From positions 1,419,501-1,483,500 of the forward strand of contig NZ_CP016757.1 in assembly GCF_001701045.1 (NCBI RefSeq): a stretch of DNA of 64,000 bases, in the 5' to 3' direction. This stretch comes from Cloacibacillus porcorum (GTDB lineage: Bacteria; Synergistota; Synergistia; Synergistales; Synergistaceae). This document shows positions 1 to 64,000 of the stretch, one piece after another. Below the pieces are notes generated by a model, which made no database searches, was not told the DNA's origin, and was given only the letters and a program-made list of their open reading frames with translations. Numbering within the stretch: the stretch's first letter is position 1; each line of letters starts with the position of its first letter. Made by a program: the position numbers and the translations under genes.

Positions 1-1
1 C

Positions 2-811
2 GTCAATATCGCCCTTTACGGCCCATCGCTGGCGATAGCCTCGCTGATGACGGTCTGCGCTAGTCTGCCCTTCTGCACCTTTATCCCCATCATCGACAAT
101 GGCTCTGATCTCATCCAGCTCGTGCAGTTCCTGCTGCTCTCGGAGGTATTCGCGCTTATTTCGCTTTACGCGCTGGGAACGGGGACCGGTAACGAGGTCG
201 CCCGCAGTGAGATGCGCAACATGCTGCGGCTGCTGGTGCCGCTCGTCGCCTGTTATGCCTCGCTGGCCTCCTTCTTTACGAAAAACGGCCTCGACAGCGA
301 CCCTTTCAGCCTCAACTCTTTTTCCATGACGGGACACTTTGCCTCTATGTCCGCCTGGGGGATCTGCGGCGTTCTGCTTCTGGTCTTCGTGATATTGAGC
401 CAGATCCCACATCGCAGCGTCACTGCCGGCAGCGCGCTTTTTATTCATGGAGAGTCTCCGGAGTTTGAGGGCGCGCCGAGGGGGATGCTGCAGATATGGT
501 CGGTCTTCCGGGCCTTCATCGTGATATCGATCGTCACCTATATACTCTTTCCCGCCGACATGATCGCCACGCTGAGCGAAGGACTCGGCATCTCGTGGCG
601 GGGGCAGGCGCTGAACTTCGTCATCTTCTGGCTCGCGGTCGTCGCCTCGCGTCTTGTACTGGTTCCAGCCTGCTGGCTCATCGTGCAGGCGGCGGAGAGC
701 AGGATACCGAAACCGTTCAGGGGAAGCCTGATCCCGATCCTGACGGTGGCGGCGATGATGCTGCTCTGGTACGAAGGCATACTTCTCTCACAGGAGGCCG
801 CGTCGTTCTGA
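2..811 (+). CDS. NuoH/HyfC-like membrane subunit of a complex I-related or hydrogenase complex (3' part)
   Basis: The frame is open from base 2, so the gene begins before the window. About 270 residues are visible. They form a series of hydrophobic helices separated by short polar loops, including GPSLAIASL near the left edge and an acidic loop SPEFEGAPRG before two further helices. This layout resembles the proton- or sodium-translocating NuoH/HyfC/EchB family, where an acidic loop faces the electron-transfer arm. The role in a membrane-bound hydrogenase or NADH dehydrogenase is inferred from that resemblance. The partner subunits would lie before base 1. The stop codon overlaps the next ATG (TGATG), so translation is probably coupled to the asparaginase gene. 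Confidence 0.45.
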   Translation, partial: VNIALYGPSLAIASLMTVCASLPFCTFIPIIDNGSDLIQLVQFLLLSEVFALISLYALGTGTGNEVARSEMRNMLRLLVPLVACYASLASFFTKNGLDSDPFSLNSFSMTGHFASMSAWGICGVLLLVFVILSQIPHRSVTAGSALFIHGESPEFEGAPRGMLQIWSVFRAFIVISIVTYILFPADMIATLSEGLGISWRGQALNFVIFWLAVVASRLVLVPACWLIVQAAESRIPKPFRGSLIPILTVAAMMLLWYEGILLSQEAASF

Positions 812-1773
812 TGAAAGAGGTGCTGATAATCTCCACCGGCGGCACCATCGTCTCAGTCGACCATGGAAATGGCGCGGTGCCGGATTCAGATGCCGCTCTC
901 GGCATTCTTCAAAGGGGGGGGGAGTTCCTCCGCGAAAAAGGATATTCTTACAGTGTGGAGGTTGTTTTTGGCGAGGCAGGATGCGACAGCTCCGACATCT
1001 CTCCCGCTGAATGGCTGACGCTTACGCAGAGGGTAAACGAAGCGGTCCTGCGCGGGGTAAAAAAGATTCTCATAATCCATGGGACCGATACGATGGCCTA
1101 TACCGCCGCCTGGCTTTCGCTCACAGCCGACCCGGACGCCGCGGTGGTGCTCACCGGCAGCCAGCGGACGCCTGGGGCTCCCGATTTTGACGGAGAATCC
1201 AACCTCCACGGAGCGGCAAGGCTTCTCTGCGGCGTGAAGCGCGGCGTATTCATCCACTTTGACGGCCGGGATTACGAGGGGGCCTTTGTACATAAGGAGG
1301 ACGCCGAGGCGCTCTCCGCCTATGTATCTACCGGATACGGCGCACTGCCGCGAAACGGGATATACCGCGCCCTCGATGGTAAAGAGACTGAATGGCGCGC
1401 CGCCGCAGCAGGGCTGTCGCTTGTCACGCTGCATCCCGCGGTCCTGCCGCGCTTTGATCTTTGTAAGATACTTATCCTCGCTGGATACGGCGCGGGGAAT
1501 ATGCCGCAGAGGCTGCGCCTGCAGCTGGCGGAAAGTTTTCCGGAGGAAAGCCGCAGACCGCTCATCATCGCGGCCAGTTCGTGCGCCCGCGGCCGAAAAA
1601 ACCCCGCCTTTTACGGCGGCGTCGGCATCGCGGAGCTGACAAAGGAAAGTTTTTCCGTTTTTAGTCAGGGAAGCTATTCCCTTGAGTTCCTGATTGCATT
1701 ATCATATCTTTCATTATTAGTTTCACCGGAAGAGCCGGAAAAAATATTGCAGTTATATTTGGAAAAATTTTAA
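811..1773 (+). CDS. L-asparaginase, type I-like (cytoplasmic)
   Basis: This 320-residue protein should hydrolyse asparagine to aspartate and ammonia. The sequence has both family signatures: STGGTI near residue 8 with the nucleophilic threonine, and HGTDTMAYTA near residue 93 with the second catalytic Thr-Asp pair. TGSQRTP follows. No signal peptide is visible, so it should be cytoplasmic. The ATG overlaps the upstream stop and has GGAGG about 13 bases before it. A longer frame upstream from base 496 only shadows the previous gene. It fits an amino-acid-fermenting lifestyle together with the glutaminase at 10.5 kb. The substrate could also include glutamine. Confidence 0.88.
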   Translation: MKEVLIISTGGTIVSVDHGNGAVPDSDAALGILQRGGEFLREKGYSYSVEVVFGEAGCDSSDISPAEWLTLTQRVNEAVLRGVKKILIIHGTDTMAYTAAWLSLTADPDAAVVLTGSQRTPGAPDFDGESNLHGAARLLCGVKRGVFIHFDGRDYEGAFVHKEDAEALSAYVSTGYGALPRNGIYRALDGKETEWRAAAAGLSLVTLHPAVLPRFDLCKILILAGYGAGNMPQRLRLQLAESFPEESRRPLIIAASSCARGRKNPAFYGGVGIAELTKESFSVFSQGSYSLEFLIALSYLSLLVSPEEPEKILQLYLEKF

Positions 1774-1794
1774 TAGATAATTGGAGGCGGCCTA

Positions 1795-3468
<1,674 letters not shown>

Positions 3469-3511
3469 AGGCAGCTCTCCGCTCCTGCCGATAAAGAAAT
3501 ATCCGACAACA

Positions 3512-3546
3512 AAGAAGAGACGCCATTATGCAAGGCGTCTCTTCTT
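3512..3546 (+). terminator. hairpin terminator after glnS
   Basis: A perfect stem of about 12-13 bp (AGAAGAGACGCC with its complement) surrounds a nine-base loop. It lies between glnS and the convergent gene at 3579, so it may stop transcription from both sides. Confidence 0.75.
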
Positions 3547-3578
3547 CGTATATCTATGCTGTATGCTTCCGTACCAGG

Positions 3579-3836
3579 TTATCCCATATGGTTTCCCCAT
3601 AACTTCATGACCAGGTCCCGTATATCACCTTCGCCAAGGATATCCCGCTTATCCTTCGGTATAGATAAAAACTCCTGACATACGGCGTCGTCGATCTGGC
3701 GCGGAGTGAAGTCGAATCCCAGTTCGCGCAGAGCGCCGGCCCGCTCGCTCTCCTCTTTGGAGGCGATTTCAAGACATATCTCCCGCATCTGCCCGTCGTT
3801 CAGCAGCGCGTGTAAAAAAACATGAGCGTCCCACAT
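3579..3836 (-). CDS. small Nif11-like protein
   Basis: The 85-residue product begins MWDAHVFLHALLNDGQMRE and continues with a stretch ending LRELGFDFTPRQIDDA. This pattern (short helix, 'F...L..D..LRE', then 'A..LGFDFT..ELE') is that of the Nif11 domain, known both from nitrogen-fixation-linked proteins and from leader peptides of ribosomally made peptides. No Gly-Gly cleavage motif and no Cys/Ser/Thr-rich core are visible, and no modification enzyme is nearby, so a precursor-peptide role is not supported. A GGGAGG lies 12 bases upstream. A 22-codon ORF ends immediately before its ATG in the same frame. Function is unknown. Confidence 0.55.
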   Translation of the reverse strand: MWDAHVFLHALLNDGQMREICLEIASKEESERAGALRELGFDFTPRQIDDAVCQEFLSIPKDKRDILGEGDIRDLVMKLWGNHMG

Positions 3837-3905
3837 CTATCCGGATTCCCTCCCCTGCGCGGTATTTTTATGTCTCACAGAGAGCGTCATTCCTATATAT
3901 GGCAT
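3837..3905 (-). CDS. possible 22-residue leader ORF in front of the Nif11-like gene
   Basis: Reading from 3905 downwards, GGAGG, seven bases and ATG open a 22-codon frame (MPYIGMTLSVRH...). It ends with TAG directly against the ATG of the Nif11-like gene, and both are in the same frame. The Shine-Dalgarno sequence is better placed here than for the downstream gene. It could be a coupling ORF, or the true start of a longer protein interrupted by one amber codon. It could also be chance, as the composition is unremarkable. Confidence 0.3.
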   Translation of the reverse strand: MPYIGMTLSVRHKNTAQGRESG

Positions 3906-3971
3906 ATTTTATCCTCCATAAAATCTTTTTGTGCCACATCTGACTGAAAATACAGTCTCAATCTAAACGGA

Positions 3972-4010
3972 GCGCCGGTATGGCCTGAAGCCTTCCGCCC
4001 ATACCGGCGC
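3972..4010 (-). terminator. hairpin downstream of the giant surface-protein gene
   Basis: GCGCCGGTATGG and its exact complement form a 12-bp stem around a 15-base loop, 14 bases past the stop codon of the minus-strand gene at 4025. There is no long U tract, so termination efficiency is uncertain. Confidence 0.55.
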
Positions 4011-4024
4011 AGTCTGTATCTTGT

Positions 4025-7000
4025 TTACCGGAAGAATTTCCTGATCCTGATGATAAACGGCAGCAGCAACGCCGCGCCCACATATACTCCTGAATTACAG
4101 CCACTTCCGCTTTTTCCATCCTCTTTTGACGGATCTTCGTTGGGGTTCTTTATCTCCACTATATATGATGCGTGGACCCCGGAGGCGTCGTTTGCGGCGG
4201 CGGTGATAATGGCAAGCCCGTATCCTCTGGCCGTCACACTGCCGTCCGAGGCGGCCTCCGCGACCTCTGGCTTGCTGCTGGACCACGAAAGGCTTTTCAC
4301 GGTGGCGTTTTCCGGTTCGACCGCCGCCTCTATACTGAGCGTCTCGTTCAGTTTCAGGTTAAACGGTCCAGTATTAGAGAATGTGATTTTTTCCACCGGT
4401 ACGGCCGGCCTTCTTACGGTGACCGTGTAGGAGGCGCTTTTACCGCTCTCGGAGTCCGTCACCGTTATTTCACAGCTTCCCTCCAGCAGGAAGGTAGTAA
4501 GCGTTCCATCTGCCGCGTCCACCGCGGCGATATCTTCCCTGGCGCTCCGCCATGAAAGTGACACATTGGCGGAGGAGGGTAAGACTGAGGGGGTGAGTCC
4601 TTCCGCTGTGGTCTCAGTACCCAGCTCAAGGGACGGAGGATCTCCCGCGTTGAGGAATACGATGCTATCCGCTTTGCCGCCCGCCTTTTTTACCACCGTG
4701 ACGTCGCACGACGAGGTATAGGTATCACCGGCTTCTGTGGTTATTGAGGCCTCTATCACGGTTCTGCCGCCGGCGACTGCGGTCACCGTGCCGTCCGCCG
4801 CGACCTCCGCGATGTCGGTGCTCGTGGAGGACCAGACGACCTTTCCATAGGCACTGGAGGGGGAGAATTCCACCGAAAGAGGATATGTTTCTCCCTCGGT
4901 TATCTCCGCTGATACCGGCGTAACCCTGATGCCGTTCGGCACCGTGGCGTCGTACGAGCCGTCTTTGCCGCATGATATCGTTCCGCTCACATAATTTCCG
5001 TTTAGCAGGGGATTGGAGAAAGACAGCGAGCTGCCCTGCTTCACCATGATGTTGATCTTGTCGTTTCCCTGCGTTATCAGCTGCGGCGCGCCGGAGGAGT
5101 CCGCCGTCGAGGCGTCTATCATCGCCCCGTCGTAAAGAGAGACGAGAGCGCCCCGCGCCAGCAGAAGCGAATCAGAGACGGTCAGTATGCAATCCTGTAC
5201 CAGCAGTGTGCCGCCCTCCTCCACGGAGAGGGAATACAAATCGGTGTCGCTATCCACCGTGAATACCTCGCCCCTCTTTATCACATAGGCGGAGGTGACG
5301 GTGAACGTCTTTTCCGCGCTGACGACATCCGAAGTACCGGCTGGGCAGAGCGTCAGCGTTATCGTGCACTCTCCGCGTCCTCCGTCTCCGCCTGAGAGGG
5401 CGGTCAAGATGCCGTTTTCATCCACGTCCGCAATATTCTTGTTGGATCTCTTCCATTCCGTCTTTGTGACCGTCGCTCCCGGAGGGGTGACGTCATAACT
5501 CAAAGCCAGCGACACCCTGTCGTTCGGTCCGGTTATCTTCAGATTTTCCGACGCGCCTGCGGGGAGTACGATATTGGCCCTGACCTTTGCGTCATAATTG
5601 TAGATGGCCTCTATATCCCAGCGTTCGCCCCATTTAAGATCGCGGCTTATGACATTGCCCTCCGCTCCGTTCAGTTTTAACTTATAATATTCGGGAATGT
5701 CAAAGGTCACTGAATAGAGCCCGTCCTTTTCCGGTGTGTAAGTATGGGAGCCGCTGCCGCTCTCCGCCAGGTCTCCCGAGGCGTCGCTGATGCTCCAGCG
5801 GGCGTCGGCGGGAGCGACGTCTCCCGATACGGTGATGTTTATAGCGGGGCTGTTGACCTCCCTCACGGCGAAGGCGAGGGAAAGATTATATACGCCGTCG
5901 TTTGCGCCGTCCTGCACCAGATAATAGTTTCTGTCGCGTACCGTATTATCGCCGTCGTTTTTGATATCCATCTTCGTGAGCCACTTGACGCCGCTCTTTT
6001 TGTCCGCGCCGATATCGCCGGAAACGCCTCCGGGATGGTCGAAGAGCAAAATCCGCGTCGACACCAGATAACAGTCGCCGGACTTGCTGACCTCCGCGTA
6101 CTTAGCCGTATCTCCTCCGGCCGCGTCGCCGAGGCTGCGGGCGTGGAGATAATTTCCGCCGGCGTCTTCACTTACGACCACAAACAGCGGGACATTTCGC
6201 AGGAAACTCTCGGTGAGATTCCCCTCGTCGATATTGGCGCTAAGCTCCTGCGGGATATCGGCTGACGATATAGTGAAATTTGCCTCGATAGGCAGATAAT
6301 CGCCGCTCGTGACCTCACTGCCGTGATTGTTTTTGAACGTCTCCGCCAGCATGCGCCAGAACTTGACGAAAATGCCGCCGTCGGAGCCTGTGTTATTCGA
6401 TGCGGAGGTGTTTTTCAGCGCGATCAGCTTCACCCTGTCCTTTGAAGCCGGTTCGATATCCCAGTAACGGGCGATCGCCTCCGCGATATCGCCGCTGGCG
6501 GCAAACTCCGTCACTTCGATATCCATGCTGTCTGCGTGTATCGGCTTTATAGAGGAGAGTTTGTTTTCGTCAAAGCCCACCGGCAGGGTGCCATTATCCT
6601 TCATCGCCGTGAAGGCGTCATAGATGAGGAAATCCTCCAATGAATTTTCTTTGATATCCAGTACGCCGGAATGGTCGGCGTCCGTCCTGTTTTCCTCCGG
6701 CACGACGACGGGGCCGTCGTCAGCCACCCGCCAGAGATACTGCGAGCCGAAATCGGAGAGCGACCTTTTCAGCACGCCGGGTCCGCTGTAGGTAAAGCCG
6801 CCGTCGCTTGCGGAGGAGGCCGCCGCGTAGATATGTCCGCCGATTGGCGTGCCCTCGATGGCAAGCTCAGGATTGCCGGTCACTTTGCCTTTAACTACCA
6901 GCAGCTTGTCGTTAGGCAGAGTTATTTTGCCGCTTCCGGAAAGGTCCTTATTTGGCTGGGCGTCGTTTTTGAGGTGCAGCGAAGCTCCCTCCGCGACGTC

Positions 7001-9855
7001 CAGATAATCGCAGGTGAATGGTGTATAAGAGCTTTCAATAAATGTCATGTCGGCGGATTTTTCTATATAGATGTTGTCGCAGACGTAGGCGGTTATGATG
7101 CCGGAGATATTTTTTGCCGTCAGCGTTTTTTCGCCCGAGATCGCCGTGTTGGCGGGCGGGGTGGTGGGAGGGTTGGAAAGGGGCTGAAAATAACAAAGTC
7201 CGTTGACGACCGCGTCATCCAGTACCAGTGCCGCGCCGCCATTTACCTTCGCGCTTGACGTAGAGGTCTTCGCATAGCCGTATATATTTATTCTAGATGA
7301 AGATCCCTCTAATCTCTTGAAATTATTGCCTTGGAATTCAAGACGAACGCCGCCTGTATCGGCGGTTGAATTGTTTCCATAGACACGTCCGGAGGGAGAA
7401 CATGTACTGCCGATATTTATATCCCCAGACGAAGAGATAAATATAGATGAGGCGGTGCCGTTGATATTGGCGTTAGAAGTGTCTCCATTTACATATCCGG
7501 ACCCGTTGTATGACGTGATTGTACCGGACTCCATCGTCGTGGTCACATTGCCGCGAACCGCAGCGTCTGAAGAACCGGTGCTTACATATCCGGCGCCGTA
7601 GTATGACTTGATCGTACCGGATTTTATCGTTGTGCTCACGTTGCCTCCCGCCGCCGAAGGATTGCCGTCGAGATCGAATCCCACGGTAGCTTTGCTGTTG
7701 GCTACACTAGCTCGTCCCGCGGCGTAAAGGCCGTTCCATGTCCCGTCCGTACCATCAACAACCGTCGTTATGCTGCCGCCAACGATACAGCTTCTAGCAG
7801 CGTAACCGCCGGCGCCTGTGTAACCGCCGCCGACAAAAGACGCAAGTTTCGCGTTTTTTCCTATGTGTGTCTTGATATCGCCGCCGATAAAGATGGTACC
7901 GTCAAGAACATATCCGCCTGAGAAAAACCAGGAGCAGGAGAGCCCGTCGCCGATAGTTATTTTGAGGTCGTCGCTGATTTTTATAGAGGCTTCGCTGCTG
8001 CCTTTGGTCTGACCAGTTCCGTAGAAATAGCCGCTGCTGCTGGTCCCGTCAAGGTGAAAATCATTCCCAATATCAATGCGGATGTTTCTGACGTTCAATT
8101 TTCCCTTAACGTAGCCAGCTCCGCAAAAAGGATTTATTGTGGACATCCTGTCGCCTGCGGTAATAGATATATCTCCGGATATATTAACCGAGCTATTTTC
8201 ATTGTATATGTTAACGCCAGTTATTCCGTAACAGGCAAAATCGTCGCCGATCTTTATCCTGACGTCGCCGCCGATATTTACAATGCCCTTTGATGATGAC
8301 TTTTCGATGTCCGCACAGCCGATAATAGAGGAAGATTGATTAGGCTCCGGATCCAGCATGGAACAACCATTTCCGATATTGACATCGATGTCTCCGGATA
8401 TATTTGCCTCGCCGCCGCCCGAGGATATTTTTACGCCGCCGTTGATTCTCGCGTTGTTGTGTTTACTTGCCGCGCCGTCGTGGAGATTGACCGTGATATT
8501 GCCGCCGATGTTGATTTTTCCGCCGTCGATAGTCTCTCCGCCGCCGACGACGCTGGTGACGTATGTCGTGCCGGTGGTTATTTTGTGAATATCCACCGTT
8601 ATGTCGCCGGAGATCTCCCCCGTATGAGCCGGTCCATAGGCATAAGGGCCGCCGTTGATGCCGAATCCGAGGCTGTTGTCCACGCATCTGTTAATGTCCA
8701 GATGTACGTTCCCGATCACCCTTGATACCGCGCCGCCGTTTCTGTTCCAGTCGTCGCCGCTTATGCCAGTATACACATATCCGCCTCCGCGGATACCGTC
8801 TATGCGGTTTTTGTTTCTTGTATCGGCAAAATCAGCGCTTGCCACTTCGATGTCGATGTTTCCGATGATCTCCTGTACGGCGTCGCCGGAGGCCGCGGAA
8901 TGGTATATATCAGGCCGTGAAACCATGCCGCCGCCGAAGATTCGGACAACGTCGGCGTTAGTCTCTCCGGCGAATGATTTTTTACCGGTCAGGATTTTTA
9001 CGTCGCCGTACTCTCTGAAGGTTCCTACTGAGTTCACGACTTTGCCGCCGCCAAATATGCGGGGACTGCTGGATCGCATGTATCCGGACCGGTCGGTATC
9101 TCCGCCCTCAAGGTTGATTGTTACCGGTATCGGGTTTGTCTCCGTTCCGATGTTTGAGTTATAACCGCCGCCGAAGATATAACCAAGATTACCCGTCTCC
9201 GTGAGGCTAATTTTGATCGCCGAACTGCCCTCGGAGGTCATGTCGGCGGAGTCGCATCCGCCGTATATCACGGCGCTCTTTCCTTTGACCGTAATATCGA
9301 TGTTTTCTCCGTCTTTTAGGATTAGGTCTCTAGCGTGGGAGCCGCCATATAGAGTGCCGTCGAAGTAGACTTTTTCACCGATCGTAATGGGGATGCCGTT
9401 GGCGTACATATTGAGCGATGCATCGCCGCTTGACGTGCTGATTTTGCAGTCGCCGGAGGCCGACTCGATTGAAAGTGATGTAAGTCCTCTGTCCGTTGGC
9501 AAGTTGATGTCGTTGCTGTCGGACATTAAACTATCCCCCGAAAGAATGACCGTCAGGTCGCCGATGTCGCCTGATGAAACTCTGTCAAGGTGTTTCATCG
9601 CGCCTCTGAATGTATCAAACGGGTCGCTGTCTGTTCCGGAACCTTTATCGTCGCTTCCGTCACCGCTGCCGGAATATTGCACGTAGACGGTGGTCTGAGT
9701 TGGAGTGGCTGCTGCGAAGCTATGCAGTAAGACTGATGAAGCTAAAATAAATAGTAGAAGCGGTAGGATTAAATAAACTTTGCTGTATCTTTCTGGGGGG
9801 GGGCAATTCGAGTTGATTTTTGTGGTGCGTCATGAGATTTAGCTAGACCAGGCAT
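4025..9855 (-). CDS. giant repeat-rich Synergist-CTERM surface protein, start out of frame at a poly-C tract
   Basis: The continuous reading frame runs from 9829 to 4025. The first 850 or so residues after the leader are repeats of the type 'ISGDI.V.IG', as expected of a solenoid-like beta fold (inference). The C-terminal 350 residues hold three Ig-like BIG2-type domains (for example VVWSSTSTDIAEV and LSWSSSKPEVAE). It ends with SGCNSG, a hydrophobic helix and RIRKFFR, the Synergist-CTERM sorting signal. A signal peptide (YLILPLLLFILASS...FAAA) is encoded in this frame at about 9713-9787, but the frame has no start codon before it. The ATG with a good Shine-Dalgarno (CTCCT at 9865-9869 on the plus strand; ATG 9855-9853) enters frame only if the nine-C run at 9795-9803 has ten or seven C. 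A GTG at 9682 would give a protein without a signal peptide. This may be phase variation, a mutation, or a sequencing error. Confidence 0.85.
9795..9803 (-). repeat. nine-base C homopolymer in the 5' coding region of the giant surface protein
   Basis: The plus strand shows nine consecutive G. On the coding strand this is nine C between the start codon and the signal peptide. With nine C, translation from 9855 gives 28 residues and stops. Ten or seven C would join the start to the signal peptide and the full protein. A second ATG at 9833 has no Shine-Dalgarno and would need eight. Confidence 0.85.
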
Positions 9856-9899
9856 AATAAAACTCTCCTCTTTAAGTATTGGGGTATTTTATGAATCCA

Positions 9900-9928
9900 A
9901 TAATACGCTCCTAAATTATCTTTTGCAA
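9900..9928 (-). promoter_or_regulatory. sigma-70-type promoter of the giant surface-protein gene
   Basis: On the minus strand TTGCAA (9928-9923) and TATTAT (9905-9900) are separated by 17 bases. About 40 bases further lies the AGGAG that precedes the ATG at 9855. The placement supports that ATG as the real start. Confidence 0.6.
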
Positions 9929-10027
9929 GTTTTGTGAAGGGTAAAAATAATGATAAAATTTTATTTTAATTGTTTGGTTTTCGCCGTCTTGTTTTTAGCC
10001 TTTTTTGCTCTACGAATAGTTTAGCTA

Positions 10028-10054
10028 AAAAGGCCGCATTTGCAGCGGCCTTTT
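10028..10054 (-). terminator. terminator overlapping the end of the GNAT gene
   Basis: AAAAGGCCGC and its complement form a 10-bp stem with a 7-base loop. On the minus strand the stem ends in UUUU, directly at the acetyltransferase stop codon. Confidence 0.7.
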
Positions 10055-10499
10055 ATCCTGAGTTTTTATTTTTGTAAATCATCGGTGTGTATCTCAGACC
10101 ATTACTCGTCTGTTCTTCTGCCACTGCGGTAAAGCCGAGTCTCCTATAAATGCCGACGGCGAAGGCCGAAGAATTTACGGTGATCGTCTCCGACGAGCTT
10201 CTGCTAAGGGCCGCCTCGAAGAGTTTTCTGCCGACGCCGCGCCGCTGGTGTTTGCCGTCGACGAAGAACAGCGTGACATGTTCTCCCTCATTGCCCATGG
10301 CGATCATGCCGGTGAGTTCGTCTCCCTCGTAAGAGCCGTACATTTCAAGGGCCTCTATCTTTTCTCTGTCCGCCAGAAAACGCCGGAATGTCTCGATGCC
10401 CTCTTTCGGGTAATCGTGGGCCTCGTACTGCATAAAGACATCCATCGCGAGCGCCAGCGCCCGTTCCCTTTCCGCGGGGAGAATCTTTTTTATAAGCAT
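10053..10499 (-). CDS. GNAT family N-acetyltransferase
   Basis: The product has about 148 residues with a single GNAT fold. The acetyl-CoA loop is QRRGVGRKLFEAAL, preceded by the beta strand HVTLFFVDG and followed by VGIYRRLGF and a C-terminal strand. These are standard family features; the acceptor substrate cannot be told. An upstream in-frame codon at 10526 would overlap the glutaminase gene. The ATG at 10499 has AGGA eight bases before it and lies 11 bases after the glutaminase stop, so it is preferred. It is probably co-transcribed with glsA. Confidence 0.82.
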   Translation of the reverse strand: MLIKKILPAERERALALAMDVFMQYEAHDYPKEGIETFRRFLADREKIEALEMYGSYEGDELTGMIAMGNEGEHVTLFFVDGKHQRRGVGRKLFEAALSRSSSETITVNSSAFAVGIYRRLGFTAVAEEQTSNGLRYTPMIYKNKNSG

Positions 10500-10509
10500 G
10501 GCCGCCGTC

Positions 10510-11451
10510 CTATTCGCCGAGGCCACGCAGATTCAGCTTTTCGGAGAGCAACTCCAGCGCCTTTATCCCCGCGACAGAGTTGCCCTTCGCGTTGAGGGCG
10601 GGGGAGAAGACCCCGATACCCATGCGTCCGGGAACGGAGACGAGGATGCCGCCGGAGACGCCGCTCTTGCCGGGCAGGCCGACGCGTACCGCGAACTCTC
10701 CCGATTCGTTGTATAGCCCGCATGCGCTCATAAGTCCGAGCACCGTGAAGACGGTCTCTTTCGTAAGGATCTTTTCTCCCGAGTGGATTGATATTCCGCC
10801 GGAGGCGATCATCGCGCCGATCTTCGCCAGGTCGCCGCTTGTGCAGCGCAGACTGCATAGGGTGAAGTAAAGGTCAAGGATCGCCTCGACGTTGCCATGC
10901 AGCAGCCCCATGCTCTTCATAAAAAAGGCCAGCGCCCTGTTCCGGTCGGCGCTTCGTTTTTCCGAGGCGAAGACCCGTTCGTCGAAGCCGTTTTCCCTGC
11001 CGGTGATACTCTTCATAAATGCGATGAGCCTGCAGGCGGACCCATCTTTATATGCCTTGTAGATGAGCGAGCATACCGCGATCGCTCCCGCGTTCATGAA
11101 GGGATTCGACGGCTTGGAGGAGGTCATCTCAATACGCATGAGCGAGTTGAATGAGTCGGCGCTCGCCTCCATGCCGACATGACGGAATACGTTGTCCCTG
11201 CCAAAGTTCTCTATCGCGAAGGATAAGGCAAGGATCTTGGAGATAGACTGCATGGTAAAAAACTGCCCGCTGTCGCCCGTCTCAATTAATGGAGAATCGA
11301 TACCTTGGCAGCTCAGTGAAAATAGTTCCGCCGACATTAATGAAAGTTCTGGTATATAGTCTGCCACTTTTCCGTCAGCGGACATGACGCGGGATATATT
11401 TCCAATGTCGTTTAGAAGCTGTTCATTTAATAAATTATCTTGTTTTTTCAT
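10510..11451 (-). CDS. glsA: glutaminase (serine-dependent beta-lactamase fold)
   Basis: This 313-residue cytoplasmic enzyme hydrolyses glutamine to glutamate and ammonia. The S-x-x-K catalytic motif is SISK at residues 69-72. Other conserved blocks are PFMNAGAIA, the VFASEKRSADRNRAL helix, a Tyr in LYFTLCSL, and LPGKSGVSGGI near the C terminus. Length matches single-domain bacterial GlsA. AGGAG sits about nine bases before the ATG. The GNAT gene follows closely. Together with the asparaginase it points to amide amino acids as a nitrogen or energy source, or to acid tolerance through ammonia release. Confidence 0.94.
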   Translation of the reverse strand: MKKQDNLLNEQLLNDIGNISRVMSADGKVADYIPELSLMSAELFSLSCQGIDSPLIETGDSGQFFTMQSISKILALSFAIENFGRDNVFRHVGMEASADSFNSLMRIEMTSSKPSNPFMNAGAIAVCSLIYKAYKDGSACRLIAFMKSITGRENGFDERVFASEKRSADRNRALAFFMKSMGLLHGNVEAILDLYFTLCSLRCTSGDLAKIGAMIASGGISIHSGEKILTKETVFTVLGLMSACGLYNESGEFAVRVGLPGKSGVSGGILVSVPGRMGIGVFSPALNAKGNSVAGIKALELLSEKLNLRGLGE

Positions 11452-12106
11452 GGATAGCTCTCCTTGACCGTTTTTTATAGCTTAGGGTTCACTTATAGCA
11501 CATACAAATAATGGCGATAATCGCTAGCCATAAATGGAGACATTTAGACAATTATGGCTGGCCCGATACTAGAATGCGATATCCTAATATGTCCTACGCC
11601 GTAGTGAATGGCATGTTGACACACATTGTAGCAAATGCATCCTGTGCCGTATAGCATTCGCCAAACCCGGCACTGGTGATAACAGAAGATAATAACCTAT
11701 TTGTATCTGCATACGGAAAGCGCCGCAATTCACAGTCAAACCTCAGTCCATTAAAAAGTCAAATGGAAACATTAAAAAAGCGCGCTGTATATTTCTAAAT
11801 ATTCACGCTATGCTGTAACTGTAAATTTCATAAAGGACATATTCGTTTGTAATTTTTGGAATTTACCCACAATAAAACTGTTTTTTAATCATAGGTATGT
11901 GGCTGAATGAATCCGCAGCAGTATTTGAGTTGGTCAGAGCCCCCTGCTCAACTTATTGTTGTTTTATTGTCCGAAGGGAGAGGATAGATATCAGTTATCT
12001 AGCATAGATTACGGTCAGTGAATATTTAAATATGCAATTTTGTATAACAAGAAGCTAAATATTCCACAGATATTTTACTTGTGCTTATGGTAAGAGGGTG
12101 ACGGTT
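11452..12106. other. 655-bp intergenic region between glsA and the CoA-ligase gene
   Basis: No gene is supported here. The region is A+T-rich compared with the flanking core genes and serves two divergent transcripts. I saw no convincing full promoter, riboswitch or repeat. Base composition changes here mark the left edge of the unusual 12-21.7 kb block. Confidence 0.5.
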
Positions 12107-13681
12107 ATGATTTATGTCGATGATACAACAATAAGACAATGGCTTGAGAAACGAGCGAAAGATGAAGCGGATAGGGTTTTCTGCATTTATGAGGACGTAC
12201 CTATCACATATGGTGAAATAGAGGAAAAAGTTAACCGGCTTGCAAATGGTTTTCTCGATCTTGGTTTCCGGCGCGGAGATCGTATCGCTATAATGATCCC
12301 CAATCACCCGGACTTTTTCTTTATGGTATTTGCCTGCGCAAAAGTTGGTTTGACATATATTCCCCTCAATACCAACCTCAAAGGTGCCAACCTCGACCTG
12401 CTGCTGCAGCTTTCTGACCCACGTGCTCTGCTCGTTGACGAAAGTTTTGCGGATATTATAGCGGAGAGTTTGAGGCGAGTCGGCTTGAATAATATCAAGT
12501 TTATCTTCACGCGCGGCAATGCCGATTTCTCTGAAACTGGTATTGCTCACCAACTACCTTTTTCTTCGGTAGGTGCGGATGCTGAAGCTACTCCTCCTAT
12601 CGTTCCAGGCGCAGGACCTGAAGATGTGCTGGCGATCTCCTATACATCAGGAACCACTGGTGTACCTAAGGGAGTCTTATTGACAGATAGAATGTTGCGC
12701 ACGTGTGCTAAAGGCGCGGCGATTGCCAATGAGGCTGGTCCTGGTGAAGTAATGCTGATGTGGGAGTCATTCTGCCATATTGGCGGCGTGCAGATGATAT
12801 GTGTATGCTTGATCTATCTTTCCGTTATGGCTTTGCTTCCTCGTTTCAGCGCGTCGCGTTTCTGGGATCAGGCCCGACATTACAAAGCAACGCGTGTGCA
12901 CTATCTGGGAAGTGTATTGCCGATCTTATTAAAACAGCCGCCAAGAGCCGATGATAAAAATCACTCGGTAAAAATCGCCTGGGGGGCAGGTGCTGCCCGT
13001 CAGGTTTGGAAAGAGTTTGAGGATCGTTTTGGTGTGCAGATTCATGAGGCATATGGCATGACCGAATGTTCCAGCCTGACGACGGTCTGTCTCGATGGCA
13101 AAATTGGTTCTATCGGTAAACCACTGCCTTACTTTGAGGTACGCATCATGGGAGATGACGGCAAAATCGTACCGGTAGGGAAACTTGGTGAGATTCAGGT
13201 TAGAGGCAAACAGTCAGGGCTCATTCTCAAAGGATACTTCCGAAATCCGGAAGCGACAAGTAAATGCCTACTTCCCGATGGTTGGTTTGCCACTGGTGAT
13301 TTAGCTTACATGGACGAGGAGGGGTATATCTTTTTTAAGGGTAGGTCAAAAGATAGCCTTCGCATTAACGGAGAAAATGTTTCGGCCTGGGAAGTGGAGC
13401 GGGTCATCAATGAATATCCAGATATTGAGGAATGCGCCGTTATAGGCGTTCCCGGTGAATTGGGCGGGGATGATATGAAGGTATTCATAAAGTGTGTCTC
13501 TGGCAGGAACAGACCGAATCCCGCCGACATTGCCAAATGGTGTGAACCACGGATGGCTAAATATCAAATCCCACGTTATTACACGTTTATAGATTCGTTC
13601 GAAAAAACAGAAAGCCAACGAACAAAGAAAAATGGACTTTCACGCTCTACTGATGATAGTTGGGACCGATATGCAAAGTAA
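12107..13681 (+). CDS. acyl-CoA synthetase (AMP-forming), CaiC-like
   Basis: This 524-residue ANL-superfamily ligase should activate a carboxylic acid to its CoA thioester through an acyl-adenylate. Visible motifs are the phosphate loop TSGTTGVPKG at residues 180-189, YGMTECS, the hinge region TGDLAYMDEEGY...KGRSKD, and a C-terminal Lys-containing tail. Overall layout is close to crotonobetaine/carnitine-CoA ligase CaiC, and a hydratase-like protein and a CoA-transferase follow as in cai operons. The actual substrate is unknown. The ATG at 12107 has AAGAGGG eight bases upstream; an alternative GTG at 12098 lies inside that ribosome site. It is separated from the next pathway gene by 3 kb of insertion sequences. 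Confidence 0.85.
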   Translation: MIYVDDTTIRQWLEKRAKDEADRVFCIYEDVPITYGEIEEKVNRLANGFLDLGFRRGDRIAIMIPNHPDFFFMVFACAKVGLTYIPLNTNLKGANLDLLLQLSDPRALLVDESFADIIAESLRRVGLNNIKFIFTRGNADFSETGIAHQLPFSSVGADAEATPPIVPGAGPEDVLAISYTSGTTGVPKGVLLTDRMLRTCAKGAAIANEAGPGEVMLMWESFCHIGGVQMICVCLIYLSVMALLPRFSASRFWDQARHYKATRVHYLGSVLPILLKQPPRADDKNHSVKIAWGAGAARQVWKEFEDRFGVQIHEAYGMTECSSLTTVCLDGKIGSIGKPLPYFEVRIMGDDGKIVPVGKLGEIQVRGKQSGLILKGYFRNPEATSKCLLPDGWFATGDLAYMDEEGYIFFKGRSKDSLRINGENVSAWEVERVINEYPDIEECAVIGVPGELGGDDMKVFIKCVSGRNRPNPADIAKWCEPRMAKYQIPRYYTFIDSFEKTESQRTKKNGLSRSTDDSWDRYAK

Positions 13682-13879
13682 TTGATTTTTGTTCGTTACT
13701 TTATATTCGCAAATTATATTCAAATTATATTAAGACTGACTATACGAAGTCAAGAGGAAAGTAACAAAAAAGAGTAAAAGAACTAGGAAAACATCGTACC
13801 TTGACAAAAGCATACAGAAATTGACCTCTTCCCAAGCCAGAAGTCAGAAACGAGAAGTAGTTTGTGATGGCATCCTAAA

Positions 13880-14387
13880 TCAGGCAGCCATTGAAACGAA
13901 TACCTCGTTTGTATAAAGCATGTGGAATATAACGCGTATGAGTTTTTTTGAAAGATGTCCCAAAGCGACAAAGTAATGTTTTCCCTGGGCAATCTTGTGC
14001 TCCATATAGTTTCGAAAGTCACGGCAGTGGATAGAACAGAGCCTTGCCGCCTGCATCAGAGACCAGCGCAGATATGTCGAACCGTGTTTGACCATAGGCG
14101 TGTTCGCCGCGTTGAACTTGCCGGATTGATATGTGGACGGGTCAAGTCCAGCGAAGGCCTGAAGCTGGTCAGGTTTTTTGAAGCGTCGTATATCGCCTAT
14201 CTCCGCAAGTATGACGGCGGCGGTACGAAAGCCAATACCAGGAATCGTCAGCAGCGGCGTATTTATTTCAGCGACCATAGCCGCGATCTGTCTGTCCAAA
14301 AACGCGATCTGTCGTTTAAAGAAACGTATCTGCTCAATGACCTGAGAGAGTTCTAAAGAAAGAGCCTTGCTTGTTCTGGCAATAGAA
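13880..14387 (-). pseudogene. IS110-family transposase, C-terminal part
   Basis: This is the Transposase_20 (IS116/IS110/IS902) half. It contains LLTIPGIGFRTAAVILAEIG, a helix-hairpin-like block, followed by FAGLDPSTYQSGKF with the conserved serine region and HGSTYLRWSLMQAA. The frame joins the N-terminal half as EAIKSMAKNSIARTSK once the IS256-like insertion is removed. In its present state it has no start of its own and should be inactive. Confidence 0.88.
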
Positions 14388-14395
14388 TTCTTCGC
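14388..14395. repeat. 8-bp target-site duplication, left copy
   Basis: TTCTTCGC directly abuts the left inverted repeat of the IS256-like element. An identical copy abuts the right end at 15875-15882. Confidence 0.9.
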
Positions 14396-14422
14396 GAGCC
14401 TATGAAACAAACTCTGTAAATA
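14396..14422 (+). repeat. left terminal inverted repeat of the IS256-like element
   Basis: It reads inward as GAGCCTATGAAACAAACTCT and onward. It matches the complement of 15848-15874 at 23 of 27 positions. Confidence 0.88.
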
Positions 14423-14483
14423 AAGAAATCGCCCAAAAAGGCCTTCTGTGATAAATTAAAATTACTTACAGGAGGCCTTTAAA

Positions 14484-15725
14484 ATGGCAAAAGATAAGAA
14501 GATTACTCACAAAGTTCAGATGACAGACGGGAAAAGAGATATCATCAGATACCTACTTCAGGAATACGATATCAAATCTGCAAAGGATATCCAGGATGCG
14601 CTGAAAGATCTTCTGGGGGGTACGATTAAAGAGATGATGGAGACTGAGATGGACGAACATCTCGGTTATAAGAAATCTCAGCGTTCAGAAGGCAGCGACT
14701 ACCGCAACGGATACAAACAAAAGCATGTAAACTCAAGTTTTGGAGAGTTTTGCATAGACGTTCCTCAGGACAGGGAATCCAGCTTCGATCCTAAGATAGT
14801 AAGAAAGCGACAAAAAGATATTTCCGAGATAGACCAGAAAATAATATCTATGTACGCTAAAGGAATGACTACCCGTCAGATATCGGCAACGATACAGGAT
14901 ATTTACGGGTTCGACGTTTCAGAAGGCTTCATATCGGATGTGACTGACAAGATAATGCCGCAGATCGAAGAATGGCAGAACAGGGCACTCTCCGAAGTCT
15001 ATCCCATTGTTTTTATAGATGCGATTCATTATTCTGTCAGGGAAGATAACGCTGTAAAGAAGCTCGCAGCCTATGTAATACTTGGAATCAACAGCAACGG
15101 TATAAAAGAAGTGCTTTGTCTGCAGGTGGGAGAAAATGAAAGCGCCAAATACTGGCTGACAGTCCTGAATTCCCTGAAGAACCGTGGTGTAAAGGATATC
15201 TTCATTCTCTGTGCAGACGGCCTTAGCGGAATGCGCGAAGCAGTAGAAAGTGCGTTCCCGCAGACTGAATACCAGCGCTGCCTTATACATCAGGTCAGGA
15301 GCACTATGAAATATGTGGTTGAAAAAGACCGCAAAGAATTTGCCGCAGACCTAAAAACAATATATCAAGCTCCCGACGAGTCCCATGCGCTGGAAGCGAG
15401 GGAGCATGTTGCTGAGAAGTGGGGATTAAAATATGCAAATGCAGTGAAGGGGTGGGAGCGCAACTGGGATACGATCTCTCCGATATTTAAATTTTCTTGC
15501 CAGGTAAGAAAGGTCATTTACACGACAAACGCGATAGAAAGCCTTAATTCCACCTATCGCAGGCTCAACAGCCAAAGAAGCGTATTCCCCAGCGCAGGCG
15601 CCCTTCTGAAAGCCTTATATCTTGCTACTTTTGAAGCAACCAAGAAATGGAGTATGCCAGTTAGGAACTGGCGCAGTATCCTTGGTGAACTAGCTGTAAT
15701 GTATGAAGGACGGATGCCTGAATAG
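14484..15725 (+). CDS. IS256 (mutator-type) transposase
   Basis: This intact 413-residue DDE transposase has the catalytic triad visible in its usual settings: Asp in VFIDAIHY, Asp in LCADGLSG and Glu in TTNAIESLN. The N-terminal DNA-binding part contains METEMDEHLGY, also typical of the family. A strong AGGAGG lies nine bases before the ATG. The gene is complete and no frameshift is seen, so the element may still be mobile. It interrupts an IS110 transposase on the opposite strand. Confidence 0.95.
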   Translation: MAKDKKITHKVQMTDGKRDIIRYLLQEYDIKSAKDIQDALKDLLGGTIKEMMETEMDEHLGYKKSQRSEGSDYRNGYKQKHVNSSFGEFCIDVPQDRESSFDPKIVRKRQKDISEIDQKIISMYAKGMTTRQISATIQDIYGFDVSEGFISDVTDKIMPQIEEWQNRALSEVYPIVFIDAIHYSVREDNAVKKLAAYVILGINSNGIKEVLCLQVGENESAKYWLTVLNSLKNRGVKDIFILCADGLSGMREAVESAFPQTEYQRCLIHQVRSTMKYVVEKDRKEFAADLKTIYQAPDESHALEAREHVAEKWGLKYANAVKGWERNWDTISPIFKFSCQVRKVIYTTNAIESLNSTYRRLNSQRSVFPSAGALLKALYLATFEATKKWSMPVRNWRSILGELAVMYEGRMPE

Positions 15726-15744
15726 GCTAAGAATAATAAAAAGC

Positions 15745-15770
15745 GGCCAGTGTTTGTATTGACACTGGCC
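15745..15770 (+). terminator. hairpin after the IS256 transposase
   Basis: GGCCAGTGT and its exact complement form a 9-bp stem 20 bases after the stop codon. No strong U tract follows. Confidence 0.5.
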
Positions 15771-15847
15771 ACTTAATAGGTTGATAATTTTGTTATACAG
15801 GGATCGTTATTAGCCCTAGTTGTATTGGATTTCTCACAGAAGGTCCA

Positions 15848-15874
15848 TATTTACAGAGTTTTTTTCACACGCCC
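15848..15874 (-). repeat. right terminal inverted repeat of the IS256-like element
   Basis: Read inward on the minus strand it starts GGGCGTGTGAAAAAAACTCT. It pairs with the left repeat at 14396-14422. Confidence 0.88.
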
Positions 15875-15882
15875 TTCTTCGC
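15875..15882. repeat. 8-bp target-site duplication, right copy
   Basis: TTCTTCGC is identical to 14388-14395 and lies outside the right inverted repeat. Confidence 0.9.
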
Positions 15883-16566
15883 CATTGATTTTATTGCCTC
15901 AGCCTTTTCTCTCCCATACCTGCCCTTTGATGCGTAACGCAGGATATTTGTCAGCCGGTCGATGCGACACGCGGCAATCATATCCGCCCCCGGCAGTTCT
16001 GCCATAAGCGCCAGTGTAGACGCCTGCCCCGTTCTGAGCCCTAAAGAGGGCAGTTCTGGAAAAAGCAAGTCGACCATTCTGGACATGGAAACCTTTGATC
16101 TGCTGCAAATGGCAACTAGCCTGTGCCTGTGGCGTGTAAGAGACTTTAGCTCCTGAATCTGGTAAGATACAGTGACAGGACTTGAGACTTCTGACATCAG
16201 TATCCCCGCGATACATTTTGCGTCGGCCTTGTCTGTTTTTGTTCTGCGCAGTGAAATTGCCTGTCGATAAAGCTTCACGCGCAAAGGGTTGAACACCACG
16301 GGTTGAAATCCGCTGGAACGGAGGAAAGCCACAAGGTTTGCGCTGTAATGTCCGGTAGCTTCAAGTCCTGTCCTTATCTGAGAAGAGTCTGCGCTCTTTC
16401 CGGAAACAGCCGAAATGGCGGCAATGAGCTTTGAAAAACCTTCCTTGTCGTTCGAAAAGGAGAAAGACTCCCGCAGACACGTGCCAGAATCGCCAAGAAT
16501 GCAGCAGTCATGCTTATCCTTGGCAACATCAATACCAACATAAATCAAGACCATCCCCACTTTCAA
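15875..16566 (-). pseudogene. IS110-family transposase, N-terminal part
   Basis: This is the DEDD RuvC-like half of an IS110 transposase. Asp is in YVGIDVAKDKHD, Glu in GLEATGHYS and the Asp pair in KTDKADAKCIAG. The likely start is MVLIYVGID at 16554, or the upstream Met at 16566. The frame runs into the IS256 end and stops at 15865, so the protein lacks its C-terminal catalytic serine domain. The matching C-terminal part is at 13880-14387. Confidence 0.9.
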
Positions 16567-16668
16567 AAAGAAACAGCACGCTGGGAAACCACATACTTTT
16601 TACCAACGGATCCTCGTTATATATAAACCGTCGAAGCGGTATCTGACTAATCACCGGTCAAGTAAAAA

Positions 16669-16728
16669 GCTGTGGCTGGAGCCTTTAGGAAACCGTCTAT
16701 GCGGTAGGAGGTTATACCAGCCCACAGC
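16669..16728 (-). ncRNA. structured flank of the IS110 element, candidate bridge-RNA region
   Basis: GCTGTGGCTGG (16669-16679) pairs with CCAGCCCACAGC (16717-16728) with one bulge. The loop contains ACCG-N6-CGGT, and the same small motif occurs at 16627-16640. The region is just upstream of the transposase start on the coding strand. In IS110-group elements the noncoding end on that side encodes the bridge RNA that guides target choice. That this hairpin belongs to such an RNA is an inference from position and structure. Confidence 0.35.
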
Positions 16729-16806
16729 GTCTGTATGTTTTGTACAAGAACAATACTATGAAACGTGCTCTTGAACAACTAACTTATTATACGAGGAGGT
16801 AATGCT

Positions 16807-17592
16807 ATGAGTTCTGTAATTATCTATGAGAAGAGGGACAAAGTTGCCTATATCACAATTAATCGTCCCGAAGTGTATAATGCACTCAATAACGAAACGA
16901 AGCATGAACTATTCCTGGCGATTAAGGATTATTCAAAAGACGATTCCCTGCGCTGCGCGGTATTGACAGGCGCAGGCAAAAATGCCTTTTGCGCCGGCCA
17001 AGACTTCAACGAAAGCCACGATATCAAGCCCGACAAAGCTAAGGAATGGATTGACTCATTCCTGCCATTCTATGATGAAATCAGAGGGCTTGAGAAACCG
17101 ATAGTCTGTGTGGTTAACGGCGCGTGTGCCGGATCAGGTTTCCAGCTTCCTTTGCTTTGCGACATTCGCATTGCGACGCCAAATGCGCGTTTTGGTATGA
17201 CGGAGATCGACGCAGGATTCCCCACAATCACCGGCAGCAGTCTCCTGTGGACAAACCTTGGAAAGAGCCTTACTGTAGATCTGTCTTTGACCGGACGTCT
17301 GATGAGTGCAGAGGAAGCTCTGCATCATGGTTTGATCTCAAAGATTATTCCTTGGGAAAAACTGGACGAAGAGGTTGCGGCGTATTGTGAAATGCTTTGC
17401 TCTAAGCCGCCGACGGCGATTCGCACGATGAAGAAGTGGTTCAATATGATTGAAGAGCCGCAGTATCGCGCCAGCTTCTATTACGCGGCGGAGGCTCATT
17501 TCCGTGGCTATGCATCGGGTGAACCTAAGATTTGGCAGGAACGCTTTATGGCTAAGCATAAGGCAAGAAAAGAGGCAAAGAGTAAAGATTGA
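16807..17592 (+). CDS. enoyl-CoA hydratase/isomerase family protein (crotonase fold)
   Basis: The 261-residue crotonase-fold protein probably acts on an enoyl-CoA made by the neighbouring ligase or CoA-transferase. The CoA-binding oxyanion regions AFCAGQDF and NGACAGSGFQL...CDIRIA are intact. Aligned with rat mitochondrial hydratase, the position of Glu144 is Gln113, while Glu164 is kept as Glu133 (FGMTEIDAG). Loss of one catalytic Glu suggests an isomerase, decarboxylase or other variant reaction rather than plain hydration, although the family is versatile. GAGGAGGT lies seven bases before the ATG. CaiD is the positional equivalent in cai operons. Confidence 0.88.
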   Translation: MSSVIIYEKRDKVAYITINRPEVYNALNNETKHELFLAIKDYSKDDSLRCAVLTGAGKNAFCAGQDFNESHDIKPDKAKEWIDSFLPFYDEIRGLEKPIVCVVNGACAGSGFQLPLLCDIRIATPNARFGMTEIDAGFPTITGSSLLWTNLGKSLTVDLSLTGRLMSAEEALHHGLISKIIPWEKLDEEVAAYCEMLCSKPPTAIRTMKKWFNMIEEPQYRASFYYAAEAHFRGYASGEPKIWQERFMAKHKARKEAKSKD

Positions 17593-17665
17593 TGTCTGTT
17601 TATTTGTGTGAAGCCTTGTTATAACGGGCGGTATCTGTTATAGGTTGGGTATTTGCCCTTTTGTT

Positions 17666-17704
17666 GGCGGTTGTCATCGCTTGATGCAATGGCAGCCGCC
17701 TTTA
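17666..17704 (+). terminator. hairpin between the hydratase and CoA-transferase genes
   Basis: GGCGGTTGTCATCGC pairs with GCAATGGCAGCCGCC, allowing G-U pairs, around a five-base loop. TTT follows. It may be a weak terminator or an RNA-processing structure within the operon. Confidence 0.45.
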
Positions 17705-17759
17705 TGAGAGTTAGCCTAAATAACATGATGACTATTTTTTAAAAAAGGGTGACGGATTA

Positions 17760-18959
17760 ATGGGTAAACCTTTGGATGGTATATTGGTAGTAGATTTTAC
17801 GATATATTTCGCCGGCCCGTCTGCCGGAAAAATTTTAGCAGACTGGGGGGCAAATGTCATAAAGGTTGAGCCGTTAGAGGGAGAACCTGGGCGTTATTCA
17901 GGTGCGGTTATGGGATTGAGGGCGGACGATGGTTCCAACCCATATTGGGAGCTGTTAAACGGGGGAAAACGCACGATATCAATAAATATGAAGAGCACTG
18001 ATGGACAAAAAATCATGGACCGCCTACTAGCGCGGGCTAATATTTTTATTTCTAACTGCCGGCTGCAGGCGTTATCTCGTCTAGGATTGGAATATGAAAC
18101 AATGTCGGTCAAGCATCCTCACATTATCTGGGGTCACATATGCGGATATGGGCATAACGGAGATGAGTCTGGGAAACCTGGATTTGACGCTGCCGCATTT
18201 TGGTCTCGTTCTGGAGCGCTCTTGGATGTGGCGGATAAAGACGGCAATCCGCTGACTAATCCGTTTGCAATGGGGGATATAGCTACCGGCTGTTCACTTG
18301 CGGGCGGTGTTGCCGCCTGCCTTTATAAACAAGCGATGTCTGGACGGGGAGAAAAGGTGGTAACGTCGCTTTATGCGACAGGTATTTGGCATTCCGCATG
18401 TTTAGTCCAGTCAACATGGCATGGCGATGAATGGCCTAAAAGCCGCAGGCAGCCATTTAGCCCTCTGTACAACTCATTCCGCTGTAAAGACGGCAGGTGG
18501 CTGTATATATCTATTATGGAATATAAGCGTTACTTTAGTGTTCTTTGCCGTGTCGTTGGCAGGCCGGAGTTAATCGTTGATCCACGTTTTAACAATGAGC
18601 CGGTGCTGCGAGAACATTGTGCTGTTTTTACGAAAATACTGGATGAGGCTTTTATGGAAAAAGATTATGCGGAATGGGATCGTTTATTGATAGAGGCGGA
18701 CATCGTACATGATCGTATCGGTCATTTCAAAGATGTGGCAAGTGATCCGCAGGCGTTAGCGAACAATTATGTCTACTTTACACATGACAGGGAAGGTACG
18801 GATGAATTGATCCCCGCAACCCCTGTGCAATTTGGCGAGTGGAACATGGAGCATAAGAACGCTCCACTGATGGGCGAAAATACAGATGAAATAATGACAG
18901 AACTAGGCTATTGCCAGGAGGATGTTGAGCATTTTAAAAAAGGCGGCGCTATTCGTTAG
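17760..18959 (+). CDS. CaiB/BaiF family class III CoA-transferase
   Basis: This 399-residue enzyme belongs to the family that moves CoA between carboxylic acids through an aspartyl-CoA intermediate. The catalytic Asp is Asp173 in FAMGDIATG, aligning with Asp169 of E. coli CaiB. The N-terminal Rossmann-like part (LDGILVVDFT, LADWGANVIKVEP) and length are typical. AAGGGTGA precedes the ATG. With the ligase and crotonase-like protein it forms a set like CaiB, CaiC and CaiD; the acid itself cannot be identified from sequence. The gene is visibly more A+T-rich than the core genes after 21.8 kb. Confidence 0.92.
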   Translation: MGKPLDGILVVDFTIYFAGPSAGKILADWGANVIKVEPLEGEPGRYSGAVMGLRADDGSNPYWELLNGGKRTISINMKSTDGQKIMDRLLARANIFISNCRLQALSRLGLEYETMSVKHPHIIWGHICGYGHNGDESGKPGFDAAAFWSRSGALLDVADKDGNPLTNPFAMGDIATGCSLAGGVAACLYKQAMSGRGEKVVTSLYATGIWHSACLVQSTWHGDEWPKSRRQPFSPLYNSFRCKDGRWLYISIMEYKRYFSVLCRVVGRPELIVDPRFNNEPVLREHCAVFTKILDEAFMEKDYAEWDRLLIEADIVHDRIGHFKDVASDPQALANNYVYFTHDREGTDELIPATPVQFGEWNMEHKNAPLMGENTDEIMTELGYCQEDVEHFKKGGAIR

Positions 18960-18994
18960 CCATTGCATATAAAAACTCTTACATTTCAGAGAGA

Positions 18995-19894
18995 TTATTT
19001 GTCAGTCTGTACCTGTGTTGTCTTTTGTTTTTTCACAACCATTTCAGCACATTCTATAAAGGATTTTGTGGCAGGGGAAGCATCTGACAACAAAGGTACA
19101 GCCATTCCCAATGTGCGGTAACAATGCGGTGATAGTTCCCTTAAAACTACTCCGTCCTTTTCGTTTTCGGCAATTAGTCCAGGTACCAAGCAAACCCCCA
19201 AGTTTTGCCGCGCCATGCTTATCAGTGAATAATCAAAATTGGTGGTATAGACAACCCTTGGGGTTATCTGGGTTAGAATTTTTTCCACATCTAAATCTCG
19301 GCCCGTGGGGGCGACAAAATGTAGTATTGGAGCATTGTTGAGCATTTTAATCGGCAGTGGGTCGTACTCAGCCAACTGGTTTTCTGGCGACATTGCAGCA
19401 TAAATAGGATCTTGCAGCAGTTCAATAAAATCATAGCTATGGTAATCCTGCTGACTTAAAAACGCGACGTCAATAGTGCCTTCATCAAGACATTTTTCCA
19501 TATCGCTGCAATTGCCTTTCATTAGCGAGATGTCTATATTCGGATGTTGTTTGAGAAATTCTTTTAAAATCTCCGGCAGATAAAATAAAGTTACGCTTGT
19601 ATAACTGCCTATGCGGATACTGCCCTGCGTCAGACCCTTAACCTGCATTATTTTGTGATTCATTTGATGATTAATATCTACTAAATCTGTAAAAAATTGT
19701 ATCAACTGTTCTCCTTCTGGTGTCAGGGAGACGCCCGAATGACAACGTTTTAGCAGACGGAAGCCAACCTCTTTTTCTATCCCGTTTATAATGTGAGTTA
19801 TTCCTGATTGAGTATAACCTAAGGATTCTGCAGCTTTCGTCAGGTTATTATGTTCTATAACTTTTAAAAATACCTGCAGCTTATTGATATCCAT
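18995..19894 (-). CDS. LysR family transcriptional regulator
   Basis: The product has 299 residues. A winged helix-turn-helix at residues 1-60 (FLKVIEHNNLTKAAESLGYTQ) is followed by a substrate-binding domain of two Rossmann-like lobes. AAGGAG precedes the ATG. The gene lies between the CoA-transferase gene, to which it is convergent, and the NhaC antiporter, from which it is divergent. By the usual LysR logic it probably senses a pathway acid or CoA ester and controls the antiporter gene and perhaps the CoA genes. Confidence 0.93.
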   Translation of the reverse strand: MDINKLQVFLKVIEHNNLTKAAESLGYTQSGITHIINGIEKEVGFRLLKRCHSGVSLTPEGEQLIQFFTDLVDINHQMNHKIMQVKGLTQGSIRIGSYTSVTLFYLPEILKEFLKQHPNIDISLMKGNCSDMEKCLDEGTIDVAFLSQQDYHSYDFIELLQDPIYAAMSPENQLAEYDPLPIKMLNNAPILHFVAPTGRDLDVEKILTQITPRVVYTTNFDYSLISMARQNLGVCLVPGLIAENEKDGVVLRELSPHCYRTLGMAVPLLSDASPATKSFIECAEMVVKKQKTTQVQTDK

Positions 19895-20241
19895 AAAAAT
19901 CTCTCCTTATAAAAATCCTTTTCTTATTTTATACAAAAATTCATAAAATGTTCATGAAAGAATGTAATGGAAAGATTAACAAATATAATTATCATTATAA
20001 GTGAGTGCGTGCTAATATTTGTTCAGATAATTCAGCCACATTAATGAAGTAAATATGTATATTTATATTTTTGCTAAACTTCACAAATCATTAAATTGCT
20101 ACCTATGATTTTGAGTTCGCATGGCGAAGGGGCTCGCCGATTCGAACTGCACAAAAAAACAGTATTGTGCTGTACTTGTGTAGTACCGCTGTTTTGTTTT
20201 TTGTACCGCATATTCAGAAAACAAAAAAGGAGAATATAAAA
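19895..20241. promoter_or_regulatory. divergent lysR-nhaC control region
   Basis: This 347-bp A+T-rich region separates the regulator from the antiporter. It holds an interrupted palindrome at 20114-20148 whose arms begin AGTTCG and end CGAACT, with GGCGA/TCGCC inside and a short loop. It could be a regulator-binding site or the stem of an RNA hairpin in the nhaC leader. No gene is supported; an upstream in-frame Met at 20167 lacks a ribosome site. Confidence 0.4.
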
Positions 20242-21717
20242 ATGGCTGAAAACAGAACATTCCGTAAACCTACATTAGCCGAAGCCGTCATTGTTGTACT
20301 GGCACTTTTTCTTCCGATCACTATAGGAAATATAATATTTGGCTACAATATTATTTTAATGTTGCTGGTCGCGGGCTCCCTAGCCTCTTTAATGGCCATG
20401 CGCATTGGCTGGCGATGGAAAGAAATTGAAACTTCCATCATAAAGCATTTGGACGGAGCCATGCCTTGTGTGTTCATACTGTTTATGATTGGTGTCGTAG
20501 TCGCATCGTTTATTTTTGCCGGCTCCATACCGATGCTTATCTACTATGGAATGCACATGGTAAACCCTAAATTCCTGATACTCTGCTCGCTGTTGATTTG
20601 TTCCGTGTTGTCCGTAGCAACAGGTTCGTCTTGGACTTCTGCCGGTACTGCTGGTGTCGCTCTGATGGGTATTGCCATGGGGCTCGAAGTTCCGCTTTCT
20701 CCCGTTCTTGGAGCTATCGTTGCCGGTGCAGTCATTGGTGACAAATTATCCCCTCTTTCCGATACTACGAATCTTGCCGCGATGGCCACCGGTGTTTATC
20801 TTTATGACCATATCAGAAGCATGCTGTGGACGACTGTTCCGGCTTTTATAGTTGCCGCAGTCATTTATACAGTCTATGGTTTAACCAGTATTTCCGGAGG
20901 TTCTCTAGAGTCTGAGAATGTTACGATTATGCTGCGGCAGATGGATCAAATATATAATTGGAATATACTTTTGATGATTCCGTTTGTCATTATGATCGGC
21001 GGAGCTCTTTTGAAATATCCCGCAGTTCCCTGTATGTTCGGGGCGTCACTGGTAGCCATTGTTTTGGGAGTCTATGTACAGGGGTTTAGTTTTGCTGACG
21101 GCGTTAATTGCCTGATGTCTGGTTTCAAGGTAAGTATGGCCACATCTTCAGGCATAGACATGGAAGCTATTTCTCCCGCTGTTTTAAAGCTTCTACATCG
21201 CGGTGGTTTAAACAGCATGTTCTTTACAATTTGTATTGTCATCAGCGCATATACCTATACTGGAATCGCTCAGGGCGCAGGCTATTTTGATATATTGCTG
21301 GAACACCTTGTCGGTAAAAAGGCATCACAGGGTATGACCGTTCTTATAGCGGTTATTTCAGGAATATTTCTGACGATTTTTGGCGGTATCAGTTACATTC
21401 CGATCATTATGCTTGGCACGTTATTTAAAAAGCCGTTCCTGCGTCACAATCTTGACCTCAGCAACTTATCGCGTACCTGCGAAGATACTGGTACGATGTT
21501 CATTGCCTGTGTTCCTTGGGCGTCCTCAGGGGTTTATTATCACGGAGTCTTTGGTGTCAGCGTGCTTACCTTTGCTCCCTGGATTATAATTTCTTTCATT
21601 TGTCCGGTTCTTGCCGTCATTTACGGGTACACTGGCTTTGGGATGAAAAAGATATCGCCAGAGGAGGCAAAGCGTCAGTTGGCTGCATTAGAAGCAGAGG
21701 ATTCCGTTATCGCGTAG
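20242..21717 (+). CDS. nhaC: NhaC family Na+/H+ antiporter
   Basis: This 491-residue polytopic inner-membrane protein has about eleven to twelve hydrophobic segments. The motif GDKLSPLSDTTNLAA is diagnostic of the NhaC family, and the second repeat contains the matching NLSRTCEDTGTM. NhaC proteins exchange Na+ for H+, and some relatives exchange organic acids or amino acids. Its position next to the LysR gene and the CoA cluster suggests it may import or exchange the pathway substrate, which is an inference. AAGGAG nine bases before the ATG at 20242 fixes the start. Confidence 0.9.
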   Translation: MAENRTFRKPTLAEAVIVVLALFLPITIGNIIFGYNIILMLLVAGSLASLMAMRIGWRWKEIETSIIKHLDGAMPCVFILFMIGVVVASFIFAGSIPMLIYYGMHMVNPKFLILCSLLICSVLSVATGSSWTSAGTAGVALMGIAMGLEVPLSPVLGAIVAGAVIGDKLSPLSDTTNLAAMATGVYLYDHIRSMLWTTVPAFIVAAVIYTVYGLTSISGGSLESENVTIMLRQMDQIYNWNILLMIPFVIMIGGALLKYPAVPCMFGASLVAIVLGVYVQGFSFADGVNCLMSGFKVSMATSSGIDMEAISPAVLKLLHRGGLNSMFFTICIVISAYTYTGIAQGAGYFDILLEHLVGKKASQGMTVLIAVISGIFLTIFGGISYIPIIMLGTLFKKPFLRHNLDLSNLSRTCEDTGTMFIACVPWASSGVYYHGVFGVSVLTFAPWIIISFICPVLAVIYGYTGFGMKKISPEEAKRQLAALEAEDSVIA

Positions 21718-21828
21718 GAGGTTTGTGAACGTTATGGATGCTAAGATTTAATTAAATTAGCAGTATTTTAGGTGATGTAAAACAATTACATTTGTAGGAA
21801 ATACCGTTAGTTTTATTTATACCGACTA

Positions 21829-21860
21829 GAAGGCGCGGGCAAACTTTTGCCCGCGCCTTC
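21829..21860. terminator. bidirectional terminator between nhaC and gltX
   Basis: GAAGGCGCGGGC and its exact complement form a 12-bp stem, extended by AAA/TTT at the loop. It lies between convergent genes and can serve both. Confidence 0.7.
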
Positions 21861-21878
21861 TTCGCATTACGCGTATGC

Positions 21879-23219
21879 TTAAACCAGGCCGTAAAATTCC
21901 AGCCGTTTTTTCGTCTCTTCTTTTCCGAGCTGGCTTGCTACCTCGAAGACTCCAGGGCTGACCTTGCGCCCTGTGAGGGCCCAGCGCATTGGCGTCGCGG
22001 ACTCTTTCATCGAACTTTCGTTGGCGGCGAAGATCGTCTGAGCCTGTTCGTGGAGGTGTTCGGGGGTGCCGTCTCCCCACGCCGCAAGCAGTTCGCCGTA
22101 GATTTTTTTGAGCTTCGGACGCAGCTCTTCTTTGATGTCGCCGCCGTCGTAACGCTCCTGCACTTTGGCGAAGTCGAGGAAGTAGTCGCTGTATTCAGCA
22201 ACCTGTATTGTCGTCTGGCCGCGTCCGCCCATCGTCTTGAGCGAGGCGGCGAGGTAGCCGTCGCCGAATTTGTCCACGGGCAGCCCCATCTGTATCCAGA
22301 ACGGGCGTATGACTTCAAGCAGTTTTTCCGGAGCCATGCGCTTCATCTGTTCCTGGTTTATGTGGTTGAGTTTGTCGATGTCAAGCACCGCGGGTTTTCT
22401 CGTGACGTTTTTGATGTCGAAGAGCTCCACCGCCTCGGCGCGGGAGAATATCTCCTCGCCGCTTCTCGGCGACCAGCCGAGCAGCGCGAGGAAGTTGAAT
22501 ACGCCGTCGGGGAGGTAGCCCAGATCGTTGTATTCAAATACGGAGGTCGCGCCCTGGCGCTTCGAGAGTTTTTTCTTGTCTTTGCCAAGTATCATTGGCA
22601 GGTGCGCGAATCCCGGCCTCTCAAAGCCGAGGGCGTCGTAGATTAGGAGCTGTTTCGGTGTGTTGATGACGTGGTCCTCGCCGCGGATGACCATGTTTAT
22701 CCCCATCGTGTAGTCGTCGATGACGACGGCGTAATTGTAGGTCGGCATGCCGTCGCGCTTCATAATGACGATATCTTTTATGGTGCCGTCCTGATTGACG
22801 GAGGCGTTTTCACTCTCGACGTCGATGTCGCCGTAGACTTCGTCGTGGAAGTGGATGTGTTTGCCCGGCAAAACTTTGAAGAAGACCGCGCCGTCCTGTT
22901 CGTAGGCCTTGCCCTCGTCGAGGAGCTGCTGCGTGTATTTTTTATAAAGGTGCATACGCTCTGACTGGCGGTAAGGGCCGTAATCGCCGCCCTTGTCGGG
23001 GCCTTCGTCCCAATCCAGCCCCATCCAGCGCATGCCGTCGAGGATGCTCTGTTCGTATTCTTTTGTCGAACGCTCCAGGTCGGTATCCTCGATGCGAAGC
23101 ACGAAGGCGCCGCCAGTCCGGCGCGCGAGCAGCCAGTTGAAGAGCGCGGTGTGAGCTCCGCCGATGTGGAGCGATCCCGTCGGGCTCGGTGCGAATCTTA
23201 CTCTTACCTTATCGGTCAT
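21879..23219 (-). CDS. gltX: glutamyl-tRNA synthetase
   Basis: This class I synthetase of 446 residues starts RVRFAPSPTGSLHIGGAHTAL, with HIGG at residues 18-21 and KLSKR at 217-221. It charges tRNA-Glu. It is somewhat shorter than the common 470-490 residues, the difference lying in the C-terminal anticodon-binding part. As glnS is also present, this enzyme is probably discriminating. GGGAGG lies nine bases before the ATG. It is divergent from polA across 160 bp. Confidence 0.96.
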   Translation of the reverse strand: MTDKVRVRFAPSPTGSLHIGGAHTALFNWLLARRTGGAFVLRIEDTDLERSTKEYEQSILDGMRWMGLDWDEGPDKGGDYGPYRQSERMHLYKKYTQQLLDEGKAYEQDGAVFFKVLPGKHIHFHDEVYGDIDVESENASVNQDGTIKDIVIMKRDGMPTYNYAVVIDDYTMGINMVIRGEDHVINTPKQLLIYDALGFERPGFAHLPMILGKDKKKLSKRQGATSVFEYNDLGYLPDGVFNFLALLGWSPRSGEEIFSRAEAVELFDIKNVTRKPAVLDIDKLNHINQEQMKRMAPEKLLEVIRPFWIQMGLPVDKFGDGYLAASLKTMGGRGQTTIQVAEYSDYFLDFAKVQERYDGGDIKEELRPKLKKIYGELLAAWGDGTPEHLHEQAQTIFAANESSMKESATPMRWALTGRKVSPGVFEVASQLGKEETKKRLEFYGLV

Positions 23220-23379
23220 TTATTATTTCCTCCCCTGAATTTTTACATATTCTATGTGGCGATAACAGAAACGATTCCTTTAAAATAGTCTTTGGAGTAT
23301 TATAGACGAACCGCACTGGCGGCGTATAGACTCATTGCCACAAGTGAATATTATATCCTAAAGACTGCGAGGATGGGTT

Positions 23380-25929
23380 ATGAAAAAACAAATGCTATTG
23401 ATAGACGGACACGGGCTCGCGTATCGGGGCTTTTACGCGCTGCCGGAAAATCTCGCGGCGGCGGACGGAACGCCGACGAACGCCATCCTTGGGTTTATGA
23501 ATATGTTGATGAAGGCGCTCGAGGAGTGGCCCTCCGAAGGGCTGGGAATATTTTTTGACGCGAAGGGACCGACGAAGCGCCACGAGCTGTTTGAAAATTA
23601 TAAGGAAGGACGCAAACCGACGCCCGATTCTTTCAAGGTGCAGCTGCCGCTTATTGTGGAGCTCTGCGCCGGGATGGGGCTGCCGGTCTTCATGCGCGAG
23701 GGGGTAGAGGCGGACGACTGCATCGTCTCCACGGCGGAGACCGGCGCGCGCGACGGATGGGGCGTGAAGATACTCTCAGCTGATAAGGATCTCTTTCAGG
23801 CGATAAACGGTGATATAGCGGTGATCCGCCCCTCGCGCGGCGTGACGGACTTTAACCTTTATGACGAGGAGAGTTTCAGGGAGAAGTACGGATTTGAACC
23901 TATGCTGATGGCCGACTATCTCGCGCTGGTGGGCGACGCGGTGGATAACATCCCCGGTGTTCCCGGCATCGGCGACAAGACGGCGAAGGAGCTGGTCGGT
24001 AAGTTCGGCGCGCTGGAGGGGATTTATGAAAATCTCGATTCGGTGGCCAAGGCGCGCCGCGGCAGGCTTGAAGAGCATCGGGAGCTGGCCTTCCGCAGCC
24101 GCGAGCTGATCGTTCCGCAGCCGACGGCGCCGGTGCCTTTCGCGGAGCTGGCGGTGGGGGAGCCGCGGATGGAGGAGCTTCTGCCCTTATGCCGCCGTCT
24201 GGGGCTGAAAAAGCTGTTGGAACGTTTCGCTGACGGCACGGAGCCTGCTGCCGGCGAGGAGGCGCAGAGTGTCATGACCCGGGAGATAAAGGCTGTTGAT
24301 GTTTCGCTAGATGAGCTGCTTGCCTCGGATGATCTTGCGATAGCGCCGGCGGTGATTTTGCTCGGCGGTTTCGCCCTCGCCGACAGGGAGGGACGGACGG
24401 CTAACCTTGACCTTTCCTCTGCCGAAGATGTCGAAAAGTTCAGCGGCTGGTCTGAGCATGGGACGCTCACCCTCTATGGCTGCCGGACGCTGATGTCTCT
24501 CTCCCCGGAGCTGCCGCTGCCGCCATTTGAGAGGATACGCGACCTTGAGATCGCCAATTATCTGCTTCATCCCGACCGCGGCGGCTTAAAGGGCATCGCG
24601 CGCGCCATCGGCGGAGATCTGCCGGAGGACCGTGAGCTGGCGCTGCGTCTCTTCGACCTGTATGAATTTTTTGAGCCCGATATAAAGAGGTACGGTCTGG
24701 ATAAGGTGATGCTGGAGATCGACCTGCCGCTCTCCAGAACGCTCGCCAAGATGTACCGCACGGGGATACACGCGGACGCCGAGATGCTTGCCGCAGTGGA
24801 GGATGAGCTTTCGCACAACATCGCCGCCGCGGAGGCGGATATCGAAAACTATGTCGGCGAGAGGATAAATCTTTCGTCTCCGAAGCAGGTGAGCCAGCTT
24901 CTCTTTGAGCGGCTGATGCTGCCGCCGATAAAGAAGAACCACAGGGGCTATTCTACCGACGCTTATGTGCTCGAGGAGCTTTCCAAGCTGCCCGAGCCGC
25001 TCTGTGTCGTACCGCAGAAGATAATAAACTACCGCGAGGAGTCTAAGGTGCAGACGGGGTTTGTGCAGCCCTTCCTGAAGCTGAGCCGCGAGGGCGGCGG
25101 CCTCATCCATTCAACCTTCGACCACCTGGCTACCGGCACGGGCCGTCTTGCCAGCAAGGACCCCAACGTTCAAAATATGCCGGTCTTCGGCGACTGGGCA
25201 GACCGCTTCCGCGCCTGCTTCACGCCGCGCGACGGGGAATCTGTTTTTGTCGCGGCGGACTATTCTCAGATCGAGCTGCGTGTTCTGGCGGACCTGACCG
25301 GTGAGGAGAAGCTTATTCAGGCCTTCCACGACGGTCATGATGTTCACCTTGAGACGGCCTCATGGGTCTTTGGACTGCCCTCCGGCGATATCACCCCCGA
25401 GCAGCGCCGTTTCGCTAAGGTGGTAAATTTTGGCCTGATTTACGGCATGAGCGCCTTTGGCCTCGCGCAGAGGCTGGGTATTCCGCGCAACGTGGCGGCG
25501 CAGATGGTGGACAAATATTTCAGCGTGCTGCCGAAGGTGCAGAAGTATATGAGTGACAGCGTCTCGGAGGCGAAGGAGCGTGGTTACACGATGTCGCATT
25601 TTGGGCGGATACGGCCGCTCTCCGAGGTGGCGACCATCGATGGACGCGGCAATAATCCTATTAACCGCGTGGCGGTGAATACCCCGCTTCAGAGCACTGC
25701 GGCCGACATCGCCAAGGTCGCCCTCTTTCGCTTCGACGAGGTGTTGGAGAGGGAATTCCCCACGGCGAAGACTGTACTTCAGATACACGACTCCATCATC
25801 TGCGAGTGCCGCCGGGACGAAGCCGAGGCGGTGGAGAAGCTGCTGGTAAAGACAATGGAGGCCGTCGATATCCTCAAGGTGCCGCTCAAAGCGGAGCCGA
25901 AGCGGGGGCTCTCGCTGAAGGAAGTCTAG
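23380..25929 (+). CDS. polA: DNA polymerase I
   Basis: This 849-residue repair and Okazaki-fragment polymerase has three parts. Residues 1-290 are the 5' nuclease, with Asp-rich metal sites (ADDCIVSTAE, SADKDL) and a helix-hairpin-helix (VPGIGDKTAKEL). A middle segment at about 290-450 sits where the 3'-5' exonuclease should be but lacks the DxE and DxxxYD motifs, so proofreading is probably absent. The polymerase has motif A (ADYSQIELR, near 626), motif B (KVVNFGLIYGMS) and motif C (QIHDSIICE, near 802). GAGGATGG precedes the ATG. Confidence 0.96.
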   Translation: MKKQMLLIDGHGLAYRGFYALPENLAAADGTPTNAILGFMNMLMKALEEWPSEGLGIFFDAKGPTKRHELFENYKEGRKPTPDSFKVQLPLIVELCAGMGLPVFMREGVEADDCIVSTAETGARDGWGVKILSADKDLFQAINGDIAVIRPSRGVTDFNLYDEESFREKYGFEPMLMADYLALVGDAVDNIPGVPGIGDKTAKELVGKFGALEGIYENLDSVAKARRGRLEEHRELAFRSRELIVPQPTAPVPFAELAVGEPRMEELLPLCRRLGLKKLLERFADGTEPAAGEEAQSVMTREIKAVDVSLDELLASDDLAIAPAVILLGGFALADREGRTANLDLSSAEDVEKFSGWSEHGTLTLYGCRTLMSLSPELPLPPFERIRDLEIANYLLHPDRGGLKGIARAIGGDLPEDRELALRLFDLYEFFEPDIKRYGLDKVMLEIDLPLSRTLAKMYRTGIHADAEMLAAVEDELSHNIAAAEADIENYVGERINLSSPKQVSQLLFERLMLPPIKKNHRGYSTDAYVLEELSKLPEPLCVVPQKIINYREESKVQTGFVQPFLKLSREGGGLIHSTFDHLATGTGRLASKDPNVQNMPVFGDWADRFRACFTPRDGESVFVAADYSQIELRVLADLTGEEKLIQAFHDGHDVHLETASWVFGLPSGDITPEQRRFAKVVNFGLIYGMSAFGLAQRLGIPRNVAAQMVDKYFSVLPKVQKYMSDSVSEAKERGYTMSHFGRIRPLSEVATIDGRGNNPINRVAVNTPLQSTAADIAKVALFRFDEVLEREFPTAKTVLQIHDSIICECRRDEAEAVEKLLVKTMEAVDILKVPLKAEPKRGLSLKEV

Positions 25930-26047
25930 CCATTTGGACTATATCTGAGCGACCTGCGGGTTTATCGTTCCGCATATGCGGCGGGATGGCGGTTCCCTGC
26001 CGTTCTGCCGCTTAAAAGTATCTTATTGACGAAAGAGGGAATATAGG

Positions 26048-26374
26048 ATGTTTGTACTGGACAGTCAGATCGCATCGGAGGAGCTTGACAACGGTGTTGT
26101 GAGAAAGATCAAAGGTTACATTGACGATCTCATGCTTGTCGAGCTTACCTGGAAGGCGGGGCAGGAGGGCGTTCTGCACCATCATCCGCACCGTCAGTGC
26201 GATTATGTGGTGAAGGGGCGTTTCGAGGTAACCCTTGGCGGCGAAAAGAGGGCGCTCGGACCGGGGGACTGTTTTTATGTCAAGGCCGATGTCCCGCACG
26301 GCGTTAAAGCGCTTGAGGACGGCGGCGTATTGCTGGATATCTTCACGCCGATGCGTGAAGACTTTATAAAGTAG
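26048..26374 (+). CDS. small cupin-domain protein
   Basis: This single-domain cupin has 108 residues. The first metal-binding motif is HHHPHRQCDYVVKGRFEV and the second is GDCFYVKADVPHGVKAL, giving the expected three His and one Glu-type or Gln ligand set. Such proteins bind a divalent metal and act as sugar or small-molecule isomerases, dioxygenases or sensors; the role here is not determinable. GAGGG precedes the ATG. An alcohol dehydrogenase gene starts 18 bases later, suggesting one operon. Confidence 0.85.
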   Translation: MFVLDSQIASEELDNGVVRKIKGYIDDLMLVELTWKAGQEGVLHHHPHRQCDYVVKGRFEVTLGGEKRALGPGDCFYVKADVPHGVKALEDGGVLLDIFTPMREDFIK

Positions 26375-26392
26375 TAAGAGGGCCTTTATATT

Positions 26393-27571
26393 ATGCAGAA
26401 TTTTACCTATTACGCGCCGACGAAGATCGTCTTCGGCAAAGAGACGGAGAAAGAAACCGGCGCGCTGATCCGTGAACAGGGATGCGAACGGGCGCTCATC
26501 GTATACGGCGGCGGCAGCGTAAAGCGCAGCGGGCTGCAGGAGCGCATCTCCGCCTCGCTTGAGGATGCCGGAGTCTCCCATGTAGAGCTGGGGGGCGTCG
26601 TTCCTAATCCGCGCCTTTCAAAGGTCCGCGAGGGAATAGAGCTCTGCCGCCGTGAGAAAGCCGACTTTTTGCTCTCCGTGGGAGGCGGCAGCGTTATCGA
26701 TACCGCGAAGGCGATCAGTTACGGCGTTCCGTATGCGGGAGACGTGTGGGATTTCTTCGCGGGTAAGGCCGCAGCGCAGGCTGCCCTGCCGATGGGCTGC
26801 GTGCTGACGATTGCCGCCGCGGGCAGCGAGATGAGCAATTCAAGCGTCATCACGAACGAGGAGAACGGACTTAAGCGCGGATACCGGAGCGACCTCTCGC
26901 GGCAGCGTTTCGCGGTGCTGAACCCCGAGCTCACATACACGCTGCCGCCATACCAGACGGCGAACGGCGCCGTCGATATCATGATGCATACGATGGAGCG
27001 CTACTTTACCTCCGAATGCGACCTTCTCTTAACCGACGCGCTTGGCGAGGGGCTGATGCGCACGGTGATGGAGTGCGCTCGCACGCTGCGCGATGATCCC
27101 GCGAATTACGCCGCCCGCGCCAACATGATGTGGGCCTCCAGCCTTTCGCACAACGGGCTGACGGGCTGCGGTTCGGTCGAGGACTGGGCCTCTCATCAGC
27201 TGCAGCACGAGCTTGGCGGAATGTTCGACTGTTCGCACGGCGCTGGACTCGCGGCGGTATGGCCCTCATGGGCGCGTTATGTGATAGATGCCGATTACAC
27301 GCTGTTCGCCCGCTTTGCCGTGAAGGTGATGGGGGTCGTTCCCACAGCGGACGAGCGGGAGACGGCGGAGCGTGGCGTCGCCGCCGCTGAGTGCTTCTTC
27401 CGCTCGATAGGTATGCCGACAAATATTCGAGAGCTGGGTTACGAACTCAGCGAGGCACAGATCGCGGAGCTCGCCGAAAAGTGTACCAACGGCAGAACGC
27501 GCACAGTCGGCGGCTTAAAAAAGCTGGATTACGGCGACATCGTAAAAATTTACGAGGGCGCGCGCGGCTGA
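26393..27571 (+). CDS. iron-containing alcohol dehydrogenase, butanol dehydrogenase-like
   Basis: This 392-residue group III dehydrogenase starts NFTYYAPTKIVFGKE, typical of the BdhA/YqhD branch. The cofactor loop is SVGGGSVIDTAKA. Metal ligands are seen as Asp and His in GAVDIMMHTMER and the two His in ASHQLQHELGGMFDCSHGAG. It should reduce short-chain or toxic aldehydes using NAD(P)H. The cupin gene directly upstream is probably co-transcribed. Confidence 0.92.
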   Translation: MQNFTYYAPTKIVFGKETEKETGALIREQGCERALIVYGGGSVKRSGLQERISASLEDAGVSHVELGGVVPNPRLSKVREGIELCRREKADFLLSVGGGSVIDTAKAISYGVPYAGDVWDFFAGKAAAQAALPMGCVLTIAAAGSEMSNSSVITNEENGLKRGYRSDLSRQRFAVLNPELTYTLPPYQTANGAVDIMMHTMERYFTSECDLLLTDALGEGLMRTVMECARTLRDDPANYAARANMMWASSLSHNGLTGCGSVEDWASHQLQHELGGMFDCSHGAGLAAVWPSWARYVIDADYTLFARFAVKVMGVVPTADERETAERGVAAAECFFRSIGMPTNIRELGYELSEAQIAELAEKCTNGRTRTVGGLKKLDYGDIVKIYEGARG

Positions 27572-27624
27572 GGACAGTGTTTTTTCGTAACGCGCTTATA
27601 ATCAGGTAAATGAAATAAAAAAAC

Positions 27625-27653
27625 TTGCGTCTGCCGGCAATCTGGCATATAAT
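27625..27653 (+). promoter_or_regulatory. sigma-70-type promoter of rpmE
   Basis: TTGCGT (27625-27630) and TATAAT (27648-27653) are separated by 17 bases, about 47 bases before the rpmE start. Confidence 0.65.
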
Positions 27654-27699
27654 ACATTGCTGTATGTTAGACGTACTTGAACATCTGGAGGTGCAATAA

Positions 27700-27936
27700 A
27701 TGAAGAAGGACATCCACCCGAAATACGAAACCTGCAAGGTCACCTGCGCCTGTGGCAATACATTTGAGACTAAGTCCACCGTGGGCGATATGAGAGTTTC
27801 GGTCTGCAGCGCATGCCATCCTTTCTACACTGGCAAGAAGGGCCGCGTCATCGAAGCGGGACGTCTTGAGAAGTTCCGTCAGAAGTATGCCGGCGTGAAT
27901 TACGGACAGAAGAACGTCAGCGAGACCGCCGAATAG
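27700..27936 (+). CDS. rpmE: ribosomal protein bL31 (zinc-binding type)
   Basis: This 78-residue protein of the large ribosomal subunit begins [19 protein letters not shown]. Cysteines in CKVTCACG and CSACHPF make it the zinc-binding C+ type rather than the zinc-independent paralogue. GGAGGTG precedes the ATG, and a promoter and a terminator bracket the gene, so it is probably monocistronic. Confidence 0.97.
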
Positions 27937-27947
27937 CTTTTCGATTT

Positions 27948-27980
27948 AAGAGGGGGGCGCTTAGGCGAACCCCTCTTTTG
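27948..27980 (+). terminator. rpmE terminator
   Basis: AAGAGGGG pairs with CCCCTCTT across a loop and is followed by TTG, 12 bases after the stop codon. Confidence 0.7.
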
Positions 27981-28291
27981 TTTAGCCGAAAAGGGGCGGC
28001 CCGTGTTATTTTAGTCTGCGGGAGGAACTGTCCCCGGCAGTCGTATCTGTGAAGTTTCGTATCTCCCGGTTTTACATGCCATGAGCGGCCGGCATCCGAC
28101 CGATATATAAGCGACTTGTACGAAATACAAGATTTTGATGTTTCGCTCTTTATCGGCTGGTCCAAATGCCCGTATTTCTAAGTGTATTATATTTATGTGA
28201 GATGAAACGATAAGGAACGTCTTTTTATTTCGCGTTTGCGAGTGAAATTTCGCCTTAATAATAGTGACAATAACAGAGGAGTGGTGCCGGA
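27981..28291. other. 311-bp intergenic region before thyX
   Basis: Nothing definite is seen except the thyX ribosome site (GAGGAG at about 28276) and an A+T-rich stretch at about 28180-28265, which probably carries the thyX promoter. Confidence 0.4.
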
Positions 28292-28984
28292 ATGAGCGTT
28301 TTTGTGAAACTTATCGCCGCTACGCCCGAGGCGGACAGAGTAGTCGCCGCCGCGGCGAAGATATGCTACAGCCCGTCGGGCGCGGCCGAGATATTTGACG
28401 GCCTCGATACGGCAAAGACCGCTTCGTTTTTAAAGATGCTGCGCGAGGCGGGACATCTCTCTCCCTTTGAACACGCCTCCTTTACCTTCGCGGCGGAGGG
28501 GCTGAGCCGCGTGGCGACGCACCAGCTTGTGCGCCACAGGATGGCCAGTTATTCCCAGCAGAGCCAGCGTTATGTGGGGATGACCGGCAACGACTGCATC
28601 GTGCCGCCCACGGTCAAGTCGGACCCGCGCGCCCTCGCCCTATTCAGGGAACAGACGGAATCGGCCCAGCGTACCTACGACGAGCTGGTCGCCCTCGGCA
28701 TCCCGAAGGAGGACGCGCGTTTTATCTTGCCGCACGGCGCGGAGACGCGTATCGTGCTGACGATGAACGCGCGCGAGCTGCACCATTTCTTCGCGCTCCG
28801 CCTCTGCCGCCGGGCCCAATGGGAGATACGCGAGCTGGCCAGAGAGATGCTGCGCGCGGTACGCGCCGCCGCTCCCGTGCTCTTTGCCGCGGCCGGTCCC
28901 TCCTGTGTCACCGAAGGTTCGTGCCATGAGGCGCATTCCTGCGGGCAGCCCTATAAAGATATAGAGGATATGCTCTCGCAATGA
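28292..28984 (+). CDS. thyX: flavin-dependent thymidylate synthase
   Basis: This 230-residue enzyme makes dTMP from dUMP with FAD, NADPH and methylene-tetrahydrofolate. The ThyX signature RHRxxSxxxxSxR is present as RHRMASYSQQSQR at residues 81-93. Length is typical, with a short His/Cys-bearing tail (CVTEGSCHEAHSCGQP). It replaces the ThyA route and needs no dihydrofolate recycling. It overlaps the next gene by four bases (ATGA). Confidence 0.96.
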   Translation: MSVFVKLIAATPEADRVVAAAAKICYSPSGAAEIFDGLDTAKTASFLKMLREAGHLSPFEHASFTFAAEGLSRVATHQLVRHRMASYSQQSQRYVGMTGNDCIVPPTVKSDPRALALFREQTESAQRTYDELVALGIPKEDARFILPHGAETRIVLTMNARELHHFFALRLCRRAQWEIRELAREMLRAVRAAAPVLFAAAGPSCVTEGSCHEAHSCGQPYKDIEDMLSQ

Positions 28985-29904
28985 GAACAGCCGCACTGCT
29001 TCATGTGACGCTCTCGGCGTTCATGGAGCTGCCTCCCAAAAGAATACCGGTAGGCGGACAGGCCGTCATTGAGGGCGTGCTCATGAAGGGCCCCGAACAC
29101 TGGGGGCTTGCCGTCAGGGAGCCAGGAGGGGCTATCTGCCTGAAATCATGGCTTGGTTCGGATTGGCTGAAGGGCGGTTTTTGGAAATGGCCAGTCGTCC
29201 GCGGTTTTGCCACGATGGTGGAGATGATGCGGATCGGCATGCGCGCCCTTTCCCTCTCCGCTGATATCAGCCTCGGAGAAGAGGAAAAGATTTCCCCCTG
29301 GGAGATGGTGCTTTCGGTTGGGGCCGCGCTGCTTGGCGTCGTGGGAATATTCCTTGCGCTGCCGATGTTTATATCCGAATATATCACCTCTCATTTCGCG
29401 CTCTCCCACTTTGGCAAAAATATCGTCGAGGGGTGCCTGCGTGGCGTGATATTTGTCGGCTACGTGGCGGCGATCTCCATGTGGAAGGATATCGCCCGCG
29501 TCTTTGAATATCACGGCGCGGAGCACAAGACGATCAACGCCTATGAGCATGACGCGCCGCTGACGCCGGAGAGCGTGGCGCACTATTCGCGCATCCACAG
29601 ACGCTGCGGAACCTCCTTCCTTTTGGTCGTAATCGTCGTGAGCATCATCGTCTTTTCCCTCATCGGCGGCGGCTCCGTGCTTTGGCGCGTGGGCAGTCGC
29701 GTAGTGCTGCTGCCGCTAGTGATCGGACTCTCCTATGAGTTTATCCGCGGCGCCTCAAATTCGGAGACCTGGGGAAAATACTGTATAATGCCAGCGCTTT
29801 CGCTCCAATATATAACGACGCGCGAGCCATCGGCGGATCAGCTGGAGGTCGCGATAGCCGCGCTTGACGTGGCGCTTGATCCCGATAAGGGGAACTCTGA
29901 TTGA
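28981..29904 (+). CDS. yqhQ: DUF1385 membrane protein, YqhQ-like
   Basis: This 307-residue integral membrane protein belongs to the YqhQ/DUF1385 family. The conserved start PVGGQAVIEGVLMKGP is present, followed by several helices. The polar signature YHGAEHKTINAYE lies near residue 180 and RCGTSFLL near 210. In Firmicutes and relatives this gene commonly sits just before prfA and prmC, as here. Its biochemical role is not established. The ATG overlaps the thyX stop; an internal Met at MELPPKR is an alternative start. Confidence 0.9.
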   Translation: MRTAALLHVTLSAFMELPPKRIPVGGQAVIEGVLMKGPEHWGLAVREPGGAICLKSWLGSDWLKGGFWKWPVVRGFATMVEMMRIGMRALSLSADISLGEEEKISPWEMVLSVGAALLGVVGIFLALPMFISEYITSHFALSHFGKNIVEGCLRGVIFVGYVAAISMWKDIARVFEYHGAEHKTINAYEHDAPLTPESVAHYSRIHRRCGTSFLLVVIVVSIIVFSLIGGGSVLWRVGSRVVLLPLVIGLSYEFIRGASNSETWGKYCIMPALSLQYITTREPSADQLEVAIAALDVALDPDKGNSD

Positions 29905-30036
29905 TGGTAAATGGCAGGCAGAAATAAAAAGTTAGCTCCGCTGTCAGATGTACCGGATGCTAAATAGGCAGGGGCTGCCTATGACGCAGAGAGGGCATAT
30001 GATCAGCGGCTCATCTTACAGCAGGTGGTGCAGAAT

Positions 30037-31110
30037 ATGGAACTGATAGATAAACTTAAAGAGATAGAGGCCAGTTATCGGGAGCTGGAACAGAAGATGG
30101 CCGATCCCGAGGTGGCCAACGATCCTCAGGAGATGCAGCAGCTCGGCAAAAAGCATGTCGACCTCGCGCCGATCGTCGACGCCTTTTCCAAGTATGAGGC
30201 CGTGCTTCAGGGTATCGAGGACGCCAAAGAGATGATCAACGGCGACGACGAGGAGATGCGCGAACTGGCGAAGGAGGAACTCTCCGAGCTTGAGGCGCGC
30301 GTTCCCGAACTTGAAAAGGAGATCCGCGTGCTGCTCCTGCCGAAGGACATCAATGACGACAAGAGCGTTATCATTGAAATACGCGGCGGCGCCGGCGGCG
30401 AAGAGGCGGCCCTCTTCTCGGCGAACCTCTTCCGCATGTACACGCGCTTTGCCGAACGCCAGCGCTGGAAGACGGAGATCATCTCCGGAAGTGAGACCGG
30501 TATCGGCGGATACAAGGAAATAGTCTTCCGCGTAGATGGAACCGGCGCCTTCAGCATGCTGAAGTTTGAGAGCGGCGTCCACCGCGTTCAGCGCGTACCG
30601 GAGACGGAGGCCAGCGGACGCATCCACACCTCGACGGCAACTGTCGCGGTACTGCCGGAGGCGGCAGACGTAGACGTAGAGGTCCGCACGGAGGATCTTA
30701 AGATCGACACCTACCGCTCCAGCGGCGCGGGCGGGCAGCATGTCAACATGACGGACTCCGCGGTGCGCATTACCCACCTTCCCTCCGGGATCGTCGTCAC
30801 CTGTCAGGACGAACGCTCACAGATAAAGAACCGCGCGAAGGCGATGCAGTTTCTGCGCACCAAGCTTTACGACGCCGAACTTCAGCGGCAGAACGCCGAG
30901 ATGGCGGCTGAACGCAAAGGGCAGGTGGGGACCGGCGACCGCGCGGAGCGTATCCGTACCTATAATTTCCCGCAGAACCGCCTTTCGGACCACCGGATAA
31001 ACCTCACTCTCTACAAGCTTGACCAGATACTTGACGGTGATCTCTATGAGCTCATCAGCATGTTGTCCGAGGCTGACCAGGCGGAGAAGATGAAACTTCT
31101 CTCGGTATAA
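30037..31110 (+). CDS. prfA: peptide chain release factor 1
   Basis: RF1 recognises UAA and UAG stop codons. The protein has about 357 residues with the GGQ peptidyl-transferase motif in [15 protein letters not shown] near residue 232 and the [13 protein letters not shown] block just before it. The ATG at 30037 has AGGTGG seven bases upstream; an in-frame GTG at 30025 lies inside that site and is unlikely. prmC, which methylates the Gln of GGQ, follows after four bases. Confidence 0.96.
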
Positions 31111-31114
31111 AATA

Positions 31115-31963
31115 TTGAAGCTGCAGGAGCTCCGCCGCCGCTGCCGCGAGACGCTCGTCCTTTCGTCGGCGGCCCGGCCGGAATACTCGGCGGACCTCAT
31201 TATCTCCCGGCGTCTTGGCCTCGGCCGGGCTGAACTTCTATACAAGGACGACGAAATCCCAGCGCAGGCCTGTGAGGGGATTTTCTCTATGACAGCCAAA
31301 CGCGCGAGGGGCGTGCCTCTGTCCTACGTGCTCCACGAAGCGGAATTTTACGGCTACCGCTTCAAGGTAGGGCGCGGCGTTCTCATTCCGCGCCCGGAGA
31401 CGGAGCTGCTCGTCGAAGCGGCGCTTGAATACTTTCCCTCGGGCCGCGCGGCCTCTTTTGCCGACTGGTGCACGGGCAGCGGCTGTATTGCCCTATCACT
31501 GCTGCTGGAGAATGAGTCGCTTACTGGTATCGGCGTGGACAAGAGCCCGCAGGCGCTTCGCTGGGCTACGATCAACAGAGGGTTTCACCGCCTCGAAAAG
31601 CGCCTTGTCCTGCTGCGCAACGCCGAACCCGCGGAGGCGCCCGTCGGCGAGGGCAGCCTTGATTTCATAATCTCCAATCCGCCGTATATACCGGAGGCGG
31701 AAATGGCGGGGCTGATGCCGGAGGTGCGCGACTATGAGCCGCACATGGCCCTTGACGGCGGGGCTGGCGGCCTATTTCTCTACCGGAAATTTTTTGAGTC
31801 GTTTCCCCGTTTACTGAAAAGCGGCGGACTGCTGCTGCTGGAGACGGCGGGTGAGGCGCAGATTTGTGCGCTAGAGGATATGGCACCAAGTGAATTTGTT
31901 CTCATGAATAAAATTTTAGATTATAATGGAATAATTCGTCATATTATATGGCGTAAAAGATAA
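31115..31963 (+). CDS. prmC: release factor glutamine N5-methyltransferase
   Basis: This 282-residue SAM-dependent methylase acts on the GGQ glutamine of release factors. The SAM-binding motif is CTGSGCIALSL and the catalytic NPPY is at about residue 188 (ISNPPYIPEAE). The N-terminal helical domain contains YVLHEAEFYG and IPRPETELLVE, both typical. The start is a TTG four bases after the prfA stop with no clear ribosome site, so translation is probably coupled to prfA. Confidence 0.95.
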   Translation: MKLQELRRRCRETLVLSSAARPEYSADLIISRRLGLGRAELLYKDDEIPAQACEGIFSMTAKRARGVPLSYVLHEAEFYGYRFKVGRGVLIPRPETELLVEAALEYFPSGRAASFADWCTGSGCIALSLLLENESLTGIGVDKSPQALRWATINRGFHRLEKRLVLLRNAEPAEAPVGEGSLDFIISNPPYIPEAEMAGLMPEVRDYEPHMALDGGAGGLFLYRKFFESFPRLLKSGGLLLLETAGEAQICALEDMAPSEFVLMNKILDYNGIIRHIIWRKR

Positions 31964-32031
31964 AATTTAATATAATCATATCTATAAGAAAACTTATAAA
32001 GAATAATATTCTTTGAGGAAGGATGTTAATC

Positions 32032-33228
32032 ATGGAAAAGAGAGAACTTGTAATAATCGGAGCCGGCCCTGCGGGTCTTGCGGCGGCGGTATACGGACGC
32101 CGCGCCGGACTTGACACGCTTATCCTTGAAAAGGGTATTCCCGGCGGTCAGATCAACATCACGGACGAAATTGAAAACTGGCCCGGAACGATCCACTCGA
32201 CAGGCTCCGAACTCGGCGAAACATTCCGCAAGCACGCGGAGCACTTCAAGGCCGAATTCAGAAGCTGCACGGTACAGAAGATAGATCTCAGAGACGGCAG
32301 CAAGTTTGTCGTCACCGACAGCGGCGAGATCGAGGCCGAGGCGATCATCCTCGCCACCGGCGCCAGCTTCAGGAAGCTTGGATGCCCCGGCGAAGCCGAA
32401 TTCACCGGCGCGGGCGTCAGCTACTGCGCGGTCTGCGACGCGGCCTTCTTTGAGGGCGAGACGATCGCCGTCGTCGGCGGCGGCAACGTGGCCGTCGAAG
32501 AGGCCGGTTACCTCACACGCTTTGCCGATAAGGTCTACATCATCCACCGCCGTGACGAGTGGAGAGCCGACCGCCTTGCCATCGAGCAGGCGCTCGCGAA
32601 CCCGAAGATCGTCCCCGTCTGGAATTCCGTCGTCGAGTCGATAGAGGGCGAGGGTGTTGTGGAGAAGCTCGTGCTTAAGAACGTCAAGACCGGCGAGATC
32701 TCGGATCTCCCCGTCGCCGGCTGCTTCGTATTTGTCGGCACGGAGCCGAACGTCGCCTACCTCCAGCCCGAGAGCTCGGTCGTCAAGCAGACCCGCGGCG
32801 GCTGGATCGATACCAATGACAAGATGGAGACCTCCGTCGAGGGTATCTTCGCCGCGGGCGACATCCGTGACAAGTACCTCCGTCAGGTTGTAACCGCCGC
32901 CGGCGATGGCGCGGTGGCAGCGATGGCCGCCTACTCATACATCACCGAGCAGCTTCACCTCCGCTCAGTGCTCATCGACCCCGAAGAGGTGATCGCCCTC
33001 TTTACCTCCAGCATCGACCAGGATCAAGTCAAGCTGCAGGTCGAAGCCGAAAAATACGCGAAGGAGAGCGGCAAGCAGATCGCCTTCATCGACGGCTACC
33101 GTAACGGCAAGATGGTGGAAAAGCTCGGAATCGCGAAGCTCCCGACGATCGTCGAGATGAAAAAGGGCACGATGGTTCGCTCCGCGGAGCCCACAACGGT
33201 AGAGGACATCAAAAAGTTTATCGCGTAA
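32032..33228 (+). CDS. trxB: thioredoxin reductase with a C-terminal thioredoxin-like domain
   Basis: This 398-residue flavoprotein has FAD-binding GAGPAGLAAAVYG at residues 10-22, redox-active CAVC at 132-135, NAD(P)H-binding GGGNVAVEEA and a C-terminal FAD motif GIFAAGDIRD. About 85 extra residues follow the reductase core. Their end (KLGIAKLPTIVEMKKGTMV) looks like the last strands of a thioredoxin fold with its cis-Pro, but there is no CxxC. The ATG at 32032 has GAGGAAGG nine bases upstream and is preferred to the one at 32023. The extension may aid substrate docking, which is an inference. Confidence 0.93.
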   Translation: MEKRELVIIGAGPAGLAAAVYGRRAGLDTLILEKGIPGGQINITDEIENWPGTIHSTGSELGETFRKHAEHFKAEFRSCTVQKIDLRDGSKFVVTDSGEIEAEAIILATGASFRKLGCPGEAEFTGAGVSYCAVCDAAFFEGETIAVVGGGNVAVEEAGYLTRFADKVYIIHRRDEWRADRLAIEQALANPKIVPVWNSVVESIEGEGVVEKLVLKNVKTGEISDLPVAGCFVFVGTEPNVAYLQPESSVVKQTRGGWIDTNDKMETSVEGIFAAGDIRDKYLRQVVTAAGDGAVAAMAAYSYITEQLHLRSVLIDPEEVIALFTSSIDQDQVKLQVEAEKYAKESGKQIAFIDGYRNGKMVEKLGIAKLPTIVEMKKGTMVRSAEPTTVEDIKKFIA

Positions 33229-33257
33229 GATCACGCGAAAATAACTTTAATCAAAAA

Positions 33258-33296
33258 CAGCGGGAGGCGTCATTGGCGTTCTCCCGTTATTTTTAT
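33258..33296 (+). terminator. trxB terminator
   Basis: A hairpin of CGGGAG and CTCCCG with extra outer pairs is followed by TTATTTTTAT, about 30 bases after the trxB stop. Confidence 0.65.
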
Positions 33297-33580
33297 CTTC
33301 TAATTTGTGGATTGGTCACCTTCGCCGCGTGTTAAGAGTCATTCCGTCATCATCCTGATGATCTCTTTATCGGTCTCATACATCCCGACCCTGCCGATAT
33401 TTTTAATCGTATTTTCAACGCCTTTGAGGATAACCCCGTCGCCGCCTGAATCACGAATTTAAAATCCGTATAAAGAGCGGAGTTAAACAACCGCGGGCGA
33501 AAACGAACCGCCCTTTTTTCGGTATAATAATAGAGAACGCTCTCGCAGCGAAACGTACATGGAAAAGGGAGGGGCGACTG
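33297..33580 (+). promoter_or_regulatory. intergenic region with a probable promoter for the M48 peptidase operon
   Basis: A TATAAT at 33523-33528 lies about 50 bases before the peptidase start. No clear -35 box is seen. The rest holds no supportable gene. Confidence 0.4.
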
Positions 33581-34690
33581 ATGATGAAAAAGACGATGCT
33601 GGTGTTAATGTTGATTGTGTTACTTTTACCGGCTGTGGCCGCGCACGCGGCCGCGTCGCCGGAGCCCAGTGATAAAACGATAAAGCGTGAATTGAAGATC
33701 GGACGCAAGGGGTCGGAGGCGATCGAGAAACAGGTGCCGCGCGTCCTTGACCCGGCGGCGGAGGCGAAGCTTGCAATGATCGCCGCGAGGCTAACGCCGT
33801 TCCTTCAGCGCGACCTTGATTACAACGTGCGCATCATTGAGATGAAGGAGCCCAACGCCTTCTCATTGCCAGGCGGCATGACCTATTTCACGACCGGCAT
33901 GCTTGAATTCCTGAAGAGCGAGGACGAGATCGCGGCGGTCATGTGTCACGAATTTATCCACGCCGACCGCGCTCACGGGATCGTACAGGCGAAGCGCAAC
34001 AACAGGCTCACGCTGCTGACGATCGCGGGGCTGGTTGCCGCGACGCAGGCGGGCGACTCCGGCGCGGGGGTCGCGGCGATGGCGAGCGGACTGCAGACGG
34101 CTCTGATGAACAGCTACAGTATCGAGCTGGAGAAGGAGGCCGACGCGAGGGGGATAGACGTCCTCTATAAGGCGGGCTATAATCCCGCGGCGATGCTGAC
34201 GATGATGGAGCGCATGAAGGTGGAAAAGCTAAAGCGCGCCCAATATCAGCTTGGAATATTCCAGACGCACCCTGAGGAGGAAGAGCGCGTCGATGCGGCT
34301 CTTCAGTACCTGCGCGATAAGGGCATCGAGATACAGCGCAAGGATGTGGTGCAGTCATTGAAGATCAAGACCGATACCGTCTCCGGCGACGTGCGTCTCT
34401 ATGTGGACGACGCCGTGCTTCTCTCCGCTCCGGCTACTGATGAGTCGTCCAGGCTTTTTACGGAGCTTGGCGAGCGTTTGGACAGTACCCTCGAGCTTGA
34501 GCTTGCACCCTACGACATAAAGATACTTGGTGAAAAGGGAGAGCAGTCTCTGGTGATAAGACGCAAGACGATCCTCACGGATAGCGAACTGCTTCCGGGA
34601 ATGCCGCCGCTTGCCGAACTTCGCGACCGCATAAACGACGCGCTCAACAAGTCGCGCCGGGGAAATATGCTGACGGATTATTTTCAGTAG
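33581..34690 (+). CDS. secreted M48-family zinc metalloprotease, BepA/YfgC-like
   Basis: The 369-residue protein has a signal peptide (MMKKTMLVLMLIVLLLP...AHAA) and should be periplasmic. The zinc site is HEFIHADRAHG (HExxH), with the third ligand region in the helix ELEKEADARGID. The family handles misfolded outer-membrane proteins. Unlike BepA it has no clear TPR domain. Instead a C-terminal segment of about 120 residues follows. GGGAGGGG precedes the ATG. dnaX starts 57 bases later. Confidence 0.9.
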   Translation: MMKKTMLVLMLIVLLLPAVAAHAAASPEPSDKTIKRELKIGRKGSEAIEKQVPRVLDPAAEAKLAMIAARLTPFLQRDLDYNVRIIEMKEPNAFSLPGGMTYFTTGMLEFLKSEDEIAAVMCHEFIHADRAHGIVQAKRNNRLTLLTIAGLVAATQAGDSGAGVAAMASGLQTALMNSYSIELEKEADARGIDVLYKAGYNPAAMLTMMERMKVEKLKRAQYQLGIFQTHPEEEERVDAALQYLRDKGIEIQRKDVVQSLKIKTDTVSGDVRLYVDDAVLLSAPATDESSRLFTELGERLDSTLELELAPYDIKILGEKGEQSLVIRRKTILTDSELLPGMPPLAELRDRINDALNKSRRGNMLTDYFQ

Positions 34691-34747
34691 GGGTCAAGAG
34701 CGGTTTTTTCCTGTAGAATGTGTAAGGATTGATCGAGGAGGGGAAAC

Positions 34748-36565
34748 ATGTATATTTCACTATACCGCAGATATAGGCCCCAGACATTTTCCGACATGGT
34801 CGGACAGAGCGCGGCCGTCGGCGTATTGCTGGAATCCCTGCGCGAGGGATCGCTTGGACACGCCTATCTTTTTTCGGGGCCGCGCGGCTGCGGCAAGACC
34901 TCTGCCGCGCGCCTTGTAGCTAAGTCGCTTGACTGTCTGAACCGCGGCGAGGACTGCGAACCCTGCGGCGTATGCGAGAACTGCCGCGCCATCGCCGCCG
35001 GCGAACATCTTGACGTTATAGAGATTGACGGAGCCTCAAACCGCGGGATAGGGGAGATTCGCGACCTTAAGAGCCATGTGAGCCTCAAGGCGCTCTCCGC
35101 ATCATACAAGGTCTACATTATAGACGAGGTTCATATGCTTACGGACGCCGCCTTCAACGCGCTGCTGAAGACGCTGGAGGAGCCGCCCGCGAACGTCGTA
35201 TTTCTTCTGGCGACGACCGAGCCCCACAAGGTGCCGGTCACTATACGCTCGCGCTGCCAGCACATACCCTTTCACCGGATAACTATCGCCGACACCGTTA
35301 GCCGCCTTAAGCACGTCTGCTCTCAGGAGAATATCGAGGCCGACGAGGAGGGTATCTGGGAGATCGCCCGCCAGGCCGACGGAGCCCTGCGCGACGCGCT
35401 GTCGCTCACGGAGCAGGCCGTGGCTCTTGGCCGCGGAAAGCTTTCTTTGGAGAGCGTCCGCGAGCTGACGAGCGGGAGCAGCCGCGCCGAGCTGGAAAAG
35501 TGGGTGACGATGCTGCGCACCGATCCGCAGGGAGCGGCGGCGGCTCTGCATTCGATAATGGCGAGGGGCATCTCTTCGGAGCGGCTCTGCGAGGCGCTCT
35601 TTGTGCTTTTTCGGGACCTGTGGCTCTTCTGCCTGTGGAAAGATAAGGCTCTGGAGGCGCTTGAAACTTCAAGCGCGGAGCGTGATTATCTCGCCGCGGA
35701 GGCTCAGCATTGGGACAAGGATAAACTGCAGGCGGCCTGCATGCTGTGCAGCCGTCTTCTGCCGCGCACGCATTACGGGATGAAGGGAGATATATTCAGC
35801 GGCCTGATATTTATGGAGCTGCAGAATATACTGGCGGGAAACGTCCAGCCTGCGCCGCCTTCCCGCGCCAGGGAGCCGGAGCGTGCCGCGGCGCCGCAGC
35901 CGGCGGCACGTCCGCCGCGCGAGGAATTTTCACCAGCGCCGCCGCGTGAGAAGCGTATGCCGGAGCCTCTTCCGCCAGTGGACGATTTCTGGATGCCGCC
36001 GGAGGAGGAACTGCCGCCTGTACGGCAGGAGCGATCGGCCCCGAGGAGAGTTCAGGAACCGGCTCCGCTCTTTGCGGCGCAGCCCGACATGATCTTCGGA
36101 AATGACGCGCCCGCCGCTTTTGACGTCGCGGGACTGTGCGCCAGACTTGGAGATAACGAATTTTCGCGGCTGGTGGGGAATCTTTCCTCCGACTGGCTGC
36201 CGATCGCCGCCGCGCTGCTGAACGCGGAGCTTTCGCGCCGCGACGGCACTCTGGAGGTGGCCTTTGAGCGGCAGATGCCGGCGAAGAACTTCCTCTCGAT
36301 CCCGCATAACCGCAAGACGCTTACCTGCGCCGCGGCGAAGCTGTGGGGAATCGAGAGTGGGGAGGCTCAACCCCAGCCGCAGCATGTAAGCGAGCCGGAC
36401 GAACCGGCTCCCGAAAAACCGTCCGCCGCCGCAGGGGAGGCAGAAGAGAACGAGCCGACCGCGGCGCAGTCTCTCACCTCACACGTGCTGAGACTGGCGG
36501 GAGCGGAGGTGCTCTATGTTAAGAGCGTCCACGCGAATGAAGATGAATCTGAGGGAAATGAATAA
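34748..36565 (+). CDS. dnaX: DNA polymerase III subunits gamma/tau
   Basis: This 605-residue clamp-loader ATPase has Walker A SGPRGCGKTSAAR near residue 44, zinc-binding cysteines in CLNRGEDCEPCGVCENC, DEVHML Walker B and the SRC sensor motif. A long Pro/Glu-rich linker (about 360-450) leads to a C-terminal tau-like domain. I saw no obvious slippery A run like the one that makes gamma in E. coli. GAGGAGGGG precedes the ATG. dnaE starts three bases after the stop. Confidence 0.96.
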   Translation: MYISLYRRYRPQTFSDMVGQSAAVGVLLESLREGSLGHAYLFSGPRGCGKTSAARLVAKSLDCLNRGEDCEPCGVCENCRAIAAGEHLDVIEIDGASNRGIGEIRDLKSHVSLKALSASYKVYIIDEVHMLTDAAFNALLKTLEEPPANVVFLLATTEPHKVPVTIRSRCQHIPFHRITIADTVSRLKHVCSQENIEADEEGIWEIARQADGALRDALSLTEQAVALGRGKLSLESVRELTSGSSRAELEKWVTMLRTDPQGAAAALHSIMARGISSERLCEALFVLFRDLWLFCLWKDKALEALETSSAERDYLAAEAQHWDKDKLQAACMLCSRLLPRTHYGMKGDIFSGLIFMELQNILAGNVQPAPPSRAREPERAAAPQPAARPPREEFSPAPPREKRMPEPLPPVDDFWMPPEEELPPVRQERSAPRRVQEPAPLFAAQPDMIFGNDAPAAFDVAGLCARLGDNEFSRLVGNLSSDWLPIAAALLNAELSRRDGTLEVAFERQMPAKNFLSIPHNRKTLTCAAAKLWGIESGEAQPQPQHVSEPDEPAPEKPSAAAGEAEENEPTAAQSLTSHVLRLAGAEVLYVKSVHANEDESEGNE

Positions 36566-36567
36566 AT

Positions 36568-39500
36568 ATGGATAAGCCTTTCGTACACCTTCACGTACAT
36601 AGTGAATATAGTCTGCTCGACGGGGCCAATAAGTGTTCCGACCTCGCGGCGACGACGCGCAGCATGGGGATGGATTCCGTCGCGCTGACGGACCACGGTG
36701 TGATGTTCGGCTGCGTGGAATTTTATAATAAGTGCAACGATGCAGGTGTGAAGCCGATACTTGGCTGTGAGGTCTACGTGGACCCCAACGGTCATACCTG
36801 CCGCGAGGGAAAGAACCAGAACCACCTGATACTGCTCGCCGAGAATGAAGAGGGTTATTATAACCTCACCAAACTTGTTTCGATCGCCAACACCGACGGC
36901 TTTTACTATAAGCCGCGAATCGACCATGAACTGCTAGCGCGGTACAGCAAGGGGCTGATCTGCGCCTCTGCCTGTCTCGGCGGCGAGATACCGCAGTTTA
37001 TCATACAGAACAATATCGATGCCGCCTACGAGCGCGCTCAGCTTTATCTGGACATTATGGGCAAGGGCAATTTCTTTCTGGAGATACAGTCGAACATCAT
37101 CCCCGAGCAGGCCATTGTAAACAAGACGCTCGTCGAGATGTCCAAAAAGCTCGATATACCGCTCATCGCCACGAACGACGCGCACTATCTGAAACGCGAG
37201 GACGCCGAGTGGCACGACATCCTGCTCTGCGTGCAGACTGGCAGCATCGTCACCGATGAGAAGCGTTACCGCTTTACGGGCAGCGACTATTATTTCCGTT
37301 CGCCGGAGGAGATGTGGCAGATATTCGGCGGCGAACTGCCCGATTCGCTGATCAATACGCAGCGGATAGCCGATCGCTGCGAGGTCAAGCTCAAGACCGG
37401 CCATTACTACCTGCCGGAGTTTCCGCTGCCGCCAGGAGAGACGCTCTCGACGCACCTGCGCAAGCTGGCCGCCGAGGGGCTTCGCCGCAGGCTGAAGACG
37501 GAGGAGCCGCCTCAGGAGTATCTGGACCGTCTTGAATACGAGCTTGGCATCATAGAACAGATGGATTTCCCCGGTTATTTCTGCATCGTCTCCGACATCA
37601 TTGTGGCGGCCAAGGCCCGCGACATCCCGATCGGCCCCGGCCGCGGATCGGCGGCGGGATCGCTCGTCGCCTATTCACTGGGGATAACCGACCTCGACCC
37701 GATAAGGTACAATCTGCTCTTTGAGCGTTTTCTCAACCCGGAACGCATAAGCATGCCCGATATCGATACCGACGTCTCCGACAAGGGACGTGAAGAGCTG
37801 ATCGCCTATATTGTCGAAAAGTACGGCACGGACCACGTCTCGCAGATCATAACCTTCGGACGGATGAAGAGCCGCGGCGCGATTAAAGACGTCGGCCGCG
37901 CGCTGAATATCCCAATCGTCGAGGTGAACGCGATAGCGAAGCTGATCCCCGCGATGCCGACGCCGGAGATAAAGGATATCAAGGGAGCGCTTGAACATGT
38001 GCCCGACCTCAAGGCGGCCTACGACGGCAAGCCGGAGATAAAGAAGCTCGTCGATACGGCGATGCACATAGAGGGGCTTGCGCGCCACTGTTCGCAGCAC
38101 GCCGCCGGCGTGGTCATCACGCCGAAGCCGACGAGCGACATGGTGCCGGTGCGTAAATTCGGCGAAAACCAGGTTGCGACGCAGTATTCGATGGAGCCGG
38201 TCGAGAAGCTGGGGCTGGTAAAGATGGACTTCCTCGGCCTCCGCACCCTCTCGGTGCTTGACGGTGCGGTGAAGAATATCGAAGCAAACGGTAAGGGTAA
38301 GATTGATCTCAACGAAATACCGATAGACGATGCCAAGACCTACGACATGCTGCAGCGGGGGGATACGCTCGGGGTATTCCAGCTTGAATCCTCCGGCATG
38401 ACGGCGCTGGTGCGCCGTCTGCGGCCTGACTGCTTCGAGGATATGATCGCGCTCGTCGCGCTCTACCGCCCCGGTCCGCTGGAGAGCGGCATGGTCGACA
38501 CCTACGTCAAATGCAAACACGGCGAAGATACGGTGCACTATCTGCATCCGAAGCTCGAACCCTACATGAAGGACACCTACGGAGTCATCCTCTACCAGGA
38601 GCAGGTCATGCAGAGCGCGCAGGCGCTCGCGGGCTATACGCTCGGAGAGGCGGACCTGCTGCGCCGCGCGATGGGTAAGAAGAAAAAAGAGGTCATGGAG
38701 AAGGAGCGCGTAAAGTTTGTCGACGGAGCCGTGAAGAACGGCGTCGACGCCTCCAACGCGGGCAACATCTTTGACATCATCGAAAAGTTCGCCGGCTACG
38801 GCTTCAATAAATCGCACAGCGCCGCCTACGGGCTCATCGCCTACTGGACAGCCTGGCTCAAGGCGAACTACGGGCCTGAATATCTCGCCTCCTATCTTTC
38901 GAGCCTTATCGGATCGAAGATGGAGGTTCTCGGCCAGTACATCCGCAGCGTAAGGGACGCCGGATATCCGGTCCTTCCCCCGGACATAAACGAATCGCGC
39001 GAGGACTTCACCGTCGTCGGAGAGGTCATCAGGCTGGGGCTTTCGGCGATCGCGAAGGTTGGCGACGCGGCCGTTGCGAACATCATTGAGAGCCGCAAAA
39101 AGGCGGGTAATTTTACCTCCTTCTGGGACTTCCTCACAAAGATAGACACGCGGCAGGTCAACAAGGGCGTTATCGAAAATCTCATCAAGTCGGGGGCCTT
39201 CGACAGTCTCGAACCAAACCGCGCGCGGCTTCTGGCCGCGGTGCCGCAGTTTGTCGACCAGGCTTCACGTCAGGCGCAGAACACGAACCAGGCCTCGCTC
39301 TTTGGAGAAGAGGACGAGGAATACCTCATGCCGGAGATGCCGGAGGTCGAGGATTTCAGCGAACGCCAGAAGCTTGACCTTGAGAAGGAGAGTATGGGGC
39401 TCTATATTTCAGGTCACCCCTTTGACCATTACGAGGAGCAGGTCTCGCCCTATATCACCTGTCCGATAAGCGAACTGGGCCGCTGGCAGTCCCACCAGCC

Positions 39501-39984
39501 TGCGGTGACCGCGGGGCTTCTCTCGAGCGTCGCGGAAAAGTTCAGCAAGACTTCGGGCAATCCGTACGGCACCGCCGTCTTTGAAGATAACAACGGCACC
39601 GTCGACGTGCTGATTTTCGGCAGCCGCTGGCCGCAGTTCAAACCGATATTACAGGTGGGCTCGCTCTACTTCCTGAAGGGCAAGCCGCGCGAGGACCGCG
39701 GAATATCCATAATGGCCGATGACATCTTCACGGAGGACGAGTATAAGGACAAGCTGGAGCGCCGCGCGATCGTGACGGTCGAGTGCGACGGACTCTCCGA
39801 TAAATTTTACGAGGGGATGTTCCGGGTACTGACGAAGCACCCCGGAAAGAGCGAGATCATCCTCAAACTGGTTGGCTCCGAAGAGACTACCGTCTCGCTT
39901 ATAAAGCGGATAAAGATAAACGTGACTAAGGAGTTAAAAGAAGAGCTGACCGAGTATTCAAACGGATTGGTAAGCTGCATTTGA
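36568..39984 (+). CDS. dnaE: DNA polymerase III alpha subunit (replicative, DnaE type)
   Basis: This 1,138-residue C-family polymerase begins with a PHP domain (FVHLHVHSEYSLLDGA). The palm carries catalytic aspartates in MPDIDTDVSDKG near residue 398 and in KMDFLGLRTL near 552. A tandem helix-hairpin-helix and an OB-fold (TAVFEDNNGTVDVLIFG) follow. Length is normal for DnaE1. It is tightly linked to dnaX and followed by mtrB and pyk in the same direction. Confidence 0.97.
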   Translation: MDKPFVHLHVHSEYSLLDGANKCSDLAATTRSMGMDSVALTDHGVMFGCVEFYNKCNDAGVKPILGCEVYVDPNGHTCREGKNQNHLILLAENEEGYYNLTKLVSIANTDGFYYKPRIDHELLARYSKGLICASACLGGEIPQFIIQNNIDAAYERAQLYLDIMGKGNFFLEIQSNIIPEQAIVNKTLVEMSKKLDIPLIATNDAHYLKREDAEWHDILLCVQTGSIVTDEKRYRFTGSDYYFRSPEEMWQIFGGELPDSLINTQRIADRCEVKLKTGHYYLPEFPLPPGETLSTHLRKLAAEGLRRRLKTEEPPQEYLDRLEYELGIIEQMDFPGYFCIVSDIIVAAKARDIPIGPGRGSAAGSLVAYSLGITDLDPIRYNLLFERFLNPERISMPDIDTDVSDKGREELIAYIVEKYGTDHVSQIITFGRMKSRGAIKDVGRALNIPIVEVNAIAKLIPAMPTPEIKDIKGALEHVPDLKAAYDGKPEIKKLVDTAMHIEGLARHCSQHAAGVVITPKPTSDMVPVRKFGENQVATQYSMEPVEKLGLVKMDFLGLRTLSVLDGAVKNIEANGKGKIDLNEIPIDDAKTYDMLQRGDTLGVFQLESSGMTALVRRLRPDCFEDMIALVALYRPGPLESGMVDTYVKCKHGEDTVHYLHPKLEPYMKDTYGVILYQEQVMQSAQALAGYTLGEADLLRRAMGKKKKEVMEKERVKFVDGAVKNGVDASNAGNIFDIIEKFAGYGFNKSHSAAYGLIAYWTAWLKANYGPEYLASYLSSLIGSKMEVLGQYIRSVRDAGYPVLPPDINESREDFTVVGEVIRLGLSAIAKVGDAAVANIIESRKKAGNFTSFWDFLTKIDTRQVNKGVIENLIKSGAFDSLEPNRARLLAAVPQFVDQASRQAQNTNQASLFGEEDEEYLMPEMPEVEDFSERQKLDLEKESMGLYISGHPFDHYEEQVSPYITCPISELGRWQSHQPAVTAGLLSSVAEKFSKTSGNPYGTAVFEDNNGTVDVLIFGSRWPQFKPILQVGSLYFLKGKPREDRGISIMADDIFTEDEYKDKLERRAIVTVECDGLSDKFYEGMFRVLTKHPGKSEIILKLVGSEETTVSLIKRIKINVTKELKEELTEYSNGLVSCI

Positions 39985-40063
39985 TCAAGGGAATGCGGCT
40001 ATAGGCGGCGGCTGTTCCTGCTGAGGCGGCCTGCTGCCGGATAAGAAAAGAGGAGAGAGTGAG

Positions 40064-40297
40064 ATGGCTGAGAACGGACAGACGGTAGGGGAATATATCG
40101 CTGTGAAGGCGCTGGAAAACGGGGTCACCGTCACCGGCGTTACCCGCGGCGCGGAAAATAGATTTCTTCACACTGAAAAGCTGGAAGAGGGCGAGGTTTG
40201 GATCGCCCAGTTCACGGAACATATCTCGGCGATGAAGATACGCGGCCACGCAAAGGTGATAACGGCGCACGGAGAGATAGAGAGCGGAAAGAACTAA
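40064..40297 (+). CDS. mtrB: trp RNA-binding attenuation protein (TRAP)
   Basis: This 77-residue protein aligns along its length with Bacillus MtrB. Shared blocks are GVTRGAENRF, HTEKLEEGEV and IAQFTEHISAMKIRG. The RNA-contacting residues Lys37, Lys56 and Arg58 of B. subtilis TRAP correspond to Lys39, Lys58 and Arg60 here. TRAP forms an 11-subunit ring that, when loaded with tryptophan, binds spaced GAG/UAG triplets in trp leader RNA. No trp genes are in the window. GAGGAGAG precedes the ATG. It sits between dnaE and pyk, which is an unusual setting. Confidence 0.9.
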   Translation: MAENGQTVGEYIAVKALENGVTVTGVTRGAENRFLHTEKLEEGEVWIAQFTEHISAMKIRGHAKVITAHGEIESGKN

Positions 40298-40311
40298 GGA
40301 AGGTAAGGCAA

Positions 40312-42069
40312 ATGGATAAGATGGAACGCAAGGTAAAAATAGTATGCACGATCGGCCCCGCCTGTTGGGAATACGATACCCTTTTCAAGGTGGCGGAGGC
40401 CGGAATGAATGTCGCGCGCCTCAACTTCAGCCACGGCGATTATGACTCGCACGAGCGGACTCTGAACAACGTCCGTGCCGTGGAGCAGGAGCGTCAGACG
40501 CCGATCGCCGTGCTGCTCGACACCAAAGGCCCCGAGATACGCACGGGGGAGCTGCCCGGACACGGCAAGGTGACGCTGAAGGCCGACGATCTCTTTACCC
40601 TATTCTTTGACAAGCGGGAGGGGGACGAGCACGGCGTATATGTCGACTACCCGCCGCTTGCCAATGAGGTGAAGAGGGGACAGTCTATCTTCATCGACGA
40701 CGGGGCGATAAATCTTGAGGTCGAGGAGACGACGCCGGAGGGCGTCGTCTGCCGTGTAATCGTCGGGGGCGAGCTTGGCGAGCGCAAGGGCATCAATGTT
40801 CCGGGAGCCGACCTCTCCGTTCCGACGCTTACGGAGAAAGACGTCGCTGACCTTCGCTGGGGCGCGGCCCATGATGTAGATTATGTGGCGGTCTCTTTTG
40901 TCCGCAACAAGGAGGACATTATCGAAGTGCGCCGCATCCTTGAGGGCGCGGGCGCGAACGCGAAGATAATCGCGAAGATGGAGACAAGGCAGTCGGTGGA
41001 AAATATCGACGAGATACTCTCGGTCGTCGACGGCATGATGGTGGCGCGCGGAGACCTCGGCGTTGAGATGAATACTGAGGATGTGCCGATGGTCCAGAAG
41101 GAGATCATCGAGAAGTGCCGCGTGCAGGGCAAGCCCGTGATCGTCGCGACCCAGATGCTTGATTCGATGATACGCAACCCGCGCCCGACGCGCGCCGAGG
41201 CGAGCGACGTGGCTAACGCGGTGATCGACGGAGCGGACGCCGTCATGCTCTCCGGCGAAACGGCGGGAGGAAGGTATCCCGTCGAGGCGGTTGAGACGAT
41301 GCAGCGGATAATCATCCGCACCGAGAAGGATACCGAGCTCTGGCGCAGAAAGCCGCGCACGATCCCGCAGGTCTGCGAGACGGCTGACGCCGTGAGCCAC
41401 GCGGCGCGCGACATCGCGAAGGAGGTCAGCGCGGCGGCGATAGTGTCGCTGACTTCGAGCGGCGGCACCGCGCGGATGGTGAGCAAGTACCGTCCTCCCT
41501 GTCCGATAATCGCAATGACGCCCTCGCTTTCCACTTGGCGGCAGCTCTCCCTTATTTGGGGCGTAACACCCTGCATCTGCCCGATAACCACGGAACTTGA
41601 GAAGTCGGTCGAGAACGCCATATCGCTGATAAAGAGGGAATCTCTGGTCGAGAGCGGAGACAATATCGTCATCACCTCAGGCGTACCTCTCGGCGAACCG
41701 GGAAGTACGAACATGCTGAACGTCCTGCGGATCGGGAACGTCATCGGCAAGGGGATGTCGCTCGTCCGTAAACGGCTGACGGCGCCGGTCTGTCGGGCGG
41801 AGACGCCGGAAGAGGCGATCGCGAAGATCAGCGAGGACAAGATTCTGGTAATAAAGAAGAGCACAAAGGAGTATATCCCCGCGCTGGAAGCGGCGGGAGC
41901 GATAATCACGGAAGAAAACGGCCTTACATCCCATGCCGGCGTCATATCGCTGAACAGGGGCGTTCCCTGTATCACGGGAGTCTCCGGCATCATGGACCAG
42001 GTGGAGGACGGCATGATCATAACTGTGGATGGGATACCCGGATTGGTCTATATGGGAAGGGCCTACTGA
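40312..42069 (+). CDS. pyk: pyruvate kinase with a C-terminal PEP-utiliser domain
   Basis: The 585-residue protein converts PEP and ADP to pyruvate and ATP. The core contains KIVCTIGPA, NFSHGDY, the active-site stretch IIAKMETRQSVENI and MVARGDLGVE. The extra C-terminal domain of about 100 residues ends GLTSHAGVISLNRGVPCI, the phosphohistidine-type TSHAG motif of PEP-utilising enzymes, as in Bacillus pyruvate kinase. The ATG at 40312 has AAGGAAGG upstream; the longer frame from 40198 overlaps mtrB. It overlaps nfo by one base. Confidence 0.96.
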   Translation: MDKMERKVKIVCTIGPACWEYDTLFKVAEAGMNVARLNFSHGDYDSHERTLNNVRAVEQERQTPIAVLLDTKGPEIRTGELPGHGKVTLKADDLFTLFFDKREGDEHGVYVDYPPLANEVKRGQSIFIDDGAINLEVEETTPEGVVCRVIVGGELGERKGINVPGADLSVPTLTEKDVADLRWGAAHDVDYVAVSFVRNKEDIIEVRRILEGAGANAKIIAKMETRQSVENIDEILSVVDGMMVARGDLGVEMNTEDVPMVQKEIIEKCRVQGKPVIVATQMLDSMIRNPRPTRAEASDVANAVIDGADAVMLSGETAGGRYPVEAVETMQRIIIRTEKDTELWRRKPRTIPQVCETADAVSHAARDIAKEVSAAAIVSLTSSGGTARMVSKYRPPCPIIAMTPSLSTWRQLSLIWGVTPCICPITTELEKSVENAISLIKRESLVESGDNIVITSGVPLGEPGSTNMLNVLRIGNVIGKGMSLVRKRLTAPVCRAETPEEAIAKISEDKILVIKKSTKEYIPALEAAGAIITEENGLTSHAGVISLNRGVPCITGVSGIMDQVEDGMIITVDGIPGLVYMGRAY

Positions 42070-42914
42070 TGGCCCGTATCGGGACTCACGTCTCGGTAGC
42101 CGGCGGACTGGACAAAGCCTTTGCGCGCGCGGACGCCCTGGGCTGCGAGTCGATGCAGATATTCACCCGCAGCCAGCGCCAGTGGCAGAGCAAGCCGGTA
42201 TCTCTCCAGGAGGCGGAGGATTTCTATCGCGCCTGGCAGGGGTCCTCTGTTGAGACCGTCGTCTCCCACGCCTCGTACCTGATAAATATCGCCTCCTCGG
42301 ACGCGGAGATGCTCGCCAAAAGCAGGCGGGCCCTGCGCGAGGAGGCGGAGCGGTGCCACCAGCTGGGAATAACGGATATCGTGCTCCATCCCGGATTTGC
42401 GAAAGAGGCGACTACGGAGGAGGCGATCGGCGGCATAGTCGATTCGCTGCTCTGGCTCTTTGAAGATACGCAGGGCTATAAGGTGCGCGTTCTGCTTGAG
42501 ACGATGGCGGGCCAGGGCACGGTGATCGGCGCCGATTTTGCCCATTTCGCGCGGATCGGTGAGATGATGAACTGGCATCCCCGCCTCGCCTTTTGTGTGG
42601 ATACCTGCCACGTATTCGCGGCGGGCTACGATCTTCGCTCCGCGGAGGCCTACGAGCGGTTTATCTCGATTGTAGACAAGCACATCGGGACCGATAACGT
42701 CCTCTGCTGGCACCTCAACGACAGCAAGGCCGCGAAGGGGACGCATATTGACCGCCATGCTCATCTGGGCGAGGGCGAGATCGGTCTGCATCCATTCGCT
42801 CTGCTGATGAACGACGACCGTTTTGAGAATATCCCGACCATTCTTGAGACGCCCAAAGAGGGCGTCGGTGACGTCGGCAATCTCGCTTTTCTGCGAAAGG
42901 TTCGCGGCGAATGA
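42069..42914 (+). CDS. nfo: endonuclease IV (AP endonuclease)
   Basis: This 281-residue TIM-barrel zinc enzyme cuts DNA at abasic sites during base-excision repair. Visible metal-site motifs are SHASYLINIAS, LHPGFAKE, VLLETMAGQG, FCVDTCHVFAAGYD and the closing LNDSK...DRHAHLGEGEIG. Length is typical. The ATG overlaps the pyk stop (TGATG), so the two are translationally coupled. Confidence 0.96.
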   Translation: MARIGTHVSVAGGLDKAFARADALGCESMQIFTRSQRQWQSKPVSLQEAEDFYRAWQGSSVETVVSHASYLINIASSDAEMLAKSRRALREEAERCHQLGITDIVLHPGFAKEATTEEAIGGIVDSLLWLFEDTQGYKVRVLLETMAGQGTVIGADFAHFARIGEMMNWHPRLAFCVDTCHVFAAGYDLRSAEAYERFISIVDKHIGTDNVLCWHLNDSKAAKGTHIDRHAHLGEGEIGLHPFALLMNDDRFENIPTILETPKEGVGDVGNLAFLRKVRGE

Positions 42915-43006
42915 GCGCGTTGGCGAATATGGCCCGTATGTTAATAGAACGTCATTGTAAAATTTGCGCTATAATTTATAACAGATAAACGAAAAGGGGT
43001 GAGCCC

Positions 43007-43834
43007 TTGGCTTTTTTTGACCTGCGTTGGCAGGATTTTCTTGATATCCTGATAGTAGCCTTTTTGATTTACAGGGTCCTTATGCTGTTGGTCGGTACGC
43101 GCGCGATGCAGCTTCTGCGCGGAGTGCTCATCATCGGCTTTATCGGGGCGGTGGCGAATATCCTTGAGCTGCGCAGCCTCTCATGGATCATCGGGAAGAT
43201 GCTCGGCGCCTTTATCATCGTTGTGCCGGTACTCTTTCAGCCGGAGCTGCGCCACATGCTGGAGGAGCTCGGCAAGGGCCATCTCTGGAAGGTGGGCAGG
43301 AATGAAGAGGACATCGACCTGCGCGCCGAACAGCTCTCAAAGGCGCTGACCTACTGCAAATCCCAGCGCATCGGCGCGCTCTGCGTGCTCCAGCGCGATA
43401 CGAGCCTTAAAGAGGTATGGCGCACCGCCGTCATGCTCAAGGCCGACATCACGGAGGAGCTGCTTATCTCTATATTCTGGCCCGGCACGCCGCTCCACGA
43501 CGGCGCGGTGGTGATGGACCAGCAGAGTATCGTCGCAGCAGGCTGCTACCTGCCGCTGACGGAGAAGACGGATATTTCCCGGTGGTACGGCACGCGCCAC
43601 CGCGCGGCGCTCGGCGTCACCGAGATGTCGGACGCGATTGCCCTTGTCGTTTCGGAGGAGCGCGGGGAGATAACCGCCGCCGTCGCGGGCCACTTCTCCA
43701 AGCCTCTCAGCGAGGCGCAGCTGAAGAAGATATGCAACCATTATTTCAGCTTTGAAAGCAAAGAGAGCAACTTTATGGACCGTCTGCGGGAAGAGATACA
43801 GCAGCAGTGGGCGGGAGGCGATAAAAATGTCTGA
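43007..43834 (+). CDS. cdaA: diadenylate cyclase (c-di-AMP synthase)
   Basis: The product has 275 residues. Three N-terminal transmembrane helices at about 10-75 are followed by a DisA_N cyclase domain with the DGA motif (LHDGAVVM, near residue 165) and RHR motif (TRHRAALG, near 198). It makes the second messenger c-di-AMP from two ATP at the membrane. The start is a TTG with AAGGGG before it; a TATAAT lies at 42970-42975. cdaR overlaps its end by eight bases. Confidence 0.95.
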   Translation: MAFFDLRWQDFLDILIVAFLIYRVLMLLVGTRAMQLLRGVLIIGFIGAVANILELRSLSWIIGKMLGAFIIVVPVLFQPELRHMLEELGKGHLWKVGRNEEDIDLRAEQLSKALTYCKSQRIGALCVLQRDTSLKEVWRTAVMLKADITEELLISIFWPGTPLHDGAVVMDQQSIVAAGCYLPLTEKTDISRWYGTRHRAALGVTEMSDAIALVVSEERGEITAAVAGHFSKPLSEAQLKKICNHYFSFESKESNFMDRLREEIQQQWAGGDKNV

Positions 43835-45164
43835 TAGAAGAAGAATGATTGAGGCGTATATAATCAGGAAGCTGCGGGCCGTTAACGAGCGGCTTGTGAC
43901 CCTGAGCGATAAATTCGACTACAAGGGAGAGTCCGTCTTTCAGTCGAAGATATTCCTCGTCGGCGTATCGATCTTTATCTCCGTCCTGCTGTGGGCCTTT
44001 GTCGCCCTTGACGGAAACTCGGACGCGGCGCGTACCGTAAGCGCCGATATCAAATACATTAACCTTCCGCGGGGCTTTTCTATTTACGCTCCGACGAGGA
44101 AGGTCGAACTGCGCATCGTCGGTAAGATAAATATGCTATCCAGCGTGCAGGCCTCGGACATTGTCGCCGAGGTGGATCTCGCGAATCTGCAGGCGGGAAA
44201 ATATAATCTGCCGATCCGGCTTGAGGCGCCGTCCTTCGCGCGCATCCGCAGCTGGCAGCCCTCGGTGGCGGAGGTGGAGATCTACCGGCATGTCGAACGT
44301 ACCCTCACCATTACCCCCAAGACGGAGGGAACCGCTCCCGAGGGGATGGTCGTAAGTTCGGTGAAGCTTGATCCTGACAGCGCCGTGATCAGCGGTCCTG
44401 AGAACGAGGTGCTAGCCGTGCAGGGCTTGGAGGCGGTGGTGCCGCTTGACAAGCTGGATGCCGACGGCAAGATGAGGGCCCAGGTCGTCTTCAAGACCGC
44501 GGCGGAAACGTCCCCCGCGGTGCCGGTACAGCAGAGCCGCAGGCTCTCAGTCTCACCGACGGAGACTAACGCCGTCGTCGCCTTTGAGAACGAGATAGTC
44601 GGTGAAAGGATACCCGTCAAGGTCTCTGTCGTTGGACAGCCCCAGGAGGGGCTGCAGGTGGAGTCGATAAAGGTGATTCCCGACAGCGTCTCTATCCGCG
44701 GCAGAAGCACCGCGGTCAAAAAGATGCAGTCGCTGGTGCTGCCGCCGGTTGACATCTCGGGACTTGACCAGAACATCCAGCTCATGATACCGATGCAGCC
44801 GGCGGAGATTGACCCAGACGTTGAGATAACCGGTACCGACCGCGCGCGGGTAGAGATACGCCTTTCGAAGAAGATGGGTGTCAAGACCTTTACGAATGTG
44901 CCGCTCATCGTCGAGGGAGCCGAGCCCGGCAAAGAATGGAAGGTCTCCCCGCACAGCGTCAGCGTAACGATCGAGGGTCCGCAGATCGCGATCGATACGC
45001 TTGGAGGTTCCTCCGTCGCCCCCTGCGAACTCTACATCGACGTCTCGAATATCGTCTCGAAGCAGATGGAGCTGCCGGTGCTTGTAAAGAATCTTAAAAA
45101 GGATTTTCAGGTGGTGCAGATAGAGCCGGAACAGATACTGGCGACTGTTGTCGACGAACAGTAA
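43827..45164 (+). CDS. cdaR: YbbR-domain regulator of diadenylate cyclase
   Basis: The 445-residue protein has one N-terminal transmembrane helix (FLVGVSIFISVLLWAFVAL, about 46-64). Tandem YbbR repeats of about 80-90 residues follow, which should face outside. In Firmicutes CdaR binds CdaA through the membrane and tunes c-di-AMP production. The ATG at 43827 has GGGAGG eight bases upstream. Gene order cdaA-cdaR-glmM is the conserved one. Confidence 0.93.
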   Translation: MSDRRRMIEAYIIRKLRAVNERLVTLSDKFDYKGESVFQSKIFLVGVSIFISVLLWAFVALDGNSDAARTVSADIKYINLPRGFSIYAPTRKVELRIVGKINMLSSVQASDIVAEVDLANLQAGKYNLPIRLEAPSFARIRSWQPSVAEVEIYRHVERTLTITPKTEGTAPEGMVVSSVKLDPDSAVISGPENEVLAVQGLEAVVPLDKLDADGKMRAQVVFKTAAETSPAVPVQQSRRLSVSPTETNAVVAFENEIVGERIPVKVSVVGQPQEGLQVESIKVIPDSVSIRGRSTAVKKMQSLVLPPVDISGLDQNIQLMIPMQPAEIDPDVEITGTDRARVEIRLSKKMGVKTFTNVPLIVEGAEPGKEWKVSPHSVSVTIEGPQIAIDTLGGSSVAPCELYIDVSNIVSKQMELPVLVKNLKKDFQVVQIEPEQILATVVDEQ

Positions 45165-45491
45165 CGGTTAACCTGCTGCCGTAACGGTATAAACGCCGTG
45201 GTCATGTGCCGTACGCGGTCTTCGATGGCTGGCGTGCCGGTTGGAAATGTCAGTCCGAGTTCCGAGACAGGCGGCGGGTATGCCGTCTGTGGATGGATAG
45301 AAGGGGCTTGGCAGCGGAAATGTTTGATTTTCTGCCTGCCCTGCTGTGTGGCCGGAGAATTTTTGCTCTTAGTTTGCGAGCGGCGTAACGGATGGCTGGT
45401 TTTTTGAAAAATTCGCGGATCGATTGATTATAAGTTTTTTATTTCGCATATAAATTTTCACATAACTTTCAGAGGGGAGTTTTTACACAAG
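45165..45491 (+). other. 327-bp gap between cdaR and glmM
   Basis: The first 220 bases are G+C-rich and hold only short frames that lack ribosome sites. The last 90 bases are A+T-rich, with TATAAA at 45449-45454 and GAGGGGAG about 12 bases before the glmM ATG, so glmM may have its own promoter. I recognise no riboswitch or ribozyme. Confidence 0.4.
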
Positions 45492-46859
45492 ATGCCAGAG
45501 GGGAAAAAAAGACAATTTTTCGGAACAGACGGTGTCCGAGATATTGCGAACAGCGGCATGATGCGGCCTGAGCCGGCGATGAGGCTGGGAGCCGCCTACA
45601 CGCTCTTTTTGAAGAGACAGGGTGTTGAACATCCCGTGATCGCTGTGGGCCGCGACACGCGCCGCTCCGGCGAGATGCTGCAGTCGGCCCTGATGTCGGG
45701 GATCGCCTCGGCTGGCGGCAGCGCCGCCGACCTCGGCGTGATTCCGACGCCTGGAGTCAGCAGTGTGGCCGCCCGCAATAAATTCGACGGCGGCGCGGTC
45801 ATCAGCGCCTCACACAATCCCGCCGAATACAACGGTATAAAATTCCTCGACGGGAACGGTTTCAAACTTACCGACGACGACGAAGCAGATATCGAGGAGC
45901 TCTTCCTCAATGAAAAACACCTTCGCTTCGCTGCGCCCACGGAGATTGGCGGCGTCAGCGACGGTTCCGAGTACCGCGAGCAGTATGCGGGGCTTCTGAA
46001 AGAGGTCATTAAAGAGATAGAGGACACCTCCTATCCGATCGTGATCGACGCGGCGAACGGAGCGGCCTCGGCCTTCGTCGAACCGCTCTTCTCCGGCTGG
46101 CGCGGCGGCGTTACCTTCATTGGCAACAACCCGGACGGCGTCAACATCAACAGGGAGGTTGGCGTGACCCACATCGGTACGCTCGCCTCCGAGGTGATAA
46201 GGCGCGGCGCCTCGCTCGGTATCGCCTATGACGGAGACACCGACCGGGTGCTGCTATGCGACAGCCGTGGCCGCACCCTTGATGGAGATATCATGCTCTG
46301 GGTCATCGGCCGCTGGCTGGCGAAGCGCGGCATGCTCGGCGCGGGGGTGACGGCGACGGTGATGTCAAACATGGTGCTTGAAGACCTCCTTGCGGAGGAG
46401 GGGATCAAGGTATTCCGCTGTCCCGTCGGCGACCGCTACGTCTTGGATACGATGAGGCGCGAGGGCGGACGTATCGGCGGCGAGCAGTCGGGCCACATTA
46501 TCGCTCTGGAATATGCCAATACGGGAGACGGGCTATGCTCGGGCATCCTCTTCCTCAAAGCAGTTACGGAGCTTGGGGAGGATATCTCCACGCTGGCCGA
46601 CCGTTTTGAGCGCTACCCGCAGGTGCTCCGCAATATGAAGGTCGACGATAAGGAGAGGATAATGAGCAGCTCCGAGGTGGCCGCCGCCGCCGCTGAGGCG
46701 GAGAGGCTTCTCGCCGGCAGAGGGCGGATGCTGCTGCGTCCCTCCGGCACCGAACCCCTGATAAGGATATTTGCCGAATCGCGCGACGCGGAGTTGATGA
46801 ACAGCGCCGCCGACATCATGGAGGCGGCGATAAAAAAGGCGGTTGCCAGCCATGGCTAA
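45492..46859 (+). CDS. glmM: phosphoglucosamine mutase
   Basis: This 455-residue enzyme converts glucosamine-6-phosphate to glucosamine-1-phosphate for peptidoglycan and LPS precursors. The phosphoserine loop is VISASHNP with Ser107, the metal loop is YDGDTDR near 246-251, the sugar-binding loop is GGEQSGH, and the phosphate-binding loop is RPSGTEPLIR. Activity is modulated by CdaA/c-di-AMP in related systems. galU overlaps its end by eight bases. Confidence 0.96.
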   Translation: MPEGKKRQFFGTDGVRDIANSGMMRPEPAMRLGAAYTLFLKRQGVEHPVIAVGRDTRRSGEMLQSALMSGIASAGGSAADLGVIPTPGVSSVAARNKFDGGAVISASHNPAEYNGIKFLDGNGFKLTDDDEADIEELFLNEKHLRFAAPTEIGGVSDGSEYREQYAGLLKEVIKEIEDTSYPIVIDAANGAASAFVEPLFSGWRGGVTFIGNNPDGVNINREVGVTHIGTLASEVIRRGASLGIAYDGDTDRVLLCDSRGRTLDGDIMLWVIGRWLAKRGMLGAGVTATVMSNMVLEDLLAEEGIKVFRCPVGDRYVLDTMRREGGRIGGEQSGHIIALEYANTGDGLCSGILFLKAVTELGEDISTLADRFERYPQVLRNMKVDDKERIMSSSEVAAAAAEAERLLAGRGRMLLRPSGTEPLIRIFAESRDAELMNSAADIMEAAIKKAVASHG

Positions 46860-47739
46860 GACCATGGAATATACTCCGGTCCGCAGGGCGGTATTCCCCG
46901 TAGCCGGTTTGGGGACGCGCTTCCTTCCCGCGACGAAGGATGTTCCGAAGGAGATGATGCCGCTCGTAGACCGGCCCCTCATTCACCACGGGGTCGACGA
47001 GGCCGTCGCCTCCGGCTGTACGGAGATCATATTTGTTACGGGACAGGGCAAGGAGAGCATCCGGCGCTACTTTGATCCCTCCCATGAGCTCGTCTCCTTG
47101 CTGCGTGAGCGCGGAAAGGGCGAGCTAGCGGAGGTCGTGGAAAATATTCACGGCCTTGCCAAGTTTCACTACGCCTTCCAGGAAAAACCGCTTGGTCTTG
47201 GTCACGCGGTGCTCTGCGCGGAGGAGTTTTGTAAAGACGAATATTTCGGGCTTTTGCTGCCGGACGACGTGATGATCGCGCATCCTACGGTGCTCTCACA
47301 GCTTGAGGCCGTGAGAAAAAAATATAACTCCTCCGTCCTCTGCGTCGAAAAGGTCGCGGAGAGCGAAGTCTCCCGCTACGGCGTCGTCGATGCCGAAGAG
47401 GTGGAGCCGGGAATCTACCGTGTGAAGGGGCTTGTCGAAAAGCCTAAACGCGAAGATGCCCCCTCGAACCTCGCGATCATGGGGCGTTACCTGCTGTCGC
47501 CCGCCATCTTCTCTCATCTGAAAAATCTCAAGCGCGGCGCGGGCGGGGAATACCAGCTCACCGACGCCATCTCGTCGCTGCTCGGTGAGGAGCCGGTTTA
47601 CGCGGCGCTCTATGAGGGGAAACGCCTCGACTGCGGCGTCAAAGAGGGCTGGATAAAGGCGACGGTGGTCAAGGCGCTTGACGACCCCGAACTTAGGGAG
47701 ATAGTGCTCGCCGCGGTGCGCGAGAGCGGTCTCATATAA
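46852..47739 (+). CDS. galU: UTP-glucose-1-phosphate uridylyltransferase
   Basis: This 295-residue nucleotidyltransferase makes UDP-glucose. The N-terminal AVFPVAGLGTRFLPATKDVPKE pattern is the nucleotide-binding loop with the catalytic Arg and Lys. LLPDDVMI and GEYQLTDAI are also family-typical. The ATG at 46852 is preferred; a TTG three codons earlier is an alternative. Linked with glmM, it supplies sugar nucleotides for envelope polysaccharides. Confidence 0.95.
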   Translation: MAKTMEYTPVRRAVFPVAGLGTRFLPATKDVPKEMMPLVDRPLIHHGVDEAVASGCTEIIFVTGQGKESIRRYFDPSHELVSLLRERGKGELAEVVENIHGLAKFHYAFQEKPLGLGHAVLCAEEFCKDEYFGLLLPDDVMIAHPTVLSQLEAVRKKYNSSVLCVEKVAESEVSRYGVVDAEEVEPGIYRVKGLVEKPKREDAPSNLAIMGRYLLSPAIFSHLKNLKRGAGGEYQLTDAISSLLGEEPVYAALYEGKRLDCGVKEGWIKATVVKALDDPELREIVLAAVRESGLI

Positions 47740-47750
47740 CGGCCGTCATA

Positions 47751-47798
47751 ACGCCAATAAAAAATGAGCGGGACTCCCCGCTCATTTTTTATTGGCGT
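47751..47798. terminator. strong bidirectional terminator between galU and the secreted-protein gene
   Basis: A perfect 22-bp inverted repeat with a four-base loop (ACTC) has a G+C-rich tip and an A/T block on both arms. It gives a U-tract-like tail on either strand and separates convergent genes. Confidence 0.9.
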
Positions 47799-47806
47799 GT
47801 CTGCCG

Positions 47807-48886
47807 TTACTTCTGTATCTCTTTTGTGAATGGATAATAGATACGCAGCTCGGTGATACCTTTGAGGCCATTGTCGCTGCGTCCGTCGACCTCTTTCAGC
47901 CGCTGCCACTTTCCGTTGTCATAGCGCGCGAGCACTAGCGATTTCCTGCCGTAGGTAGACCATGAGTCCCAAAGTTTTTCGCCGGTGGCGGGGCCGGAGA
48001 CCAGTCCCTTTTTAAAGAGCGGCGGCGTGCCGCCCATCATCGACTTCCCGTCGGCGGGGCCGATGACGAGCCACTGCGTCATGTTCCAGACATTCTGCAT
48101 CTCCTTTGACTTAAGCGCGTGGTCCCAGGGGATGATCTGGAAGCCGCCCGTTTTGCCGCGCGGCGTCGTCGAGACGTCGATCACGCCGCTGTGATTGGCG
48201 CGGATCGCACCAGTGCGCTGGAAGAGCGTTCCCTCAAAGCGTCCCGTGCCGCCCAGCGGCCTGATGACGCGCCCAAGCAGCTCATAGCCGCCGCGGCTCC
48301 AGGCGATTACCCGTCCGCCCGGACGGTTTTCGATATTAACCATATAGGGCAAGGCGTCGTCTTCGTTTGCGATGATGATCAGCATATCCTTGGCCTTCGG
48401 CAGGTTGCCCGCGGAGAGCGGAGCCTCGCTGCCGTCCGGCCTGCGCACAAAGACGGCTGAGCCTACGGGCGGAGCCCAGGCGCCGAAGAGGCTCTCTCCG
48501 GCCTTCGAAGAGATCACGACGGAGGCTCCGGGACCGGCGGCGGGAGCTATCGTCTCCTGTGGGATGACGCTCATCGTGCGCCCCTTATCCTTTTCTACGG
48601 AGACGAGCATGTGTATCGCGTTTACGGCGGAGGCGCAGACGGTCCCCGGAGTGCTCCAGGCGCTGGCCGTATAGCTGGGCCAGCGGGTCTTGGTAGGCAG
48701 GGCCGTTACCGTCCCCACCTCGCGTGTTGTGCCGTCCGCGGTCGTCACCGACACCGAAGCGCCCTTTTCCATAGGTATCCTGATCTCGAATAATTTCTTT
48801 TCCGCGGCTTCGGAGCAGCGCGGCAGCGCCAGCACGGCGGCGCAGAACAACAGCATCAGGCAAATAGCACTCTTATTGAATCTCAT
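47807..48886 (-). CDS. secreted protein of unknown function
   Basis: The product has about 359 residues. A signal peptide (MRFNKSAICLMLLFCAAVLALP...CSEAA) is clear. A Cys just before the Ser-Glu-Ala end could suggest a lipoprotein but the context is not a good lipobox. The rest is mixed alpha/beta with repeated PPVGSAVFVRRPDG- and Gly-rich turns and no recognised catalytic motif. The ATG at 48886 has AGGTGAG six bases before it; an upstream GTG at 48895 lies within that site. It follows the CPBP protease gene after 59 bases. Confidence 0.7.
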   Translation of the reverse strand: MRFNKSAICLMLLFCAAVLALPRCSEAAEKKLFEIRIPMEKGASVSVTTADGTTREVGTVTALPTKTRWPSYTASAWSTPGTVCASAVNAIHMLVSVEKDKGRTMSVIPQETIAPAAGPGASVVISSKAGESLFGAWAPPVGSAVFVRRPDGSEAPLSAGNLPKAKDMLIIIANEDDALPYMVNIENRPGGRVIAWSRGGYELLGRVIRPLGGTGRFEGTLFQRTGAIRANHSGVIDVSTTPRGKTGGFQIIPWDHALKSKEMQNVWNMTQWLVIGPADGKSMMGGTPPLFKKGLVSGPATGEKLWDSWSTYGRKSLVLARYDNGKWQRLKEVDGRSDNGLKGITELRIYYPFTKEIQK

Positions 48887-48945
48887 TATTCTCACCTCAT
48901 ACTTTATATAACATTAAAAGCTGGCGATATCAAGTTAAAAGGCGC

Positions 48946-49479
48946 TTAAAAGTTGACCGGCATGGGGAAGAACCATATCGACCATATATTGCCGATGAAG
49001 TGGAAAAGCGCCGGAGGGAAGAGGTTTTTGTAGCGGTATTTGAGCCATCCCATGATCAGCCCCGGGAAAAATGTGCAGAGGGATATCCAGTAGGGAGCGA
49101 CGATCAGGTGGATCGGAGCGAACACCAGATTGGTTATCACGATAGCCGCAAATGGGTGGAAATGCCGCTCCAAAACGGGCTGAAGCCAGCCGCGGAAAAA
49201 TGTCTCCTCTATTATCGCAGCGGTGAGTCCCGAAGCGCCCATGTTCAGCACGGTCCAGAGGCCGCGTTTACGCGGCAGCGCCTCCCAGGGCCAGTTCATC
49301 GCGACGACTGTGAGCGCCAGCAATATAAATGCAGACACGGCAAGTGTCTGCATAAAATCTTTCGCGCGGAACTCCCAGCGTAAGCCATACTCGTCGGGGT
49401 CCTCTTTTCTGTACCAGCACCATCCGTATGGCCAGTAGAGCAGGAATACTCCCGCGCAGAAGGATATGAACGTACTCAT
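48946..49479 (-). CDS. CPBP family intramembrane metalloprotease
   Basis: This 177-residue membrane protein has four to five helices. The family signature EExxxR is IEETFFRGWLQ near residue 91, followed by FAPIHLI and FHFIGNIWSIW, giving the Glu/His set proposed for catalysis. Members include CAAX prenyl proteases and bacteriocin self-immunity proteins. It lies 10 bases after the Fur-family gene and is probably co-transcribed. No clear ribosome site is seen, so translation may be coupled. Confidence 0.85.
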   Translation of the reverse strand: MSTFISFCAGVFLLYWPYGWCWYRKEDPDEYGLRWEFRAKDFMQTLAVSAFILLALTVVAMNWPWEALPRKRGLWTVLNMGASGLTAAIIEETFFRGWLQPVLERHFHPFAAIVITNLVFAPIHLIVAPYWISLCTFFPGLIMGWLKYRYKNLFPPALFHFIGNIWSIWFFPMPVNF

Positions 49480-49489
49480 GAATGAAAAA

Positions 49490-49915
49490 TTATATCTTCA
49501 GGCAATCGGTGCATAGTCCGTAGAAAAATATTTCCGTGCGTTCAATCTGCGCGATATTTTCACGTACCGATGAGGCCGACTTAAATATTTCGTCTTCGTC
49601 CACCGGAATGTCGAAGAGCTTACCACATTTGCGGCAGAGAAAGTGTCCGTGCGTCGTAGTTGTCGGGTCAAAATATACCCTCTTATCGTCGATGCTGAGT
49701 ATTTTTATGAGTCCGGCATCCGCGAGAAGCTGCGCGGTGCTGTAAAGCGTGGCGACGGACATCGTAGAATATTCGGCAGAGAGCTCACGGTAGAGAGTGT
49801 CGGCAGAGGGATGGTCGGTGCGGCCCTCCAACTGCTGTAAGATCGCGATACGCTGTGCCGTTATCTTGGCGCCTCTCTCCCTAAGAACTGCTATTCCATC
49901 GTCTACGGTCCACAT
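49490..49915 (-). CDS. Fur/PerR family transcriptional regulator
   Basis: The product has 141 residues, with a winged helix domain (ITAQRIAILQQLEG...VATLYSTAQLLADAGLI), then the metal-sensing and dimer domain with HGHFLCRKCGKLFDI and a second Cys pair CTDC near the C terminus. The structural Cys4 zinc site favours Fur, PerR or Zur; which metal or peroxide it senses cannot be decided. GGAGGA abuts an ATG at 49924 too closely, so the Met three codons on (49915) is the better start. A/T-rich ATTATTATAAAT-like sequences upstream (about 49965-49985) could be its operator. Confidence 0.9.
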   Translation of the reverse strand: MWTVDDGIAVLRERGAKITAQRIAILQQLEGRTDHPSADTLYRELSAEYSTMSVATLYSTAQLLADAGLIKILSIDDKRVYFDPTTTTHGHFLCRKCGKLFDIPVDEDEIFKSASSVRENIAQIERTEIFFYGLCTDCLKI

Positions 49916-50031
49916 TTTATCCATTCCTCCAAAAATTGTATTTTTAAATCATTTCAATTTCATTTCAATTATTATAAATCATAACTATTGATTTGTGTAC
50001 AGCAAATTGCTCTTGTATGAATATTTTCATC

Positions 50032-50059
50032 TTGACAGCTTTTATTTGCATGTTATACT
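50032..50059 (+). promoter_or_regulatory. promoter of the plus-strand cobalamin riboswitch transcript
   Basis: TTGACA at 50032-50037 and TATACT at 50054-50059 are separated by 16 bases, upstream of the riboswitch. Confidence 0.7.
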
Positions 50060-50094
50060 CCACGCGGATTGTGTATTTTGTACGATGTAAAACT

Positions 50095-50270
50095 AAATAA
50101 TTGATTTCGTGGTCTTAGGGAATCCGGTGAAAAGCCGGAACGGCCCATGCCACTGTAATCGGGACGAAACCGCATTTACGCCATTGCTCGGAGAGTACGT
50201 TGCTGGGTGAAAAGGCGCGGGAGTAGAGTGAACGAGAGTTGGGAGACCTGCCGCGAAGGTCAGCAATGGC
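50095..50270 (+). ncRNA. cobalamin riboswitch (plus strand), orphaned
   Basis: The core shows GGGAATCCGGTGAAAAGCCG, then the B12-box-like GCCACTGTAATCGGGACGAAACC, and ends with GGGAGACCTGCC. These are conserved parts of the cobalamin riboswitch in the right order. A terminator follows at 50309. Beyond it there is only an insertion-sequence end and an opposite-strand pseudogene, so no plus-strand gene remains under its control. Confidence 0.9.
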
Positions 50271-50308
50271 TTTAATGCGGCAGCGGCCGAAGGTGCGGTA
50301 TATCTGTG

Positions 50309-50345
50309 CGCGGGAGACGGTGTCATGTCTCCCGCGTATATTTGT
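50309..50345 (+). terminator. riboswitch expression-platform terminator
   Basis: CGCGGGAGAC and its exact complement form a 10-bp stem with an eight-base loop, followed by TATATTTGT. It lies about 40 bases after the aptamer. Confidence 0.75.
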
Positions 50346-50442
50346 AGGTTGATAATTTTGTTATACAGGGATCGTTATTAGCCCTAGTTGTATTGGATTT
50401 CTCACAGAAGGTCCCTATTTACAGAGTTTTCTTCACACGCCC
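50345..50442 (+). mobile_element. 98-bp right end of the IS256-family element (remnant)
   Basis: It matches 15777-15874 over 98 bp with about two to three differences and ends at the same inverted-repeat tip (CACACGCCC). The transposase and left end are absent. The minus-strand chelatase frame reads into it and stops (GRVKKTL), so this end marks the break point that truncated the gene. Confidence 0.88.
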
Positions 50443-51079
50443 CCGCTTTTCCCCCTCGATTCTAGATATATCAAAGGATATCTCTTCAAAGGGCCGCCGC
50501 TGCATGCGGTGGGGCAGTGCGAACTTAGCCGCCTCCATCACATCCGCGCGCGTAGCCTCTCTGCGTCCGTCACAGGCCGCAGCGGTCATTGCCGTCTTAA
50601 GCATGGTGATGTTGGCGCGATGGCCGTCCACCTCAAGCTCAATGCAGATATTGGCGATGCAGCGCAGTATTTCCCGCGAGTAGCGGCACTCGCGCAGGAT
50701 CGATCTCGCCCTGAGAATGCGTTCGCGTAGATCTCTCTGCCTCGGTTCATACTCCTTGAAAAAACCTTCCGGATCGTTTTCATATTTGAGACGGTTTTCC
50801 AACACCTTCATGCGCCTCTCCGTGTTGTGTTCGCCGGAGAGGGTCAATGGCGTCCGGCTTGTTTTTACTTACTGCCCGGAATTATTCCGGGATTCTGTCC
50901 TCGAAGTATACGTAGAGCTGGGCGAGTGCCCGTACGGCGGTGGACTTTGCCGTCCCTTTCTCGCCGCGTATAAGGACTCCGCCGAGAGACGGGTTGACTA
51001 CGTTGAGGATCAGAGCCTTTTTCATATCCTCCTGTCCGACGATGGCGGTAAAATAGTATTCGGCCTTTTGATTGTTCAC
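50419..51079 (-). pseudogene. decayed BchI/ChlI-type AAA+ chelatase subunit
   Basis: The N-terminal part (51079-50882, GTG start with GAGGGG) contains [17 protein letters not shown] and the Walker [13 protein letters not shown], then runs out of homology and hits a stop. The C-terminal part (50847-50419), in another frame, contains SGEHNTERRMKVLENRL, RLRERIL-type helices and LEVDGHRANITMLKTA, typical of magnesium or cobalt chelatase I subunits. About 150 residues including Walker B are missing between them. The last residues come from an IS256 end. A cobalamin riboswitch precedes it, so the intact gene was probably part of a B12-repressed tetrapyrrole or cobalt system. Confidence 0.85.
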
Positions 51080-51098
51080 AGATACCCCTCTTTCAGAT

Positions 51099-51129
51099 AA
51101 AACAAAGGGGCCTCCAAGATGGAGGCCCC
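51099..51129 (-). terminator. riboswitch-linked terminator before the chelatase pseudogene
   Basis: On the minus strand GGGGCCTCC and its complement form a 9-bp stem with a five-base loop, followed by TTTGTTTT. It sits between the riboswitch and the GTG start, as an expression platform would. Confidence 0.8.
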
Positions 51130-51215
51130 GGATTTCACAACCTACAGGGTGCGTACGCGCCGGTAACGGCGGTATTTTTCGCACGAACCACGATCCCTCC
51201 ACAAAATCGCGCTGT

Positions 51216-51370
51216 GAAACAGACGATCGGTCTCCTGACTTAAAGCTTCAGTCCTACTTCGCCGCCTTCCCGGTGTCCCGGTGGCCGATGGCGTTTCGTA
51301 GCTTTTACAGTAGTGTGAGCTGCTCCGGATTCTCACCGGATTCCCTTACTGGGCGCTTACCGTCTGTTTT
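51216..51370 (-). ncRNA. cobalamin riboswitch (minus strand)
   Basis: Read on the minus strand, GGGAATCCGGTGAGAATCCG is followed by an ACTGTAAAAGC segment, GCCATCGGCCACCGGGA, a GGGAAGGCGGCGAAGTAGGA stretch and GTCAGGAGACCGATCG. AAACAGACGG at the start pairs with CGTCTGTTT at the end as P1. This is a complete-looking cobalamin aptamer upstream of the chelatase pseudogene. Confidence 0.92.
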
Positions 51371-51542
51371 ATATCACTAACTATTTATTCTTACAGCAAG
51401 AACCGCCTTTTGTCAACAAAACCCGCGTCAGCCGAGTTCGCGTATTTTTTTGTTTTTTAATATTTCCCCGCGAATTACTATACTCTGGTGAAGAAGATTA
51501 TCTGATGACTGAGATTTGACGTTGAGATATAAAGCATGGAAG

Positions 51543-51573
51543 GCCAGCCTCTTAAAAATCGTACGAGGCTGGC
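51543..51573 (-). terminator. terminator after the propeller-like surface-protein gene
   Basis: GCCAGCCTC and its exact complement form a 9-bp stem around a 13-base A/T-rich loop, about 65 bases after the stop at 51638. Confidence 0.6.
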
Positions 51574-51637
51574 GTCAATTAATTACCTATGCTAAATTCA
51601 GCGATGAGCGTTGCTGTGCTCATTATCACTTATTTGT

Positions 51638-52951
51638 TCAGACGCGCCTTCTCAAGAAGAGCGGCATCAGTGCCAGAAGAGCTATCGCTCCCCAGTCGCC
51701 GTTACATCCGCCGCCACCGCCGCCGTCTCCCAACGGAGTGTCCGGTTCGACCGGCGTAATGGTTCCCGTCGGGCTTACCGCTGTATAAGCGGAGATATTG
51801 CCGCTGAGGGCGTTGCTTCCGAACTCGGTCCAGTTTGCACCGTCGTAGCGCCAGAGGCTGTAGCCGACGCCTGCCCAAAGATAATTTGTACTCTCGTCAT
51901 ATGCCAGTCCCAGGCGATAGCCGTAATCACCTGTGAAATCCCTCAGCAGCTTACCGATATCGCCTTTACTCAGCTTTTCCAGCGTCGTCTCATAGATGCG
52001 GATGCTGTATCCGGCGGTGTAGTCCTCGCCCGAAGTCCATTTGGCGGCCTGTATATATACCTTGTCTCCGACGAAGACCACGGCGTCAAACATATGCTTA
52101 AAGGTTGGGTCGACAACGTTCATCTCTCCCGCGGTTATGAGGCTGGTGACCTCCATAGTATTGAGGTCAGCCATCTCTATGCATGATTCGGGATTCCATT
52201 CGTCTCCAAACTTCTGTACACCGCCCAGCGTGGCGACGTACAACCTGCCCTCTTTCTGGGAATACGCGCCCGGTGTGAAGCCGTCGAGATTTTTGCCCTT
52301 CATCTCAACACGCGCCAGTTCGTTGAGCTCGGAGTCAAGCTTTACAAGCTGATTGAGCCGGTATGATCCCGATGTCGTGTTCCAGGGGTCGTTGCTGCCG
52401 GTAAAGATCGCGTACAAATTCCCGTTATAGGCGTTTAAGGCTTCCCCGTGTCCGTTATACTTCGAATCATTATGGTAATATTCGTATTTTTTATCCTGTT
52501 TATAGACGTCATTGGCTGTACTTACGCGGCTGACGATAGGGATATCGTAGGCTGTGGCGTAGAGGCTGCCTCCCATCTCCACCATCATTCTGGTATTATG
52601 GAGAGTGGTGGTAGCCTCGCGCAGCGGGGCTTTCCATGACGACTGCTGTGTCCACTGAGATTGTTCCCCGGGATTGTAAATGGAGATAACGTCGGTACCG
52701 TTTCCCGTGTAGAGCGTTATCGCGATCCTGAAATTACCGTCGGCGTTTTTAAAAGGGTATATCCCCTGTCCCGAGTTACCCCCCATGTTGCTGACGAGCG
52801 GTGAAACGGGATCTCCGGCGCCCTGGATGATTCCCAGCGCCGTATTGGAGTATCCATTGTCCTGCCTGGTAAAGAGCAGATCCGCCTGTGCCGGCAGCGA
52901 TGCGGCCAACAGGCTGAGGGCGAGCATCAGCATGATAAATTTTCTGCGCAT
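51638..52951 (-). CDS. propeller-like Synergist-CTERM surface protein
   Basis: The product has 437 residues. A signal peptide (FIMLMLALSLLAASLPAQA) starts the protein, and GGGGGCNGDWG plus a hydrophobic helix and RRR end it, the Synergist-CTERM signal. Between them several strands recur with the pattern G-x-LY/VY (NGNLYAIF, EGRLYVATL, GDKVYIQAA, TNYLWAGV), suggesting a beta-propeller, which is an inference. The ATG at 52951 has GAGGAGG nine bases before it. It lies 45 bases after the TonB receptor gene and is probably co-transcribed, so it may help bind the receptor's ligand at the cell surface. Confidence 0.75.
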   Translation of the reverse strand: MRRKFIMLMLALSLLAASLPAQADLLFTRQDNGYSNTALGIIQGAGDPVSPLVSNMGGNSGQGIYPFKNADGNFRIAITLYTGNGTDVISIYNPGEQSQWTQQSSWKAPLREATTTLHNTRMMVEMGGSLYATAYDIPIVSRVSTANDVYKQDKKYEYYHNDSKYNGHGEALNAYNGNLYAIFTGSNDPWNTTSGSYRLNQLVKLDSELNELARVEMKGKNLDGFTPGAYSQKEGRLYVATLGGVQKFGDEWNPESCIEMADLNTMEVTSLITAGEMNVVDPTFKHMFDAVVFVGDKVYIQAAKWTSGEDYTAGYSIRIYETTLEKLSKGDIGKLLRDFTGDYGYRLGLAYDESTNYLWAGVGYSLWRYDGANWTEFGSNALSGNISAYTAVSPTGTITPVEPDTPLGDGGGGGGCNGDWGAIALLALMPLFLRRRV

Positions 52952-52996
52952 GTGTATTTCCTCCTCTTCTTTCTTTATATAATGCAATTTGTCGTT

Positions 52997-54967
52997 CTAG
53001 AAGGTCCAGATCAGAGAGGCGTAAAAGGCCCTTCCCTGTATCGGATACCACAGAGTCCTCTCCGGCCCGTTGCCGGTGGCGAAGAGCATTACGTCGGGTC
53101 CGGCGTTGAAAACGTCGTCCACGCCGAAGACCAGCTTGAGGTCGTCGCGTAACTGCCAGCGCATGCCGAGCCCGAAGGTCGTCAGATTATCCCAGCCGAC
53201 CTCGCCCTGCATGTCGTAATAATTCTTCCCGATGTGGTGCAGCTCCGCGAAGATAGTACCCCTGTCGTCCTTCAATATCTTCCGGCTCACCCGCAGCAGC
53301 CCCTCCCACTCGGGACGGTTCGGCAGCGGGTCGTCATACATATATCCCGAAGTCTTATTCTTGGGATCCATCCATGTAGCGGAGATATAGAGGTCCCACT
53401 TGTCACGTTTCACCGTCGCTTCAAGTTCAACTCCCGATATCTCCGCGTTTCCGATATTCACATATTGTGCGTATCTTGGATTGACCATCAGATAATCTAT
53501 GAGGTTGTTCGATTTGCGGTAAAAATAGGTGAGCTCCGCTTTGACGCTGGCCTTGGAGAGCTCTCCCTCCCAGGCAATCCCCACGTCGTACTGCGTGCCG
53601 TCTTCCCACTTCAGCCCCTCGTTGGGGATGATGAAAGCGCCGTCGCCGTAAAGCTCGTAAAGATTGGGGGCGCGGTTATAGGTGCCGCCCGTGACCTTTG
53701 CCGTCCAGCCTTGGCCAAATTTCTTGGTCAGCGCCGCCCCCCAGGAAAACTCCGTGACCCCTTCGGCGGTGTTCCAGCGTATGATAGGCGTGAGCCAGAG
53801 ATCCCCGGTCCGGTTGAGGCTGATCGTGTCCTGTATCTGCCCGTTCCATGAATTGCGCGTATGACGCTCCCGTCCGCCGAAATTCTTCACGATATCTCCC
53901 GTCGTATGGAGCTCCTCGTTATAATAATTCCAGAGAAATTCGACGAGATGATTCTCCCCGAGTGGCAGCGAGCCGTCGACGGCGGCGCCGAAGCGCTTTG
54001 TCTCATACCGGTTATGCTGCTCGCCCCAGCCGCCGATCGTGTCTGAGGGATCGTCATAATCCTTAGTCTGATGCAAATACTCGAGCCTCAGGCCATAATC
54101 GAGATCGCCCATCCTGCCGCGTCGCGTCACGACCGTATTCCACTGGTCCGTCACCTGCGTCGCCCCGCGCACGCTGTCCGGCTTGTCCGCCCCTGGGGCA
54201 GAATAGGGCAGCTCGCGGTCGTTGCGCTTCCAGCCGCCCTCCACCTGCCACCTCTCACTGTTCCACTTGAGCAGGACGTTTGAATTCTTATAGCCGTTAT
54301 TCTGCCTCTCCGCCTTATAATCGTCGTCTGGAGTATAGGGAGTATTATTATCATTCCAATACTCGAAATCGCCGTCCGTGCGGTCGAAATTGACGGAGGC
54401 CATCAGCGCGCCCTCTCCCAGCGGCGTATTATAAGAGAGCCCGCCCGTGAGGCGTCCGAAAGAGCCGAGGCCGGCGGTCACCGAGCCGCCGGCCCTCTCG
54501 GGTTTTTGGGTGATAATATTGATGACGCCGCCCATAGAGGCGCCGCCGAAGCGCGCGGGGATATAACCGCGGTAGACCTCGATCCTCTCGACATTCTCCA
54601 CGGGAATAGTGGAAAGATCGACGGCGGCCTCGCTGCCGAGATTCATCAGCACGCCGTCGACATAGACGGAGACCTGTGAAGAGCTGCTGCCGCGCACGGA
54701 GGCGGTAGTATAGGCGCCGCGCCCCTTCGTTTCGATAATATGCAGCCCCGGCACCTGCTTGAGCAGTTCTGGGAGAGTCTTCTGCTCTCCCTTCATCTCC
54801 TGCGGTTTGATGACGGTGACGCTGCCGGGTGAAAGGAGCAGCTTATCCTCCACTTCGGCGTCGGTGGTGATCTTCTCCTCCGGCAGCCCTACGGTGTCAT
54901 CCGCCGCGGCCGCCACTCCCGCGCCAAGGCACAGACACAGCGCTGCGATAAAAAGGTATTTTTTCAT
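52997..54967 (-). CDS. TonB-dependent outer-membrane receptor
   Basis: The product has 656 residues. A signal peptide is followed by a plug domain (LPELLKQVPGLHI, GSSSSQVSVYVDGVLMN, VERIEVYRGYIPARFGGASMGGVINIIT) and a 22-strand-type barrel ending in the outer-membrane Phe (SLIWTF). It imports a scarce ligand with TonB energy. Similar length and plug are found in BtuB-like cobalamin, catecholate siderophore and heme receptors; the nearby cobalamin riboswitches hint at B12 but none directly precedes this gene. TonB, ExbB and ExbD are not in the window. Confidence 0.93.
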   Translation of the reverse strand: MKKYLFIAALCLCLGAGVAAAADDTVGLPEEKITTDAEVEDKLLLSPGSVTVIKPQEMKGEQKTLPELLKQVPGLHIIETKGRGAYTTASVRGSSSSQVSVYVDGVLMNLGSEAAVDLSTIPVENVERIEVYRGYIPARFGGASMGGVINIITQKPERAGGSVTAGLGSFGRLTGGLSYNTPLGEGALMASVNFDRTDGDFEYWNDNNTPYTPDDDYKAERQNNGYKNSNVLLKWNSERWQVEGGWKRNDRELPYSAPGADKPDSVRGATQVTDQWNTVVTRRGRMGDLDYGLRLEYLHQTKDYDDPSDTIGGWGEQHNRYETKRFGAAVDGSLPLGENHLVEFLWNYYNEELHTTGDIVKNFGGRERHTRNSWNGQIQDTISLNRTGDLWLTPIIRWNTAEGVTEFSWGAALTKKFGQGWTAKVTGGTYNRAPNLYELYGDGAFIIPNEGLKWEDGTQYDVGIAWEGELSKASVKAELTYFYRKSNNLIDYLMVNPRYAQYVNIGNAEISGVELEATVKRDKWDLYISATWMDPKNKTSGYMYDDPLPNRPEWEGLLRVSRKILKDDRGTIFAELHHIGKNYYDMQGEVGWDNLTTFGLGMRWQLRDDLKLVFGVDDVFNAGPDVMLFATGNGPERTLWYPIQGRAFYASLIWTF

Positions 54968-54994
54968 CTCTTCAGCCTTTCAGTCATAAGGCCG

Positions 54995-55020
54995 CCTCCG
55001 GCTCAAAAACAAGCCGGAGG
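54995..55020 (-). terminator. hairpin after the last GLUG gene
   Basis: CCTCCGGCT and its exact complement form a 9-bp stem with an eight-base A-rich loop, about 20 bases past the stop at 55040. It separates the GLUG block from the TonB receptor gene, whose promoter must be close by or which depends on read-through. Confidence 0.6.
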
Positions 55021-55039
55021 GGCTATGATTTGCTCCAAA

Positions 55040-57487
55040 TTATTTTAGGGATTTTTTCTTTAAGGTACGCGAAACAACTGGAATTGCCGCCAGCAGGATA
55101 ATTCCCGCGTATCCGGCGCCGTTACAGCCGCCGCCGGATGAGCCGCCAGTAGGGGCAGGAGAGCCTTCCGCAAGCTTGACGACGGCAATGGGATCGATGA
55201 TGCTGCGGTCCGCCGGATCCATATCGAAATTGCTGTTGTCCTGGATATAGAGCACCAGTTTGTATGGCTGCGCCGGGTCTATCTTATCCGTCGGCGCCAT
55301 CATCTTATCGTCCATAGTCTGCAGCGTGAAGCGCTTGTTGCCAAAGGCATCCTGATCCTCTGCGTAGGCAAAGAATTCGCCGGTACCATCGGGGCGTGTC
55401 TTGACGAGCGCGACCTTCTGCGGGGTGTCGGCCATGAGACGGTCTCCGCTGATAATTATGCCGGCGGCCGCGATCTTGCCCGCAGCGCTTACCTCAACAG
55501 AGAATAACGGCAGAGGAATTATCGCCGACACTTTAAGATTGTCTCTATCCTCCGCGTCTTTAACCGCCGCGCTCACCTTTTCGCTATTAAGATAAAGGAT
55601 TCCGTTTGAACCGACCCTGAAGGCAGAGACGTCGATACCGACTGCGGCGGCGATATCTTCTATGACCGCGCTCGTTGCTCCTATGGGTTTCACTGGGTCG
55701 ACATAATTGGGAACCGCATTGCCGGTTGGAATAAATCCAGATATCTCAACATCTGTCGCAGGAGCTCCGACTACCGTTATTGAGTCTGAAAATTTACCGT
55801 CAGCGGTCGTTGCCGTAAAGGTGTAGGCGTAATCCTTTTTATGCCCGGAGCGGAGGAGTATCGAAAGATTACCGTTTCCGGCATTTTTCATGATGACATC
55901 TTCCGACGATGCAGCTCCGCTGACAGCGGAGAGCGTCCAGACGACATCGCCGGCATCGGCGTCCGAAGGTCTTACAGAGGCTCCCAGAACCCGGGTCTCG
56001 CCCTCTTTCCACGCAGTGTTTGAACCGTAGGCCGTAATTCCCTCCACGGGAATCGCACTTGACGCGATTTTAAGAACGCCTTGAACAGAGGCCGCTGTCT
56101 CAAAGTTGGAGATATAGGGATCGGACGAGCCCGTGTGGCCCAGCAGACCTGAAACGTCGGCGGATATGGAGGCAAAGATATTCTTCGTCTCAGCGTGATC
56201 CTTTGCCTTCACGGTGAGCGTCGGCGTACCTTCTCCCTTTACAACCTCAAGCTTTGACGTATCAACGCTCCACGTATATTTGAGAGACGAGGCGTCGGCC
56301 GTAAGCGGGTATGCGGTGATATGGATATCGCGCGTTTCGCCGCTTTTGATGGTTTTAAGGTCATTGGTATCCATAATGACTGCCGTCACCGGAAGCTTGG
56401 CTGGGTCGGTGATGCGTCCTGTTATTCCGCTGCCGCCCCACGCGTATTCAGGCTGTTCCCTGTTTTGATAGAGCCAGTAGCAATTCTGGTAACCAAAACC
56501 AAAATTGCCAACTACGCCTCCGACATTTCCGGGAGAGGCAGAAACCTTTTGGGCGGCAGAGACGTTATCAGCGGTTATGATACTATTAAAACCACCGAAG
56601 ATGCCGCCCGCGTCCATCCCGGCGACTATTGAGGGGCTAAGCGCTACGTTATTCCGCACTTTTCCTTTGTACCAATGAGAGAATCCCACAATGCCGCCCG
56701 CGTACGAGAAAGATGCCGGCGTGGAAAAGACGCTTCCCAAAACTACGTTGTTACGGATAATGGCATAAGGGTTTTCGCTCGTCATATCATCGCCTTGCGG
56801 TCCGCCGTTGAGTCCCGCGATGCCGCCCGCGTAGCCCCTCTTGGAGCTCGTGGCCCGCACTTCGACGTCGGTGACGCAGTTCTCGATGAGTCCGTCCGCC
56901 CAGCCGGCAATGCCGCCCACGCCTTCGCACTCGGAGGCATTGACCTTTCCTTTCACGACAAGGTTTCTTATCTTACCGTCGATGGAAATATAGCCGAAAA
57001 GGCCTGCCGCCTCTGTCTGTTTTGAGTTATACAGCGGAACGTTTTCGCATGTTTCTATCTTCAGTCCGGAGATCGTATGGCCGCCGCCGTTGAAGCTGCC
57101 GTCGAAGCCCTCGTATTCTCTGGTCTGTGTCCATCCTGATGTTGTTGTATAGCTCAGATACCACCCTATAGGCGCCCATTCCCTGTCTTCAAGGTTTATG
57201 TCGCGTGTCAGGAGAATGTGTTTGTCCTTAAGGCTCACCTTTGTGACCCCCCATTGGCCGGAGGGAACATTGACCATCTTCGCTAGGCCAGCCAGCTCTT
57301 CGGGAGTGGAGATCAGAAATGGATTATCCACGCTCCCGCGCTCATTCTTATAATCGTCATACCATGAAGTATCGGGCGTCCACGAATCCGACGCGGCCAT
57401 CACCGAACCTGCGGACAGAATAATGATGAGCAGGGCCACCGCCGCGAGCGCGAAATGACGGCTGATTTTTTTAAGGGTATTATTCAT
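55040..57487 (-). CDS. GLUG-repeat Synergist-CTERM protein, type A, copy 2
   Basis: The product has 815 residues. After a signal peptide comes DSWTPDTSWYDDY and FLISTPEELAGLAKM, then GLUG-type repeats at about 130-330 (VGGIAGWADGLIENC, AGGIAGLNGG, AGGIVGFSHW, AGGIFGGFNS). A long region with Ig-like traits follows (VPVEGITAYG...VVWTLSA), then a conserved 100-residue block and GCNGAG plus a hydrophobic helix and KKK (Synergist-CTERM). Surface adhesion or matrix binding is inferred from the domain type. The ATG overlaps the end of the preceding type B gene by eight bases, with GGAGGC as ribosome site. The 3' part is about 97% identical in DNA to that of copy 1. Confidence 0.88.
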   Translation of the reverse strand: MNNTLKKISRHFALAAVALLIIILSAGSVMAASDSWTPDTSWYDDYKNERGSVDNPFLISTPEELAGLAKMVNVPSGQWGVTKVSLKDKHILLTRDINLEDREWAPIGWYLSYTTTSGWTQTREYEGFDGSFNGGGHTISGLKIETCENVPLYNSKQTEAAGLFGYISIDGKIRNLVVKGKVNASECEGVGGIAGWADGLIENCVTDVEVRATSSKRGYAGGIAGLNGGPQGDDMTSENPYAIIRNNVVLGSVFSTPASFSYAGGIVGFSHWYKGKVRNNVALSPSIVAGMDAGGIFGGFNSIITADNVSAAQKVSASPGNVGGVVGNFGFGYQNCYWLYQNREQPEYAWGGSGITGRITDPAKLPVTAVIMDTNDLKTIKSGETRDIHITAYPLTADASSLKYTWSVDTSKLEVVKGEGTPTLTVKAKDHAETKNIFASISADVSGLLGHTGSSDPYISNFETAASVQGVLKIASSAIPVEGITAYGSNTAWKEGETRVLGASVRPSDADAGDVVWTLSAVSGAASSEDVIMKNAGNGNLSILLRSGHKKDYAYTFTATTADGKFSDSITVVGAPATDVEISGFIPTGNAVPNYVDPVKPIGATSAVIEDIAAAVGIDVSAFRVGSNGILYLNSEKVSAAVKDAEDRDNLKVSAIIPLPLFSVEVSAAGKIAAAGIIISGDRLMADTPQKVALVKTRPDGTGEFFAYAEDQDAFGNKRFTLQTMDDKMMAPTDKIDPAQPYKLVLYIQDNSNFDMDPADRSIIDPIAVVKLAEGSPAPTGGSSGGGCNGAGYAGIILLAAIPVVSRTLKKKSLK
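55174..55405 (-). repeat. 232-bp near-identical patch shared by the two type A genes, copy 2
   Basis: It aligns without gaps to 59693-59924 with about eight differences. The flanking parts of the two genes are far more diverged. It encodes the block before the sorting signal (KTRPDGTGEFFAYAEDQDAF and onward). Confidence 0.88.
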
Positions 57488-59492
57488 GATTATTGCCTCC
57501 GTTCAAGGTGATCCGTTTTTTTAAAACGGCGGCAAGCGGAACAGCCACAAAGAGCGAAAGCCAGCCCCAGGCGCCTCCGTTGCAGCCGCCGGAACTGTGC
57601 GAACCGCCGTTAGGGGCTTTTTCCTTCGCCGCGTTGATGATGACGTCAGCTGAAAGTTCCGACCCGTCCACCGTATAGGCGGAAAGCAGATACTGAGCCC
57701 CCGGCACGTATTTGAGCAGGGTCGCCTTCAACTGTTTCGAACTGCCGACGTGCGTTAATTCTATGTCGTCGACCGCCGCCGCGTCGCCCGAGGTTACCTT
57801 AAGGTCCCAGCGTAAAACGGGATATGACACCTCTTCCTCTGGCAAGAGAGAGGCCGTTATGACCTTTGAATCGCCGGCGTCCGCCAGCGTGACAGACTCC
57901 GCGTCAAGCGCGAGAGAGGTGAGCATCACCTTGGTGACAGCGGCGTATGTCTTTGCCGTCCATGAATTTTCACCGAGAAAACCATTTGCCGAGGCCAGAA
58001 TGTCTGTGGTACCCGCTTTGACGCCCCTGACCAGCGCGCTTTCTCTGACAGCGAAAACTATCGAAGCGACGGCGCTATCGGCCGTTCCCCATGACCAGGC
58101 GAGGCCATTCGTTTTTCCGGCGACAGACGGGAAACACATCACCCTCTGAGAATAGCTTTTGTTCTCCAAAATCCGTACCGTAGGCTGAGATAGGAGCGAA
58201 ACGGGCATTAGCTCGGCGGCGTCGGCTACTTTCGTTACGCTGTAATTAAGCCTGTTATCGGGAATTACGGTTTGGGCCACATAGTCGTTTAAGGGAAGTC
58301 CCTCGCCCGCCAGCCACTCACATTGATACATCTTAGTATTGACAACATCCGGGATGAATCCGACTAAACTTCCCGCGTGGCCTGAGGCGGCGTCGATTTT
58401 CATTGTTGACGAACAGTGCTCTATATTGAGATCCATGTTATTATCTTTGACACCGACAATGCCGCCGGCGTTCACAAAGGCGTCTCCAGCCGCCGACGAC
58501 CTGATCTTTATGCTTCCCTGCGCCGAACATCCCACTATTGCCTGCCATTGAACGACTCCGGCTATCCCGCCGGCGTTATTCATATATTTGGCGCTGTTGA
58601 TGTTCACCGTGGGATACTGTCCGCCGATGACGTCAATGTCGCATGAGACGGCGCAATTCGTGAGAGCGGCCCCCGTGCCGGTGGTGCCGGCAATGCCCCC
58701 CGCGCTGACTGGGCCCACGGCCTCGGCGTTCTTTATCGAGCCGCTAAAAAAGCAGTTTTCTATCGGTTGGGCGGCATTTCCACAGAGGCCGCCCAAGCAG
58801 GTAACGGTAGTGTTTTTGTCGTTTCCCGAGTTATCGGTGGTTATATACGCCTCGGCGCTGCAGTTGCGAAGCACCATGGCGCCATATCCGGCTATCGCAC
58901 CGACATCTCCGTCGCCGTACCCCTTGACGCTGCCTTTAAAGGAACAGTTTTCTATCGAGCTGGTCGCGGCTGTTCCCTGTGCCCAGCCGGCGATGCCGCC
59001 GACGCTGTAACCCAGATAGTCTCTTCCCGCGATGGTTTCCGGAGCGACGGAGACATTTCCCGCGACGTTGAGGTTCCTGATATTTAAGGTGAGACCACCG
59101 TTGAGTTTGCCGAAGAATCCGATATAATCTCCGCCCGGCTCTCCGCATTTGACGGCGCCGAGGCCGCCTACGGTGTATCCCTGACCGTCAAACAATCCGG
59201 AGAATGTTTTTCCCGTTATTCCGATACCCGTCCACACCTTGCCGCTCAAGTCGATATCAGCGCCAATGCGCACGGTTTTGCCGGCAAAATTTTGCGTCCC
59301 GTCGTTGACGAGTTTCGCCAGTCCCGCGAGCTCCTCCGCCCTATTAATTGTAAAACTGACGTCGGCGGAGTTTGCCTCGTACCAACTGACGTCGGCGGAC
59401 TCTATCCAATCGGCCGCCCGCGCGCTGCCGGACGACAATAGAGATACAGCCGCTATCAGCGGTAAAATAAACAAAAAAACTTTTCTTGACAT
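57480..59492 (-). CDS. GLUG-repeat Synergist-CTERM protein, type B, copy 2
   Basis: The product has 670 residues. It has a signal peptide ending SGSARAADW, then SADVSWYEANSADVSFTINR and RAEELAGLAKLVNDGT. GLUG-type repeats at about 100-390 include VGGIAGWAQG, VGAIAGYGAM, LGGLCGNAAQ and AGGIAGTTGT. A bacterial Ig-like middle and SSGGCNGG plus a hydrophobic helix close the protein. It is the diverged twin of the 645-residue protein at 62034. GAGGAG precedes the ATG. Translation is coupled to the following type A gene by overlap. Surface location is well supported; the ligand is unknown. Confidence 0.88.
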   Translation of the reverse strand: MSRKVFLFILPLIAAVSLLSSGSARAADWIESADVSWYEANSADVSFTINRAEELAGLAKLVNDGTQNFAGKTVRIGADIDLSGKVWTGIGITGKTFSGLFDGQGYTVGGLGAVKCGEPGGDYIGFFGKLNGGLTLNIRNLNVAGNVSVAPETIAGRDYLGYSVGGIAGWAQGTAATSSIENCSFKGSVKGYGDGDVGAIAGYGAMVLRNCSAEAYITTDNSGNDKNTTVTCLGGLCGNAAQPIENCFFSGSIKNAEAVGPVSAGGIAGTTGTGAALTNCAVSCDIDVIGGQYPTVNINSAKYMNNAGGIAGVVQWQAIVGCSAQGSIKIRSSAAGDAFVNAGGIVGVKDNNMDLNIEHCSSTMKIDAASGHAGSLVGFIPDVVNTKMYQCEWLAGEGLPLNDYVAQTVIPDNRLNYSVTKVADAAELMPVSLLSQPTVRILENKSYSQRVMCFPSVAGKTNGLAWSWGTADSAVASIVFAVRESALVRGVKAGTTDILASANGFLGENSWTAKTYAAVTKVMLTSLALDAESVTLADAGDSKVITASLLPEEEVSYPVLRWDLKVTSGDAAAVDDIELTHVGSSKQLKATLLKYVPGAQYLLSAYTVDGSELSADVIINAAKEKAPNGGSHSSGGCNGGAWGWLSLFVAVPLAAVLKKRITLNGGNNHE
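59299..59441 (-). repeat. 143-bp near-identical patch shared by the two type B genes, copy 2
   Basis: It aligns without gaps to 63781-63923 with four differences. It encodes the end of the signal peptide and the start of the mature protein (SGSARAADWIESADVSWYE and onward). Confidence 0.88.
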
Positions 59493-59564
59493 TTTTCATT
59501 CTCCTCTTTTTATTTACTATGGAGCGGCGCCGTCTATATCCGAACCGGCACCGGCTCCGATAGA

Positions 59565-62021
59565 TTACTGCCTGAACTTCTTTTTTGGGGCACGCATAAA
59601 CAGGGGGATCACAGCCAACAGCATTATTCCGACAGCGCCAGCGTTGCATCCGCCGGACGAGCCTCCGGAGGGCGCCGGTGTCTCTTTCGCGAGCTTGACG
59701 ACGGCAATGGGATCGATGATGCTGCGGTCCTCCGGATCCATATCGAAATTGCTGTTGTCCTGGATATAGAGCACCAGTTTGTATGGCTGCGCCGGGTCTA
59801 TCTTATCCGTCGGCGCCATCGTCTTATCGTCCATAGTCTGCAACGTGAAGCGCTTGTTGCCGAAGGCATCCTGATCCTCCGCGTAGGCGAAGAATTCTCC
59901 GGTACCGTCGGGGCGTGTCTTGACAAGCTTGACCTCCTGCGGGGTGTAGGCTAGGAGCGCGTCTCCGCTGATGACGAGCGCCGTCACCGCTAGTTTGCCG
60001 GCCTGTGAGGTGGTCATCCTGAGAATCGGCAGCGGCTTGATCTGTGTCACCTCCACCTTGTCCAGCGAGGCGGCGTAGTCGACCGCGGCGCCGAGCACGG
60101 CGGAGTTCAGGTATACGATGCCCTTTGAATTGGTCCTGAAAACGGAGATGTCGACACCGCAGGCCGCCGCAATATCAACGAGCATATCCGAGGTCGCGCC
60201 GACGGCCTTAAGAGCTTCCGCGTAGGTCGGAACGACGGCTCCGAGGGGGATGACGCCGGAGATGTCCACATCCGTGACCGGCGCACCCGTAAGTGTGATG
60301 GAATCTTTGAGGCCGCCGTCCTTCGCCGTTACCGTAAAGGTGTATCCGTAGGCCTTCTCATGCCCCTTTCTCAGCGTGACTTCAAGCGTCCCGTCGTCTT
60401 TCTGGTTCAGTATCACGTCATCGGAGAGCGCTTCGCCGGAGAGCGCCGTAAGCGCCCATGTTACGCTCGTGTCGTCCGCGTCGGAGGGAACGACCGCGAC
60501 GCCCAGGCTTCTCGTTTCGCCCTCCTTAATATCCGAGGCGTCTCCGTAAGCAATCACGGATTCCACGGGGATACTTGCCGAGGCTACCTTTAAGGTCGCC
60601 TCCAGCGTCACCGAGGTGTCAAAGTTCGATATATACCTGTCCTTCGGCTGTCCGGAACCAGCGTCCGTATAGCCGAGAAGGCCTTTTACATCCGCGGAGA
60701 GCGCGGCATAGGATATATCTTCCGCCGCGGCGAGAGCTTTGACCCTGATTGTGTTCGTGCCCTGTCCACTTACTATCTGAAGTTTCGTCCCGTCCACGTG
60801 CCACGTATATTTGAGCCCGGAGGCATCGGCCTGCGTCGGGTAGGAGACGATATGTATCTCGCGTTCGTCGCCCGGCTTTATCGTGCCAAAGTCAGCGGCG
60901 TCGAATATCGCAGCGGCCACGGGCAGCTTGTTTTCATCCGTCACTCTGCCGTACTCATAATGCCCCATGGACGCGTTGCCGTTCAGGGGCTGATCATCCG
61001 TCATCTTCAGCCAGTAGCAGTTCTGGTAGTCGTATCCGTAGGCGCCGACGATGCCGGAGGCGTCAGCGGCTTTTACCTTCGCGGCCACGGAGACCGAGTT
61101 TGCCGTAATGTTGCTGTTGAAGCCGCCGAAAATACCGCCAGCGTCCATGCTGGCGATTATCGACTTGCAAAGAGCGACGCAGTTGCGCACCTCGCCGTGG
61201 TACCAGCTTGAGAAGCCGACGATACCGCCAGCGTAGGAGTAGCTGATTGGCGTGGAGCTTACATTACCGAAGACGACACAGTTGCGGATCATCGCCTTGA
61301 TCCCGTCTGTCACGGGGCCGGAGCCGTCGCCCTTCGGATTGCCGTTGAGTCCGGCGATGCCTCCGGCGTAGCCCCTCTTGGAGCTGGTGGCGAAGACGGA
61401 GACATCGGTGGCGCAGTTCTCGATGACGCCGTCGGCCCAGCCGGCTATACCGCCTACGTCCTCGCATTTTGAGGCGTTGACGCTTCCCTTGACTGCCAGG
61501 TTCTTTACAGTGCCCTCGTTGTCAAGGTAACCGAATAGCCCCGCCGTTTCGCTCTGAACGCTGTTATGCACGTAGAGATTTTCACAGGTTACGATCGAAA
61601 GGCCAGATATCGTATGGCCGCCGCCGTCGAAGGTGCCGTCAAAACCCTTGTAGTTCGGTATCTTGTTAAAGCCGCTCGTAACGATTTTATAGTCGATCTT
61701 CCACCCTATCGGCGCCCATTCCTTGCTCTGAAGGTCGATGTTGCGCGTAAGCAGTATATATTTACCCTTAAACAATACGCTGGGATTTAGCCAGTCGCCG
61801 ACCTTGTTGGTCAGCTGCGCGAGCCCGGCCAGCTCCTCGGGCGTCGAGATGAGGAAGGGTTTTTCCTTTGTGCCGCGCGTCGTCTTGTAGTCGTCATACC
61901 ACTTAGTGTCGACCGTCCACGAGTCGGCGAACGACATCGCGGCGAATATGAAGATCAGCAGGAACGCCGCCAGCGGCGCGGCGATTGCGCGTCTCATCGC
62001 GGAGAATGTTTTTTCGTTCAT
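59565..62021 (-). CDS. GLUG-repeat Synergist-CTERM protein, type A, copy 1
   Basis: The product has 818 residues and the same plan as the protein at 55040: signal peptide, SWTVDTKWYDDY, FLISTPEELAGLAQL, four main GLUG-type repeats (VGGIAGWADGVIENC and onward), Ig-like middle, conserved pre-sorting block, SSGGCNAG, helix and KKK. The ATG at 62021 has AGGAGGT seven bases upstream. That site overlaps the stop of the preceding type B gene, so the pair is translationally coupled. A GTG at 62030 lies within the ribosome site and is rejected as start. Confidence 0.88.
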   Translation of the reverse strand: MNEKTFSAMRRAIAAPLAAFLLIFIFAAMSFADSWTVDTKWYDDYKTTRGTKEKPFLISTPEELAGLAQLTNKVGDWLNPSVLFKGKYILLTRNIDLQSKEWAPIGWKIDYKIVTSGFNKIPNYKGFDGTFDGGGHTISGLSIVTCENLYVHNSVQSETAGLFGYLDNEGTVKNLAVKGSVNASKCEDVGGIAGWADGVIENCATDVSVFATSSKRGYAGGIAGLNGNPKGDGSGPVTDGIKAMIRNCVVFGNVSSTPISYSYAGGIVGFSSWYHGEVRNCVALCKSIIASMDAGGIFGGFNSNITANSVSVAAKVKAADASGIVGAYGYDYQNCYWLKMTDDQPLNGNASMGHYEYGRVTDENKLPVAAAIFDAADFGTIKPGDEREIHIVSYPTQADASGLKYTWHVDGTKLQIVSGQGTNTIRVKALAAAEDISYAALSADVKGLLGYTDAGSGQPKDRYISNFDTSVTLEATLKVASASIPVESVIAYGDASDIKEGETRSLGVAVVPSDADDTSVTWALTALSGEALSDDVILNQKDDGTLEVTLRKGHEKAYGYTFTVTAKDGGLKDSITLTGAPVTDVDISGVIPLGAVVPTYAEALKAVGATSDMLVDIAAACGVDISVFRTNSKGIVYLNSAVLGAAVDYAASLDKVEVTQIKPLPILRMTTSQAGKLAVTALVISGDALLAYTPQEVKLVKTRPDGTGEFFAYAEDQDAFGNKRFTLQTMDDKTMAPTDKIDPAQPYKLVLYIQDNSNFDMDPEDRSIIDPIAVVKLAKETPAPSGGSSGGCNAGAVGIMLLAVIPLFMRAPKKKFRQ
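59693..59924 (-). repeat. 232-bp near-identical patch shared by the two type A genes, copy 1
   Basis: It is the partner of 55174-55405, with a constant offset of 4,519 bp. Confidence 0.88.
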
Positions 62022-62033
62022 CTTTCGCACCTC

Positions 62034-63971
62034 CTATCCGCGGCGGCTGTGCCTGCCGCGCGTCGTCATAAACGCCGCCGGCAGCGCCAGCAGAAGCGCG
62101 AGGGATCCCACCGCCGAGCAGCCGCCCGAGCTTTCCGCCGCCGGGTCCGCCTTGGCCGTGACGGTCAAATAGGCCGATAGGTCTGTTCCGTCAACGGCTT
62201 TCGACGTAAGCTTATACTGAGCTCCTTCAACGAAATTCACGAGTGTTACCTTTACCCTGCGCGTAGATTCGATGTAAGTGATCTCAAGGTCGTCGTTCGT
62301 GGCAGCGTCGCCGGAGACCACTTCGTAGCTCCATTTCAGTTCCGGATATGATGCGCCGCTTTCGGGAGTGATGGAGGCCGTCACCTCTTCGCTCGCGCCG
62401 GCGCTGTTGAGGATCATCTCTTCAGCGCTGAGCACAAGCTTTCGCAGCGAAGAGAGCACGCTCAGCACCACCGCCTTCAGCGACCATGAATTTCCGCCGG
62501 GAAAGCCGGAGGCGCTGAGATAAAGTTCAGCAGTGCCGCTTTTTCTGCCCCTTATCACGGCCGTATTGCCGGAGGAGGAGGCCACCTTGAGGGCGGATTT
62601 ATTCGAGGTCCCCCAGGAAAACCCTAGTTCGCTCATGTTGCCGCAGCTGGTTGGGAAGACGAGAGCCTTTACTGTTGTGGGAATGTTTTCCGTAATTTTG
62701 TAAATAGGCGGCAATATCGCGGAGGCCGCGCGGAGGTTTTTCGCTTCGGTCACCTTGAGAGCTTGTTCGTCGGTGACGCCGTCGATATCGCCCACAGCCT
62801 TTTCCGCCTGGCCTACGCCGCCGAGCCATTCGCACCCCGTGAAAATGCCGATTGTTTTTCCACGCCCAACCATTCCTCCGGTCATCGCTGATGACGCTGA
62901 GATGGAAATGGCGGACGAACAGTATTCAAATGATATTATATCGGCATAACCCGCTACGCCGCCGATAAAAAGGCTCTTGCCCTCTGGAGTGGACGCCGTT
63001 ATCGTGCCCTCTCCGGTGCAGGCGGTGATCGTGTTCCAGCCCCATAGGTTTCCCGCAACTCCGCCAATCTGGGCGTTTTGCGCGGTCTTTATATTCATAT
63101 CACAGAAGCTCGCGCAGTTTGTCATCGAGCCGACGGTATGTATCAGCCCCGCCACGCCGCCGACATATGACGTACCGCTGGCCGAGGGAGCTGTGAGGAC
63201 AATCGAACCGGTAAATCCGCAGTTTTCGACGCCGCGCCCGGCTTCCCCCACTACACCTCCGACATACGCGTTGCTGGTTAGGGTAATGTCAGCTGACACA
63301 TAGCAATTAAGGAATCCACACCAGCTTATACTGGCTATCCCTCCGACATACCCTGGGGCGTCGGACGAGATCTTTCCGGTAAAGGAGCAGTTTTCAATCG
63401 TTTTGTTGATTGTTCCATTGGCGGTACTCTGCGTAGCGCCCAGCAGTCCGCCGATGTAGAAGTCAACGGCTCCGGCGTCTTTATCTGCCTGGGAGGGGCG
63501 TATATTTCCCTCGATATGCAGGTTTTTAAAGGCGGGATAGACAGCTTCGCAATAGCCAAAAAGACCAATATAACCAATATATGGAGTACCATATACAATT
63601 TCTGGAGATTTAATCTCGCAGAGTCCCTTCACCGTGTGTCCGCATCCGTCGAAAGTACCGCGAAAACAATGCAGAAGCTGGAAGCCTGTTCTGGTGCTGT
63701 GCCCGATGGCCGTCCACACCCTGCCGGAGAGGTCTATATCTTTCCCTAGCTTTACCGTCTTGCCCTCGAACATCTCCGTTCCGTCGTTGACGAGCTTCGC
63801 CAGTCCCGCGAGCTCCTCCGCCCTATTGATTGTAAAACTGACGTCGGCGGAGTTTGTCTCGTACCAACTGACGTCGGCGGACTCTATCCAATCGGCCGCC
63901 CGCGCGCTGCCGGACGATAATAGAAATGCTGCCATAAGCGCCAGACAGGTCATTATCTTTCTTTTACGCAT
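62034..63971 (-). CDS. GLUG-repeat Synergist-CTERM protein, type B, copy 1
   Basis: The product has 645 residues. Its signal peptide and mature N terminus are nearly identical to those of the protein at 57480. The GLUG region differs in number and sequence of repeats (IGGLLGATQ, VGGVVGEAGRGVENC, VGGVAGLIHT, IGGVAGNLWG, IGGVAGYADI, TGGMVGRGKT). It ends SSGGCSAVG, hydrophobic helix and basic tail. GGAAGAGGG precedes the ATG. It is the first gene of the visible block; only 29 bases of upstream sequence are in the window, so its promoter is not seen. Confidence 0.88.
   Translation of the reverse strand: MRKRKIMTCLALMAAFLLSSGSARAADWIESADVSWYETNSADVSFTINRAEELAGLAKLVNDGTEMFEGKTVKLGKDIDLSGRVWTAIGHSTRTGFQLLHCFRGTFDGCGHTVKGLCEIKSPEIVYGTPYIGYIGLFGYCEAVYPAFKNLHIEGNIRPSQADKDAGAVDFYIGGLLGATQSTANGTINKTIENCSFTGKISSDAPGYVGGIASISWCGFLNCYVSADITLTSNAYVGGVVGEAGRGVENCGFTGSIVLTAPSASGTSYVGGVAGLIHTVGSMTNCASFCDMNIKTAQNAQIGGVAGNLWGWNTITACTGEGTITASTPEGKSLFIGGVAGYADIISFEYCSSAISISASSAMTGGMVGRGKTIGIFTGCEWLGGVGQAEKAVGDIDGVTDEQALKVTEAKNLRAASAILPPIYKITENIPTTVKALVFPTSCGNMSELGFSWGTSNKSALKVASSSGNTAVIRGRKSGTAELYLSASGFPGGNSWSLKAVVLSVLSSLRKLVLSAEEMILNSAGASEEVTASITPESGASYPELKWSYEVVSGDAATNDDLEITYIESTRRVKVTLVNFVEGAQYKLTSKAVDGTDLSAYLTVTAKADPAAESSGGCSAVGSLALLLALPAAFMTTRGRHSRRG
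63781..63923 (-). repeat. 143-bp near-identical patch shared by the two type B genes, copy 1
   Basis: It is the partner of 59299-59441, with a constant offset of 4,482 bp. Confidence 0.88.
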
Positions 63972-64000
63972 CGTTATTCCCTCTTCCTCGTATTACCGTC

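Follow-up and report, generated by a model that had tools for sequence, protein, structure and literature searches.

Results

A broken frame at a run of nine C

Multi-locus phase variation by slipped-strand mispairing is, with high confidence, the best explanation for a set of frame-shifting C/G runs at the starts of secreted-protein genes in Cloacibacillus porcorum and related Synergistota. The analysis started from a window of 64,000 nucleotides, the whole stretch of DNA examined (contig NZ_CP016757.1, positions 1,419,501 to 1,483,500), in which the following features of one large gene were located.

9900..9928, minus strand: promoter-like TTGCAA (9928-9923), 17 nt, TATTAT (9905-9900), a consensus match only
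9865..9870, minus strand: Shine-Dalgarno sequence GAGGAG
9853..9855, minus strand: primary start ATG, 52 nt ahead of the tract
9831..9833, minus strand: second ATG in the third frame, without a Shine-Dalgarno sequence, 30 nt ahead of the tract; possible weak start
9795..9803, minus strand: nine-C tract (G9 on the plus strand), the proposed slipped-strand switch
9707..9793, minus strand: signal peptide directly behind the tract (n-region, hydrophobic core, AAA end), assigned by hydropathy and by eye
4025..9855, minus strand: proposed phase-variable gene for a secreted surface protein of ~1,940 codons, its frame broken at the C run, with ATG and Shine-Dalgarno sequence ahead of the run and 1,922 open codons behind it
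4748..4933, minus strand: best-scoring copy of the bacterial Ig-like domain Big_2 (PF02368), E 1.8e-26
4037..4111, minus strand: Synerg-CTERM C-terminal sorting motif (TIGR04564), 24.3 bits against a cut-off of 22.5

Read along the minus strand, the locus passes from the promoter-like site through the Shine-Dalgarno sequence, ATG 9855, 17 codons, the nine C and the signal peptide to 1,922 open codons and a stop at 4025. The elements ahead of the run were all located as the first-pass annotation had described them; the promoter-like site matches the consensus at 9 of 12 positions, chance would give 0.9 such sites in the 500-bp region, and on its own the match would be weak evidence. With nine C, the frame of ATG 9855 stops within a few dozen codons at most and does not join the codons behind the run, as had been claimed. 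The frame behind the run opens with a clear signal peptide (ERYSKVYLILPLLLFILASSVLLHSFAAA), and the assertion that no ATG, GTG or TTG could start this frame ahead of the run was confirmed, the first being GTG 9682, behind the signal peptide. The accompanying frame arithmetic, by which ten or seven C would give one protein of about 1,940 residues, also holds. Disruption of the gene at other places, which the annotation had named as a refutation, was looked for, and apart from the tract the gene is intact. The tract is placed behind an SD-led ATG and ahead of the signal peptide, so that a change in its length alters the frame, and as read from its sequence the gene is OFF in the sequenced chromosome.

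The locus had been described as a possible ON/OFF switch, but the second ATG at 9833 had been overlooked; with it the gene has three frame classes (strong start, weak start and none), and a third, weak state is possible. If this ATG or a non-standard start allowed protein to be made in two or more of the classes, the run would tune the amount of protein rather than turn it on and off. ATG 9833 does open the third frame, and near-tract starts in the current frame are present in paralogues at genome positions 489109, 1194211 and 583808; however, none of these starts has a recognisable Shine-Dalgarno sequence, and at nine C the window gene is without any start in the needed frame. We regard tuning as unlikely, if less so than the other alternatives weighed below.

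The protein contains two Big_2 domains and ends in the Synerg-CTERM motif GCNSGVYVGAALLLPFIIRIRKFFR, which exceeded the TIGR04564 cut-off in the frame search (24.3 vs 22.5 bits) but reached 17.2 bits when the whole protein was scanned. The protein is very probably secreted and surface-anchored, and we infer an adhesin-like nature from the Big_2 Ig-like domains and repeats only. No match to an autotransporter barrel (PF03797 or TIGR01414) was obtained, indicating that the protein is not a type V autotransporter. A full orthologue was found neither in 20 relatives nor in a scan of genome contigs nor in IMG/VR; partial matches in the sister species are large proteins with 40-42% identity over residues 991-1363 (~370 residues), and a PDB sequence search returned a single match, to a short stretch of the Ig-like region.

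Twelve genes with the same leader arrangement

The arrangement at the window locus had been correctly recognised, but the genome-wide set to which it belongs had not: the locus is one of twelve. The genome of C. porcorum, a mucin-degrading pig-gut isolate (PMC3709534), is a single closed chromosome of 3,585,187 bp, in which runs were located by pattern search and those of at least 7 were then read in context. In twelve genes a Shine-Dalgarno sequence and start codon are followed, after 40-67 nt, by a run of 7-10 C/G with a signal peptide at or directly behind it (in one of the twelve the run sits inside the signal peptide). Their genome positions, sorted by the frame state read from the sequence, are as follows.

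ON (3 genes): 46715, 1191342, 1531456
OFF (9 genes): 489109, 525128, 544448, 583808, 1194211, 1429295 (window gene), 1896760, 2838792, 3251112

Eleven of the twelve carry the Synerg-CTERM motif, in some cases below the curated cut-off, and the domains found across the set are Big_2, GLUG, DUF6273, cadherin-like and the autotransporter barrel, the last in gene 544448, a type V autotransporter. In a thirteenth tract gene (genome 1632886) the end of an IS replaces the start region. A cluster of Synerg-CTERM genes at window positions 51600-62100 has no C runs at its gene starts, and it therefore appears that only part of the Synerg-CTERM class is switched.

That 9 of the 12 genes are out of frame, and that one GLUG-family member has an internal stop (genome 1781923-1782531), could be taken to mean that these are pseudogenes, with one-off frameshifts in genes being lost. 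Against this, the OFF genes that were read to their stop are intact over 587-1,922 codons behind the tract and their breaks are confined to it, pure runs of such length are in themselves far more frequent than chance would give, and the same families have in-frame members. Gene loss is thus a very improbable reading of the set.

Gene 46715 has an in-frame TGA between its run and its Synerg-CTERM motif. A TGA stands in frame at the same place (SPGG[GS]VY*AS) in two DUF6273/Synerg-CTERM paralogues (L031 6727-8800 and L197; genome 46715 and 3140534), with the frame open beyond it. The organism has 18 selenoproteins (PMC12013277), and this common TGA may either encode Sec or be a nonsense change present in both genes.

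Excess of long C/G runs in the chromosome

Runs of C/G number 23 at length 7, 7 at length 8 and 18 at length 9 or more (25 in total at 8 or more). The 18 runs of at least 9 compare with ~2.3 expected from the decay rate from length 7 (Poisson P ~6e-11), and at least 6 of them fall in the first ~75 nt of 46 Synerg-CTERM genes, a target of ~0.1% of the genome (binomial P ~1e-14). The window tract can accordingly be described as a candidate contingency locus, with a run beyond chance, a frame-altering position and a gene that is otherwise intact.

Homopolymers of 9 are prone to assembly or base-calling error and an individual length may be wrong by one, so that the true run at the window gene could be in frame and the gene simply ON. 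However, the reading frame is kept across runs of 8-9 in ordinary genes (G9 at window 914-922 in an asparaginase gene, and G8/C8 at genome 2106110, 2853688 and 3541512), and 16 of the 23 runs of 7 already lie within the longest available frame. Since ordinary genes have their runs in frame, a systematic fault with homopolymers is unlikely, and error would leave it unexplained that runs recur at one position in about twelve genes for secreted proteins, and in other genomes as well. We consider it improbable, if marginally less so than gene loss, that the frame break is an artefact.

Two further observations concern runs of this kind. The G9 at window 914-922 lies 103 nt into the asparaginase gene and may be a chance run or mark a metabolic phase-variable gene. 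In another genome (G006), 87 places match the run pattern, a number that may reflect base composition.

Runs in candidate promoters and beside insertion sequences

Three more runs occupy the spacer between a -35-like and a -10-like hexamer upstream of genes for secreted proteins, on a reading of the consensus only.

Genome 3085917: G10 promoter-spacer run, preceding a Synerg-CTERM gene
Genome 3033714: G9 promoter-spacer run, paralogue of 3085917; an IS now separates the run from the gene
Genome 3186049: G9 promoter-spacer run in a 17-nt spacer (TTGCCG/TAAAAT), preceding a bacterial alpha-2-macroglobulin

Promoter control by repeat length operates at opc. It is also described for nadA (PMC2791445). 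The three runs resemble these systems in lying between two promoter-like boxes; they differ in that promoter control is here suggested by consensus boxes only, and the window gene is not of the promoter type.

An IS3-like element of ~1.43 kb (left end TGCACTGCTAAACTAATCC) is present in 12 copies (L210-L221). Five of the 12 lie 23-96 bp from a run of at least 9 G, in one constant orientation, three of them at 67-70 bp (genome 3033714, 2314754, 3251112, 489109 and 1632886). This closeness looks far above chance and suggests that the element chooses targets near poly-G runs.

Poly-G runs of 9-11 also recur ahead of repeated phage-tail-fibre-like genes whose products end in VGRWK or IGRWK (L135 5743 and 6712; L141; L043 6739, minus strand). 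Near-identical copies in the sister species are one G apart (10 vs 11), which hints at tract slippage.

Tract length in paralogues and in other genera

Among the paralogues of the leader-tract genes the flanks of the tract have drifted apart, with identity mostly at 66-77% and at most 91%, and the run is still pure and variable in length. The lengths are 7, 7, 8, 9 and 9 in the GLUG group and 9, 9, 10 and 10 in the DUF6273 group, with 12 in the sister species. A family-wide search found the same leader arrangement in other Synergistaceae genera, here designated G055, G023 and G022; distant GLUG proteins of other phyla, returned by a second scan of genome contigs, were left out of the comparison. 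The ten paralogues in G055, of which two are in frame and eight out, have runs of 9-12; they share recent common ancestry and are not independent. Leader runs of C7, C9 and C11 are present in G023, and G022 has one C7 leader gene, in frame. A GLUG-family gene of G023 has (TCAC)12 between ATG and signal peptide, where its homologues have a C run, and is out of frame (L388, G023:C5:41900-43200).

Across genomes, the 26 genes have tract lengths of 7-12, with 6 in frame and 20 out, the offsets of the latter being split 12 vs 8. The proportion of ON genes does not differ from an expectation of one third (6 of 26, P 0.19). Because both offsets are mixed with in-frame members over the 26 genes, tract length appears random with respect to frame. 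These data also bear on programmed recoding, in which ribosome or RNA polymerase would slip on the C run and yield a fixed fraction of product from unchanged DNA. Transcriptional slippage can be favoured by homopolymers of at least 8, although it is best known on A/T runs (PMC3711429). Recoding would require a constant offset, whereas both offsets and in-frame members were found at lengths of 7-12, and one homologue has the tetranucleotide repeat in place of the C run. Of the explanations weighed here, recoding is the least probable.

At two loci of other genera (L392 and L382), a G10 lies beside or inside a type I restriction S subunit-like gene, and a C10 puts the signal peptide of a TonB-receptor-like gene out of frame (gene names assigned by eye).

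In the larger subgroup of G055, the leader, taken from the ATG as far as the signal-peptide cleavage site, is 94-100% identical, the upstream sequence mostly 80-85% and the starts of the mature proteins 57-91%. Since the leaders are more alike than the parts on either side, they appear to have been spread or made uniform through gene conversion; the alternative to such copying is strong constraint on the leader. We tentatively propose, as an idea with rather less than even chances, that a portable 'switch leader' of start region, C tract and signal peptide has been copied between Synergistaceae surface genes.

Discussion

The first-pass annotation had proposed homopolymer slippage at the window tract as a way to switch a surface antigen, and the excess of long runs, the intact gene, the eleven similar genes and the homologous runs of varied length lend this reading support. 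What the DNA shows plainly is the run and where it lies, a frame broken there with the rest of the gene intact, the same layout at other lengths in paralogues and other genera, and a mixture of frame states. Under phase variation, slipped-strand mispairing at replication would gain or lose a C at high frequency and bring the SD-led start into register with the signal peptide and mature protein or out of it, so that a clonal population would become a mix of ON and OFF cells, to which the second ATG may add a weak intermediate. The window gene would then be one of many loci that together form a phasome of secreted proteins, of the Synerg-CTERM and autotransporter kinds, in Cloacibacillus and its Synergistaceae relatives. 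From the patterns above we infer slippage as the source of the length differences, its rate, reversible switching, expression, surface exposure and selection for surface diversity. The benefit of switching may lie in evasion of IgA, phage or competitors, or in changed attachment to mucus.

Neisseria opa genes and the outer-membrane adhesins of Helicobacter pylori have repeats in the region that encodes the signal peptide. As in those systems, the repeat here lies between the start and the mature surface protein, many paralogues each have their own repeat, and the state would be set by frame; unlike them, the tracts are mostly mono-C, the proteins are unrelated and Synerg-CTERM-anchored, the phylum is another one, and switching is deduced from sequence. 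The phase variation of opa has been dated (PMC11868660). Homopolymeric G/C runs in many surface-related genes per genome are likewise shared with the G/C-tract phasomes of Campylobacter and Neisseria (PMC6321876, PMC7371114). In Campylobacter the tracts mostly belong to genes for the modification of surface glycans, whereas those described here are mostly in the leaders of Ig-like, GLUG and DUF6273 secreted proteins of a gut commensal. In the literature searched, no paper linked Cloacibacillus or Synergistes with phase variation. The mechanism is known; what appears to be unreported in that literature is its occurrence in this taxon, its extent in a single commensal genome (some twelve genes and, in addition, promoter runs) and its association with Synerg-CTERM proteins.

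The annotation of tract genes as broken or absent from a single isolate may mislead. If the portable leader is real, it would be one shared stochastic switching device for the whole surface proteome. A phasome of a dozen genes in a pig-gut commensal that degrades mucin, common to other Synergistaceae, offers a test case for resequencing and suggests that a harmless gut phylum shuffles its surface as some pathogens do.

Follow-up and report, generated by a model that had tools for sequence, protein, structure and literature searches.

A cobalamin-riboswitch operon of paired GLUG surface proteins in Cloacibacillus porcorum and its probable link to cobamide acquisition

The GLUG gene array and its leader

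The window that we analysed is a stretch of 64,000 nucleotides from the genome of Cloacibacillus porcorum (G000:C1:1419501-1483500). This member of the Synergistaceae has a genome of 3.585 Mb in a single contig, labelled G000 here, and its relatives are labelled G001, G014, G020, G021 and G027. Four consecutive minus-strand genes at 55040-63971 encode surface proteins with the GLUG motif. They alternate between two architectures, A and B, an arrangement that was noticed in a first-pass annotation and is borne out by the list of open reading frames and by Pfam. These genes are part of an operon on one strand, in which a cobalamin riboswitch is followed by A1, B1, A2, B2, a BtuB-like receptor and a BtuG-like propeller (PROP). 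The features are as follows, in window coordinates:

64286-64526, minus strand: cobalamin riboswitch (Rfam RF00174), genome positions 1483786-1484026 (L011:786-1026)
63972-64000, minus strand: 3' end of the leader that carries the operon riboswitch
62034-63971, minus strand: A1, GLUG surface protein of 645 aa with a signal peptide and a C-terminal GGC, hydrophobic stretch and basic tail
59565-62021, minus strand (listed with a GTG start at 62030): B1, GLUG surface protein of about 818 aa with Ig-like domains
59493-59564, minus strand: intercistronic hairpin between the cassettes (-25.3 kcal/mol, z -3.4)
57480-59492, minus strand: A2, GLUG surface protein of 670 aa with Synerg-CTERM
55040-57487, minus strand: B2, 815 aa, built as B1, with an 8-base overlap with A2
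54968-55039, minus strand: intercistronic hairpin ahead of the receptor gene (-29.9 kcal/mol, z -3.65)
52997-54967, minus strand: BtuB-like TonB-dependent outer-membrane receptor, 656 aa (TIGR01779)
51638-52987, minus strand: PROP, BtuG-like beta-propeller of 449 aa with a Synerg-CTERM anchor (31.9 bits)
48946-49479, minus strand: MrtS, intramembrane protease near the operon (NF040589, 236.6 bits against a cut-off of 130)

All four A and B proteins resemble other GLUG-motif surface proteins in scoring above the Pfam cut-off of 20.5 bits (PF07581; A1 31.8, B1 28.3, A2 37.8, B2 21.9). Only GLUG and Ig-type matches were returned for them by the Pfam scan, in which DUF4465 was absent. A and B are also related to each other as distant paralogues that align over about 500 columns (hhalign probability 100 at 27% identity). 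B is longer by a C-terminal part of about 190 aa, which B1 carries as an extra domain together with Synerg-CTERM. The annotation had described the system as built on Synerg-CTERM anchors. The tag is recognised in B1 (26.4 bits) and A2 (32.1 bits) at the cut-off of 22.5 bits (TIGR04564), B2 falls below it (19.3 bits), and NCBIfam does not report the tag for A1, although the tails of B2 and A1 have the same layout.

Within each pair the two genes are translationally coupled, as had been claimed. At the junction of A1 and B1, ATAGGAGGTGCGAAAGATG, the A1 stop codon lies within the B1 Shine-Dalgarno sequence, and B1 therefore probably starts at the ATG at 62021 and not at the listed GTG. The junction of A2 and B2, where the 8 shared bases lie, reads ATGAATAA.

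Structure prediction is of limited help for B1. The AF2 model is poor (pLDDT 51, built from three sequences), therefore no ligand site can be proposed. Its Foldseek matches are of the Ig and fibronectin types and do little more than hint at Ig-like domains, and a comparison of the B1 sequence with PDB chains gave nothing useful. A W-Y motif that opens the GLUG domain was considered as a ligand motif and dropped, as it is also present in GLUG proteins from outside B12 loci (L101, L102).

The riboswitch, which matches RF00174 at 69.6 bits (gathering threshold 31.5), begins some 315 nt ahead of A1, just beyond the edge of the window. Behind it come a terminator-type hairpin (-22.1 kcal/mol, z -5.9) and then UCUUUUUG. 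The stem is formed by GGGAGAGAG and CTCTCTCCC, with a U-rich tract behind it. The loop exceeds the maximum length of a consensus terminator scan, which therefore missed this hairpin. The leaders of the relatives share this layout, and the leader looks like a terminator-type riboswitch that silences the operon when cobalamin is abundant. There is no third cassette upstream, where the annotation had suggested looking beyond position 64000; the riboswitch leader is followed there by an opposite-strand tRNA and housekeeping genes.

Some smaller elements accompany these genes. In three genomes the stretch that separates the riboswitch terminator from the first A gene holds an ORF of 18-19 codons (18 in G000) with a Shine-Dalgarno sequence of its own, a possible leader peptide, at about 530-595 of L011, 12408-12470 of L087 and 9165-9230 of L086, in each case on the minus strand. 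The hairpin between the cassettes is a possible processing or attenuation element. L087 has a hairpin of similar stability at the position equivalent to that ahead of the receptor gene (-30.6 kcal/mol, z -3.5).

A-B pairs in relatives and the history of the cassettes

How widespread is the pairing of A with B? Full-length A occurs in seven copies in four of 188 Synergistota genomes. Among the 53 genomes of the family that were searched, full-length B also has seven copies, in the same four genomes. The survey of Synergistota for adjacent pairs that the annotation had proposed gave a uniform answer: every full-length A (7/7) directly precedes a full-length B. The 8-base overlap recurs in G001 and G021, while the genes are separated by 12 and 18 bases in G027:C53 and in the second pair of G001. 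At G027:C37 a single frame of 1444 aa encodes an A-B fusion that retains the C-terminal tag of A in its interior. Tandem pairs are not found in every genome with A-B. The transcription units are:

G000: riboswitch, A1, B1, A2, B2, receptor, propeller
G027:C53: riboswitch, A, B, receptor, propeller
G021: riboswitch, receptor, propeller, A, B
G001, unit 1: riboswitch, A', B'
G001, unit 2: riboswitch, A, B, propeller
G027:C37: riboswitch, A-B fusion

An RF00174 cobalamin riboswitch is found in all six units and, by Rfam, in none of 11 control loci around other GLUG genes (L100-L103, L117-L123). Fisher's test gives p of about 8e-5 if the loci are assumed to be independent, a value that is descriptive, since the loci are related to one another and the controls include short contigs. 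Two of the units, A'B' of G001 and the fusion at G027:C37, consist of A and B only behind their own riboswitch, therefore the receptor alone cannot explain the regulation by B12.

The GLUG motif is common among adhesin-like proteins of the Synergistaceae that have no link with B12. The A-B subfamily differs from the other GLUG loci examined in being paired, tandemly duplicated and located behind cobalamin riboswitches. A and B do have an adhesin-like build, with GLUG and Ig-like domains and a surface anchor, many of their GLUG relatives lie outside B12 loci, and other receptor-propeller loci manage without A-B. It is conceivable on these grounds, although unlikely, that A and B are adhesins or receptors under B12 control which keep a source of B12 close to the cell, for instance mucin, other cells or B12-carrier glycoproteins of the host. 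They would then have no contact with free corrinoids, and the propeller and receptor would do the uptake. This idea comes with no pointer to any particular partner, and in G014 a propeller-GLUG fusion of 836 aa behind a receptor (L090) places a GLUG domain on the capture protein itself.

The phylogenies of A and B were compared, as had been suggested. The two protein trees (seven sequences each) have the same topology and agree at every split, with at least 97% support for all four, and in a mirror-tree comparison r is 0.92, the best of 5040 pairings. This indicates that A and B moved as a unit, and the view that the pair was duplicated as a unit is upheld. The idea that A and B work together has fared less evenly. 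Adjacency, the in-frame fusion and the matching trees favour a unit, but a free-standing two-component system is ruled out, as the operon runs on into the receptor and propeller.

The duplication itself is old. Between the cassettes the proteins are 42% (A1/A2) and 60% (B1/B2) identical, far above chance, with A diverging faster than B in this comparison. A1B1 goes with the pair at G027:C53 (79%), and A2B2 with those in G001 (85%) and G021 (60 and 71%). Each C. porcorum cassette is thus closer to a pair from another genome, and the split between the cassettes predates the genera compared. A recent duplication is rejected on the basis of both the low identity and these closer relatives elsewhere. 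The leader in G000 and the leader ahead of the A2B2-type pair in G001 are 92% identical over 378 nt, a likeness in sequence which suggests that G001 may have lost a cassette.

Only two short tracts are recent, and these are gene-conversion tracts that overlie the old divergence. The first is at the 5' end of A1/A2 (A1 nt 39-195; 157 nt, 95% DNA identity) and the second is near the 3' end of B1/B2 (about 325 nt, 91% DNA identity); outside them the cassettes are about 50-60% identical. In one 120-nt bin within its tract, B1 shares 97% identity with B2 but 78% with its own orthologue. Such recent exchange between the cassettes, and the faster divergence of A, would also be expected of surface antigens that diversify in response to pressure on the receptor from immunity or phages and sit on a B12-controlled transcript by chance. 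We regard this as very improbable: tandem copies also gain conversion tracts passively, and a chance association sits poorly with two separate units in which A-B stands alone behind its own cobalamin riboswitch.

The receptor, the propeller and other cobalamin loci

The top NCBIfam model for the receptor is TonB-B12 (TIGR01779, E 3.2e-47), with 161 bits against an equivalog cut-off of 599.7, and models of siderophore and haem receptors also match. Among solved structures its best sequence matches are to E. coli BtuB (E 1e-20). The AF2 model of PROP is a beta-propeller (pLDDT 78). With VIA-align its top nine matches are all BtuG1, BtuG2 or BtuG3 (Z 26.3-27.8; 299-307 residues aligned, rmsd 2.8-3.1, identity 12-16%), although other propellers match nearly as well (Z 25.9 and lower). 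BtuG proteins also take ranks 1 and 2 with Foldseek. PROP belongs to no Pfam family, and neither phmmer nor an 11-sequence profile run against PDB chains gave a BtuG sequence match. The fold alone is not decisive for the likeness to BtuG, but fold and gene position together are.

Could the operon import some other ligand, such as an incomplete corrinoid, haem or a metal chelate, with the riboswitch merely reporting cobamide sufficiency? The receptor score (161 against a cut-off of some 600 bits for the BtuB equivalog) and the siderophore and haem matches leave room for this. So do CbiK and the cobalamin-synthesis-type genes in the genome, with which import of B12 may be non-essential. We consider it the least probable of the alternatives, as the best matches among solved structures are BtuB for the receptor and BtuG for the propeller.

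Cobalamin riboswitches also head other genes of G000. One precedes BtuF- and BtuD-type genes, ExbB, an ExbD-like ORF and TonB, a second heads CbiK and its neighbours, which look like cobalamin-synthesis genes, and a further one heads methylmalonyl-CoA mutase. A second operon, with the order riboswitch, receptor, propeller, surface protein, GLUG protein, surface protein, is present in G000, G020 and G027. In G000 (L092, G000:C1:3001001-3021000) it encodes a receptor, an extended propeller, two proteins with Synerg-CTERM and a GLUG protein of 504 aa that lacks this tag, and it adjoins the riboswitch-controlled methylmalonyl-CoA mutase. The second receptor-propeller riboswitch operon of G021 ends with a beta-helix Synerg-CTERM protein of 1191 aa (L089 12009-15584, minus strand), which has a C-terminal domain in common with B.

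Receptor-propeller pairs without A-B are more widespread (e.g. L096-L098). Most of these lie behind a cobalamin riboswitch where the flanks permitted a check, the Rfam scan of some distant propeller loci having covered 1.5-kb flanks only. L104-L107 cover the contig stretches already represented by L093, L099, L096 and L097, and each stretch was counted once. A-B is rare (4/188 genomes) and such pairs do without it, therefore it is not essential for uptake. In Sporomusa a distant propeller homologue lies beside a receptor, with several cobalamin riboswitches; a search of three genomes of this genus for B homologues gave none. As many as five of these riboswitches, some in tandem, occur there within 20 kb (L108, L109, L110), and the propeller ORFs as called have no obvious signal peptide.

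Further features of the window lie outside the operon. At 50419-51202 (minus strand), directly behind its own cobalamin riboswitch (51208-51379), there are two ORFs of a ChlI/ChlD-type 'putative cobaltochelatase' that match only positions 1-49 and 199-318 of TIGR02442, an apparent pseudogene. A third cobalamin riboswitch at 50093-50269 (plus strand, 78.9 bits) points into the antisense of this remnant with no convincing gene behind it, and is probably orphaned. The MrtS gene is directly behind that of a Fur/PerR-type regulator (48946-49924, minus strand). Finally, a protein of 1885 aa with repeated Big_2 Ig-like domains is encoded at 4025-9682 (minus strand).

A proposed role in cobamide capture

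Several lines of evidence lead us to regard A-B as a cobamide-uptake accessory. These are the riboswitch-headed operon, the riboswitches in 6/6 units and 0/11 controls, the fusions and the matching trees; the BtuB matches of the receptor and the BtuG structural matches of the propeller; and the BtuF/BtuD-type, ExbB, ExbD and TonB genes behind another cobalamin riboswitch of G000. We conclude that A and B are probably cobamide-acquisition components of a riboswitch-controlled uptake operon. That A or B binds corrinoids directly is a possibility to which we give somewhat less than even weight. Slightly more tentative still is the full proposal that A and B form a heteromeric GLUG-solenoid surface receptor, which itself binds corrinoids and hands them to a BtuG-like lid that sits on a BtuB-like receptor.

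The operon may work as follows. Judging from the leader, when intracellular cobalamin is low the riboswitch terminator would not be triggered and the operon would be transcribed. By analogy with myxosortase, A, B and the propeller would be exported, cut by MrtS, the predicted processor of Synerg-CTERM proteins, and anchored at the surface via their tails. The propeller, for which fold and gene order are observed, probably acts as a BtuG-type lid on the receptor. A-B would probably add a further layer of capture, binding corrinoids or a corrinoid carrier and passing them to the propeller and receptor, much as BtuH is proposed to do in Bacteroides. Two diverged cassettes would broaden the range or the capacity of this capture.

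The closest known systems are the BtuB-BtuG(-BtuH/BtuJ) loci of Bacteroides (PMC6143338, PMC10404256, PMC8941943, PMC12751083). These share control by cobalamin riboswitches, a TonB receptor that adjoins a beta-propeller surface protein, more large surface proteins per locus, several loci per genome and a capture domain that is at times fused to the propeller. For example, Bacteroides BtuG1 carries a fused BtuH domain; BtuH has a proposed accessory role in capture or loading, and BtuG is the lid on BtuB (PMC10404256). The differences are the phylum, the Synerg-CTERM anchor in place of an N-terminal lipobox, a propeller that is not BtuG by sequence, and accessories of the GLUG/Ig type rather than DUF4465 or BtuH. 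Among further binders of B12 the best known are the DUF4465 proteins (PMC13398666). Like these and BtuH/BtuJ, A and B are extra surface proteins beside BtuB-BtuG-type genes (PMC13398666, PMC8941943), but they lack the Pfam DUF4465 domain, have GLUG repeats rather than an augmented beta-jellyroll and are made as an obligate gene pair. The tails resemble those of the MYXO-CTERM/myxosortase system (PMC11980579) in their tripartite layout and invariant cysteine, and MrtS, whose gene is close by, is a protease of the superfamily to which myxosortase belongs; here the tag and enzyme are of the Synergistota type and processing is predicted.

Riboswitch-controlled, lipoprotein-assisted uptake of cobamides is known, and what is new are the components, the anchoring and the phylum. 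In the open-licence literature we found no report that ties GLUG proteins to B12 or describes such loci in Synergistota. BtuG has been reported as exclusive to Bacteroidetes (PMC6143338). A BtuG-like propeller with a BtuB-like receptor under cobalamin riboswitches is now seen in Synergistota and Sporomusa, which suggests that lid-type capture of B12 is more widespread, or arose more than once.

In summary, one subfamily of the large and unassigned GLUG surface-protein family gains a testable role, and Synerg-CTERM sorting is tied to a concrete task, the capture of a nutrient. If the heteromeric receptor proposed here is real, proteins that capture B12 would gain a new fold class, and Synergistota would have their own counterpart of BtuG/BtuH, held in place by a sorting tag at the C-terminus. 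Since gut communities are shaped by competition for B12, new capture proteins are of practical interest.
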